The notes under the pieces are model-generated. The model saw nothing but the letters and a program-made list of their open reading frames with translations. It ran no database searches and was not told where the DNA came from. From NCBI GenBank assembly GCA_021014945.1, contig MU266411.1, positions 1 through 64,000 on the forward strand: a stretch of 64,000 bases of DNA, written 5' to 3'. This DNA comes from Leucogyrophana mollusca. Its lineage: Eukaryota > Basidiomycota > Agaricomycetes > Boletales. Every line of letters begins with the position of its first letter. Within the stretch, counting starts at the first letter, position 1. The position numbers were made by a program, and so were the translations under genes. Of the stretch, positions 1 through 64,000 are shown piece by piece.

Positions 1-261
1 GACAAAACCCCGAGCAACATAAGGAGTAGGAATACGGAAAAACAACATACCTCTCAGGCACACCAGGAGACCGCCGCGAAACCACTCGACGAAATACCCG
101 TTATGTCTTTCTCTGACCTTCACGAAACCTCCGAAAGATATGTCTCAAGCCTCCTCGTAAACATCCGTGGACCCTCTCCGGACTATGTCGATACGGACCC
201 TCTCTGGACTATGGGAGACCCGGGCTACGTCGATACAGAGGCCCAGAGGAGGCCGGGATGA
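1..261 (+). CDS. C-terminal end of an unassigned protein (partial, runs off left edge)
   Basis: Frame 1 is open from the first base of the window to a TGA at 259-261, giving up to 86 residues. A good 3' splice site (pyrimidine-rich, ending CTCAG at 58) suggests the last exon may start at 59 instead. The tail contains an internal near-repeat, PDYVDT followed by PGYVDT, spaced by about 17 residues. No family is recognised. It is read as a gene end because the open frame stays open for 86 codons and the next gene on the same strand starts 300 bases later. It could also be chance open frame. Confidence 0.4.
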   Translation, partial: DKTPSNIRSRNTEKQHTSQAHQETAAKPLDEIPVMSFSDLHETSERYVSSLLVNIRGPSPDYVDTDPLWTMGDPGYVDTEAQRRPG

Positions 262-565
262 CTGATCTCAAAGATCTATTCCCGCCGACAAGAAAACCCT
301 ATCATTTAGGTCGTGGGAACCTCCCCAAAGTGCTGCCAAGGGTGGCGATTTTATCTATTTGTGCGAACGGATCAGCTGCACCCGACTCGCAGTCTCCGCG
401 CTCGAATTGTATGAGCAAGGCTCCCCGGATAGGTCAGGGGCAACTTGCGCTCGGTATGTCCCAGAGTTGTCTTTGGTCAGATCCCGCGACTTACCCGCCG
501 GGCTGGTAGCACTGTTACTGTGGATATATCCCCACACCAACTAAAACTCAGATTTCGTATTCGCC
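262..565. other. Intergenic, 304 bases, nothing recognised
   Basis: Short overlapping open frames on both strands are seen but none has splice signals or a recognisable product. It probably holds the terminator of the left gene and the promoter of the gene at 566. Confidence 0.5.
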
Positions 566-1566
566 ATGGCTGCAGGCACCATGATCGCGACTACTAGTCC
601 TTACCGGAACCCTATCTTGCGCATCAAGCTTCTCCAAAAAATTAAGCTCCCTGGAGGTGGTAACGCGTCTCGAGCTCGCCTGCTCTCCCTCAAGTCCTGG
701 CTTCGACGCTTAAGGGGTTCAGCGGTATCCCTTGATGAGACTCTCGTGGGGGACATGTCCTCCAGTTCTTCCTCGACGCTAGTAGAGTCCCCGCGCACGA
801 GGGTTGACGGGGACGAGAAGAAAGAGAAGGTATGTCCACATTGGCCAGTGCCAAACGATAGGCGATCTGATTTTCATCTAGGTTGTGCGCTTTGCCGACT
901 ACCCTACCTACCTCGGTCCACGGAAGCACCGCAGGGGCCGTAGGGCCTCTTTCGGCCCCAAGCGCACCTGCATGGTCAAAACTGTAAGTACGGGCTGCTC
1001 TGGTGTGCGTCACGGTGGCCTGACAGTTCAATATCTCTCAGGAAGCTGCTGCCTACTATCATGACTCGTCTGATGACGACGAGGACTCTGTATACGAGGA
1101 CTGTCTATCGCACTACGTCGGGTTCGAGCACGACTACGAAGAACTTCTGAACCGGGAGTGCTACGCTTCCATCGAGAGAAGCAAAAGGCAAGCGTGGCAG
1201 CTACGTCAGGTGGAACCCGGCCTGTTCGACCCCGAAGAATACGCTTCGGAATGCTTCTCCAAATTCTTAAAGGCAAGGGACAACCCCTCCCCCCGGAAGC
1301 TTGTATTCGAGCATCCCGCGACCCTGCCTTGGCCTTCGCGTGTTACCCCACCGCCAATACCAAAATGTGAACCTCCGCCTCCGCCACTTGCATTCACCCT
1401 CGCACCAGGAGTAGAATATATTCCACAGGCATGGCATGTGCGACTTCGGGACCGTATCGAAGGCGAGATCATCGTCTGTTCAATCGGACTCCTTTTTCAT
1501 TTCTGTTTGCTCCTGTACTTCATCTATCACGTCATCTTCCATGTTATCTTGCGCTGCGGTGACTGA
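566..1566 (+). CDS. Unassigned protein with a C-terminal membrane segment
   Basis: Three exons (566-829, 882-983, 1042-1566) join in frame to 296 residues; both introns have GTATGT/GTAAGT donors and TAG/CAG acceptors. The N-terminus is basic (KLLQKIKLPGGG), followed by a serine run (SSSSSS near residue 67), a basic patch (RKHRRGRRAS), an acidic stretch (DSSDDDEDS), and a proline-rich part (PPIPKCEPPPPP). The last 25 residues are strongly hydrophobic (IGLLFHFCLLLYFIYHV) and look like a tail-anchor or single membrane span. No domain family is recognised. The start is the first ATG in frame with the longest product. It is followed by the next gene on the same strand after 318 bases. Confidence 0.65.
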
Positions 1567-1884
1567 CTCCGAGCTGTATCCTCTAACTTCCTGTATCGCT
1601 TTAGCTCTTGCACTTTCACTATGTACCCACCCAAGTCATACCTTCCGTTGTGTTGCAGTACTCTTTTATCAGGTTATGTATAGCGTTACCCAAAATTAAC
1701 GTCCTGTATACACAGCATCGTGACTTTATCATCCAGATTCCAGATTACCACAACGCGACTCAGACGCGTGTGCGTCCGAGTCACGTGCGATTGACATCAC
1801 TGTACATTGATGGCACAGGCTCACAACTAGACGTGCATTCAGCCTAAACGCCAACATACCAGCTGCAGCACAAGTTGAAGTACT
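1567..1884. other. Intergenic, 318 bases
   Basis: No gene seen. Contains pyrimidine-rich stretches and presumably the 3' end of the preceding gene and the promoter of the next. Confidence 0.5.
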
Positions 1885-2805
1885 ATGGCGGATAGCACAC
1901 CCGCTGGATCCGGCGAGCCTTCATCCTCTCGCGGTCGCGGCAGAGGCAGAGGCAAATCCCGAGGAGGTTTAGGAAAATATCTCCGCGCAAGAGGCCGTGG
2001 GCGGGGATACGGACGCCCAGCGGAATTCCACCAGCGCCTCGTCCTTGAGGACGAGCAAGTTGAGGAGCTGGATCCTGACTCTGAGGAAGCCAAGGAGCTG
2101 CAGCAGAAGTTCTCAAGGAGGCAGCTTGGGACGAACGCGGATCGGTATGTCGAGCTTGAGCCGGAACTTGATTCGGACGGTAAGCCTGGATCGCTGCGAT
2201 CATCACGCTCTGATCATCCTAAGCTCCTTGTATGTATGTCACTCGGTGCCAGGTGAGGAGATACGGGAACCGGAGGTCGATCTTTCGGCATTCCTTGAGA
2301 AACAGAAGTTGTCAGACAGTGTGGAGCCGCAGATAGCGCCTCCTGCAGACGATGACGACGATATCGATCATACCCTGGCACATATATCTTCTCGCCGACA
2401 AGCACCATCGCAGTCGAAGAAAGGGCGCGTGCAGTCGATCGAGTGGGACGAGGACTTGGATGACATGAGCCGAGAGAAAGCGGCTGCCGAAGCTGCTCGA
2501 GGTTTGTGGACGATTTTTCCACCCCATCTCATCCCTGACCTTCCCGCACTTGCGTTAGATCTGAAGGCAAGGTTCCGAGCAAAGACAGAGAAATTACGAG
2601 CGAAACCATTAACCGCCCCCCTCCCGCGGGATCGCAAGAAGGGTGAGAAACTTTGTTGTCATTGAAGGCGGCTGCGAGAAAGCAAGTTGACTTGATTATA
2701 ACAGACAATGACTATATCGAAGCACCCCCTCTTCCAACTGATACAGTACAAAAGAAAGAGCCCAAGGCGGAGATGCAGGATTTCCTGGATGACCTGTTAG
2801 GATGA
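1885..2805 (+). CDS. RG-rich acidic conserved hypothetical protein
   Basis: Four exons (1885-2179, 2253-2501, 2559-2642, 2705-2805), all phase-1 junctions, encode 242 residues. Residues 14-45 are rich in RG/RGG (SSRGRGRGRGKSRGG, then RARGRGRGYGRP), the kind of tract that is arginine-methylated and binds RNA. The middle is acidic (PPADDDDDIDHTL), then comes a charged helix (DLKARFRAKTEKLRAK), and the protein ends in DFLDDLLG. No catalytic motif is visible. The N-terminus suggests a nuclear or RNA-associated role, which is inference. The splice frame is supported because each junction restores an intact codon and removes in-frame stops. Confidence 0.7.
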
Positions 2806-5698
2806 TACAGCGTCACCCACCCGAGCATACCGGGAAAACCACCGCGATGAAGGTACCTGAAATCTACGTACTCCTCAGTCGGGGTCTTCACACCTCCAGA
2901 GGGCGGGAGTACACCAACACTGCTCATCCAAGGAAGTCATAAGCAGGCTGTGGTGCTTCCTACCCGCATATCCAGGGGCTCCGTACGTCCGCCCCTCATC
3001 GTCACTGGAGCCGAGGGAAAGGGATGAGTAGGCTTGCCGCTCGAATCGCTTAATCATACTCACCTGAGCCTCGGAGCTGGAACAATTAATGTTTAGCTAG
3101 GGTCAAGAAGATAGCCCTCGTGTCAATAAATCCAGATCTTGGAAGTCGAAACGTATAATAGTTCCATTCAATAGACAAGCATCTATAAAATCAGACGGTC
3201 GAACTTTGTCCTAGAACGCATTCAGCAAAAAGGTAGATGGACACTCGAAGAGTGCAACCCCAAAGATTGTAATGCAGCTTTATAGCGAGAGCAGCACACG
3301 GTAGGCCCTAGTAAAAGGCGAGGGCCTAAGTGTGTTGTGGTACCCTCAGCTGCTTACAATGATTTAATAAGCCTCCCACACCATCAACGAAGTCTCGTAT
3401 TTTGCTTGGACGGCGGGTGGTTGCTTTGGAAGTGCCGTAATACTCGGGCAAGGTGGCAACCAGACCCACCGTCGCGAAATCAAAACAAGTTGAATGACAC
3501 GCAAGACAGCGCTCAGTCAAAATTACGATATATTCCATGGCCATACGAAAGACAAGGCGCGTATAGATAGTCCAGGGCACCTGAGTGAAAGAAAACCCTA
3601 TACTGTTGACAGTGTGAGTGGGGCGCCAGCCGCCACTCCGTCTTCCACCCGGCACCGTAAGGCTGCTTCCTGATTATTGTTTGAACTCTCAATGAGCCTC
3701 GCTCGCTTATCATCTGTGACCTATACCGCTGAATATCATCATCGTGTCACTGTCCTCACAGTGAATTGCGTACTCCGCAGCTTACTAGTACACTCGATCC
3801 CTCAATCCTGTCTACTAGATTGTCACTCATTTGCTGTTCTCTCTCGTCGGGATTATGATGATTATTAGAGCGCTATTGGATGTAATCTTATTGCTTTTGT
3901 GGCGGCGGTATCCAGCTATCATTATCGTTATCTTTCGATCTCTTCCTATCATCACTGAAACCTAAGTTTTCCGATCAGCCCTTATATTGGTATTATATGG
4001 TGTGCAATTACTGAAATATACAAATTATTTTATTGAATCTGGTATAACATTAGATGCTATTATCTAGTTATCCTCCTCGGATAATAAGTATCACCCCGAC
4101 CGTAATGTGGCAGTACCCGCATATCGCGAATGCTAGACAATGATGTATCATGTATACCACCATATTAGATAGCACCTCGCACAAATATTGTCACATTTCG
4201 ACGGTGGTAGCAACTATCTGCATTTTTCACAACAACAACATACATGTACTGGGTATGTAGTGGATGTATCGACAATCCGCCCGACATCCCTTCAGTCCTG
4301 TTCTTCCTGGTCCAATGGGATTGTGATCAATCCATTGAGCATCAATGGGATTAGTCTATGAATGGTAATCCATCCAAGCTCCATCCAGCGTTCGAGGACA
4401 TCCATCCAGCGTTCGAGGGCACCCATCCAGCGTCCAAGGGTATACATCCAGCGTTTGAGGACACTATCCAGCGTTTGAGGACACTATCCAACGTTCGAGG
4501 GCACCTATCCAGCGTCCAAGGGTATACATCCGGCATAATGGCCTCCATCCAGCGTCGAGGGGGTCCATCCAGCGTCGAGGGGGTCCACAGCATCCAGGAT
4601 CTGCATCCAAGGGTATCCATCTGGCATACGAGGCATCCATCCGGCATACGAGGCATCCGTCCACCATCGAGGGCATGGGCATCCATCCATCCAGCGTCGA
4701 GGGGGTCCATAAAGTCGGGGGTCGTCGGCTCGAACTTCGTGGTCCATGCAGCAGAGCACAACTCGAACGTTGTGTATTGAGAGAAAGGTTAACGATAAAG
4801 ACTTAGACAAGAAACGACGGCTGCGGAGCTCCAACGAGCTCTGTGTCGGAGTTTTAAATTGCCTTGTCCACGCCGTCACGGCGTCGCGCCATGTAGTAAC
4901 TTGTCATATTGGATTGGAAATGGATTAGAACAGTCGGGAAATGTTTTATTGCTATGATATGCCGGTTGCCTTCTGTGCCAATATTTTCAGGGCTATTTAA
5001 CTATTGTTCATATATGTACATGAATTCAATGATACTGTAATGACATATACTGGCTTGCAATGCACTAGGAACTTTGAGACTTGTTGGAAAGGGTTGAAAT
5101 ATATATGGATCCTTACAACGGCTTTATAATCGAGTATAATAGGGTATAATCAATTGGAATCTTTATTTATTATTACCATTTATGCCTGGGTTTATCGCGG
5201 AAAGAGGGTTTCAGTGATGATCTATCCCATTATTCCGCTAGCGCTTTCATTCAACGCAACATTCGTTCCCTGTAACATCCCTCACAATCCTACCATTATA
5301 GGTCGGGGTGGTCAACATACATGTTGGTGCAGCCGCGGTTATCACCGGGTTCCACTCAACTGCTCGCCCTGAGAGCGCAGTAATTCATTCTCACAAGACG
5401 ATATTAGATGTTAGTCTCATTCCCTGGTAACCCAATGACCCGGTGCACAAATACAGCCCGCCCTTCCCCCTATGTCGTGCGGAACAACGTACAATTTGTC
5501 CTCAACACCCCGATTCCGAATCAAAACATTGCCATGGCCATGGCCAAAGAACGAATTCGCCCAAATAAATAACGTGCCTGCGTGACGCAAGGCGAAAGCG
5601 CATAGCAAGCGATTAAGTAACGGCAGGCCTGTTATCCATGAAACGCCGGTCAAAAATGTCCTTCCCTGGCGCAAGAAGCACACTCACCGGTGGCATGT
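2806..5698. other. Gene-poor, AT-rich stretch (2.9 kb) left of the mating locus
   Basis: No convincing gene. The part from about 3.85 to 4.25 kb and the part around 5.0-5.2 kb are clearly AT-rich. A minisatellite fills 4375-4710 (listed separately). A minus-strand frame of about 60 codons at 2875-3063 has protein-like composition but neither splice partners nor a recognised product, so it is not called. Confidence 0.6.
4375..4710. repeat. Minisatellite, degenerate unit of about 20 bp
   Basis: About sixteen head-to-tail copies of a unit close to CATCCAGCGTTCGAGGACAC are seen. Variants have CGTCCAAGGGTAT or CGTCGAGGGGGTC in the second half, and there are two CATCCGGCATACGAGG copies. Adjacent identical copies (for example the two CCAGCGTCGAGGGGGTC units at about 4550-4590) point to recent slippage or unequal exchange. 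Both strands read open through it only because the unit lacks stops; it is not treated as coding. Confidence 0.85.
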
Positions 5699-5815
5699 TC
5701 AGGAAATAGTGCAGTAAGTCCCCGGACCGGACGGAGTATCGTAGTCCGCGGGAAGCTGATCGACGTTCTCAACGACAGTGGTTTGGGAACCAATGAGCTC
5801 GAAGAAATAATCCAT
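5699..5815 (-). CDS. Pheromone precursor P1 (CaaX lipopeptide)
   Basis: A single 39-codon frame encodes a 38-residue precursor beginning MDYFFELIG and ending GPGTYCTIS. The last four residues, CTIS, are a CaaX box: the cysteine at position 35 would be farnesylated, the last three residues removed and the new end methylated. The short acidic middle (VVENVDQLPADYD) resembles the pro-part of other basidiomycete precursors. The mature peptide would be the roughly 10-12 residues before the cysteine. A TATA-like box lies about 105 bases upstream (5917-5923 on the minus strand). The gene lies 0.7 kb beyond the 3' end of receptor R1. The MD start, size and CaaX end agree with P2-P4; recognition is by pattern only. 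Confidence 0.85.
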   Translation of the reverse strand: MDYFFELIGSQTTVVENVDQLPADYDTPSGPGTYCTIS

Positions 5816-6547
5816 GTCTGGTCACCAATGAGGACAAGGTTGATCTCAGCTGGTTTTATGAGGGGCTAGGACGACGTGAAACCGTGCTGGGGCAGGAAAC
5901 ACCAAGATGCCATGAATTATATATCGAAGGTGGACCTGGTTTGGCCGAACCGATCCACTCAGGCACCTCGCTTTCCCTTCCCCTCCGCAAGCGCCTGTGG
6001 ACTTGATCTGCATTTCATCTGAGACACGAGGAACGCACCCGCGCTATTGTTCTACGAACCTCAACACATTGTTGCCACCGGAGTATTGGACATATCATCG
6101 GCGGAATCAATTCTGAGATCGCTTTAGGCAGGTGAACAAGATCGTCTTCGACGTCGATTGCTTGGCGAGGTCTCAGATTTGCAGTTCGGAATCAGTAGCG
6201 CCGTGCAACAGCATGGACGTTGGTAAGCACCCCTGAACTCAAGAGTCCCTGACGACATATCTTAGGGGTCTGGTGGGGAAGTCATGTAACTTAGAAGTCG
6301 ATGAGGTGGATTAGGCACTATTCCGTACCGACTTGCGTAGTGATGCTTGTGCATAGCGGAAAGATCTGATAGTATATTTCGGCAGTGAGCGTGAAGATAG
6401 GTTCGTCAAGATAGTACAAAGATTAATGGTATATACGGAGTTAAAAAGCAAAGGAGTGGCCATCGATACAGTGTGATGATAACAATCGAAAGGTGATTGG
6501 ATATATAAAATGCTCAGGCAACTGCCTAGCCGAAGGGTAGAAGGAGC
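5816..6547. other. Intergenic between P1 and the 3' end of R1
   Basis: 732 bases holding the P1 promoter; no further gene recognised on either strand. Confidence 0.5.
5917..5923 (-). promoter_or_regulatory. TATA-like box of P1
   Basis: TATATAA on the minus strand, about 105 bases before the P1 start codon. The other three pheromone genes have a comparable AT box 99-137 bases upstream. Confidence 0.4.
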
Positions 6548-7988
6548 TCAAACAAAGTCCTGGGGATGATCACCAGGAATATCGGCACGATTGGAATAGA
6601 ATGATGGTGGGGGATCGAGTGGAGAATGTGCCAAGCTAGGCGAGGAATAGGAGAAAGTGGATGACGGATGGGTTTCAGAGGTGGGAGAATACTTCTCAAT
6701 GGAAGAGCAGCCCTCGACATCCTTCTCTTCAACAAACATGCTCTTCTCCGTCTGCCCTTTTGATTGGGCCATGACGTCGGAGAAACGCGGTAAGGATGGC
6801 GAACGACGGGCGATATGAACACTGGAATGACGGTGATCAGAGGAGCAACAACACGGGTACATAAGAACCCACCGAGCAAACGAAGAGGGAGTACTAGAAA
6901 CATGATCAACGGCAAGCCGTTCACGCAGTACCACACGTCGGAACCACGACATACAAGTGCGGTATTCTTTCATTGCTTCCTGCCCAAACGAAAAGAACGC
7001 GAAGAAGAAAGCGGAGGAGATTGGAACCGTCCACCATAGCACATACGTCCAGATAAGCGTAGATCGAGGAATTAGGACGGTCGGGAAGTAGGCAACCTGA
7101 GAAAATCCGTCGTGGACATTTTGCCAGCTGATCCATGGTCGCAGACCATTCCGACACGTAAACCACATGTTGAGGGAGGTGATCAATAAACCCCAGATCA
7201 TCTGAACGACGGCCATGCACATCAGACGGAAATATCGTGAGGAGGTTAAACCCGAAGTTGAGTCTTGGAGATGCTTGGCGAACGTCAGCCGGCGACGGAA
7301 AAAATGCAGGAGAGCCATTCCTGGGTCAAAGGGTGAGGGATAGTTCGGCTAGTTCTTTCAATAAGCATACCAGCGTAGGCGAGAGTCAGTACCGCGACGA
7401 CCATGGGAGGGACCCAGATGAGGCATATGGCGGGTATAGAAACGTAGATAGTGGGTCGGCAACCGAACTGTTCAACAATGTCAAAGCGATGGCCTTGGAC
7501 GATATAGTCTGAGGTTGTTTGGATTAAGATCGGGAACCCCGTAGAAAGAATATGGCTTACGCAGTGCCATGTAGATGATGGGCATACCCCAGCACAAAGC
7601 GGCATCGAAGATCATACGGCGTCGTCTATCAGCGTGCGTCGTGCGCGCCTGGCGAACTGACGCAATTCGTTCGAGATGAATACAGACACAAAGACAGCAG
7701 GCAGGAAGCGCCATATTTGCGCCAATCTGCAACTTCGTAGCTGCAGAGCATAAGTTGGGAAGGTGCACTTCAATGCATAGCCAACTTACCAATATCGCAC
7801 CATACCGGCGCTACATTGAGGACAGTATTTGCCCAAATAACAGAGTTGATCGCGAAGATGAGGTTGGAGATGAATAGCCACAGGATAATAGAGAGTGTGG
7901 CGATGTTTTTGGCACGCCAGTGCCATGGGAGGGGGACGAGAACGATGGCGGTGGCGATGAAAGCACCAAGGGGAAGCTCGACGTGCAT
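6548..7988 (-). CDS. STE3: STE3-type pheromone receptor R1
   Basis: Seven-helix GPCR of the fungal STE3 class, which binds a farnesylated pheromone at the cell surface and signals through a G protein. Five exons (7790-7988, 7561-7740, 7371-7508, 6873-7320, 6548-6821) give 412 residues. Family marks in order are VPLPWHWRAKNIA after helix 1, PVWCDI, CLCVCIHLERIAS, IVQGHRFDIVEQFGC, RRRLTFAKHL and SSRYFRLM. A long hydrophilic cytoplasmic tail follows helix 7. The start is the ATG at 7988; a TTG nine bases upstream is not used. Exons 1-4 have exactly the same lengths as in R3 (199, 180, 138, 448 nt), so the two are close paralogues in opposite orientation. The last intron is 51 nt, stop-free and in frame, so retention would add 17 residues to the tail. 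Confidence 0.95.
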
Positions 7989-8095
7989 GGTGGACAAGGT
8001 AGATGGCGGGGCGAAGGACCTATCCTTTCAACCAAAAGCAACTGGTTTATAGTACGGATGCCCATTGTTGCCAGATACTTTGCTGTTTGGCGAGG

Positions 8096-8102
8096 ACAAA
8101 GG
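8096..8102 (+). promoter_or_regulatory. Putative pheromone response element of R1
   Basis: ACAAAGG on the plus strand, 108 bases before the R1 start codon. It matches the core of the ACAAAGGGA element bound by HMG-box factors such as Ustilago Prf1. The same motif in the same relative orientation precedes R2, R3 and R4. Confidence 0.4.
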
Positions 8103-8573
8103 AAAATCATACTACTCCGCCCGAAATGGACAATGTAATTCAAACTCAGAGGCATTGCTCCCACGTAGCTTAGTTAGCGTTGAAATACTGCTCACTGTTT
8201 TCCCACAAGGCAACAATGCTCGGCAACGGAACCAAACTTACCAAAACCCTGAGGCCAAACCCAACACCGAACCTATGGTATGCCCCATCGGTACAGCGTC
8301 GCGAAATATGATATAGTCCAGTTGTGCAGACAAACTTTACATCGTAATGATCCAGTCCGAGCCAGTCCAAGAGACCGAGGCTGAGTGCCTCATGGGGGCA
8401 CAATCAAATTTGATCTCGGCCTTGCCGTTTTGGTCGCACAAAGGCATTCGAGCACAGTGGGCAACACTCCGAATCCGAAACCGCTTGGTATCGTGGCATT
8501 TCATATACCGTGGGCTGACTGCAAAGCCCCATTGTACATGGACAATGTGCCTTGCCTGCCCTGTTTATAAGGC

Positions 8574-8580
8574 AATATCT
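8574..8580 (+). promoter_or_regulatory. TATA-like box of P2
   Basis: TTTATAA 99 bases before the P2 start codon. Confidence 0.4.
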
Positions 8581-8672
8581 CCCTCCAGCCCTGATCACCT
8601 ACTTTTCTGCACCCCACCACTTTGCGCGACATCAGCTGTTCACCAGCAATTACCACAGCAGGCCCTGCACCT

Positions 8673-8804
8673 ATGGACTCATTTAATTCCATCTTTGACA
8701 TTTTCTCGAGCTCATCAAGTTCTCCCGAGCCCGACGATGATAATCCGCTAGTCGATGAAGAATGGGGCGGGGGTGGCCAAAGCGGTTTCTGTGTGGTAGC
8801 ATAA
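8673..8804 (+). CDS. Pheromone precursor P2 (CaaX lipopeptide)
   Basis: Unspliced frame of 43 residues starting MDSFNSIFDIF and ending QSGFCVVA. CVVA is a CaaX box with the farnesylated cysteine at position 40. A serine run and an acidic stretch (PEPDDDNPLVDEE) form the pro-region. The paired acidic residues EE sit directly before WGGGGQSGFC, so cleavage there would release a ten-residue lipopeptide, in line with the charged pair found before mature pheromones in other Agaricomycetes. The upstream in-frame ATG at 8622 is rejected because the MDSF start gives the typical precursor size and N-terminus. It is divergent from R1, and P3 and P4 share the MD(A/S)F start. Confidence 0.92.
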   Translation: MDSFNSIFDIFSSSSSSPEPDDDNPLVDEEWGGGGQSGFCVVA

Positions 8805-9895
8805 CATGGTATGTCCCTCCAACTTACCTGCTGGTCCCCAAGCTGAACGTAAATTGCTTGTATCCCTCAGCGCCGGCCACCGGCCAGACATCTCTCTTCA
8901 ATTATCATCCCTTCACATCGGTGCTGTACCATCTGCATGGTACGTTGTCTGCTTCTCGGCAACAGCCCCGCGTTGATCACGGCTCATGTCTTCCTCAGTT
9001 GCGATGGACATTGATTTGCTCCTGATGGCTATCTTAATTCTATTCGACACTCTTCCTCACCTCCCGTTGCGATTTGACCCCCACCTACGTCATTCCCTTG
9101 CTGTTCCGATCTCTGGAGATTTGGAGATTTTATTATCATTATCATCAGTATTTTCTGTATCATAGAAATGCGTCGGTGTGCTCTTTGTTAGCATTATGTT
9201 TCGTTAGCTCTTCCTCCGCGTTTATTCATTCTGTGCCCCCGTTGTACATCCGGAACGATCACCAATCTCGCCGACCACCCCCAGTCCACGCGGATTGCCC
9301 TCGATTGGGGCATGTATTACTCGGACAAACCTTCCTCGTGTTAGAATTCGTGTGTCCAACGCACGCGAGAAAAACGGTAAGGATTGTTGGATCCGTTACA
9401 AACGCGACGGGGGGCTACAGTAAATACTAAGTGACCCATATAATACCGTAGTTGACTCATAACGAGTCAGATATACTTTCAGTATGCGGGAGGGAACGGA
9501 CTGCGGGGCGGGTGATGTGCTCAGGTGTTCGTACCAACCGAGAAATTCCAACACCTCGTTGGCGTGCCCGTCTTCTGGATCTAAGTATTCGGCCTCGTTG
9601 CACACATTGGTGTCTTGATTCATTGATAACCATACGCTAGGGTTATGGTTTAGTTTTTACATTACAAGTCAAGACCCTGCGATTCAAGCACATGAGGGGT
9701 GATCGATGTGGTCGACAACAATCGATAGCGATACAAGGCGTGTAAGAGATACAGTGTAAACGAGTGAATAGTTAGACCGGTTAAGGCCAGCCTGCCGTAT
9801 GTATGAAAGAATGATGCGAAATATGTAGTAGTGACGAAAGGGGGACGGCGTGCCACGAGGGGCCTCAAGGTGAGAGTCGAATGGAGGTTACAAAG
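8805..9895. other. Intergenic between P2 and the 3' end of R2
   Basis: 1.1 kb with no gene I can support. Frames of 60-118 codons exist on both strands (for example minus 9396-9623) but show no CaaX end, membrane segments or splice structure. Confidence 0.5.
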
Positions 9896-11359
9896 CTAAA
9901 CAGCATAATGCGTTGTCATGGTTGAAATTGACTGGGGAGTGCGAGGAAGGCTGTCAAAGTCATCGAGGGAGGGCGAGTCGACGGAAATGTCCTTCTCGAG
10001 TTTCTCGCCGAAAGTGGATGTGGAATCGTGTTTGATAGCCCCTCCGGGGCGCGGGGTATACACGGGAAGGGAGCCAACAGAGTGAATCATTGCCAGAGAG
10101 CGAGGTGCGTTGCGGAACCTATCAAGCATGGTACAAAAGTCAGCGCATGTTGCTGATCTGGAGAGCAGGGGACCTACCCGGCGGAGTTGCTGAAAGATGA
10201 AGTGGGAAGGGAAAAGCCAAAGCACTTGGCAGCAGCAGCGTAGACCCTGCGATAGTTCTTTCGCGCCTCGTCCGCAAACCCGAAGAAACCGAAGAAGGCG
10301 AACGCGCAGAACACAAGACTCCAACGTGCCAGTTCCAATGAGACAACACTGGTAAAGTTCATGCGCCAAATGACGGCAGGGTACTCGACGACGCGGGAGT
10401 AGTTGTAATGAGCATCAGCAAACCCTTTCCAGGGCTCGATGGGCGCGGTTGCGACGTTGAGGTAGATACCATACGCGCAGATGGGTGTGGTACAAAGGAG
10501 CTCAAGTGTAGCCAGTGCCATGAGACGGAAGTATCGACTGATCGTGAGTGAGGTCGTGGAAGAGAGGAATTCACTAAATTGCGCGCGGCGCTTCATGAAG
10601 GCACGTAAAGTGAGAACTGACGCGTGGCATTAGCTAAGTCCACGAGCACAAGAGTTTGAACATACTGCAATATACAGCTGAGATGAGTCCAATGACCACA
10701 GGCCAGACGATGGAAAGTGGATATGCAAGTGGGGTGTTGAAGGTATATGGGTAGCAGCCCACGTCTTCGAAAATGTTGAAGCGATGGCCTTCCACGATGA
10801 ACTCTGAAGAGGGATATTGAAGGTTTGGGTCGGATACGGACGGAAAAGGCGGTGAAGTGAAGAACTTACGAAGGACCATTTGCACGATCGGAATGCCGAG
10901 GCCAATGGTTAGGTCGACAATGACATCGCGACGTTTCTGATAACATTCAGCCAGACGACCTCGATGAACATACATATAACGAACCTGTGCACGCGAGGTT
11001 GTGACTGTGCTAACGGTCGCAATTTTGTAGAGGCGACGATTTATGCAAAGTGATGCTGCTGGAATAGCTACTGCTACGCCAACTATGAGCCGCGAAGCTA
11101 CGTCGACCGTTAGAACGAGCACCGGCAACTGCGAGCACAAAGACTGACATATATCGCACCAAACCGGGGCGTAGTTGATGGCAGTCGACCGCCATACGAT
11201 GGAGTTGATGGCCATGTTAAGGAGCCCCAGCGCGGTCCAAATCATGTAGAGACAAGTGCCTGAGTTCCATGCCTGAAAATGCCATGGAAGCGGTATGAGA
11301 ACAAGGATGCTACCAATGACGGCGAAGATGGGGAATGCCGGGTAGGAGGGGTCGGACAT
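9896..11359 (-). CDS. STE3: STE3-type pheromone receptor R2
   Basis: Seven-helix STE3 receptor of 396 residues from six exons (11149-11359, 10985-11097, 10870-10936, 10666-10803, 10178-10616, 9896-10118). Marks are LIPLPWHFQAWNSGTC, APVWCDI, ASLCINRRLYKIA, IVEGHRFNIFEDVGC, ISRYFRLMALA and the helix-7 segment FFGFFGFADEARKNYR. The INRRLY and FFGFFGFADEA motifs are shared with R5 and absent from R1, R3 and R4, so R2 and R5 form a separate subfamily. R2 has its own intron after SRAQ that R5 lacks, and lacks R5's intron after WHLE. Introns 1-3 (51, 48 and 66 nt) are all multiples of three without in-frame stops. The first ATG (11359) directly precedes helix 1. Confidence 0.94.
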
Positions 11360-11464
11360 GGCGGACAGAGAAGGGTATCTAAGTGTGGAACAGGAGGGCT
11401 TTGACCTGTCCTTTCATTTTAATAGTTATCATACTGCTCTCAGCGAACAACCACTCAAGGAGGG

Positions 11465-11472
11465 ACAAAGGG
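11465..11472 (+). promoter_or_regulatory. Putative pheromone response element of R2
   Basis: ACAAAGGG on the plus strand, 106 bases before the R2 start codon, the closest match in the window to the ACAAAGGGA consensus. An inverted copy, CCTTTGTTCG, lies at 11501-11510 and is identical over ten bases to the motif before R3. Confidence 0.45.
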
Positions 11473-11983
11473 CGGAGTAGGTGCGGAATTTGAATATGCA
11501 CCTTTGTTCGCACTGAGCTTAGCCGGTCTCATTACGTAACTGGCCTTGTCATACACCGCGTGCTAAAATTAGCGACCATAAACGGTAGCTCTCGCATCCA
11601 TTGTCGCAGGAGCGTCATCGCACACTGGCAGAGACTATCACTCTACTTTGAAGGATCTCATCGTTCCAATCTGCCTATAGAACTGGTAACAATACCGAGA
11701 ACAATGTCATGCTCAATGAGCGTGACTGTCCAAACACCATCCAAAACACACTCCCAGCCAGAGCATCCTTCGAACGCAGCATTCAGCTGGATTGAGTTCT
11801 TGAGTAGAAAATTGACTGAGGCGCAACTCGATAATCCACGCGGCGCGTCGCATTGTTCCGCTCCTTTAGGCTAACAGTGTCCTCTGAGGTATCCAGATCA
11901 ATACATGGACCTTTGCCACGAGGAACAATGGGGAGCCTACCAGGTCCGGGACAATGGCTTTCACCACGAATTTCGGCTCGTCC

Positions 11984-11990
11984 TTTAAAA
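11984..11990 (+). promoter_or_regulatory. TATA-like box of P3
   Basis: TTTAAAA 137 bases before the P3 start codon. P4 has an almost identical TTTAAAAA. Confidence 0.35.
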
Positions 11991-12120
11991 GTGCGTTCCA
12001 TCCGTTCCATACATTTTTCCACCCATAACATCTCTCACTCTTGCTTCCGCGTAACCTATTGAGGTTCTTCCTATCGCTCACCTCCATCAGCGTTCCTCCG
12101 CTATCGCTTCACTCACAAAC

Positions 12121-12249
12121 ATGGACGCATTCACCACTCTAACTGCCCTCGCTTGCGAGCCACTTTCTGAGGAAGAACCATCAACGTCGACGCCAATCGA
12201 CGAGGATAGCCAATATTGGCGGCCTGGCACCTATTGTGTCATTTCCTAA
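12121..12249 (+). CDS. Pheromone precursor P3 (CaaX lipopeptide)
   Basis: Unspliced 42-residue precursor starting MDAFTTLTALA and ending RPGTYCVIS. CVIS is a canonical CaaX box with the cysteine at position 39. The acidic pro-region (SEEEPSTSTPIDEDS) ends in a charged pair ED ten residues before the cysteine, so the predicted mature peptide is SQYWRPGTYC with farnesyl and methyl groups. The end PGTYC is shared with P1, while the MDAF start is shared with P4. It is divergent from R2. Confidence 0.92.
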   Translation: MDAFTTLTALACEPLSEEEPSTSTPIDEDSQYWRPGTYCVIS

Positions 12250-13647
12250 TTTCCAGTGTGTTGCAATTTCCTCATGCGTCAATTGCATGATCTCATGGCC
12301 AGTGCTGTGTAGCGCGCCTTTACTATGCCTGACCCCGTGAAGGCTCCCGCTCGTCCTTGCTTGCCCCGTGATTCATTTATCTGTGAGCTTCCACATATCG
12401 CTGCCGACGTCCCTCCTGATCTGATCGCCTTTACGACCAGCACCAGACGTTTGCTTGATGCATGCAACCCCTTCGTTCAATGCTCTGTTGTTTTCGTGCA
12501 CTTTTATCCCGTGTATCTATCAGTGTTACTCCATGTAGCCACGTCAGTTATCTTTATTACTCCGTACTATCAGTAGATTTACTGCCCACGCACTCCTTCG
12601 CTCCTTATCATTACACATTGTCCTCAATTTGATCATGAGGTCGTTCGTTCCTCCTACTTACATATGTTATGGTGACCGAACTGCCATATGAAGGATGCAC
12701 AAATAGCGAAGCGTATGTATCGAGGACATGAATCGCAGCTCCCGGTTTTTAAGCACATCAGTTCATCAAAAGATTTACTTTGGTGTAAATTCCCCTGCCA
12801 CTACCGTACACCAGAACGACATCCGAGTATTAACAACAACACAACACTTGGTACAAAGAATCTAAGGAAGTAGCTAGCGAGGTCATACACGCTGGGAATC
12901 CCTGGTGGAAACGTATCGAATAGCTGATATGTAGTCTAAATTTAATTTCGGACAGACAATATGTCTGCCAGTCTTGATGCTCTGAAAATGTTCGAAAATA
13001 AGCCAATTAGCATGCTCATCATTGGAAACAGTGAACACGACCTACGCACTCACTTCCGGCGACTGCCGTGCCGGTGGATGGGCGTGGGAATTATGTGCAA
13101 TATGGACAATACTGCTGGTATTTTGCTTCGATCCGAATAAAGTATTTTAATTGGCTCAGATGCCGCGGTTCCACGAATTTGAATGGCTGCACACTCAGTA
13201 TGAGGGTGAAAGATGAGTTCATCGACAAAGATTTTTAAACCGTCTGAGTCACCAACGAGCGACCAGCGGGGAGAAGTCTGGAGAAGTTGATAATTTGATC
13301 ACATAAGGTGACGAGAGCTGTGCGTTCGAATTGCTTCCGTGTGGAAAGTGGCATCGTGGCGGAACTCAGTGCATCCAGATGCCTAAACTGGGACAAGAAA
13401 GAACGATTGAGCTTGGTAAACAATGGACGACAAGACCATTGTGCCTGCTCAATGTCTCACATGTGCTCACTGTCTTCCGGCTATTGAGCTGTGGATAATG
13501 TGGCATGCTAGGAGGCTTGGGTCTTTAAAAAGGTTCCGCCTGTGTGGTGAGGGAAGCCCCTCACATTTTTTTCGCCATCGTGTTGCCAACGTGCCGATTC
13601 TGACCTCCTCTTGATCCTCACCGCTACCATCCTCGCGATCGTTCACC
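12250..13647. other. Intergenic between P3 and P4
   Basis: 1.4 kb with no supported gene. Several 60-80-codon frames exist but none ends in CaaX or shows family features. A TTTAAAAA box precedes P4. Confidence 0.5.
13524..13531 (+). promoter_or_regulatory. TATA-like box of P4
   Basis: TTTAAAAA 124 bases before the P4 start codon, in a context (GTCTTTAAAAAGGTTCC) similar to that before P3 (CCTTTAAAAGTGCGTTCC). Confidence 0.35.
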
Positions 13648-13794
13648 ATGGACGCTTTCGCATTCATTGGCAATCTTATCATTGAATACACCCCATCAGC
13701 TGATGTTTCCAACGTCGACCCATCAGAAGATGACATCCCTACCGATGCCGAGCACGATCCTACCGGCTCCCGTAGTTTTTGTACCATTGCATGA
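13648..13794 (+). CDS. Pheromone precursor P4 (CaaX lipopeptide)
   Basis: Unspliced 48-residue precursor starting MDAFAFIGNLI and ending SRSFCTIA. CTIA is a CaaX box with the cysteine at position 45. The pro-region is acidic (VDPSEDDIPTDAEH), and the charged pair EH lies nine residues before the cysteine, predicting a mature DPTGSRSFC lipopeptide. Size, start and end match P2 and P3. It lies 1.1 kb upstream of R3 on the same strand. Confidence 0.92.
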   Translation: MDAFAFIGNLIIEYTPSADVSNVDPSEDDIPTDAEHDPTGSRSFCTIA

Positions 13795-14886
13795 TGCTGT
13801 TTGCATGGCCACATCTGTAACCGTTTCTTGTACGTCTGCATCACGATCAGGTTTAGTCTACCATGCTCATGCTCACGCAGGCATCCCTTCCGCTTTGACA
13901 GCGCACATCTATTGAAGGCTATTTATCTGTTATCATTATGGGCCCGCCCGCGCACATTCGCCCTTCGTCATTCCTTGTTTCTCAGGATTTCGTTTTATAT
14001 CATTTAGCTGCAGATCATCAGATCTATTCGTTTGTGACTCTTTCGCACTGTAGCTACTAGAGAGTGGTTCGTATATCGTATTATCCAGCTCCATTTATGC
14101 ACCTTCCTACTATCCCTCCAGAGTCCATGTGAACTCACAAAGATGAGATGCCTTATTTAAATGCGCTTCGGGTATGTGCAACGAACAGCATCGCCCTGAC
14201 AGATATCCTCAATCCCTCGAGTGCGTCAGACAGTGACTGAAGTAGATTGCACCAAATTCCACGTAAGAGCAGAACAGTGCGACAAAGAATGAAAAGAGAA
14301 TGAGACCGATTACCAGGATCCACGCTAGCAACAATCAGGACCCGAGAAACGGAACGCACGGACGTATGGGTAAGTAAGAGTGCGCGGACACATGACGCGC
14401 ATAGTCGACTACTCATTGATTGGTTTAAGTTGCAGTTACTTCCGAAACTTAACAATGAAAGTGTAAGTGTGGGATAGTGGGCAAAATCGTATCAACGACA
14501 AGTCGTACTGGCTGAAGCGCCATCATTAAACACGAACGGCCACATTCAAACTCGGGGTCGTAGGAAACACGGTGTATTCAATGACTGTGCACTGCTCAAA
14601 CCAGCCCTCGATGAAGAAGTGGAATGGTTGGTGATGCCACGTGGTTGCCAGAACAACAATGCAAGGGAAGGTGCCAAATTGGGAAGGTACGTTCACGGTG
14701 TTTTTCCTCCCCATTGTCCTCGGGAGTCGGAGTACGATTTCTTGCTATTGAGCTAGCTTCCCCTTTGTTCGAATTATCAGAGATATGGCTGGATTACAAA
14801 AATGGGCTTGCCGTGTAGCATACATAAAAGTCTTCCGGTCTTTCAGTGGAAGGCCCTCATTCGTTCCTCCACCTTAGTCCTCGACC
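13795..14886. other. Intergenic between P4 and R3
   Basis: 1.1 kb. Minus-strand frames at 14153-14455 and 14526-14714 have somewhat protein-like composition but no recognised product. The R3 promoter occupies the right end, with a CCCTTTGT motif. Confidence 0.5.
14761..14768 (-). promoter_or_regulatory. Putative pheromone response element of R3
   Basis: CCCTTTGT on the plus strand (ACAAAGGG on the minus strand), 119 bases before the R3 start codon, in the same orientation relative to its gene as at R1, R2 and R4. Confidence 0.4.
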
Positions 14887-16396
14887 ATGCATCGCGAGTT
14901 CCCGCCGATCGCTTTCCTCGCCGCTCTCCTCCTCCTCCTCCCATTGCCTTGGCATTGGCGGGCCCGAAATGTCGCCACCCTTTCGATGATCTTATGGCTT
15001 TTTGTGATCAACGTCGTCTACGGCGTTGACGCTATCATCTGGGGCAACAACGTGAATATTGTTATACCGGTTTGGTGTGATATCAGTGCGTACCAGACCG
15101 GAGTTTACGGGCACAGACAACTAACTATTATCGCGCCCACAGCAAGCAAGATTATTATTGGCGCAAATTTTGCTCTTCCTTCGGCGTGTCTTTGTGTCTG
15201 CATCCACTTGGAGCGCGTAGCCTCTGTACGACAAGCGCAAACTACTCACAGCGACAAACGGCGCAGACAAATATTCGAAGCTATCATGTGCTTCGGGTTG
15301 CCTATCCTGTTTATGGGACTCCGTATGTATATTCTCTGTTTGAGTGGCCATGCATGACTTAAAGGGCGCATAGATTATATTGTCCAAGGTCATCGTTTTG
15401 ATATCATCGAAGAATACGGCTGCCGTCCCACAACTTACGTTTCCATCCCTGCCGTATTTCTCATCTGGGTGCCCCCTCTGCTTCTTGCAACTCTTTCCCT
15501 CGGTTTTGCTGGTGAGTTCTGAGTCTGATTTTGTCGTCTTGCAGCCCGGTGCTGATGTCTCCTTAGCGGCGGCTTTCGTGCACTTCATGCGTCGCCGCAT
15601 CACGTTTGCTCGCCACTTGGAAAGTTCTCGCAACGGTCTCACGACGACGCGCTACTTCCGCCTCATGCTCATGGCTGTCGTCGAGATGGTCTGGAACATC
15701 CTGGTCACCTCCTACACACTCTGGTTCAGCATGCTCGGCGCACGCCCATGGACCAACTGGGACGACGTCCATTCCAATTTCTCGCGCATCGACTTGTACG
15801 CTACGGCGTTCACACCTCAGATCGTCATCACGAATTATTACGTCGTGTGGTGGGTCGTCCCGGCTTCGACCTTTATCTTCGTCGCGTTCTTCGCGTTTGG
15901 GAAAGATGCGGTCGATGAGTACAAGGCCTGTTTCGTATGGTTCCGCCGGACTGTCCTTAGGCAGACCGTGTCGGATTCGACCGCAGGAAGTTTCGGTTCT
16001 ATTCCAGTTGCAAAGTGAGTGTCCGTATTACGCGAGTGCGCAGTTCTTGCTCATCATCATCTTTCTAGGTATTCTCGTGATGGTACTGGCTCTGTTCCCA
16101 GTCTTCCGCCGGCGTCAATGTATAAGGCGTCGATGCCGCCCTCACCCACGAAGTCCAAAGACGAATTTGATGATATCTACCTCCCTCCCATGTCCCAGGG
16201 CGACTACGGGGCTGCGATCTCTTCTCCCGCTCCAGCATATCAGGCGCGAGCATATGGTTCTATGGAAGACCTGAACACACCCACTACGCCATCAACCCTC
16301 CCGCGTTTGTCATACTGCAGCTCATACCCCACTCACGTCATCGATATCTCACATCACAACAACGGCAATGACCTCGAACCCCACCAAATGGTGTAA
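14887..16396 (+). CDS. STE3: STE3-type pheromone receptor R3
   Basis: Seven-helix STE3 receptor of 430 residues in five exons (14887-15085, 15143-15322, 15374-15511, 15567-16014, 16069-16396). Family marks are LPLPWHWRARNVA, PVWCDI, CLCVCIHLERVAS, IVQGHRFDIIEEYGC, RRRITFARHL and TTRYFRLM. For the third intron the acceptor at 15566 is chosen because the earlier CAG would cause a stop. The first four exons are the same length as in R1, and helices 1-7 align without gaps. The cytoplasmic tail is serine/proline rich (PSLPPASMYKAS) and ends HQMV. Confidence 0.95.
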
Positions 16397-16894
16397 TATC
16401 AAAATCACCTCGCCCCTTGCTTTTTTCTAGACATGATATATTTGGATGCAGCAGCTGGAGACTGCTTTATTTGATCACACTCAGATCCCGTCGTTTCACT
16501 TTCACGATTCGCTCATTCGTCGTCACTCATTCATAACATCTGTAGCCCTCCACCTGACCACAGTTTATTATCCTGTCTCCTCTAGTCACTCCCTTGTATA
16601 ACAGCGCAGTTCCGTTGGCCTCGAGTCAATTGCATACTTTATTACGCGTTTACATAGTTCTCCCAAATGACTTTCATCGAGTCTTTTGACGACGATCCCA
16701 ATTGGTCGGGACAGTCAGCTCATTTCAGTTCGGATTAAGTATTTAATTCTGAGATAAGTGGTTACCCTTGAAACTCCGAAGAAATTCCCTTACCGACGGC
16801 ATGACGCTCGCCTGTTCAACCGCATTTCCTTACCTCGACCCGCCCTAAGGAGAGTCAAGACTGCGACCCCTTCGCCCCTCAAGAGTCAGCAAGG
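16397..16894. other. Intergenic between R3 and the membrane protein gene
   Basis: 498 bases. A 23-codon frame at 16667-16738 looks slightly like a decayed pheromone precursor (see findings) but lacks a CaaX end and is not called as a gene. Confidence 0.5.
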
Positions 16895-18374
16895 ATGGCA
16901 ACTCTGAACGGTGGGATTCTCCGCCAGCGGCTGCGTAGTTCCGCCAGAGATGGAGTCAAACTGGGGCATGGCTCTGACAACGAGTACCTTAGTGATGATG
17001 CTTTGGATCACCTCCAGAAGTCCAAGCAACCCCTTATAGATCAAGACGAAGTGTCATCACCCTCGCAGTACGAGTCCGGAAGCGACTCGGGTGAGGAAAC
17101 CACAGATGAGCGTGCATCCGCGTCTGGTACGGGCAATCGTCCTAGCGACTCCTCTCCCTCTCCTCGCTTCAGAGAAGATGCAGAAGGGCCTGCTGCGGAA
17201 TCGTCGGACTTTCCTTCAAACAGCAAAGGGTGGTATGAGTTTGATCTGTCTGTCGTGGTTGCACTGGTATCCCCTATTGGCAACTGGTTGACTGGAGGAG
17301 ACCACGTCAAGAATTTGCTCCTGATACTCCTATTAATTTTCTACTTGCACCAAATTATTGAAGGCAAGTCCAATTCTATGTCAACGTCCTTGTACTTATC
17401 TCTCTGCAGTCCCTTGGAGCTTGTATCACCTTTCGAGACCACGCCGTCGCTCACCGCAAGCACAACCCAAAGAACCATCTCTTGAAGATCGTTATCATCA
17501 GATCGCGTCATCTGAACTGCATAACCTCGAACTATTTTATCTTACCATGACTGTCCTTTCACCTGTGATGGGAGCCCTTCTCCTTCGTACCGTCATCACA
17601 TCTGTTTCGGGACCAACGTCTATCTCGTGGTTCAGTACATCGCTGTTTGTCCTTGCGACAGGCATGCGGCCTTGGAAGCATGCGATCGAGCGTCTTCGCC
17701 AACGAACTATTGACCTGCATGATGTCATTCACTACCCTTCGTCGACTACCCAGGACACACAGTCGCAGGTTGATGCTTTGGCGGAACGGCTTGCACTGTT
17801 GGAAGCCGAGCTCCGAGCGTCAAAAGATGCTGTGAAAGCTCTGACAGAGGAAGTTTTCGACCATGTCGACGATGCTATCGACGGAGTCGAGAAGATTGCG
17901 CGAAAGCAGGAAAAGAAATCCGAAGCGACGCGCGCTGCTCAGGAGGTGCGGTTTGCCCGACTTGAGCAGAGTGTGGAGTCCCTCCTGGAGAAGAGGGAGA
18001 TATCGCCAGGCGGGGTGTCTCTCAATACCACATCCACTCGAGCCTCGTTGTTACTTTCTGCTGTAACAGATCAGCTTGCACCCATCTTACCCGCTTGGAC
18101 TCACCAAGAGCACCAAGAAAAGTCACAACAATCCCCTCGTTCCTCACCCAAAACCGGCCGCACTCGTTCAGGATCTAAGCTTGAGACCATCCCCGAGGGT
18201 GCCGTTTTCCACACAAAACCTGCGCGTCCACGTTTCACATCCATCCGCATTCCCGGTATTCATCTTATTCTGCGTATCGGCGACCTCGCGACGCTGCCTG
18301 TCCGCACCATTGTCCGTTATCTCCTTGCTGGTCGTATTTACCAACCTCAGATTCCCCTCGCCTCGCCTCCGTAA
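16895..18374 (+). CDS. Conserved membrane/coiled-coil protein of unknown function
   Basis: Two exons (16895-17363, 17410-18374) give 477 residues. The intron uses a GC donor (AG|GCAAGT), the typical non-GT donor; no GT donor keeps the downstream frame. The N-terminal third is hydrophilic and serine/acidic rich. Hydrophobic segments follow at about residues 141-157 (NLLLILLLIFYLHQII), 196-215 (FYLTMTVLSPVMGALLLR) and 220-232. A charged helix likely to form a coiled coil covers roughly 250-330 (ALAERLALLEAELRAS), then comes a basic tail. It sits between receptors R3 and R4 on the same strand, inside the mating-type cluster, but nothing in the sequence shows a role in mating. Confidence 0.8.
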
Positions 18375-19141
18375 AACGCTCGGTATCGCCTCTTCTTTTC
18401 TATTCCTTGTCATCTTTGAGCATCCACCCACGGACACCAGTTCAATCATTTCTCACTATTACCATACGCACCTAAATCACCCTTGGCCTTGCAAGCTAAG
18501 TCGTATTCACGAGCATTTCACGAGACCCTCTTTATTGTACGTGTTCACTATGTATTCAAGTTTCCTTTTGTACTTTAGCGCGGTGAGTGCTGCTTGCTGA
18601 TTACTATTGAGCATTATTGACTGGTCAAACCTACCCAGTGACCCGATATTTGTATCTCTCCGTCACTTGCGGCTGTACGATGACGTCCGGGTATCGCCAA
18701 TCAAGAGGCATGGTACATATCTCCCTTTGTGCTACTGAGAGCCGTCGGCTTCCTTCACTTTTAAGTTTTCTCCCAGAGCCCATCCGTCCCACCATCCCAG
18801 GGTTCCGGGTTCTGCTCAATCCTTTACACTTGCCTTATCGGGTGTTTCCTTTCACTCTTCCCTTTTACGGAAAGGCTCCTGAAGCTGTTTCTCCCTCAAA
18901 GCCGAGTTCTTTCGCATCCTCGTGACGCATAGCCATTGTATTCTGTCTGGCAATTACCTTGTCGATCGAAATGCGGTAAACTTGCTGCAAAATTGTGGCG
19001 TTGTTGCCTTTGTACTTTGGGACTAAGCGCCTAACGCGCGATGACTGACTGCCACTAAATTTACTAAATTTAAGAAATGTGCCTTTTCTCCGCTCCTCAA
19101 GATACCCCCTTCGCTTTCCTGAGGCTTGTTGTCTCGTCGAA
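18375..19141. other. Intergenic between the membrane protein gene and R4
   Basis: 767 bases with no supported gene; carries the R4 promoter. A 134-codon minus-strand frame here is judged a chance frame. Confidence 0.5.
19007..19013 (-). promoter_or_regulatory. Putative pheromone response element of R4
   Basis: CCTTTGT on the plus strand, 129 bases before the R4 start codon, same relative orientation as at R1-R3. A single motif of seven bases is weak evidence by itself. Confidence 0.35.
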
Positions 19142-20816
19142 ATGCATACCGAGATACCAGTCTTGTCCTTCATTTGCGCCGCACTTGTTTTGGCTCCTTT
19201 GCCATGGTCCATCCGGGCTCGCAACATCGCCGCCCTATCCATCGGCGCTTGGCTGTTCATCGCGAACATAATCTACGTAGTTGATGCACTCATCTGGGCA
19301 AATAACGCGGACCCCAGGGTTCCCGTTTGGTGCGACATATGTATGCCTGTCGTCTATTCATATGCATGGGTCACTGATGAAATCCGCCTAGCTTCAAGCA
19401 TAATTGTTGGTTCTCATATCGCATCGCCCGCGTCATGCCTTTGTATCTGTATCCACCTGGAACGAGTAGCATCCTTCTGCCAAACTTCCACACCAGTGGC
19501 GAAACGACGCCGTACTTTATTTGAATCTGTAATGTGCTTCGGGTTGCCTATTGTGTATATGGCTTTGCGTACGACGATCCGAACTTTTGTAACATCGCCT
19601 CTTTCTGATCCTTTTCTTGCAGATCTAATCGTCCAGCCTCGTCGTTTTGATGTCTACGAGGGATTTGGCTGCCGCCCTACTACCTACGCCTCCATCCCGA
19701 CCATCTTCTTAATGTGGATACCACCCCTCTTTCTTTCCGTGGCTGCGGTTTTCTGTGCTGGTACGCTCGAACATTTGAAGTTATCAGCCTCAGGTTCATG
19801 GTCTTCGCAGGTATCGCTTGGCGTCACTTCCTGTACCAGGGCGTCCAATTTTCCACAGGAGGGACCGTGTCGCCTTCACCTTCCTCGCTCACGTCAGGCA
19901 ATTACATTCGCCTCATCGTTATGGCGGTCCTGGAAGCGTTCTGGTCCATTATCGTCCTCGCCATCGTCATGCGATTCTCTCTCTCGTCGGGGCTGGCTCC
20001 CTGGACGAGTTTCGCGGACGTCCATAAAGACTTCAGCGTGGTCTTCATGTATAGCACGAACGTGACGCCGGCAAATGCGACCTCTTTTTTGGTGTTTTCT
20101 TGGGCCGCGGTTCTAATACAGTCGATTGTATTCTTCTTGGCATTTGCATCCAGGGAAGAAACTCTCGCAGAGATAGCGGGCTATACGAGCTGGGTCCTAC
20201 ATCGCTTCAGAAAGAAAGATAACAGTATTTTGCCAGCTATTCCGGTCCACTCCCCTGATATGTAAGTGCATCACTTGCGCTGTTCACAACAAGTGTTCAA
20301 TGGCGCACTTTTAGGATGTCTGGTCCAACTGCCCCTATCACAGTCCTTGACTTTGCGACCACTTCCAGAGGGAGCCCAAGCGGTTCTGAGTGCTACGATC
20401 CATTTGCGAAGTCACCCCTCTCTTCCCCTGAACCATCACGCCCTCCCTCCCTTGACCTATCGCACCAAAAGCAGCTGGACTCTGACCACGTCTTCATGAA
20501 CGACACGCTCGAATCTCCCACTGCGCGTTCTGCCATAGCGTCATCCCACAACTCACTTGAGTCTAATTTTGATCCTCAGCAAATTATTGTCTCTCCCGTG
20601 TACTGGCCCGAGCCCCCTTCGAAAGTACCCGTTCGCACTCCTCGCCGCTCAACCAGCATGGGATATCTACAAAGTCTGCGCGATGGACAGCGTTCTCCTT
20701 TCGATGACTCTGCCATCCAGCTTTCGACTTCCCCCCGGAGAAAGCCTATCAGGCGATCCCAGAGCAGGAATGCGATATACATGACAGTGGTTAGAGAGAC
20801 CCACAGTGAGGTTTGA
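19142..20816 (+). CDS. STE3: STE3-type pheromone receptor R4 (divergent)
   Basis: Seven-helix STE3 receptor of 488 residues in five exons (19142-19340, 19392-19568, 19623-19760, 19811-20261, 20315-20816). Intron positions match R1 and R3, exon 1 and 3 lengths are identical (199, 138), and exons 2 and 4 differ by one codon. It keeps PVWCDI, CLCICIHLERVAS and the RPTTYASIP segment. It departs from the others in places that are otherwise constant: WSIRARN instead of WHWRARN, VQPRRF instead of VQGHRF, and no recognisable RYFRLM (NYIRLI instead). The tail is the longest of the five (about 200 residues, rich in SP and RRS). The ATG at 19142 is chosen over one 63 bases upstream because it matches the R1 and R3 starts and exon 1 length. 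Confidence 0.93.
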
Positions 20817-22063
20817 ATAAACAATACTTTGCCCTCTCAGTACTAGTAATCTTATCTCTTTAACACTCCCTTCATTCTTGTAGCTCCACAGCCTTTCACT
20901 GTTCCATCCTGTATCTCTATATACATATCCTGTATCACGTACAAAATTCCGAATATATCTCGTCCTTCACCGCTTTGGCACCCTTCTCCAAGCTCAGGCT
21001 TCTCCAGCTGTGACCAGACTCCAGCCACTTCAGCACGTGACAAATTCCAAACATACCGCCAACCAATTACGGCAACTCCGACTCTTATTGTCTTTCACCT
21101 TTCAGGCGGTTCTTATTGTCTTAGATGTGCCATTCTCTGTTCATAAATCCCATCGTCTTCACTGACGAGACGAATTTCTTGATCCCCAACTTTCATCAGG
21201 CCGTTTCATCCCAAAGGTCACTACCCTAGCCCGCGAAACCGCCACCCGCAGTGTGGATATTGGACGATCGGGCTCAAACTCCTCCATGGTAACTCTTTGT
21301 ATTCCGCGTTTGGTCTGCAAAGTACCCTCTCCTACGATTTACAGACGTGAACAGAAAGTCCGGTGAGTCTCGAGGATTAGATTATCCCAATCCAAGAACA
21401 AAGAGCACCGTAATCGTTCCCCTCCCTCAGAATCCCGATCTAATCACTAGTTTTGACCTCGCGGAGCGTCAGATGTCGTGCCACAGTGGATCGCTGAACG
21501 TTCTCCAGTTCAGTTTTCTTTACCGTTCACTTCAACACCCAGCCATGGCTTGAGCGATGGGAACTTTTTACTATTCTTGGTAAGAGTGCTTATCACTTCC
21601 GTCTAGACTTTTGAAGATGACCAGAACCTATCGGATCCTTCTGACGGGTATCGTGGATCATGGGACTCATCAACATGTGCTCTCAGGCAAGGGGATGAAC
21701 TTCGAGCGACAGCTCGGCCGCTGTTTGATATCATTTCACCCGCTTTTCCTTTTCGGTCAACAAACGTACTTCCTGATTTGGATGTCAGTTTGTTGGCCGA
21801 AAAGGCAATGCCGGTATCTGCAAAGTTCAACATCTTGGTCCACGTTCCGTGGTTGCCGAGCACAAGGGGACGTCCAAATTCGTTTACAAGGCGGAAGGCT
21901 TTCGAAAGGCTTTAATAGGGTCGCCTTCGCAAGGCTATGACTCGTAGCTTCACCCGTGGACTTTTTTCTGCTCCTCCGCTCAGCAGCCAGTCCTCGAATC
22001 GCCAATCCCCGATTCTGGTCAGCCCCTCTCTACACATCTTCCATCTACAACTGTGTTGTCAAG
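20817..22063. other. Intergenic between R4 and R5
   Basis: 1.25 kb, no supported gene. It contains a near-perfect 18-bp inverted repeat (listed separately). No ACAAAGG motif is found before R5, unlike the other four receptors. Confidence 0.5.
21748..21805. repeat. Inverted repeat, 18-bp arms, 22-base spacer
   Basis: Arms CCTTTTCGGTCAACAAAC (21748-21765) and GTTTGTTGGCCGAAAAGG (21788-21805) pair at 17 of 18 positions. It could be a remnant of a mobile element end, a protein-binding palindrome or chance. Confidence 0.7.
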
Positions 22064-23651
22064 ATGTCGGACACTCCAAACTGGGTTTTTTCTATGTTCG
22101 CGTTTTTCGGATTCGTGCTCGCCATGATTCCCCTCCCGTGGCACCTCGAATGTTGGTTTGTCTTCGCTTCTAAATTGGCCATAATATCTAACCCGCCATA
22201 TAGCTTGGAATACCGGCACATGTTTGTACATGATTTGGACAGGCCTGGCATGCCTTAACCAGTTCATCAACTCTGTCGTTTGGAATTCGGATGTGATTAA
22301 TCGGGCACCCGTTTGGTGTGATATTTGTAAGTGGCTCAGATACTGTGAGCGTACGATAGCATTAACGGTCCTTTCTAGCCACTCGGTTCATGATCGGTTC
22401 GGCTGTTGGCATTCCTTGCGCGTCTCTGTGCATCAATCGCCGTCTATACCACATTACATCCGTCTCTTCGGTCACGAAAAGTCGTGCACAGAGGAGGCGG
22501 GATGTCCTAGTCGATCTCGGCATCGGTCTTGGTATACCTGTTATTGAGATGGCACTTCGTGAGTACAGACTTCCTCTTTGCGCTATCTAACCTGACCGCC
22601 GCGATCAGAATATATTGTACAAGGGCATCGTTTCAATATCTTCGAGGAGATCGGTTGCTATCCTTTCACGTTCAACAGCCCTCCCGCATATGCTCTCGTG
22701 TTCGCTTGGCCCATTGCCATCGGAATGGTTTCTGCCTGCTACTGCAGTACGTTTGCTTTGCCACGCGTGGTTAACATTACACTGATTATGTCGTAGTCCT
22801 TACCATTCGTGCACTGGCGCAAAGAAGATCCGAGTTCAAGGAGCTCCTCTCCGCCAACAAGAACTTGAACTCTGGACGTTATTTCCGCCTCATGGGTCTT
22901 GCAGGCATCGAAGTATGCTGCACGCTTCCCCTTGGCGCTTACTCCATCTATCTCAACGCATCTGCCGAGGAAATCCAGCGATGGGTCAGCTGGGAGAACA
23001 CCCACTATGACTTCTCGAGGGTTGGCCAATACCCATCTATTATCTGGCGCATGAACTCTTTGACAGTGCTCTCTCTTGAGCTCAGTCGCTGGCTCGTCGT
23101 CGTCTGTGCTTTCATCTTCTTCGGTTTCTTCGGATTCGCGGACGAGGCCAAGAAGAACTACCGTCTTGCGTACTTCTCGGTAGCCAAGACAGTCGGACTC
23201 TCGACTGGCAACATGACCTCAGGACTCTGGAGCTCAACTGGGTACGTTGATTTATCGACTTCGCTGCGATGTTGCAGCTGACCATGGTTACTTTCGTAGT
23301 TCCAAGCCCGAAAACACGTACAACAGCCGCAGCGGCACCATGCCTGTCTTCGTTACGCAACGCACCGAGCGCAAGCGCGACTCTATGGCTTCCTTCTCTA
23401 CCGACCTCTCTATTGGAGAGTTTGGCGCCGCATTCGACGATGTCAAGGAGGCCCCATATTCGCCCACGGAGTCATCTACGGGTTCAGCGTCGAAGGCTAG
23501 CCTTCCTTACTCTCCTGCCGATGAGAAGGAGGTCCCTTTGCCCGATCTCCCTGTGATTGCCCGCCCGGAGCCTACCCTTGATCTTGCGTCTGCACCCCGC
23601 CACGTCGCCGACACACCAGAGTCACGACGCAGTTCGATTGAGATTGTCTAA
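22064..23651 (+). CDS. STE3: STE3-type pheromone receptor R5
   Basis: Seven-helix STE3 receptor of 441 residues in six exons (22064-22151, 22204-22326, 22379-22558, 22609-22746, 22797-23241, 23300-23651). Marks are IPLPWHLESWNTGTC, APVWCDI, ASLCINRRLYHIT, IVQGHRFNIFEEIGC, SGRYFRLMGLA and FFGFFGFADEAKKNYR. These features group it with R2. The intron after WHLE is unique to R5; without removing it the frame breaks. The cytoplasmic tail is acidic and serine/proline rich and ends SIEIV. It is the rightmost member of the cluster, and the next gene to the right is metabolic. Confidence 0.95.
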
Positions 23652-25199
23652 GCGTTGTGGTCTCCGCTTCAGAAAATTCTCGCTCTCATTACTGGAAACC
23701 TCTCCATTCGCTTTCACCTCGCTCGTGTTGTTTGCCATACTATCCTTTGTATTGTTAGCTCATCTCTCGGAATCTGGATCTCTACGCGCTCGTTAATCTC
23801 TCATAGCTGATACCCCGTTTCACCCAGTATCACTATTTGTTATGTATATTTGGGCTTTAGCATAGATTTTTTGTAGCAACACCCTGTTACTCCCTTGCGC
23901 CACAATAGAACTTGTTTCTACACTACCCAGTACCGTCGGAATCAGTGAGGGTGTAAGTGGGTGCAGGATTCTTCCCACGCTTGCCTAATCCCGAACTTCG
24001 ACATGTACTCATGATCTTTCTGCTCTGCCTAATTGCTTGTGTCTCTACCCCGTCTGGATCCGACTCTGATGATCATATGGCCATCTATGGGTGGTATTCT
24101 TACTGCTGGGAAACTACGAGAATTGAGGCACTGCTATCAATTTGCTCAACGGCTTCCTGCCAATTATCTTGGGTTGCTCGATACGGGCATCGCGGAGAGG
24201 CCTCAAGACCATGTCAGCTTGGAGAATTTCTATCAAGTACAGAATGATCATATGGCACAAGAGGAGTCACGATCAAGAGCAACTTGCACGGATTAGACTA
24301 CCGCCTCGAGGCTGCAAACAAGCTGCGCTCTGCGACGGGCTAGCCTCGGATCGAGTTGGTTAGTCTCGTGTGTTTCTTCCGCTTGACGTTATTGGTTATC
24401 ATAGTCCTCTTATACGTTCTGTTGGGTCATCACAAGGAAGTCATCACGCGAACAAAGGAGGAAGTGATTGATGGGGCCAAACCCGGTCAATGTCGCAGAC
24501 ACTCGCAAACGTGTTCTTTTCCCTTTCCGCGACCGTATGACGACAGGAAGTGGTGTTGCAGATACAATGCTTCGCAGGTGGAATCTAGTGGACGGTATAA
24601 AGAGGTGAGCTGATCTCGTGACCTCTATGATCATTAGAAACGCAGTCACACAGGCCTGACGAGCCTTGTAATGCGTCGAGAATCGTGCCCGATGGTGGTG
24701 GAGGCGAAAACAGCCAAACGCTGGACCGGGTGTGATAACCATGATATTTGTCGTGTTCTCTTTGGAGTGAACAGCTACTGCAAACCATAACTGGGTCGAT
24801 AGGTACTAACATGGACCTGAGGTCCCCAACGCCAAAGGCATCAGCAGTTGCACCCCCGTTCCCCGAGCATCTGCTCGCGGTTCCGCCGCAATGAGAGAGC
24901 CCGTTGATGAAACCCGGGAGGAACTTTAGGGTCAGAAGACGGTGAGGAAGACAGCGAGCCGAAGGAAGACGAACCGGAAGAGTACCAAGGAAATTACTAC
25001 GGAAACAGCAATGGGTATGATGAACTATGATAATATTGAATCTCGGTATGTGCGTCTCTTCACAATGATCGATGAACCCTAACCCTAATCCATGGTTCAC
25101 ACCACACTGATCGCCTGTTGACATCATCACCGAAAGGTTGGTTACTTATAAACTGTGGTCTGTCTTGCTGCTATATGCTTCATCATTATCGCTACCGCT
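23652..25199. other. Intergenic right border of the mating cluster
   Basis: 1.5 kb with no supported gene. A plus-strand frame at 24033-24296 has protein-like composition in its second half (LRELRHCYQFAQRLPANYLG) and may be an exon or relic of a decayed gene. A 181-codon minus-strand frame (24585-25130) looks like chance. A short AACCCTAACCCTAATCC tract lies at 25075-25091. Confidence 0.45.
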
Positions 25200-26664
25200 A
25201 TGTGTCAGTCGATCTCTTCCATCCAGCAATGCTACGCCACCCCCTCCGCTGGGATGCACCCATCTCACACCTTGCCCCGCAAGCTCCGTGGTATACGGAA
25301 CGCAGGGTTTACCCTGACAGAAATTGCGCTCCCCGACCTTGAAGGGTTCGCCGAACAAGAGCATCCGGGCTACAGAAAGATCAGTCTCAGTGGAGAGGGT
25401 GACGTTGATATTCTTTGCATGGTTGCTCGAAAGGCCAGCGGAATCTGTAACGAGTTGGGGCTGAAAGTGCTCGCCATGCATCCGTAAGCATTGGGAAGAT
25501 CCAGATACGATAATTTTGACGTCAAGGTCCGTTCATTGTATACAGGTTTTCGAAATTCGAAGGCTACGAGGAAACTAGCAAGAGAGAGGAAAGTTTCGAA
25601 AGAGCCGCTACTTGGTTCAAAGTTCTCCAAGTATGTCGCTTCACTAACATGACTACAGGGCGACTCGGGCTGATATACCCAGGCCCTTGACTGCCAGATA
25701 CTTCAAGTCGGTTCTTCCGATGATCCTTCTTCCAGCCCTGACCTAGATGTCATTGCACGAGACTTGCGCCAATTGGCGGATGAAGCCGATTCCCAGAGCC
25801 CTCCTATCAAAATGTGTGCTCTTCTTGATTTTGGGTGCTTGATAATGAATTAACCATCCCATAAAGTGCTTACGAGTTGTGGGCTTGGGCTGCACACGTG
25901 TCTGTCTCCCGTTGTCGCTAAACCAGACCAGCGGAAAGTTACTCACAATGATTCAGGAACACTTGGGAGGGCGCATGGGAGGTGTGCAAACGAGTCGACA
26001 GGCCCAACTTCGGCCTATGTCTGGATACCTTTCAGATCTGCGGTAATTACTCAACGATTGCGTCCGGACGCGTGTCTGTTTTAAAGAATATGTTGTAGCT
26101 CGCACATACATGAACCCCGCACCATCCACGGATGGCGCAGACCTGTTCCCGATTTCTCCAGGAGCCCCGCTCGCTCCACAGCTATCGGCATCTCTACACA
26201 AACTCACGGAAACACTCACTGCTCCCGCTGCCCAAGAGAAAATATTTTATTTCCAGATCTCTGACGCCAGCGGCCCGGCCAAGATTCGGTCGGCTGACCT
26301 TGTCAAGGTGGCAGCTGAGAAAGGTATTTCGCCGTTGTATGCATGGTCAAATGCGTGGCGACCCCTTCCGTACATGGAGGAAATTGATGCGGGGAAACAT
26401 TACGGTTGTTTTATGCCTGTACTCGACGTCATCGAGGCCGTTCTAGGAACGGGGTGGAGGGGACCTTGGTCCTATGAGGTGTGCGGACTTTTCATGTTTA
26501 ACTGGCGGTGGATTGATCAAATAATTTTTTCCCGATAGGTTTTCTATGAGGAGGATATGTCGAGAGACGACCCGAACGTACCGGAGAAGTGGGCTCGAGC
26601 TGCCATGGAAAGCCATCAGAAGATCTTACAGGCACTGGAGCCTCTCCATGTTGGGGAGAAATGA
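25200..26664 (+). CDS. TIM-barrel protein, 3-dehydroshikimate dehydratase-like
   Basis: Seven exons (25200-25483, 25546-25630, 25683-25813, 25867-25899, 25957-26042, 26099-26478, 26539-26664) give 374 residues of the xylose isomerase-like TIM-barrel family. The pattern ATPSAGMHPSHTLPRKL, LGLKVLAMHP, LQVGSS, YELWAWAAHVNTWEG, GLCLDTFQI and KIFYFQISDA follows fungal 3-dehydroshikimate dehydratases. Those convert 3-dehydroshikimate to protocatechuate in quinate and aromatic catabolism; a metal-binding site is formed by Glu, Asp, His/Gln and Glu. The start ATG at 25200 is 45 bases into a longer open frame; an upstream non-coding exon is possible. Other sugar-phosphate isomerase-like enzymes of the same fold cannot be excluded. 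Confidence 0.8.
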
Positions 26665-27393
26665 AGGGATGTCCGATTGTAGCCTTCACGCCGAATATTC
26701 CTTGTCAAATGACGACTATCAAATTCTAATGCACCGTTTTACATGTACCTCTCAGTAGTGGAGGATGCAGGTCAGTGTTTCGGTGCTCTGTGTGTGACAC
26801 GGTGAGTTTGAATCAATCGAGCCCGTCGAACGGGAGCTCTCTCACTAAGATCGGGAAGAGCTACCAGTGTCGCGCCGAGCTCGGGGCCTTGACCTCATCT
26901 CTGGACGGATCCCGCCAGTCAGAGTTACCAAAGGATTCCGAAGACCGCCGCAAAAACGAACATCAATCCAAGTAAGCGAAAACCCTGGAACATAAGAGCC
27001 ATGAAGGCATCGCGGCATGCTATGGGTTGGACTTCCCTCAGCACTTTCACCTCCATCTTCTCTGAGATCCGATCAGCACTGGGTCTCTTAATAGCTGCAG
27101 CAAACAAACCACTTTCGCCGTCCTTCCTAACCGTCGAGGTGGATTAACTGAGATATATATAAATTACAACTTGTGAACATAAGTCAACAATGGACCATAG
27201 GGTAATCGGTTATCCGAGGCAGAACTAGTGCTTGAAAGAGGCTGCTCACTTAAAAGTTGCTCTAGACGCCTCTCTCATTTCCCCCAGCTAGTCCAAGAGC
27301 AGCACGCCTCATCAGTGTTGGAGGGGTATGAAAGTCAGATCGGGAGCTCAATCGGATCACGGAACCAACACAAGATAGCACCTCTCCTGAGTA
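26665..27393. other. Intergenic between convergent genes
   Basis: 729 bases between the 3' ends of the dehydratase and the F-box gene. Nothing recognised. Confidence 0.5.
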
Positions 27394-29206
27394 TCACCAG
27401 GGCGACTGTTGACGCGAGGCGAATTCGTAAGAAGACCTAGATATTTCGAGGAAGTCGACATTAAGCCCTCGAGAACGAAATTGGGCTAAGCGATCTGCCG
27501 GACTCTGCAAGGACATCCGCACCAGGAAGGTCCCTTTGTTTTTTCGAGTTGGCGTGGACGTTAGCTGCCTGAGTTGGGCGACACCATGGATAGGCCCTTC
27601 GACAGCACAACGCATCTCAGCCATCTCCGAGATCTTCTCAACGGTCTCGACACAATCCCATTGCACGCACACGCTTTCCAGCAGTGGAAGTAGACACACC
27701 ACCTCCCCACTAACGAACTGGGGTGTTAGGGCGTGGATTAAGGGGAGAAGAGAATGACCGCGGAATAGTTGGACGGTGAGATGAGTCAGGAGGGGAGCAG
27801 CAAGCAAAAGTCCAGCAAAGTCCTCCGGTCCATAAAATTCCGATGAGCATGTGAAAGTGAACTCCTTCAAGGTATTGGCGTTACGGCTAAGGAATACTTC
27901 CAACTCCCGGTGATATTCCACCTCGTTTACTATCCCTAAATCATGGATGATGAGCACCCGAAGACGCGGAGTAGTGAGTGATCCGAGGAAGTATACGACC
28001 ACGGAATTCTCGCCGACGTCCTCGAGAAAGCGTAGGTGGAGAGACTGCAGCTGCGGTAACACGATCGGCTGGGACGCCGGGATATCGTCTATAACCTCCA
28101 AGGTGAGGACGCAAGATTCGAGACTGCTGCACTGTGCCAGAATCGCAAGGTAGCTTGTCACGGGAGAAGCCTGCCCTGTCCAGCCGGCATAGAATGAAAG
28201 GTGCGTGATCAGCGCCCACCGGGCGCAGGAGTGCCCAACGTCCAGCCCATCCAAAGATAATCGTAATTTGCGGAGTGGAGAACTATCCAGTCGAAATACG
28301 ATTGGCGTGGCGTCGGTGCCATGATCCGCGTCCGAATATGACTTACAGCCGCTGTCCAATATCTTCAAAAAGGTAAGAGATGGAAATGGTTTCTGGAACA
28401 TCTCCGCGATGGCGCGGAAAACCATCTGTGAATTTTCAACTTCAATGCATAGTGTTGACCAGCGAGCGGCATGCGCTGTGACGGTGTTGAGCACTGAAGT
28501 GAGTGCCGCACTTGGTCGGCGGAACCGTAAATGGAGGAGAAGCGACATGGGAAGAGAGCCGGAATTCCGCAGCCAGGTCAAGAGCTTCGGTATGGTTACT
28601 TTGTGGGTGTATTCATCATCCACATCCCCGCGTTCCCGTATTGCAAGGGAGAGGTCGCACCATAGGTGCGGAGACCTTTGCGATATCGTACGCCATGAGC
28701 TGCAAACCCTACCAAGTAGCACAGGCGCCAGATGGCGGGTGCCGCGGCGGTTGTACAAGTCATTTGCACTGTTGCATCGCTCTGGAAGACAATGCTCAAA
28801 GACATGCGACATAACCTCCGGAGGCATTCTCTTCACAGGAGCGGACGTAGCCCTCAGTTCCGCGATGAGGCTCTCCACAATGGCCTGACTCTTTTCCGTC
28901 TCTGACACGACTTTTTGAAGGCGGATAGCCTCGAGTATGACCGCGGCAAGTTCTTTTTGACGCTCTTCAAGTGAAATCTTGATGCGTTCGACATGTTTCT
29001 TCTTCTGTTCGATCAGGTTTTGGATATCTCGCGTCTGGAACTCGTTGGGTACAAAATTTGTCGTCAGTAGCTCTGATAGCGACGTCTGGCGGACAACACA
29101 GTAAACTAGTATGAGCACTGTCATCCGCTAGCGCCAGATTGCTTACCGGTATCTCCAGATCTAGGGGTGGTATCTGCGTGAACGCGTAGTTTGTATCGCA
29201 CCTCAT
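27394..29206 (-). CDS. F-box protein (Agaricomycete expanded family) FB1
   Basis: Two exons (29147-29206, 27394-29085) give 583 residues. The 20-residue first exon (IPPLDLEIP) is joined in phase 0 to TSLSELLTTNFVPNE. That T/S-x-L-LL-TN-x-VP opening, followed by a coiled coil (residues about 35-70) and the F-box core VKRMPPEVMSHVFEHCLP, is the typical plan of this family. An F-box tryptophan-arginine motif (SSWRTISQRSPHLW) follows, then leucine-rich irregular repeats to the end. F-box proteins bring substrates to SCF ubiquitin ligases through Skp1; the substrate cannot be inferred. A start at the ATG at 29124 would place intron sequence into the protein and is rejected. Confidence 0.85.
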
Positions 29207-29373
29207 CTTTCGAATTGGCGAATAAATAACTTGTGGGTTGTCGTGGAGCGGGATGAAGGCAAGGTCGCGCGTCGGACTTTCGGTGGATACACGTAACTAG
29301 TATCGGTGTCACATAAGATACTTGAGACATTGAAACAAGATCAAGGTACGGAGGGACAAATGATAATACACAA

Positions 29374-30440
29374 TTATTCGTACAGCTGGCGCATCGACGC
29401 GACGATATATGGGCAATGCATGTGGCGGGGATACCGCAGGAGGTGAGTCCCTTTCGCCGCTAATTCGCTAAGTGTCTTTTCTTTCCAGACCCATTTGTTC
29501 CCCTCTTTCTCCATGAGACCTGGGTGCCATACTGCATGATGGGGACCGCCTTTCCGGAAAACGAGGCCTGCGTCGCAACAAAAATTCAACCACCAAAACC
29601 AAGGGCGGTCTTTGAACGTCACTGTTGGAATGTCCATTTTCTTGAGGTACAGGTACGATATCCACAGGAAGACTTTGTCGACGGAGTCTGGCGAATCGGC
29701 TTGTTAATACTTAGGGAATAAACCAGCCCAAACGTGTGCACATACAGACACAAGGCACCGCAGCGAGAAATTCGGGGTGCTTGAATTCTTTGGCATTCGC
29801 TTGCACAACTCTGGGGTTTGTGCTGGCAAGCATGTCCCCTAAGGAAGTCCCAAGAGGAGGATGAGGAACTATGTCTGCGTCGTTCACAGTGAACGCGAGG
29901 GATGGGTTTCCGCCACTGGAAGGCCGGTAAGAAATGGAGAAAATGGCGTAGTCTTTGTTCAGATCATATGGACGGCCCAGATCGTGGATCGCAGAAGCCA
30001 GGGACTGCTCGAGACCCTGGCGATGTACCTCGACCCAGTCTTCCAAGATGCATTTGCATTCTTGTACAGGTGGAAAACCGGGAGGAAGGGGAAGATCGCG
30101 GTCACGCTGTATATTCTGTAAGTTTCGCTGTTGCTCCCTGCACACAAACTTGTGCTGCGGCCACAACGCGACCTGATGTTCACGACACTATCCAGGAGAT
30201 CCATATCAAGTTAGAAACATTGTTAGCTGGCACATCGCACATATTTTTAGAAGGAGCATAGCTCACGCAGAAGCGCACGCTGTGACACCCCGAACAAACG
30301 GGGAAAGGCTTCGCACCTGGCGGCCTTGTGGCTCCACAGTACTGGCAAGCTTCAACTTTATTCCGGCTGATCGCAAGGGACTCTTTTGCCGCATATATCT
30401 TGAATGCAGCCTTGCGGCCGGACGCCCCCTCTTCCAGCAT
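29374..30440 (-). CDS. MYND zinc-finger protein
   Basis: Three exons (30267-30440, 29746-30187, 29374-29699) encode 313 residues. Zinc ligands of the MYND finger are visible at residues C32-x2-C35, C49-x2-C52, C58, then H62, H70 and C74 (QYC, VCSGC, RFC, REHQVALWPQHKFVC). The usual C at the C-Q position is H62 here. The finger is split by intron 1. The rest has no recognised catalytic motif and ends with an aromatic-rich segment (DRPWFWWLNFCC). MYND fingers mediate protein-protein contacts; in Agaricomycetes many such proteins have no known role. It lies tail-to-head with FB1 and divergent from the methyltransferase gene at 30680. Confidence 0.82.
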
Positions 30441-30679
30441 TCTGTCGTGCTCTGTAGGTTTTTCCGTCTACTAAGATCACTTGAGTCGACGATAGGAGTC
30501 ACGGTGTCGCGGGGGACCGGGGCTTGACCCGCTATGACATCCTATAGTCATGGTAATAAGCGGGCTTCTATTTGGCGTTATTGACTGGGACCTTCCAGAA
30601 ATAACAAGAACAAACATGGCAGTCCTTTGAACGACTCTGCATGTCTCGCGCTGTCGATTAGAGGCTGGATCTGACAACT

Positions 30680-31470
30680 ATGTCAGACCTCAAAATCCCA
30701 CTGCTCTTGGTCTCAGCTTGTGGGCTACACTATACCATGACACCTCCGACTGCTCGCCCCCCAGCTAAGGAGCGGCTCAATCCCTCGGGATGGGAAGTGG
30801 TTGTTCCGTGGATACACCACGCTTTCAAGGTAGGTATCGGCTTCATATTTCCTCGCAATTAGCACCAGCCAACCGTTATTTTTCTTGTCAGGGAGTTTAT
30901 TGGACTTTGACGCTATCCGAAACACTCGTCGCATACACAGCTATCAATCCGACCTCAGTTGTATCTAGAAGCATAATAAGCTATCTAGTACGTCGCCCAA
31001 ACGCGGATGATGTAATCTCTCAAGTGGGCCGGTTGACTCCTGCTTTCCTTGCTGGATGTTGCCTGAGCCTCACAGGTAGTTTACTCCGCAGCTACTGCTA
31101 CCACGTTCTAGGCAGGCTGTTCACATTTGAGCTCAGCATTCGTCAGCAACACAAACTCGTCACCTCCGGACCTTACTCGTTTGTGCGGCACCCGAGCTAC
31201 ACCGGCGCTCTTTGTGTCGCAATGGGGATATCGTTGTGCCATCTGAATCCCCGGTCTTGGCTCGTGACCTGCTCTGGGCTGTTTCCAACCTCTGACGCTG
31301 GAATCACGAACACATTGGTCGGTGCATGGGCGTGCATTTGCACTGTGGTTTATTTTGGGTTGAAAAGTCGAATGGAGAAGGAGGACGCCATGCTGGAGGG
31401 GACATTTGGGACCGAATGGCGGCTTTGGGCGAAGAAAGTACCATGCCGATTGATACCATGGGTTTACTAG
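30680..31470 (+). CDS. Isoprenylcysteine carboxyl methyltransferase family protein
   Basis: Two exons (30680-30829, 30892-31470) encode 242 residues with several hydrophobic spans. The conserved catalytic end is plain: LVTSGPYSFVRHPSYTG (the ICMT H-x-L-V-T-x-G-P-Y-x-x-V-R-H-P-x-Y core), then RMEKEDAMLEGTFGTEW, which corresponds to the R-x-x-x-E-E substrate/SAM motif. ICMTs in the ER membrane methylate the carboxyl group of farnesylated cysteines, the last step in making CaaX pheromones, Ras and G-gamma subunits. The gene is 7 kb from receptor R5, so a role in pheromone maturation is possible. However, mushrooms often carry several ICMT-like genes and this one may have another substrate. Confidence 0.85.
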
Positions 31471-31670
31471 ATCCATGGGCGGCCATCGACTTTCTCCCGA
31501 TATAGCGCGTACTTCGGTAACAGGATGGATGATCATCATGAATATCCGACGCTGGACAACGGCCAGGCGTAAAGCTACTTATAAAGTATGAGAAGGCGAA
31601 GAATCGGGCCCGTAAAAATATCCTTTGCGGCATACACACGGGTAGGCAGGCTGAACAGCTTAGGCGCACC

Positions 31671-33312
31671 CTACATCCCGGATTTTGTTAACTCCACGTA
31701 GAGGCCCGCATCGATGTACTCCTGCAACCGGAGCTTCAGCATCGCAATCTTCGCGTCCCTCGTATCCACCCCGTATTCGAACGTCGCGAACTGCAAGTGA
31801 AATCTCTGAAGCCGCGGCTCAGAAACACATCGTGACTCCACCAGCGCAGCGATAGCCTCAACCGCCATGCCTGCGGAACACCTGAGATGTAGTGTGTCGA
31901 GATGCGGGCAGACCAGCTGGGACTGATCTGAAGTGGGTGGAAGCGTGAGGGCGGAAATGAGATTGTGGTTTAGGCGCAAGAGGCCAGCCAGGAACTGCAT
32001 GGATTTCAGACAGGGGAGTTGTTTGAGACACGCTACGACAGCGACATCTGGAATGTCGATTCTGATGAAGCTGAGGTTCTCGAGTGTCCCTGCCGAGCGG
32101 ACGAGTAAGGGCAGGCACTCGGTTTGTCCCGTGAATGATCCAAGCGCGAGGCTGGCATTTTGGATCTCGAAGCTGCGCAGCTGCGGAAGATCAAGAGCAT
32201 CAAAGAAACGCTCGAGATAGGGGGTCTGTGCATAAATGCGTATCTTGAGCGTCTCCACGCATGGTAATGTGACGGGTTCTATCAAGTCGAGATCGAAGAG
32301 CATGTTATCGAGGAGGGCTCCCAAACCCAAGTAACAGGATTTGAGGTTGGTACATTGAGCGAGAATGGTGAGGTAATTACTGTGGGCTGGGTTCCAGAAG
32401 GAGCTTGCTTCGTATTGAAGGGACAGCTCTGTCAGCTGAGACCAAGGGACTTGGAAGTCGCGCAGGTCCAAGCAGCCCCAAGAAACTGAGAGACTACGAA
32501 GGCTGGGCGCCGAGTGCAATACGACCGCGGGCGGATTCTCCCGACTGGGTAAACTGTTGCTGCTCTCGAGCTCGAGGCGTTCCAGGGAGGGGATGGAGCT
32601 CTGTGTGAAGGTGAGGAGAGAACTAAGAGCTTGTGGCGAAAAATGGAGCGTAAGCTCTTTGAAACGAGTTCCGAGAGTCAGGATTTGCTGATCGAGTGGA
32701 ACAAGAGCTGACCAAGGGATAGGAGACCCCTTGGGATGGTCGAGGAATAGGGAGATGGGAAGCCCTTTCGAACGTGAGATCCAAAGATGCATGGTCATGA
32801 TTATAGACTGCATCGCTGTGTCCCAGTCAGATGAAGTCGGGGGAAATTCCATTCTAAGTGTTGTCCAAAGACAGGGGAGCGAGAACGTCAGCTCCCGCCA
32901 GGCTTTGCAAACCTGCCCGAGTAATAAGGGTGCTTTCCGCGGATTTGCGGTAGGCAGACCTTCGTCGCGGAGACATTGCTCGAAGATGTGGGCGATAATA
33001 TCAGTCGGCATGCGCCGGACTGGCGACATGAGCGCTTCCAGCTCCTGCACTACCCCTCGCACCCCCGCTTTCTTATCCTCTAGCCGCGCGAGTTCTGCAC
33101 GAGTACGTTCAATCTCAGCTCCCACAATTTCGAGTTCCTGATTACGCTCCGCGAGCAGGGTGAATATGCGCTGAGCGTCCATCTGAGAAGGGACACAATT
33201 GGTGCGGAAGAGTCGGGAGATCGATACCTACATTGCATCATTGAGCCCTTATATACCATTCGGGACTATGAATATCCGTGGAACTGGAACATACCGGTAT
33301 TTTTGGATCCAT
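31671..33312 (-). CDS. F-box protein (Agaricomycete expanded family) FB2
   Basis: Two exons: a tiny first exon of 18 bases (33295-33312, MDPKIP) and 31671-33227, giving 524 residues. After splicing the start reads MDPKIPVSISRLFRTNCVPS, the same opening as FB1 (EIP then TSLSELLTTNFVP), which is the reason for extending the gene past the internal ATG at 33182. A coiled coil (AEIERTRAELARLEDK) precedes the F-box core VRRMPTDIIAHIFEQCL and the tryptophan motif CKAWRELTFSLPCLW. Irregular leucine-rich repeats follow to the end. It presumably works as an SCF ubiquitin ligase adaptor with unknown target. Confidence 0.85.
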
Positions 33313-34054
33313 TAGGCACGACGACAGAAGGGGGATAAAGGCTGCTTGACGTTTCATTGACGCGCCCTGCTTTTGAGGAGGAGGAGAAGAGAGCACGAGG
33401 TCGCCATGCCCCCTCGCCCTGTCTATCTTACGTTGCCAAAAGTCAAGATGTCCCTGGCACGCGGAACAGAAAGCGAACGATAGCACTTACCCGCCGTAAT
33501 GGAACCTTACCATTCTTGATAACCTTACGCTGACTCTATGTAATGATACCCCACGACGGACGGCCATCACGGGCTTAGACAGCCAGCAGGTCTTTATGGC
33601 TCCGTGAATACTTGAATCGGTGAAACCACGCGGGCCCCCGGCAATCAGGTGACACAAAGTGGTAATGGCAGTCCCAGGATGGCTCGCACTGCTGGGGTGC
33701 CGCGGGCGTTGGTCTAAAAGACGCAGGGTGTTGAAAGGTACCTTTTTACCTTTTCAAACCTTGCGCTGCATCCTATAAGCACTTGCTCCGCTGATAACTA
33801 ATTCATGGAGGGAGGGCAACAGCAACCGCGATCACGATGGTCATGGGGACTTGGGGCGGGTGGCGGATGGGAAACTGTTAGTTTGGTCTTGTTATTTCTC
33901 AAGGCCGTTGCCAAACAAAGCCACACTTTCGCTACCACGCTTTTACGGATCTGGTGGCACAAGGCGTACGCGTCACGGTCCGCTCCCTCAATATCTGTGT
34001 TTCTGAACTTTTCATTATCTTTTTAAAAGCGAGGTGAATCCGAAACCGCGCATA
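33313..34054. other. Divergent promoter region of FB2 and RPN9
   Basis: 742 bases, no supported gene; the two flanking genes are transcribed away from each other. Confidence 0.55.
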
Positions 34055-35610
34055 ATGTCGACCCCGATGCCCGTAGACACGCCTAAGCCTCCGCCGAAGC
34101 TGGAGTTGGATGAATTCATTGCAACCGCGTTGTCTGCAACACCTCCAGATCTGCACCCGTTCTTCGAATCCTTCAGCAAGTTATACACTCGAAAGTACGC
34201 AACTACTTTGGTGGAATCGGGCTCCTGCTCATAAGAGCGAACCATAGACTATGGCATCAGCTAACGCTGAAGCTGACTGAGTTCTTCGATCATCCACTCT
34301 CAAAGCCTTTCGTGGTCGATGTCTTCGAACCCTTTGTACGGGACTTCGAGTCCAAGCTCAACCAGTTGAAGCTAGTTGAGATGGGTACCAAAGTATCAAA
34401 AGAAATCGACAGTAAGCGTCTCTAACTTCTCGGCGTCACTCAACCAACCACCCTTTGTCAGACCCCCAGACCCAGCTGACCTTCCTCACCTCCCTATTAT
34501 CTCGCATCGATGCTGAAAAGTCACAGGAGGCTTACGTTCTACTACTTGCTAACATTGCTCATGCAAAGCTAGTGTTTGGCGATTTGGAAGGGACGAAGAC
34601 GGACATGGACACAGCCTGGAAGACTCTTGACCAACTTGAGGGCGTAGACAACACCGTTAATGCGTCATACTATAGAGTGGCTGCGGACTACTACAAGGTA
34701 GGCTGAGAAATCAGAATTCTGAGAAAGGTGCACTGACTCATGCGAATCCAGGCAAAAGCAGAATATGCTCCATATTACAAACACTCACTGCTCTACCTGG
34801 CATGTGTCGACGTCACCATAGATCTGACATCAGATGAACGTTTGCTGCGCGCCCATGATCTCGGTATCTCGGCGTTCCTCGGGGACACTATCTATAACTT
34901 TGGTGAACTGGTGAGTCAATAATTGCTGCAGAATTCTACTTCTGTTTTCCGCAGGCCAAGGCTGACTCGACTGCGCACAATGGTAGTTAATGCACCCAAT
35001 ACTGGACGCACTAGACAACACGCAGCACGATTGGATCAAGAAGCTGCTCTTCACATTCAACGAAGGCAACATTGGAAAGTTCGAAGCACTTGCGCCACTG
35101 TTCCCGCAGGAGGTACGTGCATGTTCACGGAGCGCCGCTACCGCCGGAGGACCTGACTCAAACTCCCGAAATTTCAAACAGCCTATACTTGAAGAAAACT
35201 ACCCGTTCCTCCGCCAGAAGATTTGTCTCATGGCGTTGATAGAATCTGTATTCAAACGAAATGCGAATGACCGCACGATGTCTTTCCAGACTATCGCCGA
35301 GGAAACGAGACTACCAATAGACGAAGTCGAGCACCTCATCATGAAAGCACTGAGGTACGTTCCCCGAATGCGAACTTGCACGACGGTTGCGTGTGCTGAT
35401 TATCAATATGTCAATCTGCCCTGCCTCAGCCTCAAGTTGATTCGGGGGTCTCTGGACCAAGTGGACCAGAAAGCGCAGATAACGTGGGTACAACCGCGTG
35501 TGCTGTCGCGCACCCAAATTGGAGACCTGGCGAGCCGACTAGGGGTGTGGATAGAGAAGCTGGGTACGGTCGAACAGAGGATGGTTCCAGAGATATCGGC
35601 TGCTGCATGA
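34055..35610 (+). CDS. RPN9: 26S proteasome regulatory subunit RPN9
   Basis: Seven exons (34055-34194, 34248-34411, 34462-34697, 34752-34910, 34987-35112, 35182-35354, 35430-35610) encode 392 residues, the usual length of Rpn9/PSMD13. The N-terminal helical repeats include LYTRKLWHQLTLKL and EAYVLLLANIAHAKL. The C-terminal PCI domain contains ICLMALIESVFKR, MSFQTIAEETRLP and VEHLIMKALSLKLIRG, then the conserved ending QPRVLSRTQIGDL. Rpn9 is a non-ATPase lid subunit of the 19S particle. For exon 5 the acceptor at 34986 is chosen because the earlier CAG leads to a stop. Confidence 0.96.
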
Positions 35611-36144
35611 AGTGTTCTATCCTTGTATGGCGTGGGGTTGCTAGCAATGGAGGAAGCGTTCGATCGATTGTCATTCACAATGTGAATATGGGGGCGCACG
35701 CTGCGGTCCCAGATCAGATATGAATGTTGCCAGAGTGATGTGAGGACACGATGCAGCTGGAGAGATTGTCTTGTGGGACGAATTGGGTATGTCTGAGCCT
35801 GTAGCTAGGGTAAGGTGGCGCTGCTACCGAAAACGGGTCTGCCTCATTTAGCACCCAGAACGCATCGTGCTTTCCAGCAACCAAACGTATTCCGCTTGTC
35901 CTCATTGCAAGACCACGACTTTACGGTTCAAATAATTTACACAGCTCAAGAATACCGCTAGCTGAGCCCCAGAAGCCTCGCGGTCTGCCTGTCGTGATAG
36001 ACGGAGCACCTATACCACACCGGCACTCAGCGAAGGGCTGCCTCCTGCACTTCATATCCGATCCGCTTCTCCCAGTTTTTTCATTATAACTCGCTCAAAG
36101 ATTATCTTTTTCACCTTAGGACTTGCGTCCATCCAGTTACTGTC
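35611..36144. other. Intergenic, 534 bases
   Basis: Between RPN9 and the Myb gene on the same strand. Nothing recognised. Confidence 0.5.
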
Positions 36145-38822
36145 ATGTCTCAGCCAGCAGAATCGACCTGCAAGCCACCATCGGCACCGACTTTCTCCTT
36201 CACCGCCCCCTTTCCAGCTGCCTCATCCTCCGCCTCGTCTGCATCTCCAAATAACTCCGCACTGAAGCAGCGACGCGTGTCGCTTGCATTACCATCTTCC
36301 CCACGACTTGTCCCTGCGTGGAATTTTCGTGACGACACTGGTTTGGCGTCGCATGTCGCGGAGACCACTGGCTTGATGCCGGAACGTCGTGGAAAGATGC
36401 GCAAGATTGCGGATGACGGCGACCTCGAGGAGCATGACGGATTCATTATCCAACAGAAGAAACAAAGGAAGAAGTGGACTGAAGAGGAGACCCAGATGCT
36501 CGTTGATGGTTGTAACACAGTAGGTTCCATATACGCGAGAGTATGTCTCAGATAATAATTCTCGCTTCAGTGGGGAGTAGGCAATTGGAAAGCTATTTTG
36601 AAGGATCCCAGCCTTAAATTCGATAGTCGGTCCCCAGTCGATCTCAAAGACAGGTGCGTTTTAATTAATTTCGAGGTTTCCCAATCTAAACCCACTCCTC
36701 GTGTAGATTTCGTACATACTTCCCCGACGCCTATAAGGAACATTATCCGAATGCGAAAACCCATCTTTCGAGTAAAGTCCGCTCCACACTCCCTGATGGG
36801 CGCTCTCTTTTCGAGAAGAGGCGTAGTAAGAAACGGCGCCCCTTTACTGAGGAAGAAGACCGTGCTCTCAAGGCCGGATACGAGAAGCATGGTACTGTCT
36901 GGGCGACGATAGTCAAAGACCCTATCTTCCAGGAGCAAAATCGACGGTCGACGGACTTGCGAGACCGTTTCCGTAACGCGTTTCCGGAGTTGTATCAAGC
37001 TGCCGGATATAAACCTCGTGGCGCGCCGAAGAAGCGGAGGGATATCAGTATTCAGCTCCCTATCCGAGCGGCCACTGATGACCAACTCCCCACGAACAGC
37101 AGCCACGCAGGCCCTGCCAAGAAGAAGAGAGCGCAGAGTAGTCAAGGTCTGTACCGCGGCGGCACAAAGAGTGTCCCGGAGAGTACAACAAACTCCGAGG
37201 ATGAAGATAGCTCTGGCGAAGAAGATAACGGTCGGCTATTTAGATGCCCGCCTATCTCTCATGAGGCGGCACAGCCAGAGGAGGCTCCGCGTTCATCAGA
37301 ATCGTTTGCTGAAGTGGACATGGAAACCATCGATCCTTTGTCCGAGCCCCTTTCGATTCCTGACTTCATGCCGAGTGCATCGCAATCTCTCTCGGAGCTC
37401 ACCGACTCATCGCAGTCGCAGAATTGGTCATCCAGCGTCGAGACCCCCATCCATTCTCAGTCCAGCTGGTCCACAGCTGCCGGCTCTCCAACTTCTTCAC
37501 ACATATCCTCTGACTATCTCGTTTCCCACTCTCCATTCATTCGGCGTCACGACGGTTTGAACACGATCGGAAAGTCCGCTTGGGGGCCGCAAGACTGGTT
37601 TTCTGCCAACCCGCGACTCGACGCTTCAGCTTTCTCCAGCGGGGGCTCTTCATTCGCTGAAGGGCTCTCGCCGGGACCATCCTCGCCTTTCTCATTCCAT
37701 AACCTCAACCATGGCGTCGTAGACCGATATGACCTTTTCCCTAGCACATTCCCACACGATTTTGCATCCGAGGCGGGTGTTGGTGATTCCCACTCAACGT
37801 TCTCGGACCCAGAGATGTTCGCACCCAGCAGCTTCAGAGGGTTCACACATCACTCAAATTATGCCGGTGATCTCATCTTCGGCGCACGGACACACCAACC
37901 ACAGCAGACATTCTATGGTCCCGGTTTTGGCTTCGGGACGCCTGGACTGGGGTTGTCGGGTATGCAACCACCGTCGGGTATACACCCGATGCAGCTGCAC
38001 ACGCCTGCACTGCCTGGTATTGACGAGATAGAGCTGGCGTCTATCAACCTCAATGATCATGCAGAAGCTCCCCACGATGCGATGGAAGGAACTGCTGACG
38101 TCGGCGTACAGAAGGACGACACATCCTTGAATGTCGCCACTCTGGACCTGTTCAGTTTACCTTCGCACGATCTGGACGACATAGTCGACCTTTCGCACTC
38201 GACTCCTCCTGCTACACCCATCACGACGTCTCGTCATATGCGAGCACATTCACAGATGCATGCCTCCGCCACTCACGGCCGTTCCATCTCAGTTCCGCCC
38301 ACCGAGCATCGCTCTACAACATGTTCTCAACCCCAGATCTCTACTTCACGCTCGCTCCCATTTTTCGATCCGCTAACCCCGTCACTCCACCAGAGTGACC
38401 CCACATCGTATAGTGCGCATCCTAGTTCCCATCCCAGCGCATGCGATGGGACGTCCTGGCGCCCGTCCCACCCGAATGACCTTTATGGCCTCCCCTTTCT
38501 CGACTTACATTACTACAGCAACGGCGACAACCATAATGATACCAGCGAGTCGAAAATGGTCTCGGACACGTCTCGGCAGGGCCAGGCGCTGGATTTAGCT
38601 CGGTCCACTTCATCATTTAAACTTTCTGCGCAGAGTGTCTCTTACTCTACCATCTCCCAAGCTCTGCAGTCAGCGCAGACGGAGCTTGCGGGGGCCGTAC
38701 GACCTCAGCATACTCTGCACCACCGCGGTCAGAGTCAAAGTTTCGTTCGGCCTCAAGATCTACAGCTACGCAAGAACGACAACAAGAGAAAGAGGGCTAG
38801 TTGGGATGGTGGGGCATTCTAA
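36145..38822 (+). CDS. Double-telobox Myb protein (Tay1/Teb1 type)
   Basis: Three exons (36145-36519, 36571-36653, 36707-38822) encode 857 residues. Two Myb-like domains are seen at about residues 105-160 (KKWTEEETQMLVDGC, GVGNWKAIL, VDLKDRFR) and 194-246 (RPFTEEEDRALKAGYEKHG, TDLRDRFR). The VDLKDRFR third helix is the telobox signature of proteins that bind the vertebrate-type telomere repeat TTAGGG. Two adjacent telobox domains occur in Yarrowia and Ustilago Tay1 and fission yeast Teb1, which act as telomere-binding proteins or transcription factors. The rest is long, low-complexity and rich in Ser, Pro, His and Gln. An NLS-like basic run (APKKRR) follows the second Myb domain. Both introns fall inside the first Myb domain. 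Confidence 0.85.
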
Positions 38823-39008
38823 TAGGACTCAGCTTCGTGTTTTTTTTTTCGTTTGTGATTTTACTCCCTCATCATCGCGTTACATCGTCGTCGCATTACA
38901 CATTCAATTCGTCCGTATGGCATTCAGCTATTCATTAGCACCTGCATCATGATCACTTTGTACTTCAGCCTTAATCTAAATATGCACCCTCGCGAAGCTG
39001 TAGTATAA

Positions 39009-42000
39009 TTACGGAAGCCTCGACGGTCCCGCAATAGCATTGAGATATTGATGCCGTCTCACTGGGCTGTCCACCTGCATCGCGTCTATTTCCTGCTCTG
39101 CCGAGTCCCCAGGTGGCAATAGGTATTCTATCTCCTCGAACATATGAGGGAAGAGGATAGCCAACATATCATCGACCCTGAAGCAGACATGAGCCAAGTG
39201 CAATGCGAAACAGAGATTGGGGTTCCTACTTGAAAATAAAGTCGCCCTTCTGCACCTTTCTCTGTTTCCCAGGTGAATCGACGACCTTCTGTGAGTCCAT
39301 CGCGAATGGCGTCACGTTCAGAGACCCAGCGGAGTTGTCCTTGGTGTATAATGAGAGGCCTTGTCTTGCCGCGAGATCAAGGATGTTCCTTTCAACGGTA
39401 TCTGCAAAGAGCTGAGGGCTTCGTCTCGGTGCGTGTTTTTTGCTGACATACCTTCAGCATAGTAGCAGAAAACTCGAGGGGCGTCAGTATACAGGACTGC
39501 AGAAAAAGTCTTTGGCCTCTCACCTTCAGTGGGCCTGGTTTGCCCCATCCTGTCTATGCGAGCGATGGCTTGGGAATAGTCAGCACGGTCCTCCGATGTC
39601 TTCAATGTGAGTGGTCACCTTGGACTTCAAACCCATGGTTCACTACGCTTTCTACTAAGAAGACGCGAGACGCACACGTCACGTTCAGTCCAGCATTGTC
39701 GCGCTCGCTACAATTCTGTTAGCTAAGTAACGTATGAGTGAAAGACACCTAAACGTACCCGTGCAACAGCAGGACTAGAAGTTCGGGATCGGTCCGGAAC
39801 TTCTTCGTGGCGCTATCTTTGCCCTTTCCCTGATCAATACGCAAGCACGGAATGCCTTATGGATACGTCAAATGTATAGTATAGCGAGAGTGAGATCGAC
39901 ACACACCGTTGTAGTTCAAAGCATGCTCGATGACTGAGAACGATAGAGCGTCAAAATTGGCTTGATAATCCGGTCCAGTGATGGGCACTCACTATGCAGC
40001 GAGTCAGCCCAAGCGGAAAATACAATGCTCTTTGACCCAGGATCCGAGATCTGGAGATGCAGTAGATGTCGGACCAATGCCTGAATTTTAGTTCCATAGC
40101 TTCCATTAGACTCCATGGTCTGTATTTCCTCAAACAAGGAGGGATCTGAACAGACCATATCAGCAATTGACGAACTCCAAATAGAAACGCGGTACCTATC
40201 ATATTGTATTGGATTTCTCGGCGAGAAACCGGCGCAGGCTCATCATTCGCAAGGACGGGTTTTGGTGGCGGGGGTTTGTCTCCCTCTACAGTGAAGCGTT
40301 GAAGTTGGTCCACGTTGATGATTACACTATCAGATAATTCTCAGCCTGTTGGTACTAACACTTGATGAGATAGAAAACACACCGGCAAACAGGACAAGCT
40401 CTTCCCTCTCTACGAGCGAGCCAAGCCTTCATGCACCCCTGTTCACATGTTAGCTCGCCCTCCGGCATACAATAGATGTTCAGAACTCACCTCGCAAAAT
40501 ACGTGTGCACTGAGAACCATTTCATGGTGAGCGGTAGCGATATGAGACTTGGGAGGGCACGTACCACTGAGTAATAAAGCCTCTCTTGAACTCGCACCGA
40601 CATAATATGCACGCCTCGTCGTCCTCGTCTGCTGTACCATCTTCCTTATTTTTCGCTAAATGGTCCAGATAACGCTGTCGTGCACGACCGGTGTTGATCT
40701 TCCCATCTAATTCAGCCTGTTCCGCCTCCAAAATCCCCATCGCCACATCGACACCACCTTCCCATACCACTTCTGCAACAGTGTCGGAGATTTCTTGCAG
40801 TTGGCGGAAATATCTGTTACGAGTCATCTCGCGACCACACGATGGGTCAAGTTAGAACAGACTTACAGGATACGCTCGTTGAACACTTTGCGAAGTTGAG
40901 TAAGATCAGCGTCGAGTTTGTCCTGGAGAATCACTGCGCATGATAAGAAATAGCTTGGGGCAATGGGATATGGCCATACCTTGACGGGCTATGAGTGATC
41001 GCAGGCTTGCGGCGGCGTTCTTCGCGATGATCTTCTCTAGGTCACGATCATTCGAAATACTGGCCGCAACCGCACTCAGATCAACCATGACGGATTTGAG
41101 GGCTCTGCCGGGGAACTGGTCGCGCAGGGATTTCCGCTGCTCAGCGAGGTCCTTGTGTAAAACCTCGTGTTGCGGCTGCACATCAACGTCGTCCGGAATT
41201 TGGAGGTCAGGCATAACCTGCGCAGCAGCAAGAGCCGCCTTCGTACGACGAAATTTGTGTTCCCTTGCATCATGGGCTGCTAGTAGAGTTCTCTCTGCGA
41301 GAATGGCTTCCCGACGGTCGGCCAGAAGGACCGCATAAGCTTGCAAGAAAGTCTCGGCTTCCCCCTGTGTATCTAAGGTGCGAGCGTATTCTTCTCCATC
41401 GGCTTGATCACCGCCAACGGTGAGCTTTTGAGTCAGCAGCTCGTGGATGTGCGTTCGCCACTGCCACAAGAGTCGGGTCTGCTCGTTCAGTGCCTCATCA
41501 ATGATCTCATTGGCTTCATCCATCTAATCGCATGACACTGAGCAACAACAAATATCCACGACCACCGATGACGTACCAGATCTGCGGACTTCAAGCCCCC
41601 CTGGTCAAGATAGGGCGACGCAATATGCAGGGCCTTTTCACTGACACCTCCACTGGTCGCATCTACGCGCAGTCGATCCATGGCTTTGCCAGCGGTCTCC
41701 TCGGTAGCTGGTATGACGTGTTCAAATCCCTTATGCAGGAGGAGGGTAGAACTCCCGACTTACACTTAAGCAGGTCCTTCCTGATAAGTTCAGCTGCAGA
41801 ATACGATGCGTCCTCTTTCTCCGATTGTGAGGGACCCAGGACGTGGTAGATATCACCCTGCAAAAATTTCACCCGATGCAAGACCATGAGACATTCGCGC
41901 AACCGTTGCTGGAGCGCTCGTCTTTTGATACTATGTTCTTCCCCGGCGGGGGTCTTCGGAAGGTCTTCGTCTTCAAGGTCTATATCTTCCTCGGCGTCGA

Positions 42001-45000
42001 TGTCCGACAAAGGTGAGATATCACGGCCTTTGCCCTTGCCTTTCCCACTGACGTCGGTCAACCTCGCGTCGGGCACTTGATTTTTCTTGCGCGATTCTGT
42101 CAATGCCAGCGCCTCCTTCTTCAGGATATCGCCTTTCGCGGCGTGCTCGGTGATAGCAGTTCTAATTTCTTCTATTAACTGATCGACGTCCTTCTCGGCG
42201 CTTACGAGGCTTTCGAGAGCCCGTTGGTAGCGATCTAGATTCTGTTCATTATGCTGGTGTAATTGAGCATAGCGCACGAGCGCTTGAACCTAAGAGAAAG
42301 TATGTCAATCATGACCGACAGCAAAAACGGGACCTGAGGCTGACCTTCGCTTTCCGATCGTCCATCAGGTTACGCCAATTCTGGTCTCTCATGGCCTATG
42401 AGGTAGTGAATTGTGGCATGGTGACGTATGAACGCTCGACATTCTCACCTCTAATACGTCGCCGATGCTCTTGAGTGCATTGGGCTTTAAGAGCTTATCA
42501 CCCTGCCTTTGCAATTGTCCAACCTGGAAAAGACATTAGTGACGCAGTGCACTCATTTGTTCAAGGCGACAAACCTGAGGATGAGTACATATCCCGCGGA
42601 GCTTTCTGAGAAGGCTTCGCAGCAAGGCACCGTCAACCTGCCACCCTTCTGAAGCCGCTACTCCACGCGCGTCGAGGCCAAGTTCGACCAACGCAGATTC
42701 GAGATTCTGGTCGTACACCTGGAGACGTATGTCAGTGAGAGGCGCCGGTGGACTGGACAATATTTACGTGTCTTTCGATACGTCCCAACTCGATGCTGAC
42801 AAGGTACCTGTGTTGCTGAGGAATGGTCAATTCATCGTTGACGGCAGATTTGAGCGTCCTGAGTAGTCCTGCGTCAATGCGGGTCAGATCGTGAGGAAGA
42901 TATAGCTCACCTGACAGCAAAACGTTGAAATAGTGTAGCGAATTGCTCTCTGAACCCGTGCTTCAAAAGCCGATTCCACATTTTCGTCGACCCGACGATA
43001 TTGTCCACACGAAGGAACCTTGAAACGCATGAGGTTAAGCCAAAATCATCAACTGACGTGACGGAGAATGAACGCACTTGAGGACACGCATGAGGTCGGA
43101 AACCTGCGTGCGTGCAGGAGTACCAGAGACAGCGAAAGACGAAAGCCTCGGAATCAACGATACCATCTCCCTACACAACAAGGTAATTGTCAGCAACCCT
43201 CGTCAACATAGTATCGCAATTCGGAAAACATACTCTGACTTCCCAGTACCCATCATCTGTACCTCGTCCATGATAACTCTGTACCATTCGCAAATAACCA
43301 AGGGACTCCGTGGTCGTTCGAGATTCGAGTACTCGACATCTTCTCGGCGTGGCCTCTTGGGTGGAGCGCGAGCGACGGTGAGGTCCTGGCGAAGGACGTT
43401 GTAGGTTGTAATGCACACATCGAACGTGTTGATATAAGAGCACCAGTCAAGGATGTCGTCGCTTGGAAGGATCTCCAAACCAGACTCAACCATTTGAGGC
43501 TCATCAACAGCCATCTGGTCTGGTGAAATAGCTTTCGCCTTGCCTTTGACCTTCTTCTTTCCGGTGGTTCGAGCATTCTTGGTGGTCTTCGCAGGGACTT
43601 TACTGGCCTTGGCGTTGCCACCTGCGCGACGCCTCTCCCGTTCTTCCGCCACATCAGCCTGCGTAATCGGGACAGCGACTTTGGACCATCCTTCATACAC
43701 CAGAACCTTCAGTCCCGGAGCGTGGGCAGCAAGCTCATCCGCCCATTGTGGTGCCAAAGCGGGAGGCGTCACGATGAGTGTTGTCTGCCAATATGTCAGC
43801 ATGACGCGTGGCAGATCACAAGGATAAACAATGCGTACCTTAATCTCTTTGACTTCTATCTGGGCTCCAGCATCCCATCTCTTGTTACCGGGATGACGCC
43901 CAGGTGCTGGGTTTAGCAAGATGAGGGCAATGCACTCTATAGTTTTCCCGAGCCCTGGGCGCAAAGAAGGATCTCAGTAAGCAAATGTGAGTAGCGGAAG
44001 AGCGTAGCTACCAGGCTCTTCAGCAAGGATACCGCCCAATGCGGTGTTTGATTCCTTGGGCTGATCAGGTCGGATGGAGTGGGTGAGTTGATTAACGTAG
44101 AATATCTGCCCTGAAATGTCTACTCTTTCCCAAAACATTGGAAGGCTTGATTGAGCAGCGTCACCCTGCAAATATCCATCACCGTCCTGAGAAGAATGGC
44201 CAGGGCGTGGCACTATGCCCCCAGACGCGGTCACCATTTGTCCCTCGCGGTTGAGCATCCATGCGACGCTACGACGTTGGAAGGGAAGTAGAGTGGGCAA
44301 AAGACCCTCAGGTTGAAGAGCTTCGTAATCATCATCAGATGCGATCGCGGAGGCGGGGCGAAGAACGCTGTAGAAGAACGGGATGCTTGCATCTCCAGGC
44401 TGAACTTCGACACCAGAGTCTTGTGCAGCGCTGATAGTTTTACTGAGCGGGGTAGATGTAATGAAAGCCAGAAAGCGTCTCTTGAGACCTTCCATCTCCG
44501 ATATCCTACGCTGGGAATACTGACGTGTGCTGAACGGTTCGTATATTTCCGGGAGTACCAGAGAGACTGTGAAATCAACTTGTAATCGGAAAGGAAGTTC
44601 GTGAAGTGGGTCATATCCTCCTTCAGGAGTAGAAGTGAGTTGGAGATTAGTATCGACCTTCACGAGACCGAACGACTGAAGCGCGATGCAGGCAACGAGG
44701 ATGTCCTTGTGCGTAAGTGCCGATTGCATGTCATGTTGTTCCAGCTGCTCTTCGGTGATACCATCGGGCCATGGAACTTGAGGAATGAGAAACAACCACC
44801 TCTCGCTTGCTTCCTTGCGCTCTTCTGGATAATTTTCATTATAGGGTGCGTCAGGCTCTCCCGAGAGCGCGAGAAGGCGCCCTCGATACTCTCGAACCCA
44901 GAATTTTCCGAGTTCGTGTGTACGAGAACCGGTCCCGTCGCTAGACAGGGTCTTCAAGAGCGCTAAAAGTTCGGTCTCCTCTTTAAGCCACCCTAATTTC

Positions 45001-45554
45001 TTCGCTGCTCGGTCGTCAGCAAAGGTCTCCGGGTCTTCTTCGGCATCGAATGACTTGTTATACTGTATTTCGAACGCATGCCGGAAGACTGGAAGGTATG
45101 TGCTCTCTGTACCGAAACTGGGCACGTTGTCATCCGTGCTACATATTTCCCATATTGGGGGGTATATTAGCCTATATTGTGGCTCGACATAGTCATAGTC
45201 GTAGATGCAGGAATGTGTCGATTCGTTGTCCGAATCGTCTGAGGCGTCTGCATCCTCGTCCGCATCGATTTTCCTTCGCTTGCTTGGTTCAGGGGAAAGA
45301 CTAGTAGACCCAGAACGTTGGCGTTTAGCCCGGGAGGGCTGTTCAGTAAGGCCATCTCTTTCATGGTTAGCTTCTTCGTCTCCCCCAGCTTCTTGCTCTT
45401 CTTCAGGGGGCTTGAGGAGGTTTATAAGAGCGTTGAGATTCAAAGCAGGACGAAAATTATGGAAATTAGATGGGTTCGCCGTTGGCCAATAGTGCGTTTC
45501 TCGACGCCTTGCAGACTCTACATGGTGGGTGTTAAGAGTGCGGATTTCCTGCAT
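39009..45554 (-). CDS. SHPRH/IRC20-like SNF2 helicase with RING finger (ubiquitin ligase)
   Basis: One gene of about 25 exons and roughly 1,750 residues. Exon 1 is 44012-45554. It carries an acidic, basic-patched N-terminus (SKRRKIDADEDADASDD) and ends at the ATP-binding loop GGILAEEPGLGKT, split by intron 43955-44011. The helicase continues with TLIVTPPALAPQW, the DEVQM box and SGTPARTQVSDL. After a long coiled insert, a C3HC4 RING finger appears at about 40.6-40.4 kb (CILCRCEF, AHVFC, CPVCR). The C-terminal helicase half follows (SKSIVFSAWAD, NHGFEVQAIARIDRMGQ). The stop is TAA at 39009-39011. This domain order (SNF2 split by a RING) is that of human SHPRH and yeast Irc20, DNA-repair-linked E3 ligases. 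The first loop usually reads DEMGLGKT; here it is EEPGLGKT. Confidence 0.92.
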
Positions 45555-46199
45555 GAATAATTATCCGTAGAAAGCGATTGTCGCACTGGCCAGATCTGGG
45601 GGATGGTGAGGGTCAAGACCAAGGCGCGACTTGTGTGTTAATTAAAAACGCGGCGGTCACATGACCACGGCACCACCCGTCTGCGGCAATTTGCAGCCGT
45701 GATTTGACCAATCATCAGTCGTAGTGATCTGCTATGACTCACAGCAATTTATCGACTAGCTGGAGACAACAATGACTCGCTCGCTCATTTACTATGATAT
45801 GGGCAAGCACTGATATATACGCGGGGGAGATAAGGCGTCGCCACGGTATTGCACGAGGACTTGCCAGTCTTGGTGCAATTCGACACTCCTCAATGACTTC
45901 AAGTTGGCAGTTTTCGAGGTGCCCTGGCTTGGATATCCATGAGGCTGTCACTTGGGGAGTGGTTCGAGCTATTAGCCCAACCGATCGCACGCGAACGTCG
46001 AGCTGTTAGGATGCAGATGCTGACACACATGTAAAACGTCCCATCTTTCTCTTCAAATTCAAAAGCGGGACGTCGAAGACAAAAGCACTCGTACAAAACC
46101 GATCTCAAAGCTATCAACATGGGTACGATACTCCAGTTCTCTCCCTTTCTCCATTCAACTCTCTGACTATTATCGCTCGCACTCCAGATTAACTCTTAT
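45555..46199. other. Intergenic upstream of the SNF2-RING gene
   Basis: 645 bases with its promoter; no gene recognised. Confidence 0.5.
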
Positions 46200-46975
46200 C
46201 TGCAGCATCATCACCTCGCATGCTTCTTGCTGGAGATCGGTCCGGGTTCGCGCCCGTGGCTCCACCGTTACCCATCATGATATTCCGCTGTATGAAATTT
46301 CGGGGCTGCCCAGCTTCAATCTGAAAAACGCGCCGCTCCGCTATCTGTCACTATCTTTGAAAATGCTAGACGTCCAGAACGTCCGTGCTGCACGGTCTCT
46401 GGTCGAACATATCTCATTCTTGCCCATGAATATGGGATTCCCCCCGTTACCCGCTACGTAGCCATGGTGCCAAAACTTGAAGCACGACTACATGATGATC
46501 GGGGCCTCAGAAGAAACCGGTCCACTCGCACCAATCCAACCCCTCCGAATGGAAACTCCGCACTGAGGATGCTTCCGCACCCTCCAGAATACCCCTTCTC
46601 TAAAGGTCTTCGAAATACCCCGCATTGCTACGTTTATCAGGATCACCCACGGTGAGAGCTCGAAGGCGCGAAGCATCGGGTAAGCGCAGCGGCAGACCCA
46701 TCTGGAGCGACCTTTCAGTGTTGCCTTACACTTTCCCTCCAGCTCTATCACAGGCGAAAAGCTACTCGAAGTTCTCCTGGGCGCACCGCAGATGACCCGT
46801 CTCCCGTTTCAGCTGTCATCTAATTGTTCCCCTGTGCCAGTCGTAACTGCATTGACTCCACAAATCGTCGAGGAAGGAATTGAATGTCTCCTTCCACGTC
46901 TTCTTACCCTCGCTTGGATGGGATGTTCCCACAACCGCACAATTGGTAGCTGCGCTGACAGGGATATGCTGTAGC
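46200..46975 (+). pseudogene. Decayed F-box/leucine-rich protein
   Basis: Pieces in different plus-strand frames resemble the F-box family of FB1 and FB2. About 46210-46459 reads SCWRSVRVRARG, then LPSFNLKNAPLRYLSLSL and RSLVEHISFLPM, ending at a TAG. About 46560-46650 reads FRTLQNTPSLKVFEIPRI in another frame. 46741-46974 reads ITGEKLLEVLLGAPQMTRL and later IECLLPRLLTLAWMGC. The order (F-box tryptophan motif, then leucine-rich strands) is right, but no intron pattern joins the frames and the F-box core itself is not found. I read it as a broken gene copy; a heavily spliced intact gene is less likely. Confidence 0.4.
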
Positions 46976-47866
46976 GGGTCCCCTCCATGGGTGACTATCG
47001 CGCAGATGCAAAACTTAATTTGCCAACCTGTAAGCCATGGCCTAACCTACCATCGTCCTCTCGGTGGCTGCGACCTAGACAGCCAAACCCACGGGCCCGC
47101 AAGCGTGGACTGAACGTCCAATTCGAGATCCCCAAGTAAAAATCCGCTTTCAACGATTTGCCGGTACAGTGACAGCCCCAGACACTTGCCCTTGACGGAT
47201 ACTGCCGCAGCCTCCTCTTAGTAATATGGCACTCTTGCGGCTTCCCCGAATGTAGGCCAGAAATACTGGTGGGATCAGTATATAGCTCAATAACTTTTAT
47301 TGTGCTCGCGTGCGCAGAGAGATACAGGAGAGAGACGGATTCTAGGCCTACGTGCGAAACCTCAGGCGGAATACAAACTTACTGACCTCGCGGCTCGACT
47401 CATACCGCTAGACGGTGTGCAAGGAAACACAAAAATGCCAGAATATCAATGTTGACGCCCTAGCCGTGCCATGCAGGCCCGACTTGGCCCGTGAACGAGC
47501 GGCGAGCTTTGATGGCACTGTGAGCAATCTGTTGGGAAGATGATAATCTGGATGCCATGAGCCACTAGGAAAACATAGTATGGCTGAACACAATCTGACT
47601 TCGACGCCGCCAAGTGAACGTTGTGTGGATGACTCGAGGAAGAAAAGTTGCCAGACGCCTTCGGGAGCCAACTTGGAGCCTCGAAGTTGGAAGGCAAACC
47701 CCAATCCTAACTTAAGGTTAGGGTTTTCCCACGTGTACGCGTTTGTATCGCGTTTGCACGTCTCCTTCACATCGACTGTCACAGCACTCTGCCAGCATTT
47801 GATATTTCCGTGAATTTCTTCATAGGTGGATATTGCTGCGGGCTGTGACTCGTACCAATCGCATCA
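46976..47866. other. Intergenic upstream of RTT106
   Basis: 891 bases. A minus-strand frame of 124 codons (47408-47782) lacks support. No gene recognised. Confidence 0.5.
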
Positions 47867-49417
47867 ATGAGCTCAAGTACGCCTTTTCTGGACACGCTGT
47901 CCGCCCACCTACCCTCAGAGTATTCTTCTGTCGTGGACTCGCTAAAATCCATAGCCGCCCGCAAGGCGGTGGAGACTCTACTCTGCTATGCTACGGGAGG
48001 GGAATGTCCTTCTGACGTTTCAACTCAGGCTCGCCAAGATTGGGCGCGCACACAGGCAGGAGCGATGATGGCTCTACAGAGCCTCGTTCGCCAAACGACC
48101 AACAAGCGCGGACGAGATACAGATCTGGAAGGAGATGACGCGGATGGAAGTACGAAACGCCAAAAGACAGCTAGCTCGGACGATGAAGCCGACCCCCCGT
48201 TATTTACCCTCCCATCCATTTCCACCACTTCGCCGGTTCGCAAAAAGGTCGATATAACTATCCACGAGCGCTCTATTCGGTTTATAAACCCTGCGTCTCG
48301 CGCTCTCGAGGCCATGGTACCACTATCTTTGATAAAACGCGCGTTCCTGGTCCCGACGCGTGGAAAAGCGAAGCCACACTGGACAGTGGTGCTACTCACG
48401 GCGGATACGCCTGGGAAAGGCAAGGCTGCAGCTCAGCAGGTCATATTTGGTTTGGACGCTACTAGCACATCCAAATATGAAACCACAGTCCACTCAGCGC
48501 TTTCCAACCCCACGTCAACGGCGATCGCCAAAGGCGATGATACGTTACCGTCTCTTCGTCAGCTCCTTTCACACCTACCCATCCCAGTGCTCGAGCCTTC
48601 GATGACTGTGTTTCGCAGTGCTTGTGCCACGCCAAAGTCAGGACACAGTGCAGCTGGGGTAGATGCATACCTCTCAGCGAAGCCCGGAACCTTGTGGTTC
48701 TTTGACCAAGGCTTGCTTTGGGGTGAGAGTAAGCCATGTGAGTTTTGGGCATTGGAGGACCTCCTCGCGAAGGATGGCGTCAAACTCGTTAGCGCGACGG
48801 GGCGCACTTGTTCAGTAATCATCGGGAGGAAGAGCAAGAGCGAGGATGATGATGAGAAAAGCGACAATGAAGAGGGTGGAGAAGAGGGTATTGAAACAGA
48901 ATTTTCGATGGTTGACGGACGCGAACAGGATCCTATCAGCGCGTGGGTGAGGCAGCGGAAAAGCCTGCTCGGAAAGGAGCCTTCAGCCCCGCTCGACACT
49001 TCCAAGGTTGTCGAGTCGTCGTCGAATGGGAAGCAGAGGAGTGCACCCAAAGCTCCAATATCGGGTGCGGCCAACGGAGCTGCGTGGGATGATTCGGACT
49101 CGGACGACGATGACTACGAGCTTGACTCGTCGGTGGATCTTGGTCAGAGTAGTAGCTCAAGTTCCGAAGAGAGCGATGACGAAGGCGCGGAGGCAGAAGA
49201 TGGCTCAGAAAGTGGCGGAGAAGGCAGCGATGCAGGCGGCGGAAGTGGGGAATCTGGCGAAGAAGAACTCAATCCTGCCAACCACCCGCTTCTCCGCCCT
49301 GGAGCGATGCCTCGAATGTCGAAAGCTGCTATCCATGCTGCAGTAGATATGGTCAATGAGGACCTGATGGGTGGTGGAGAGGAAAGTGGAGAGGAGGAGG
49401 ACGAGTTGGAAGACTGA
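47867..49417 (+). CDS. RTT106: Histone chaperone RTT106-like
   Basis: One uninterrupted exon of 516 residues. The central part, about residues 110-330, fits the double PH-like Rtt106 fold: KKVDITIHERSIRFINP, AMVPLSLIKRAFLVP, KPHWTVVLL, LWFFDQGLLWGESKPCEF and VKLVSATGRTCSVII. A very acidic, Ser/Glu-rich C-terminal third follows (for example SSSSSEESDDEGAEAED), as in histone chaperones. Rtt106 binds H3-H4 carrying H3K56 acetylation and deposits them behind forks and at promoters. The related FACT subunit Pob3 is longer and has a different N-terminus. Absence of introns is unusual beside its neighbours. Confidence 0.85.
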   Translation: MSSSTPFLDTLSAHLPSEYSSVVDSLKSIAARKAVETLLCYATGGECPSDVSTQARQDWARTQAGAMMALQSLVRQTTNKRGRDTDLEGDDADGSTKRQKTASSDDEADPPLFTLPSISTTSPVRKKVDITIHERSIRFINPASRALEAMVPLSLIKRAFLVPTRGKAKPHWTVVLLTADTPGKGKAAAQQVIFGLDATSTSKYETTVHSALSNPTSTAIAKGDDTLPSLRQLLSHLPIPVLEPSMTVFRSACATPKSGHSAAGVDAYLSAKPGTLWFFDQGLLWGESKPCEFWALEDLLAKDGVKLVSATGRTCSVIIGRKSKSEDDDEKSDNEEGGEEGIETEFSMVDGREQDPISAWVRQRKSLLGKEPSAPLDTSKVVESSSNGKQRSAPKAPISGAANGAAWDDSDSDDDDYELDSSVDLGQSSSSSSEESDDEGAEAEDGSESGGEGSDAGGGSGESGEEELNPANHPLLRPGAMPRMSKAAIHAAVDMVNEDLMGGGEESGEEEDELED

Positions 49418-49703
49418 GCTCTGAGCGCCGATCGTCATACATTCGATCCATATGCATCCGCCCCTCCATATCCACGTCTTTACCTGATTGTATTTTTCTT
49501 GAAGCCTCACTAAGAGTTCCCCTGTCCTCGTATGGGCACGGGTGGTTCCGTGGTGAAACGCGAGGGGTGCTGACATTCTGTCTACTTGTTCTACAACGTG
49601 ACTGGAGAAGGTGAAATTCTGTCTACGTGTTCTACGAGGTGACCATGTATATAGTGCAACTATCCGACGTGGAGAGCGAGCAGTGTAAAAGTTTACCCAT
49701 GGT

Positions 49704-52025
49704 TTAAATGGAAACCTTACCTCTGGGCTCGTATGGTAGGAGGAGGGCCAAGAACCCAGCAAATATGATGAGGCCCCCAGCAATATACACCGGCACCGCC
49801 GTGGCGAGGTTAGCATATAGCGCGATGACGGGAGCCTGTATCACTTTTAGAACAGCAACATTGCCCATGGAACCAACGCCACGCACCATGACACCAAACA
49901 CTCGCGTTGCCGTAGACGTCAACCCATTCCCCGTGCCGCGATCTTTGGCGGGGAAAATCTCGGGGGAAACAGCATAAAGAACGCCATACATAATCTGTCC
50001 GAATGAGGATCAACCCTTCAGCATACTGGACCTACGTGAGAACCAGCTAACAGTACACATACGTTACTGTTAAACACGTATCCGCAGTTCCACCCCAAGA
50101 GAGCGTTGGACGTCCGGGCGGTGGTGCTCGCGAAGAGAAACGCGCCAGTGAGCCCTTTATTTCGCGGGGGGTCGTTGAGTAATGTAAGTGCATATAGTTA
50201 CGGACAACTCGCCTGAGGCAATGGCAAGGGTACCCCTCCTCCCAATGTGTGGGAGTTCAACAGCCCAACCCGCGAGGAAAGCTCCGGGAACGCCGATGAC
50301 ACTAAGGATTACTTGCTGTTTGTAACACTTATAGATACTAAAGCTGGGGAAAGGGAGGAAAGACATACGTTGCGGTAGGTGATATAAAGGGAACCGTCTC
50401 CGAAGACGGCACCACGGCTTGCAAGCCTACGAGGAGCATTAGGTCGCAAGTTGACCGAGCTGCTGTGAATGTACTCACAGGTAGGGCAAGAAGCTGTTGT
50501 ACAACGTAGAACCAAGGCCAATGATACCTGTGGCTTGTGTTAACATCGCGAGGCAGAACTCGAGTCGGACGTTGTAAGAGAACAAACCCCAGAGAGCAAT
50601 CAGGAGACTGGTAGACCAGGCCATTTTTGGGGTCGCAAACAAGGCTTTGATATGATTCGCGTTGTACTTCGAGCTCTTGCTCAATAACTGGCGTCTTTCC
50701 GCGGACGGCGATCGCGCCTGCGTTCCTCTAGGTCCCGCCGAAGCCAATTCCTCGACTGTGAGGTCGGAGGTCGTGCCGTTGAACTTAGCTAATTTCCTGA
50801 TAACTTCAACTGCCTCCGCGTCCTTGCCAATTCCGGACAGGAAACGAGGGCTCTCCAGCAGAGTGAAGACAAAAAACCGGAGTCCCCATAAGAGCAGTGT
50901 GATCCCACCGAGAGTGAAAAGAAGGTAACGCCAGCCCATGTTATTGGCCCGTTCACAATTTATCGCGCTTGAACACGAGTAGTTGGCGATCAGTGGCCAA
51001 GCGATCTACGCAGTCGGTGAGTCGCAAATCCAGCTGGACCGCAGCGACTACGTACCAGGCTGGATAGCAGCTGCCCTAGAGACCACCATATGGAGAGAAT
51101 GGTCAGAAGGTATTGGTGAGAACCGGGCACGAAATCTGATAACCATCGTCATAAAACGTTACACCGACAAAGCTGAGATGGTTCATACCTAAAAAGACAG
51201 CTGAATCGACAGGCATATTACCTAAGTCATGGGTAAGCGAACGAACATTTGGCAATTGAAGCTGCCTGCTTACCACCGACGCCCACACCGACGACTGCAA
51301 TCAAAGATGCAAGGGCAACGAAATCGGGAGAAGCTCCAGAGATTAGGCCGAATACACCAGCGATAAGCAGAGTGAGGTTGAAAGACCACCTGTGTGATGG
51401 AAGTGAGTATGAGAAAGAAGATACATCATCGTGCTAATTACCTCCTGCCCCATATGTCACATCCTAAACCCCAGAAGATAGCCCCGACGAGAAGTCCGAT
51501 GTTGGATGCCAGGGAGAGGAAGGGTCCGTTGAAGTGAAACTCGTACACCACAGGCGTTAAGATGAGACCGCTCAGGAGCTGGTAGCAGAGATGTTAACGA
51601 TATGTGAGCGCTTAAACACCAAAAGCGGCCGGGGACGCGGGCTCACAGGCCAAACACTGTCGCTGAATCACCTCGATTGTCAATGGAAATTTTGGAGCGC
51701 CATGAATCGTGACTCACGCAAACCATCCGAAGCCGGCAACGACAAAAAGATACCACTAAGGCGAGTCCGTTTTGACTTTCACATGCGGCTTGCCGGAAAA
51801 CAGGTATACACTTACCTGATACCTGCCCATTCCAATTTCTTGGATAGAGCGACTTAAGATATGGGCTTTTGCCTGATAAACGGGATCACTGTATCCATCC
51901 TCGTAAAGATCGATAAGAGGGCCGGTGATGCAGTTGGAAAGCTCGTTTAGAGACGAAGCCCGAGTGTCTATTGACCTTGATTTCGAATTTGCGATATCAT
52001 CCTTGGGACTGTCGATTGGGGTCAT
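49704..52025 (-). CDS. Major facilitator transporter, SV2/SVOP-like
   Basis: Twelve exons (51816-52025, 51718-51755, 51647-51662, 51442-51578, 51274-51389, 51189-51221, 51056-51135, 50479-51005, 50369-50426, 50213-50315, 50063-50154, 49704-49994) encode 566 residues with about 12 membrane spans. Signature segments are VVAGFGWFADSVWP in helix 1, the inter-helix motif GCDIWGRR, GNMPVDSAVFLDFVPG, the loop LLESPRFL and PEIFPAKDRGTGNG. The substrate is not predictable; the closest family pattern is the fungal SV2-like sugar/organic ion transporters. Exon 3 is only 16 bases. The intron at 50155-50212 uses a GC donor (CAG|GCGAGT); the GT further in would shift the frame. Every junction restores the family sequence. 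Confidence 0.9.
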
Positions 52026-52417
52026 TGGGGGAACAGTTCAGGTTGCGAACAAGAAGGAAACCGGTGTGAAGGGTATAAGTGGGGGGAATATACACACGAT
52101 CACTAATATCCGCATGGTACGCTCTTTCTTTTTTATATTTAAAATCTTGCAAAGCTCCTCGGAATAGCCGCGGCTCCGACATACACCGCAAAGTCCCCCG
52201 GGGATAGGGCCAGATCAACCGTTCGCAACTTTCACAACACTAACATCATGGTAGGGCGGGGTGGGTACAAAGCAAAGAACTAAAAATACGAGGCAAGTCC
52301 ATTCACCACAGCGATGGAGTAGAGGTAAAATATGCCTGGGGCTTTGGGGTAAGATCGAAGACTAACCGCGTGGGTAAGGCTCGACGGGTCGGGTCACCTT
52401 AGGCTTTAGTGACCGTC
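52026..52417. other. Intergenic, 392 bases
   Basis: Between the transporter promoter and the 3' end of the prefoldin gene. Nothing recognised. Confidence 0.5.
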
Positions 52418-53273
52418 TCATGCCTTCTTTCCCGCAGCTTCTTCGGCTAACCGCTTCTCCCTCCTTCTCTTCACATCCCAGTTGTACACTCTGGCCGTGT
52501 TCACCTCCATCACAGTCAGCTGCTCTCGCAGAAACTCTAGGTCCTCTATCGTGGTTGCGAGACTAGCCTCAGCAACCCCCAGCTTCGACCGAAGTAGCGA
52601 TATAGCGGCAGGTAGTTCATATGAAAGCATGACATTGGCCTGTCGTAACAACATGATGAGCACCTGAAGGAGCAGTGAGACGCAAAAGAATGTACCCCAA
52701 GCCACAGGAACACCGTGTCAGTGTCCTCAAGCTCTGCCTCTGCAAAGAGGGTATCATTTAGTTCAAATGTAGTCGTTACAGGCTTCCCCGAGCCTTTCGT
52801 ATCATCGTCGTCTTCTAGATCGTCGTCGCGATCGTCAGCTTTATCTTTGCTTTCCTATCCCAGTTATTACGATGTGCCACGGTTGATGAATAGCCGACAC
52901 AACTTACCCGCCTGTCTTGCAAGAACTCCACCATGCTTAATGTCTTCTTGATGTCTGGAATCTTGTCTTCAAGACTTCGTCTCCGCTGCGTCAAATTCGC
53001 GTCCATGTATCGATATTTCCTGTGCTTCAATCGGTTCGGGAATGACATATCGGGGATCAAGATTGGAACGCACGCAATAGCATCTTGGAATTGTTTGAGA
53101 GGTCCCTCGACCTCACCATCTGGACCTCCGAGGTACTCCTCAACATTGGCCTACGAGAAGCACTCCATCAGTTAAGATTCTTGGCAGTCAAAATCAAGGG
53201 TACATACGATGAAGGGAGCTTTTGGAATTCCTCGAGGATTTTTCTCCTCCTGAAATATTGATCCAGACGACAT
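52418..53273 (-). CDS. PAC10: Prefoldin subunit 3
   Basis: Four exons (53208-53273, 52908-53150, 52696-52854, 52418-52639) encode 229 residues. The sequence shows the alpha-prefoldin plan: N-terminal coiled coil (TQRRRSLEDKIPDIKKTL and VEFLQDRR), a beta-hairpin region (TTFELNDTLFAEAEL, then VFLWLGANVMLSYEL) and a C-terminal coiled coil (AEASLATTIEDLEFL, REQLTVMEVNTARVYNWDV). The NTARVYNWDV ending is characteristic of Pac10/VBP1. Prefoldin hands unfolded actin and tubulin to the CCT chaperonin in the cytosol. The last intron is placed with its acceptor at 52640 so that LWLG joins ANVMLSYE. Confidence 0.94.
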
Positions 53274-53477
53274 AACAGTCAGGCGATGATAACAATTATT
53301 GTGGCTTCACGCGTTCGATGGAGAGCGACCTGTGGTGACGATGGGCACGGATGAAGCCGAGCGGAGTGTGAATATGTAGTATAAGACTGCAACTTCATGG
53401 AAGTTTTTTTTTGCTTCAAGTTCGTTCCCCTCAAAAATAGTTGCTTTTGAACGCTTTTACTAACCCAATGACATAGA

Positions 53478-56308
53478 ATGTCCCGTCTTATCGTCAAGAA
53501 CCTTCCTGCTTATCTGACGCCAGACCGTCTCCGGCAGCATTTTGAACAAGTGGGCAATCCAGGCGGAACGATCACCGATGTGAAGGTATCGCTCAAACCA
53601 GATGGGACATCGCGACGTTTCGGTTTCGTTGGGTTCAAGACTGACAAGGAAGCAACCGCTGCGAAGGAGTGGTTTGACCGCACATTCATCGACTCGACTC
53701 GAATTAATGTGGCGGTCGTTCAGGTAAGACTATATTATACCTTCACTTTGCGACATTCAAGCGAATCCTTCAAGGGTGCCAAAGATGCCCCTGCGCCGCG
53801 TCCAAATAAACGCCGGCGCTTGGAATCCGATCCGGTCAATAATTCTGGGCCCTCCTCACAGGCGAAAGGTAACAAATTGCGGAATAGAGACAAAAGCCCA
53901 TTACAGGACGAACATAAACCACCATCCCAGCTTGATACATTCATGAAGGTTATGCAGCCCCGTACAAAAAAGGGGCCCTCGTGGGCTAACGAGGCAGAAG
54001 AATCACATCCTACACCAATACCTGTTCCGAATGACACACCCGTGGAAGCCGAGCCAGAGCTTCATCCAGAACAAGACGGCGAGGAAATTTCCGACCTGGA
54101 ATGGATGAGGCGTCGGATGAAACAGCAAACAATTTCGTCATCGGATCCGGAGAAGGCCTTTCATCAATCGGATGGCAAACAGGACGACACCAGTGCGAAG
54201 GCTCAACCAGAAGAGAAAGATCCGGTTAAGGACACGATTATGCAAACTTCGCGACTCTTTCTCCGCAACCTTGCATTCTCATGCACCGAAGCCGAGCTCC
54301 TTGAGTTATTCCAGCCATTTGGCGATATAGCGCAGGTGAGCCTTGGATCTGAGCTTGTTACCGCCGTTTTATCCTCTGCGCGATGACAAAATAAATAGGG
54401 ACATCAGATTCTTCACGAATATGTTGATCCTCAGGGAAACCGATAGTAGAAAAATATCTGATTCGATTCTTCTATCTTTCTATCTTGCTTGTATTTGAAG
54501 ACACCCGCTGACGCACAATTTGTTTTTGCAGGTAAGAGTTTTTCCACTGACAGGGTTACGACTCTGCGGATGAAAAAACTGTATAGGGACATCAGATTTA
54601 ATGGATATGTTGACCCGTCGGGATATCAGTAGTAGAATTTATTTCTGATTCACCTCGTCCTTGGTTTTTGACCAGCGGCTGACTTCTCCACAGGTCCATT
54701 TACCCCTCGACTCTCTTTCGAAGCAACCGAAGGGTCTCGCCTATGTCACATTTGCCCAGCCAGCATCAGCCTTGTCTGCCTATGAGGCACTGGATAAGAA
54801 ATCCTTTCAAGGGCGTCTACTCCATATACTCCCTGCCGTCGACCGTAAGGGAAAAGTCCAGCTGGAAGATGGAGACGCGAAGAAGACACTAAAGGATGAA
54901 AGGAATGCCAAACGCAAGGCGACCGCGGGTAGAGAGTTTAATTGGAGCATGCTGTACATGAATGTTCGTCAAGCCCTTGCCATAATACAGTCGATGTCAT
55001 GTAGTCTAATGGTACGAATGCCACAGAGCGATGCAGTTGCCTCGTCCATCGCGGATCGCATGAACATCGCAAAAGCTGATATCCTCAACCCTGAATCCGA
55101 TAACGCTGCTGTGAAGCTTGCTCTCGCCGAAACACATGTCATTCAAGAGACGAAATCATACCTGGAGTCGCAAGGCGTTGTCCTGGCATCTTTCTCATCG
55201 CGCGCTCGTTCAGATACTACGATTCTGGTGAAGAATATCCCATACGGCACGACGGCTGAGCAGATACGAGAACTGTTTGAGACGCATGGGCAGCTCAGTC
55301 GGGTTATTGTTCCTCCGGCGGGTACGATGGCAGTGGTGGAGTTCGTACACTCGGACGAGGCGAGCAAGGCGTTCCGTGCGGTGGCGTATAGGCGTCTAGG
55401 GAATTCCGTGGTGTACTTGGAAAAGGGCCCACTCGGGATGTTCCTGGACGCAGGCGAATCGAATCATGGTCCCAGCACGTTGAGCGCTGCCAAGCCCATC
55501 ACAATAGCAGAGCAGGCGACGCCAGACGGTGCAGCTGCCGAGCAGGAGCCTGCAATGTCCGCAGGCTCGACACTCTTTGTCAAGAACCTCGCATTCAGCA
55601 CTACGACAGAACGGCTCACGCAAGTTTTTCGCAACCTACCGTCTTTCTCATTTGCTCGCGTGCAAACGAAACCAGATCCCAAGCGGCCGGCTGCTCCCGG
55701 AGTCGAGGCTCCACGGCTAAGCATGGGATACGGCTTTGTAGGGTTCAAGACGGCTGATGGAGCAAAGAAGGCATTGAAGAGCATGCAAGGGTATGTCTTA
55801 GATGGACATGCTCTGCACGTGAAGTTCGCAGGACGTGGCACCGAAGAAGATGAACCCAAGGACAAGACCCTAGCTAAGAGCCGATCTACAAAGATGATCG
55901 TGAAGAACGTGCCTTTCGAGGCTACGAAGAAGGATATTCGGGAATTATTTGGGTAAGTAGTTGGCTTATTTTGCTTTCTACTGTCGCCCAGGCTCATCTT
56001 ACTCCACCAGCGCCCACGGACACCTCAAATCGGTTCGTCTACCGAAGAAGTTCGATGCCCGTTCTCGTGGTTTTGCATTCCTGGACTTTCTCACACGACA
56101 CGAAGCTGAGAACGCTTACGCTGCGTTAAGACACACCCATTTACTCGGGCGGCATCTTGTATTAGAGTGGGCAGAAGAGGCTGAACAGGACCTGGATGTT
56201 TTACGGAAAAAGGCGGGTGTTGGGTACGGTGGAGGAGGAGACCTCCCTGGTCGCAAGCGAAAACTGGACCTGGGTGGCGACGATGACGGGGGTGATGGGG
56301 AGGAATAG
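53478..56308 (+). CDS. MRD1: Multiple RNA-binding domain protein MRD1 (18S rRNA processing)
   Basis: Five exons (53478-53723, 53775-54335, 54694-54963, 55027-55952, 56011-56308) encode 766 residues with five RRM domains. They lie at about residues 2-82 (RLIVKNLPAYLT, RRFGFVGF), 240-315 (RLFLRNLAFSCTEAE, KGLAYVTF), 422-492 (TILVKNIPYGTTAE), 535-625 (TLFVKNLAFSTTTERL, GYGFVGFK) and 645-725 (KMIVKNVPFEATKKD, RGFAFLDF). Mrd1 acts in the nucleolus on the U3-containing pre-ribosome during 18S maturation. Introns 1 (51 nt) and 3 (63 nt) are stop-free and in frame but interrupt conserved sequence (NVAVVQ/GAKDAP, MLYMN/SDAVASS), so they are treated as introns. Intron 2 is exceptional (separate entry). 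Confidence 0.95.
54336..54693 (+). repeat. Tandemly duplicated intron inside MRD1 RRM2
   Basis: This 358-base intron is five to seven times longer than its neighbours and consists of two related intron-like units. Unit A (54336-54531) runs from GTGAGC to TTTTTGCAG, and unit B (54532-54693) from GTAAGAG to CTCCACAG. They abut as CAG|GTAAG with no exon bases between. Both contain ATAGGGACATCAGATT (54395-54410 and 54583-54598, period 188), then ATATGTTGAYCC and GTAGAA/TCTGATTC in the same order. Splicing may be in one step or recursively through the internal AG|GT. Confidence 0.8.
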
Positions 56309-56475
56309 GAAGTTAACGAGATTCCCATAAATCTGCTTCTTAGTATACTGTAAGATTGGGCCAGCCACCAGTGCATGGGCACTATCTACTCTCGCAGCTT
56401 CAGTGTGGGAGCCAGAGACCGACGCGCTTCCGAACGCGCCAATTTCCACGCCACTGACGCGTATGTGGCTTTATC

Positions 56476-57570
56476 ATGGACGACCACGACGAAGTTATGC
56501 AGTCTTCTCCAAGGCCCTTGAAGCGAAGGCGTACAAGCCGATCAGAAGGCGCCGACCCTAGCATTGAACACAGCTCAAGTGGCTCGAACCATGCGGGAAA
56601 CTCCAGCTTCAGAGGGCGCTGTTGGTTCAATGATGGCGACATTGTCCTTGACGTCGAGGGGCACTTGTTCAAAGTTCACCGTAGTGTGCTGATGTGCTCA
56701 ATAATATTTGCCGACATGCTTGAGCTACCACAGTCGGATAGTATGGAGAACGTCGATGGATGTCCATCAGTGACGTTACAGGGGGACAGCGCGAGTGACT
56801 GGCGTATAGCGCTATCCTGGATGTATGACCGAGTGTAAGTTTCCTATTTTGTTTTATTTCCATTTACTGACGACTTTCAACAACAGTGGCTTCGCAAGTC
56901 ATGCTGTTACTTTTGACATGCTCGCCGGTGCAATGCGGATATCTACCAAGTACGAGGTACATGACCTTCGAGAGTGGGCAGTACGAGAACTTCTGTCTCG
57001 CTGGCCTCTGGATCTCACGAGGATGAACAATAATGCACTCCCTCACGCCGCAGGTCAGCGCTGCCCTCCTTTCATGTTTAACAAGTACTGTATGCTTGAC
57101 GCGACCCGTCCACAGAAGCCATCCGTCTTGCGAGAGAGTGTGATATCCCTGAAATACTTCCGGCTGCATTCTATGCGCTCTCGGTACAGCGTTGGGCGCA
57201 CAACGCAGACGGGGGACATTCCCACCTGACGCTCTTTCCTGCCGATATGCGACGCTTCATCGCTGGTCGAGAAAGTCTACAGGATCACCTAATCAACATT
57301 CTCGTCTCGCCAACCAGCCACGACCAAAACCACGGCGCCCTGTGTCTGTCTTGCGAGAGCAACTATCGAGCATTTGTGATTGACCGCCTGACACCCAAAT
57401 CCGTCTCTCCAATAGGCTGCTGGCTTATGCGAGAGTTGGTCGCGCTCGACGCATTCAAGGCTCCCGCGTGCATGAGGATATGCCCGAGATGTGCCATTTC
57501 GCTCAATACACTGACCGCCAGCCGTGTGGCGAGTTTGCAGGAGGCGATTCCTCAATATTTCCTGCTTTGA
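56476..57570 (+). CDS. BTB/POZ domain protein
   Basis: Three exons (56476-56834, 56887-57053, 57116-57570) encode 326 residues. After a polar N-terminus with a basic patch (PLKRRRTSR), a BTB fold starts at about residue 48: FNDGDIVLDVEGHLFKVHR, SVLMCSIIFADMLEL, DWRIALSWMYDRV. It continues with helices typical of the Agaricomycete BTB family (AMRISTKYEVHDLREWA, AIRLARECDIPEILPAAFY). The C-terminal part holds C-x2-C pairs (LSCESN, CPRCAISL) but no defined finger. BTB domains dimerise or bind Cul3; the function here is unknown. Confidence 0.88.
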
Positions 57571-60202
57571 ATCTTTTGTGAACTCTGGAACATAATTGTT
57601 TTTGACGGTTATACATGCAACTCACCGTTTATACTTTCGAGTGCGAATCGCAACTGTTCGCATTCACTAAGCGTCCCGCATGGCGTAAACTTCTTGCGCA
57701 GGTATTCAACCGCACTTCCGTTCCCTCTTCGTCGTGTACTCTGAGCGGTCACAGGCCCGCAGTCGGGCCTGTCATGACGAAGAGTCCGAGGTTAACATGA
57801 ACCCTCTTGCGCATTCCACAGTATTGGCAGAACACCACAGGGAAGACGTACGATATCACTGCGATATACCATTTTCGATTGCAAGCTGCAAGCCTCTGAG
57901 TCTTCCGGCTTGACGCGGCGATGGTATCCTCGCAGGACTATTCATCAACACCGCCAGAATGATGTTGGGAATCCCGGCATTCTACGGAGGACGTCCTCAA
58001 CACCGCGCAGCTGCCCTGAATTCCACGCCGTTTTCACTCCTCGTGAATATCAATCCGCAGAGTCGCCCCGTGAAACAAGGGGAGGCCTCCAGGTAGATGC
58101 AGTATAGGTCCTTCACACATTATCTTTGCATGCGACATACTTGCGATAGCTTATGCCCACCTTCTCCCCGCCAGCCCTTCAAAGAGTAGCTCTCGACGTC
58201 CGCAGGATGGACAGCGGTTACGCAGCAAGACTTGTCGAATATCCTGAGGGCGACTTGCCCGGGGTCCTTCACCCTCTGAATATAGAAGCCTAGCCCGGAA
58301 TTGCACATGCCTGAGTCGCACGTCCTGCAACGTCACTCACCTTGATCACACTGCCATGGTCATGAGTATTCTGAACGTCCTGGACAACTGCTTTGACAGC
58401 GGAAGGCTAGGCACGGACGCGCTTTAAAAGTGACGCCTCGCCTTAGGACAACACATCACGATCGAGCTGTCGATTGATGGCCAGCAGGGCAAACTGCCAC
58501 AACGATGGCTCCCTCATAGCCTATGGGTCCCAATTCGTGAACACAGCCCCTTGTTGAGTTTTTGAAAGGTGAGTAAATCACAAAATTTGTGATTTGTCCT
58601 GTTTTGTATGAGTAGTCTCTGATCACCGCCTTCTATCGCTATGGTTCACTGATCTTCAGGCGGTGCCTTGCATTCTATCAACCACTGCTGGCGATAGTTG
58701 ACCAGGCGGCGGGGCGACATATATCCGGGTATCACCCGCAGTCTATATATAAGTTGGCCGGGAGGGTGATAAATATACTTCCCCGGTATCTCAACCTGGT
58801 CCGAGGTGAGCGTCTATCACAGTGCTGTGTGTTGACGGTCATGACTCGACGGCTTTCTGATTATTCTGATCGAAGAACCCCGTGGCGTCGAACATTGACA
58901 TGGCACCAAGAGCTTGCACACTTGCGCGGCAATAATGGATAATTCCTCCATTTGACATGTCGGTCGGGAAGGGGTGCGTCTCGGTGGGTGGTGTATGGGG
59001 AGATCTTTGAGGGAGCATCAACATCTTCTCATTTTCTGTCTTGCGAGCCCCCTGTGAGCCGTCGGACGTTACCAGTCTTAGCTTGCAGAATGGGTGTTAC
59101 CTACATACAGGATCAACTGAGGCGCCATATCTGGATCACCAACCACTCCATACCTCGCTCAGCAGTGGTGCCTGCATTGCCTGCAAGTTACTAAATCGCC
59201 TTTCAAAGGTTGACGCGTTGACGGTCATATGATGCATGTTGGATGCTCTGGAAGCAAGAGGCAGTGGGATGCTGTAGGTAGTTTTGGCCAGTTCAGGGAC
59301 TGGGTATGTCTGACAACGGAGATATGGCCCCGAACTTTACTTGCACTGGACACTTGATCAGTTGGTGCCATGTCACCCGCTCAGGAACTAACGACGTGAT
59401 CCGAAACCTAATCGAGGTCAAGAGATCCAGTTTGCTGGTCGCAAGAGTCATCCAAATCGTGATAAAACCGCTTCAAGATTCGGGAGTGCCCCCGGAGAAG
59501 CTGATCTGACGCTCACGGCTCCCTCAGCGCCAAAAAGCAGAACTGTTGAAGCGAAGTACACGAACTTACCGACAACAAAAGACCCGAATCGGATGGAACT
59601 ATACTAAGTTGCCAACGAGATGATGAGAAGAACATACTGACCGTACCTATGTCGTGTGTTCGTGCAAGGCACTGTACACACCATCTGTCGTCAAAAGCGC
59701 CTCAAAAAATTTGCTGGCGCTTAACGATGATTCGTCGTTCCCAACGACGTTTTTTCGCTTTAGCGTAAGGTTACACTAGGGCTCAGACTCCCGGTCCTCG
59801 TGCGCTGGGGGTTCCTCGAAAGCTCCTTGGTGCTAGTGGATCGAAAGCAGAACAAGCTCGTGGTCAACGTTAGCGCGAGCAGCGGAGTTGAAGCCGATCT
59901 AGAAGGGCGTCTAGATCATGATATGATGCCTGGTGTGATGCAGTTGGCAGCTGTGCGGAGAACAAGCGCTCCGGGAAAAGAAAAGTCTATGTAAGTCAAA
60001 GAAAAATAGCCGAGTCCTTGCAAGGGTCAAGGCTAAAGCTCCTCTAAGCCCAAATTGAAATTGGTATAAAAAGCTAACAGTGGAGCGACGACCTCGTTTT
60101 GCTCTCCTCTTTATCCTTCAGTTGTAAGGTCTACCATCACTAAATCCCTACAGTTACTGACCAGAATAATCTCAAGGTCCTATACACTGCTAGACGACAG
60201 CC
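57571..60202. other. Gene-poor stretch (2.6 kb)
   Basis: No supported gene on either strand; all open frames are under 70 codons. A perfect 9-bp hairpin, ACAGGCCCG/CGGGCCTGT with a four-base loop, lies at 57751-57772. A TATAAAAA box precedes the PalI gene. Parts may be decayed mobile DNA but I see no terminal repeats or transposase. Confidence 0.55.
60065..60072 (+). promoter_or_regulatory. TATA box of the PalI/SUR7 gene
   Basis: TATAAAAA 138 bases before the start codon at 60203, followed by a pyrimidine-rich stretch at about 60110. Confidence 0.45.
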
Positions 60203-61213
60203 ATGCCTCGGTCATTCTGTATCCCTGGTGTTATCTTCCTGTTCTGCGCCTTCGTACTCCTCTTCATCGTGTCTGTATCTCTACCCTACCTCACCGCAAT
60301 GGACATCACCCGGGTGCACTCTGCGAACGGCCCAACTATTTCTGGTGCTCAACTAGCACAACTAAGAGTGAGTGGCATGTTTCAAGCTTCTGTTGGTGGC
60401 CAGGGCTGACAACATGTCTCACCTTGATAGCTCGGAATTTGGTACGTTTGCACATCATGTTTGCAGGCAATTCCATGTTGAACTGTCTCGTGCAGGGGTT
60501 ATTGCGAGTACTCCGCTTCTGGTTCTCGAACCTGTTACCATCCTGGTGTGTACCTACCTCCTTTGTCCTCCGGATGGTTTTGTGTTGACATGGAGTATCT
60601 TTACTAGGACATGGATACTCTATCTTGCTTGGAGGCATAAACTCTAACGGCATCTCTACTGAAACTATCGGCTCATCCTGGACTCGTGGACTCGCGGTTC
60701 ACCCTGTTGGTAAGTGTTGGTGTTTACTCTGCTAGAGCAGCTTATTATGTATATACTCGATGTCGCTCTCGTTTTAGTACACGATCGATAACTGACCTCG
60801 TTATTTTACCAGCGACCGTCGTAACCTTCATCGCACTGCTGCTGTCTTTCTCTCAACACATCACTGTGACCCTTGCCGCATCCCTTGTGTCTTTCCTTGC
60901 CGCTGTAATCACGCTCATTGCCTTCGCCATTGACATCGCCCTCTACGCGTATACCAAAGACCAGATGAACAAACTTAACATCGGCGCAAGCACCATCACT
61001 GGGCCTGGTCAGTATCACTCGATCGTCGGTAAAGTGCAACATGCTAATACCCACGCAGGTTTCTGGCTTACATTCGTCTCCATGATTCTGCTTTTCCTTG
61101 CCGGCTGCACTGTCTGCTTTGGGCGCCGTCGGGATCGCATGGCAGGTGCGACGTCCTCGTATCCCATGTCTAGTATGAAGGGCGGTTTCTTCTCGAGATT
61201 TAGGAGAAACTAG
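60203..61213 (+). CDS. SUR7/PalI family membrane protein
   Basis: Six exons (60203-60367, 60431-60441, 60496-60545, 60608-60709, 60813-61007, 61059-61213) encode 225 residues with four membrane spans. The first is VIFLFCAFVLLFIVSVSLPY; the outer loop carries the family motif LRLGIWGYCEYS followed by CYHPGHGY. Two more spans follow (VTFIALLLSF; LVSFLAAVITLIAFAIDIA), and the fourth follows GFWLTFVSMILLF. The tail is basic (GRRRDR, SRFRRN). SUR7 proteins sit in plasma-membrane eisosomes; PalI-type ones act in ambient pH sensing. Exon 2 has only 11 bases (CTCGGAATTTG) and is required to rebuild GIWGYC. The last intron is 51 nt, in frame and stop-free. Confidence 0.85.
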
Positions 61214-61861
61214 GTGGTGTACCGCGCTACAATCTTGAACCATCAGTCTGCGAAGAGGAAGATGGTTTCACGTTCTTGCTCTGGATTTATTATCTTGCTT
61301 TTGTTTGTATGGCTGCGGGATAGAGATATTAATACTAGGGTTGCGGATCTTCACTTGAGCCATCCCGCGAACCACCTGCGCCCGCCAGTACCGCACCTTC
61401 CAAAGTCTTCATGGCTGGCTACCTATTGATCCACAGTGCTTGGCGCTTAGCAGTTGCACCGCGACGTGACTGATTCACATGACCAAGTCACGCCGTGTTC
61501 GTTATCAGACTCGCTCATGCTAGCTAGCCCAACAAAGTCTCCAGCTAACTCCAGGTTTCAAGGCTGCAAGACCGAGTAGAATTTTACAATATGGCGTCCC
61601 CAAGGCAAGATTATTCTGAGCCGATGACGCAAACGTCCACCAACCCCGCTTGAGCCAATATATTTTCGGCTACCGGCATTTGCATGTTCTCGGCAGCGCC
61701 CGCCAACCGAATAACGTCGAGCCAGCAAAACTCAAGGGTCAGTTGGCCGTTGACTTTGGCCTTCTTCGACAGCGAAATTTCGCTGCTTTTCGCTCTTTAT
61801 CCTCCACACGCTCTTTTTCTTACCCCAGGTCTCTGCCTTCTGTCAGAGATCAAAAGCCACC
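61214..61861. other. Intergenic, 648 bases
   Basis: Between the PalI gene and the glucanase on the same strand. Frames of 80-97 codons overlap the glucanase start but have no support. Confidence 0.5.
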
Positions 61862-64000
61862 ATGTACCCTCGCCCTCCTATGCTCTTCTTGAGCTTAATT
61901 TCTGTAGTGATCGTCTCGGTGCGAGGTTTAGGATCGTCGTGCTCAGCGCCCGTAACAAGGGGCGCCGCCGCACCTGAGGATCCTTATTGGCTAGAGACGA
62001 TACCTCACCGAGGGAAATCTGCGTTTAATGACGATCCCGCCTATGAAGTGTTTCGCAACGTTAAGGACTTTGGAGCTGTGGGTGACGGTGTAACAGACGA
62101 TACTTCTGCCATCAAGTTAGCCTGGTCTTTTCCCCAACATCCGATCGGGGTGCTCATTGTTTCAATGTAGTGCTGCTATGTCGGCTGGAGCTCGCTGTGG
62201 CGAAGGCACCTGTGGATCGTCTACGTAAGTGACATTGGTGCACGCCTCAACAATATGTTCTACGAAGCCTGATTCATTGTAGCTTGACGCCCGCCATCGT
62301 CTATTTCCCGTCTGGGTAAGTTCCGGCGGACGAAAGGTGTTTGCTCGCGCTTACCGCCTTCCAGGAAGTACCTCGTCTCGTCCGCCATCAACACTTACTA
62401 TTATACCCAGCTAATCGGCGATGCGAAGAGACCCCCAACGCTCCTTGCTAGCCCAAATTTCTCCGGTTTCGCGGTCATAGGTCGGCCTCATCTGATTTGC
62501 GCGCAACGAGCACCGAGGTCAATCGTACTCATGTATTCACGCTAGATGCCGACCCTTACATCCCTGGCGGTGCCGGTGCCCAATGGTTCATCAACCAGGA
62601 CAGCTTGTGAGTATTTGCGACTTCAATCGCAGGCGTTCTCTCATTCTGTTTACCCCGGAAAGTTTCCGGTCTGTTAGAAATATCGTTATCGACCTGCGAC
62701 AGATGCCCGCGGCTGCTCCTGCCATCGGGTTACACTGGCAGGTCTCGCAAGCGACCTCGTTGATGAACGTGGTCGTCGAGATGTCCACTGCTAACGGTAC
62801 TCAACATCAAGGTAATATATGCACTTCTATTTCTTGGCAGCGAGTTAACTTACGTCCTCGAATAGGCTTGTTCATGGAGAACGGAAGGTTTGCGCTGCCT
62901 TTCTTACCGCTGGTAGGATTTACTTACGCATTCTTGTTCCCAGTGGTGGTTTCATGGGAGGTGTGTATTAGTTCCGATGTTTGGGCCATAGAACTCAATA
63001 TCGCATTTCAGACATCGTCTTTAACGGGGGTAACGAAATACATTATCTTGTGTGACGTGTTTTTGACTGAGTTGTAGGCAAATCTGGTATAACCGTTGGT
63101 AATCAGCAGTTCACTGTCCGTAACTTGACAGTGAACGACGCCGTTGTGGGTGAGTGGATATACTGAGGTCTATAATTTGGCTGGTCACTGACTGCTTCTC
63201 TATCGCAGCGGTATCAGCTGCCTGGAGCTGGGGTATGCATTGATGTGTCCTTTACTAAGGGTTACTGACTGGTATGTAGGTTGGACCTACCAAGGCGTAA
63301 CTATCAACAACTGCCAGGTACGTACATTCCTTTTTATTGATGAATGCCTCATAATGACATTTGGGTCATTCTAGATAGGCTTCAACCTAACTACTGGCGG
63401 GACCACTTCTGCAACTCAGGTTTGTCTAACGTTCCTTTGCTTGCGTCCATAATCTCACAATTGTAGACGGTCGGCTCGGAAGCCATCATCGATGCGGTCG
63501 TGACCGACACCCCAGTATTCATCTCGAACTCAGTTGCTAGTAATGGCACTCTTGCAGGCTCTCTAGTTCTCAACAACATCGTGCTCGAAAATGTTCCGGT
63601 GGCAGTCGGCGTTCTAAACGGTGATGTCGTCTTACCTGGAGGCACGACGCACATTGAGTCCTGGGGCCAAGGCAACGTCTACACCGGTGAAAGCGGAGAC
63701 GCCGTCTTCACTCAAGGCTACATCAACGCTGCCAATAAGCCTTGGAACGTCGTTGATGGCAACGGCCGTATATTTGGGAAGACACATCCCCAGTACGCTG
63801 ACTATGCAGCCAGCCAGATCGTCAGCATCAAGGCTGAAGGCGCTAAAGGCGACGGTAAGACTGACGATACCGAGGCGATTCAGAAGGTCCTGAGGGAGGT
63901 TGGTGATCGTCTCCAGATGGGTGAGCTTGGTACTGATTCTGTATGGTGGGTAGTACGCTGGCTGCAAGCTTATATTCTTCGACGCTGGGACCTATTATGT
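61862..64000 (+). CDS. GH55 exo-beta-1,3-glucanase, N-terminal part (runs off right edge)
   Basis: A secreted enzyme gene with many introns (about fourteen within the window). The N-terminus has a hydrophobic signal segment (MLFLSLISVVIVSVRG; a first ATG lies six codons earlier). A GH55 right-handed parallel beta-helix begins with VFRNVKDFGAVGDGVTDDT and continues with IVYFPSGKYLVSSAI, GAGAQWFINQDSFF, VRNIVIDLRQMP, AIGLHWQVSQATSL and later GKTHPQYADY. The second beta-helix opening GAKGDGKTDDTEAIQ follows. An intron near 63898-63950 leads into YAGCKLIFFDAGTYYV, where the window ends. GH55 enzymes degrade laminarin-type beta-1,3-glucan in fungal and plant walls. Two of the exons are under 30 bases. 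No broken frame is seen in the part present. Confidence 0.92.

Follow-up and report, generated by a model that had tools for sequence, protein, structure and literature searches.

The window, which comprises the first 64 kb of the 108,672-base contig C85 of the L. mollusca genome (32.3 Mb in 545 contigs), contains five complete STE3 receptor genes (R1 to R5) interleaved with four CaaX pheromone precursor genes (P1 to P4) within 18 kb (positions 5,699–23,651). These genes, the open frames termed M between R3 and R4, and an ICMT-family ORF (isoprenylcysteine carboxyl methyltransferase) downstream are listed below in their order along the contig.

5699..5815, minus strand: P1, pheromone precursor, 38 aa, CTIS end; PF08015 20.3 bits, just below the cut-off of 22
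6548..7988, minus strand: R1, STE3 receptor, 412 aa, 5 exons; PF02076 332.6 bits; equals database protein P0076
8673..8804, plus strand: P2, pheromone precursor, 43 aa, CVVA end; PF08015 32.7 bits, above the cut-off
9896..11359, minus strand: R2, STE3 receptor, 412 aa, 5 exons (best model); PF02076 342.1 bits
12121..12249, plus strand: P3, pheromone precursor, 42 aa, CVIS end, tail like that of Rhizopogon phb2.1; PF08015 20.0 bits, just below the cut-off
13648..13794, plus strand: P4, pheromone precursor, 48 aa, CTIA end; PF08015 19.7 bits, just below the cut-off
14887..16396, plus strand: R3, STE3 receptor, 430 aa, 5 exons; PF02076 323.9 bits, computed on the 322-residue database protein P0002, which it equals over all 322 residues
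16895..18374, plus strand: M, open frames with uncertain splice sites; no match in a Pfam search at E 0.01
19142..20816, plus strand: R4, STE3 receptor, 488 aa, 5 exons; PF02076 252.7 bits, computed on the 322-residue database protein P0242, which it equals over all 322 residues
22064..23651, plus strand: R5, STE3 receptor, 441 aa, 6 exons; PF02076 382.5 bits; equals database protein P0121
30790..31470, plus strand: ICMT-family ORF; PF04140 53.6 bits, cut-off 24

A profile search of the genome with PF02076 returned five separate genes in the window and three elsewhere, on contigs C51, C120 and C10. The spliced models of R1 to R5 read uninterrupted from the ATG to the stop codon and contain 4, 4, 4, 4 and 5 GT-AG introns of 49–66 bases, respectively; those of R1 and R5 are identical throughout to their database counterparts. 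In R2, 48 further bases (VRYMYVHRGRLAECYQ) may represent a short intron retained by the model, and no protein beginning like R2 was present among the 306 database proteins fetched. The assignment of seven helices is based on the near full-length match to the STE3 profile and not on a crude hydropathy scan, which gave 8, 7, 8, 7 and 6 peaks in R1 to R5. With five profile matches of 253–383 bits and complete models, the five intact receptor genes proposed in a sequence-only reading of this DNA were recovered in full.

All four putative precursors start with MD; a loose CaaX search of the window gave 14 ORFs, these four included. We applied a strict pheromone pattern (MD start, 33–80 aa, aliphatic CaaX), which was found four times in the 64 kb; 100 dinucleotide shuffles gave 0.08 on average and never more than 2. 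It occurred once in a further 106,000 bases of the genome, picked around receptor, homeodomain and PF08015 matches and not at random, and this single ORF is itself a pheromone gene. This excess over the shuffles, together with profile scores above the cut-off for P2 and just under it for the other three, upholds the earlier claim of four precursors, and a relaxed scan of the window yielded none beyond them. A weak PF08015 match on contig C119 was ruled out as a pheromone by an internal stop and the lack of a CaaX end. We compared P1 to P4 with 9 of the 13 Rhizopogon precursors in PMC5473757, leaving out two repeats, a near copy of vin3.3, and vin3.2. P3 shares 12 of the 14 residues before the CaaX motif with phb2.1 (score 79, unreached in 20,000 shuffles), and 11 consecutive residues of its tail (DEDSQYWRPGT) are identical in Rhizopogon. 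The corresponding figures are 6 of 14 for P2 and vin3.5, 4 of 14 for P4 and vin2.2 and 5 of 14 for P1 and ves3.2, with shuffle fractions of 0.00045, 0.0001 and 0.00125, each for the best of nine comparisons and uncorrected. Judged by these alignments, only P3 has a clear Rhizopogon pheromone counterpart; a tail of the P3 type, conserved between families, would be useful for testing pheromone specificity across genera.

The assembly holds one haplotype of the locus in DNA searches. Two 3 kb queries, both of which returned themselves, gave no second allelic copy, their other matches being limited to parts of R1 and R4 and two short segments of C99; such searches could miss a strongly diverged allele, and a 19 kb query missed even the window itself, so its silence means little. 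The receptors on C51, C120 and C10, for which we used exon pieces because the automatic gene models were poor, were excluded as alleles of the window genes by BLASTN over 60 kb, which found only STE3 stretches in common, and no ORF of the strict pheromone pattern was present in the 50 kb around them. A further receptor copy elsewhere in the genome is also described for Schizophyllum commune in the available text of PMC8161036.

We interpret the region as one haplotype of a P/R (B) mating-type locus, in which the R1–R3 cassettes probably determine mating type and R4 and R5 are most likely linked non-mating receptors. A pheromone gene lies 684–1,092 bases from each of R1, R2 and R3, and the nearest ones are 5.3 and 8.3 kb away from R4 and R5. 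By analogy with their families, P1 to P4 would mature into lipopeptide pheromones through farnesylation of the CaaX cysteine, trimming and carboxyl-methylation; each should activate STE3 receptors of compatible strains and not those of its own haplotype, and receptor activation would then license nuclear migration and clamp fusion. The likely cassettes are R1 with P1 and P2, R2 with P3, and R3 with P4 and perhaps P3, and R4 and R5 would be STE3-like receptors without a mating-type role. According to the sequence-only reading, one haplotype does not suffice to distinguish mating from non-mating receptors; this is strictly correct, but comparison with other species and the placement of the pheromone genes give a provisional division.

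The closest parallel is Serpula lacrymans, for which the available text of Skrede et al. (2013, PMC3564976) reports a MAT B locus of 22–25 kb (22 kb in strain S7.9) with five STE3 genes and four (S7.9) or three (S7.3) pheromone genes. As in L. mollusca, two of the receptors are without adjacent pheromone genes; they are described as identical in S7.9 and S7.3 and probably non-mating. The Serpula assignments come from crosses and two haplotypes, whereas ours come from one haplotype (PMC3564976). Among all 108 matches of R4, its Serpula relative (P0253) is one sequence on two contigs, which we infer to represent both compatible strains, the 3,283,687-base contig fitting the S7.9 MAT B scaffold. 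The Serpula relative of R3 (P0006) was listed for strain S7.3 only, with no other Serpula protein among the 120 of 537 matches listed, and this difference favours an allelic R3 and a shared R4. None of the 120 of 978 matches listed for R5 is from Serpula; with homologue lists of this extent (120 of 537, 120 of 978 and all 108 for R4), the absence of a type from a species is weak evidence. Comparable arrangements are known farther away. The available text of PMC8161036 describes brl1–3 of S. commune as STE3 genes that adjoin the B locus and, like R4 and R5, lack pheromone genes; their conservation between strains has been shown there, whereas for L. mollusca we infer it from Serpula. In Trichaptum, the accessible part of PMC8970355 places the mating receptors STE3.2 and STE3.4 beside the non-mating STE3.1 and STE3.3, as in our reading of L. 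mollusca; that locus has four receptors and two pheromone genes, and its split was decided by population data.

For R3, part of the evidence runs against the proposed split. It is the most conserved receptor (95% identity to Hygrophoropsis over 318 columns), and among the hand-chosen tree rows it groups with Hygrophoropsis and Serpula S7.3, then with Paxillus, Melanogaster, Suillus and Rhizopogon, near a group with receptors of Schizophyllum (Bbr1 and Balpha8), Coprinopsis and Pleurotus. Among the matches listed, its relatives in Hygrophoropsis, Serpula, Paxillus, Melanogaster, Suillus and Rhizopogon are 69–88% identical over 75–100% of the length. This high conservation and a branching that follows the expected species order are how a non-mating gene would behave, and count against R3 as a mating-type gene. 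From such sequence comparisons we consider it possible, if rather doubtful, that the R3/P3/P4 block, whether a mating-type cassette or a non-mating signalling pair, has stayed nearly unchanged across the Boletales. Because its Serpula relative is listed for one of two compatible strains, R3 could also be an order-wide allele class under balancing selection, in which case pheromone–receptor specificity would be testable between genera.

The converse reading, that R4 and/or R5 also set mating type and use pheromones encoded at a greater distance in the locus, appears unlikely to us. It draws on the deep clade of R5, which includes proteins named pheromone receptors of other mushrooms, such as P0187 of Lentinula edodes, and on a Rhizopogon vesiculosus relative of R4 that is named 'mating type pheromone receptor 4'. 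RvSTE3.3, probably the counterpart of R5, is placed among clades with mating function in the available text of PMC5473757. R4 is also fast-evolving; among R1, R3, R4 and R5, it is the most diverged from its Hygrophoropsis counterpart (68%), which counts against a non-mating role. Moreover, Slrcb4, which belongs to the receptor pair described as identical in both strains, is where a Serpula MAT B marker that separates the B types was located (PMC3564976, in the part available), and this likewise speaks against the split. On the other side, pheromone genes are absent from the 5 kb around R4 and the 8 kb around R5, the sequence of P0253, the Serpula relative of R4, does not differ between its two contigs, and an R5-like gene is retained in bipolar Coniophora puteana and in Suillus. 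R4 falls into a clade of 19 rows which are Boletales throughout and which may correspond to clade 1B, the clade without known mating function in the available text of PMC5473757.

Among the matches listed, relatives of R4 and R5 are on equal-sized contigs within each of 12 further Boletales species, and so probably share a contig there (Hygrophoropsis aurantiaca, Paxillus rubicundulus, Melanogaster broomeanus, Gyrodon lividus, Phlebopus sp., Suillus ampliporus, S. paluster, Scleroderma yunnanense, Boletus edulis, B. coccyginus, Imleria badia and Lanmaoa asiatica). In the same lists, a relative of R3 is also on that contig in H. aurantiaca, P. rubicundulus and M. broomeanus, and one of R1 accompanies the R4 and R5 relatives in Scleroderma; the R1 relative of H. 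aurantiaca is on a different, 8,259-base contig. The flanks of the locus are likewise familiar. The ICMT-family ORF, a candidate for the carboxyl-methylation of the pheromones by its sequence, lies 7.1 kb beyond R5; the interval contains F-box-like and other ORFs, and F-box-like, PCI-domain, SNF2-domain, Rtt106-like, RRM and BTB ORFs follow farther downstream on C85. Both ICMT and SNF2 genes have been reported beside P/R loci (PMC5473757; PMC8970355; both as far as available). According to the accessible text of Mujic et al. (2017, PMC5473757), ICMT genes adjoin the P/R genes in the Boletales studied except Pisolithus, and in the B loci of Rhizopogon, Suillus, Paxillus and Coniophora ICMT stands beside the terminal receptor, as it does here; receptors of clades 1 and 2 and pheromones of the same shape are also common to these Boletales and L. 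mollusca. Gene content, the downstream ICMT and SNF2 genes and the probable linkage of R4 and R5 relatives in these Boletales support the P/R mating-type locus proposed in the sequence-only reading.

The homeodomain (HD) locus is on another contig, C6, at about 104–112 kb of 282,640, and contains a Mating_N/Mating_C homeodomain gene, a second homeodomain ORF and MIP; the two loci are separated at contig level only. P/R genes limited to signalling after fusion are known from other bipolar Agaricomycetes. That L. mollusca is such a bipolar species, with P/R genes that no longer set mating type, seems quite improbable. The one ICMT match on C85, among at least 23 in the genome (counts are lower bounds), is compatible with this, as a single copy is reported for bipolar species and for R. 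vesiculosus, R. salebrosus and Suillus brevipes, whereas R. vinicolor and the tetrapolar Serpula and Paxillus have two (PMC5473757, in the part available). The listings from our literature search also gave nothing on how L. mollusca breeds, which leaves room for bipolarity. The numbers of receptors and pheromones, however, match those of tetrapolar Serpula, and bipolar Boletales have fewer as far as the available texts report (PMC5473757, PMC3564976). By analogy, the locus therefore looks like that of bipolar Boletales in ICMT copy number and like that of tetrapolar ones in receptor number.

The age of the receptor array was assessed by phylogeny. A quick tree of 90 rows (82 hand-chosen from the 306 proteins, 4 standing for window receptors R1, R3, R4 and R5, R2 itself, and the three other receptors of the genome) revealed two deep groups, one with R1, R3 and R4 and the other with R2 and R5. 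Detailed trees were calculated with 50 rows for the R1/R3/R4 group and 35 for the R2/R5 group, dropping P0191, P0235, the C10 receptor, which has a very long branch and was excluded from the R2/R5 tree, and the outgroup proteins P0301 and P0304, which did not form one side of a branch in the quick tree. Among the hand-chosen rows, R1 groups with Hygrophoropsis, Scleroderma and Pisolithus and R5 with Hygrophoropsis, Coniophora and other Boletales; no close relative of R2 is among the rows, which were gathered without R2 as a query. Constraining R1, R3 and R4 or R2 and R5 as one clade was rejected (p-AU 6.4e-6 and 5.9e-5, respectively), indicating that the receptors are old lineages and the array is old. 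A recent local duplication within L. mollusca, as the side-by-side position of five receptors might suggest, has next to no probability, and for R1, R3, R4 and R5 it is refuted by these tests and by the fact that each has a closer relative in Hygrophoropsis (77, 95, 68 and 85% identity, respectively) than in its own genome (at most 56%).

With old receptors and no local burst, the description of the locus as expanded is not supported. Serpula S7.9 already has the same make-up of five receptors and four pheromones, so the locus is not an unusual expansion, and numbers vary among relatives, with six receptors and eight pheromones in R. vinicolor and four of each in R. vesiculosus compared to five and four in L. 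mollusca (PMC5473757, in the part available). This is a complete, ordinary Boletales P/R locus of a known kind, newly exemplified in L. mollusca; a literature search covering few subscription journals listed no publication dealing with its mating locus. It adds an example from a wood-inhabiting lineage with a concrete, provisional division between R1–R3 and R4–R5.

Five other contigs carry, at 100% identity, the stretch in which C85 starts, and this repeat is probably why the assembly broke there. A fifth precursor (39 residues, CVIA end) is present on another contig (C165:37621-37740), 5–7 kb from a PAK-type kinase. The accessible texts report a PAK gene about 20 kb from MAT B on the same scaffold in Serpula (PMC3564976), and PAK and SNF2 genes flanking MATB in Trichaptum (PMC8970355), whereas L. 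mollusca has SNF2 downstream on C85 and the kinase with the fifth pheromone on C165. Nothing was found joining these two separate contigs; because of the PAK gene, C165 may nevertheless belong near C85, and the locus may extend past the end of C85.

Genes of both mating-type families also occur elsewhere in the L. mollusca genome assembly (C plus number denotes its contigs), three of them as STE3 genes or remnants that are unlinked on this assembly and one as a fifth pheromone precursor on a contig other than C85, which carries the P/R locus:

C51:105586-106604, additional STE3 gene or remnant
C120:6097-7107, additional STE3 gene or remnant
C10:245149-246163, additional STE3 gene or remnant
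C165:37621-37740 (1621-1740 in the extracted stretch L051), fifth pheromone precursor of 39 aa with a CVIA end

The C51 and C120 STE3 sequences share 70% identity, and that of C10 is highly divergent. Scanning 50 kb around these three loci revealed no strict pheromone ORF (MD start, 33–80 aa, aliphatic CaaX end). A PAK-type kinase gene lies 5–7 kb from the fifth precursor, and an STE3 profile search of the genome gave no match on C165.

The assembly contains at least 23 matches to the ICMT family (isoprenylcysteine carboxyl methyltransferases), with clusters on C32, C27 and C52, a number that would seem to exceed the apparent need of pheromone maturation.

Because the left end of C85 (window 15-345) is 100% identical to stretches on five other contigs (C311, C16, C287, C344 and C140), the assembly was probably broken within a repeat at this point; positions 341-1248 are 93% identical to part of C1. 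Tandem, minisatellite-like copies around 'atccagcgttcgagg' were recognized by eye to the left of the P/R locus (window 4380-4710). The interval between the precursor gene P2 and the receptor gene R2 holds a dispersed repeat, roughly 215 bases long (window 9338-9554), which is 74–83% identical to its copies on C239, C3, C215, C200 and C2.
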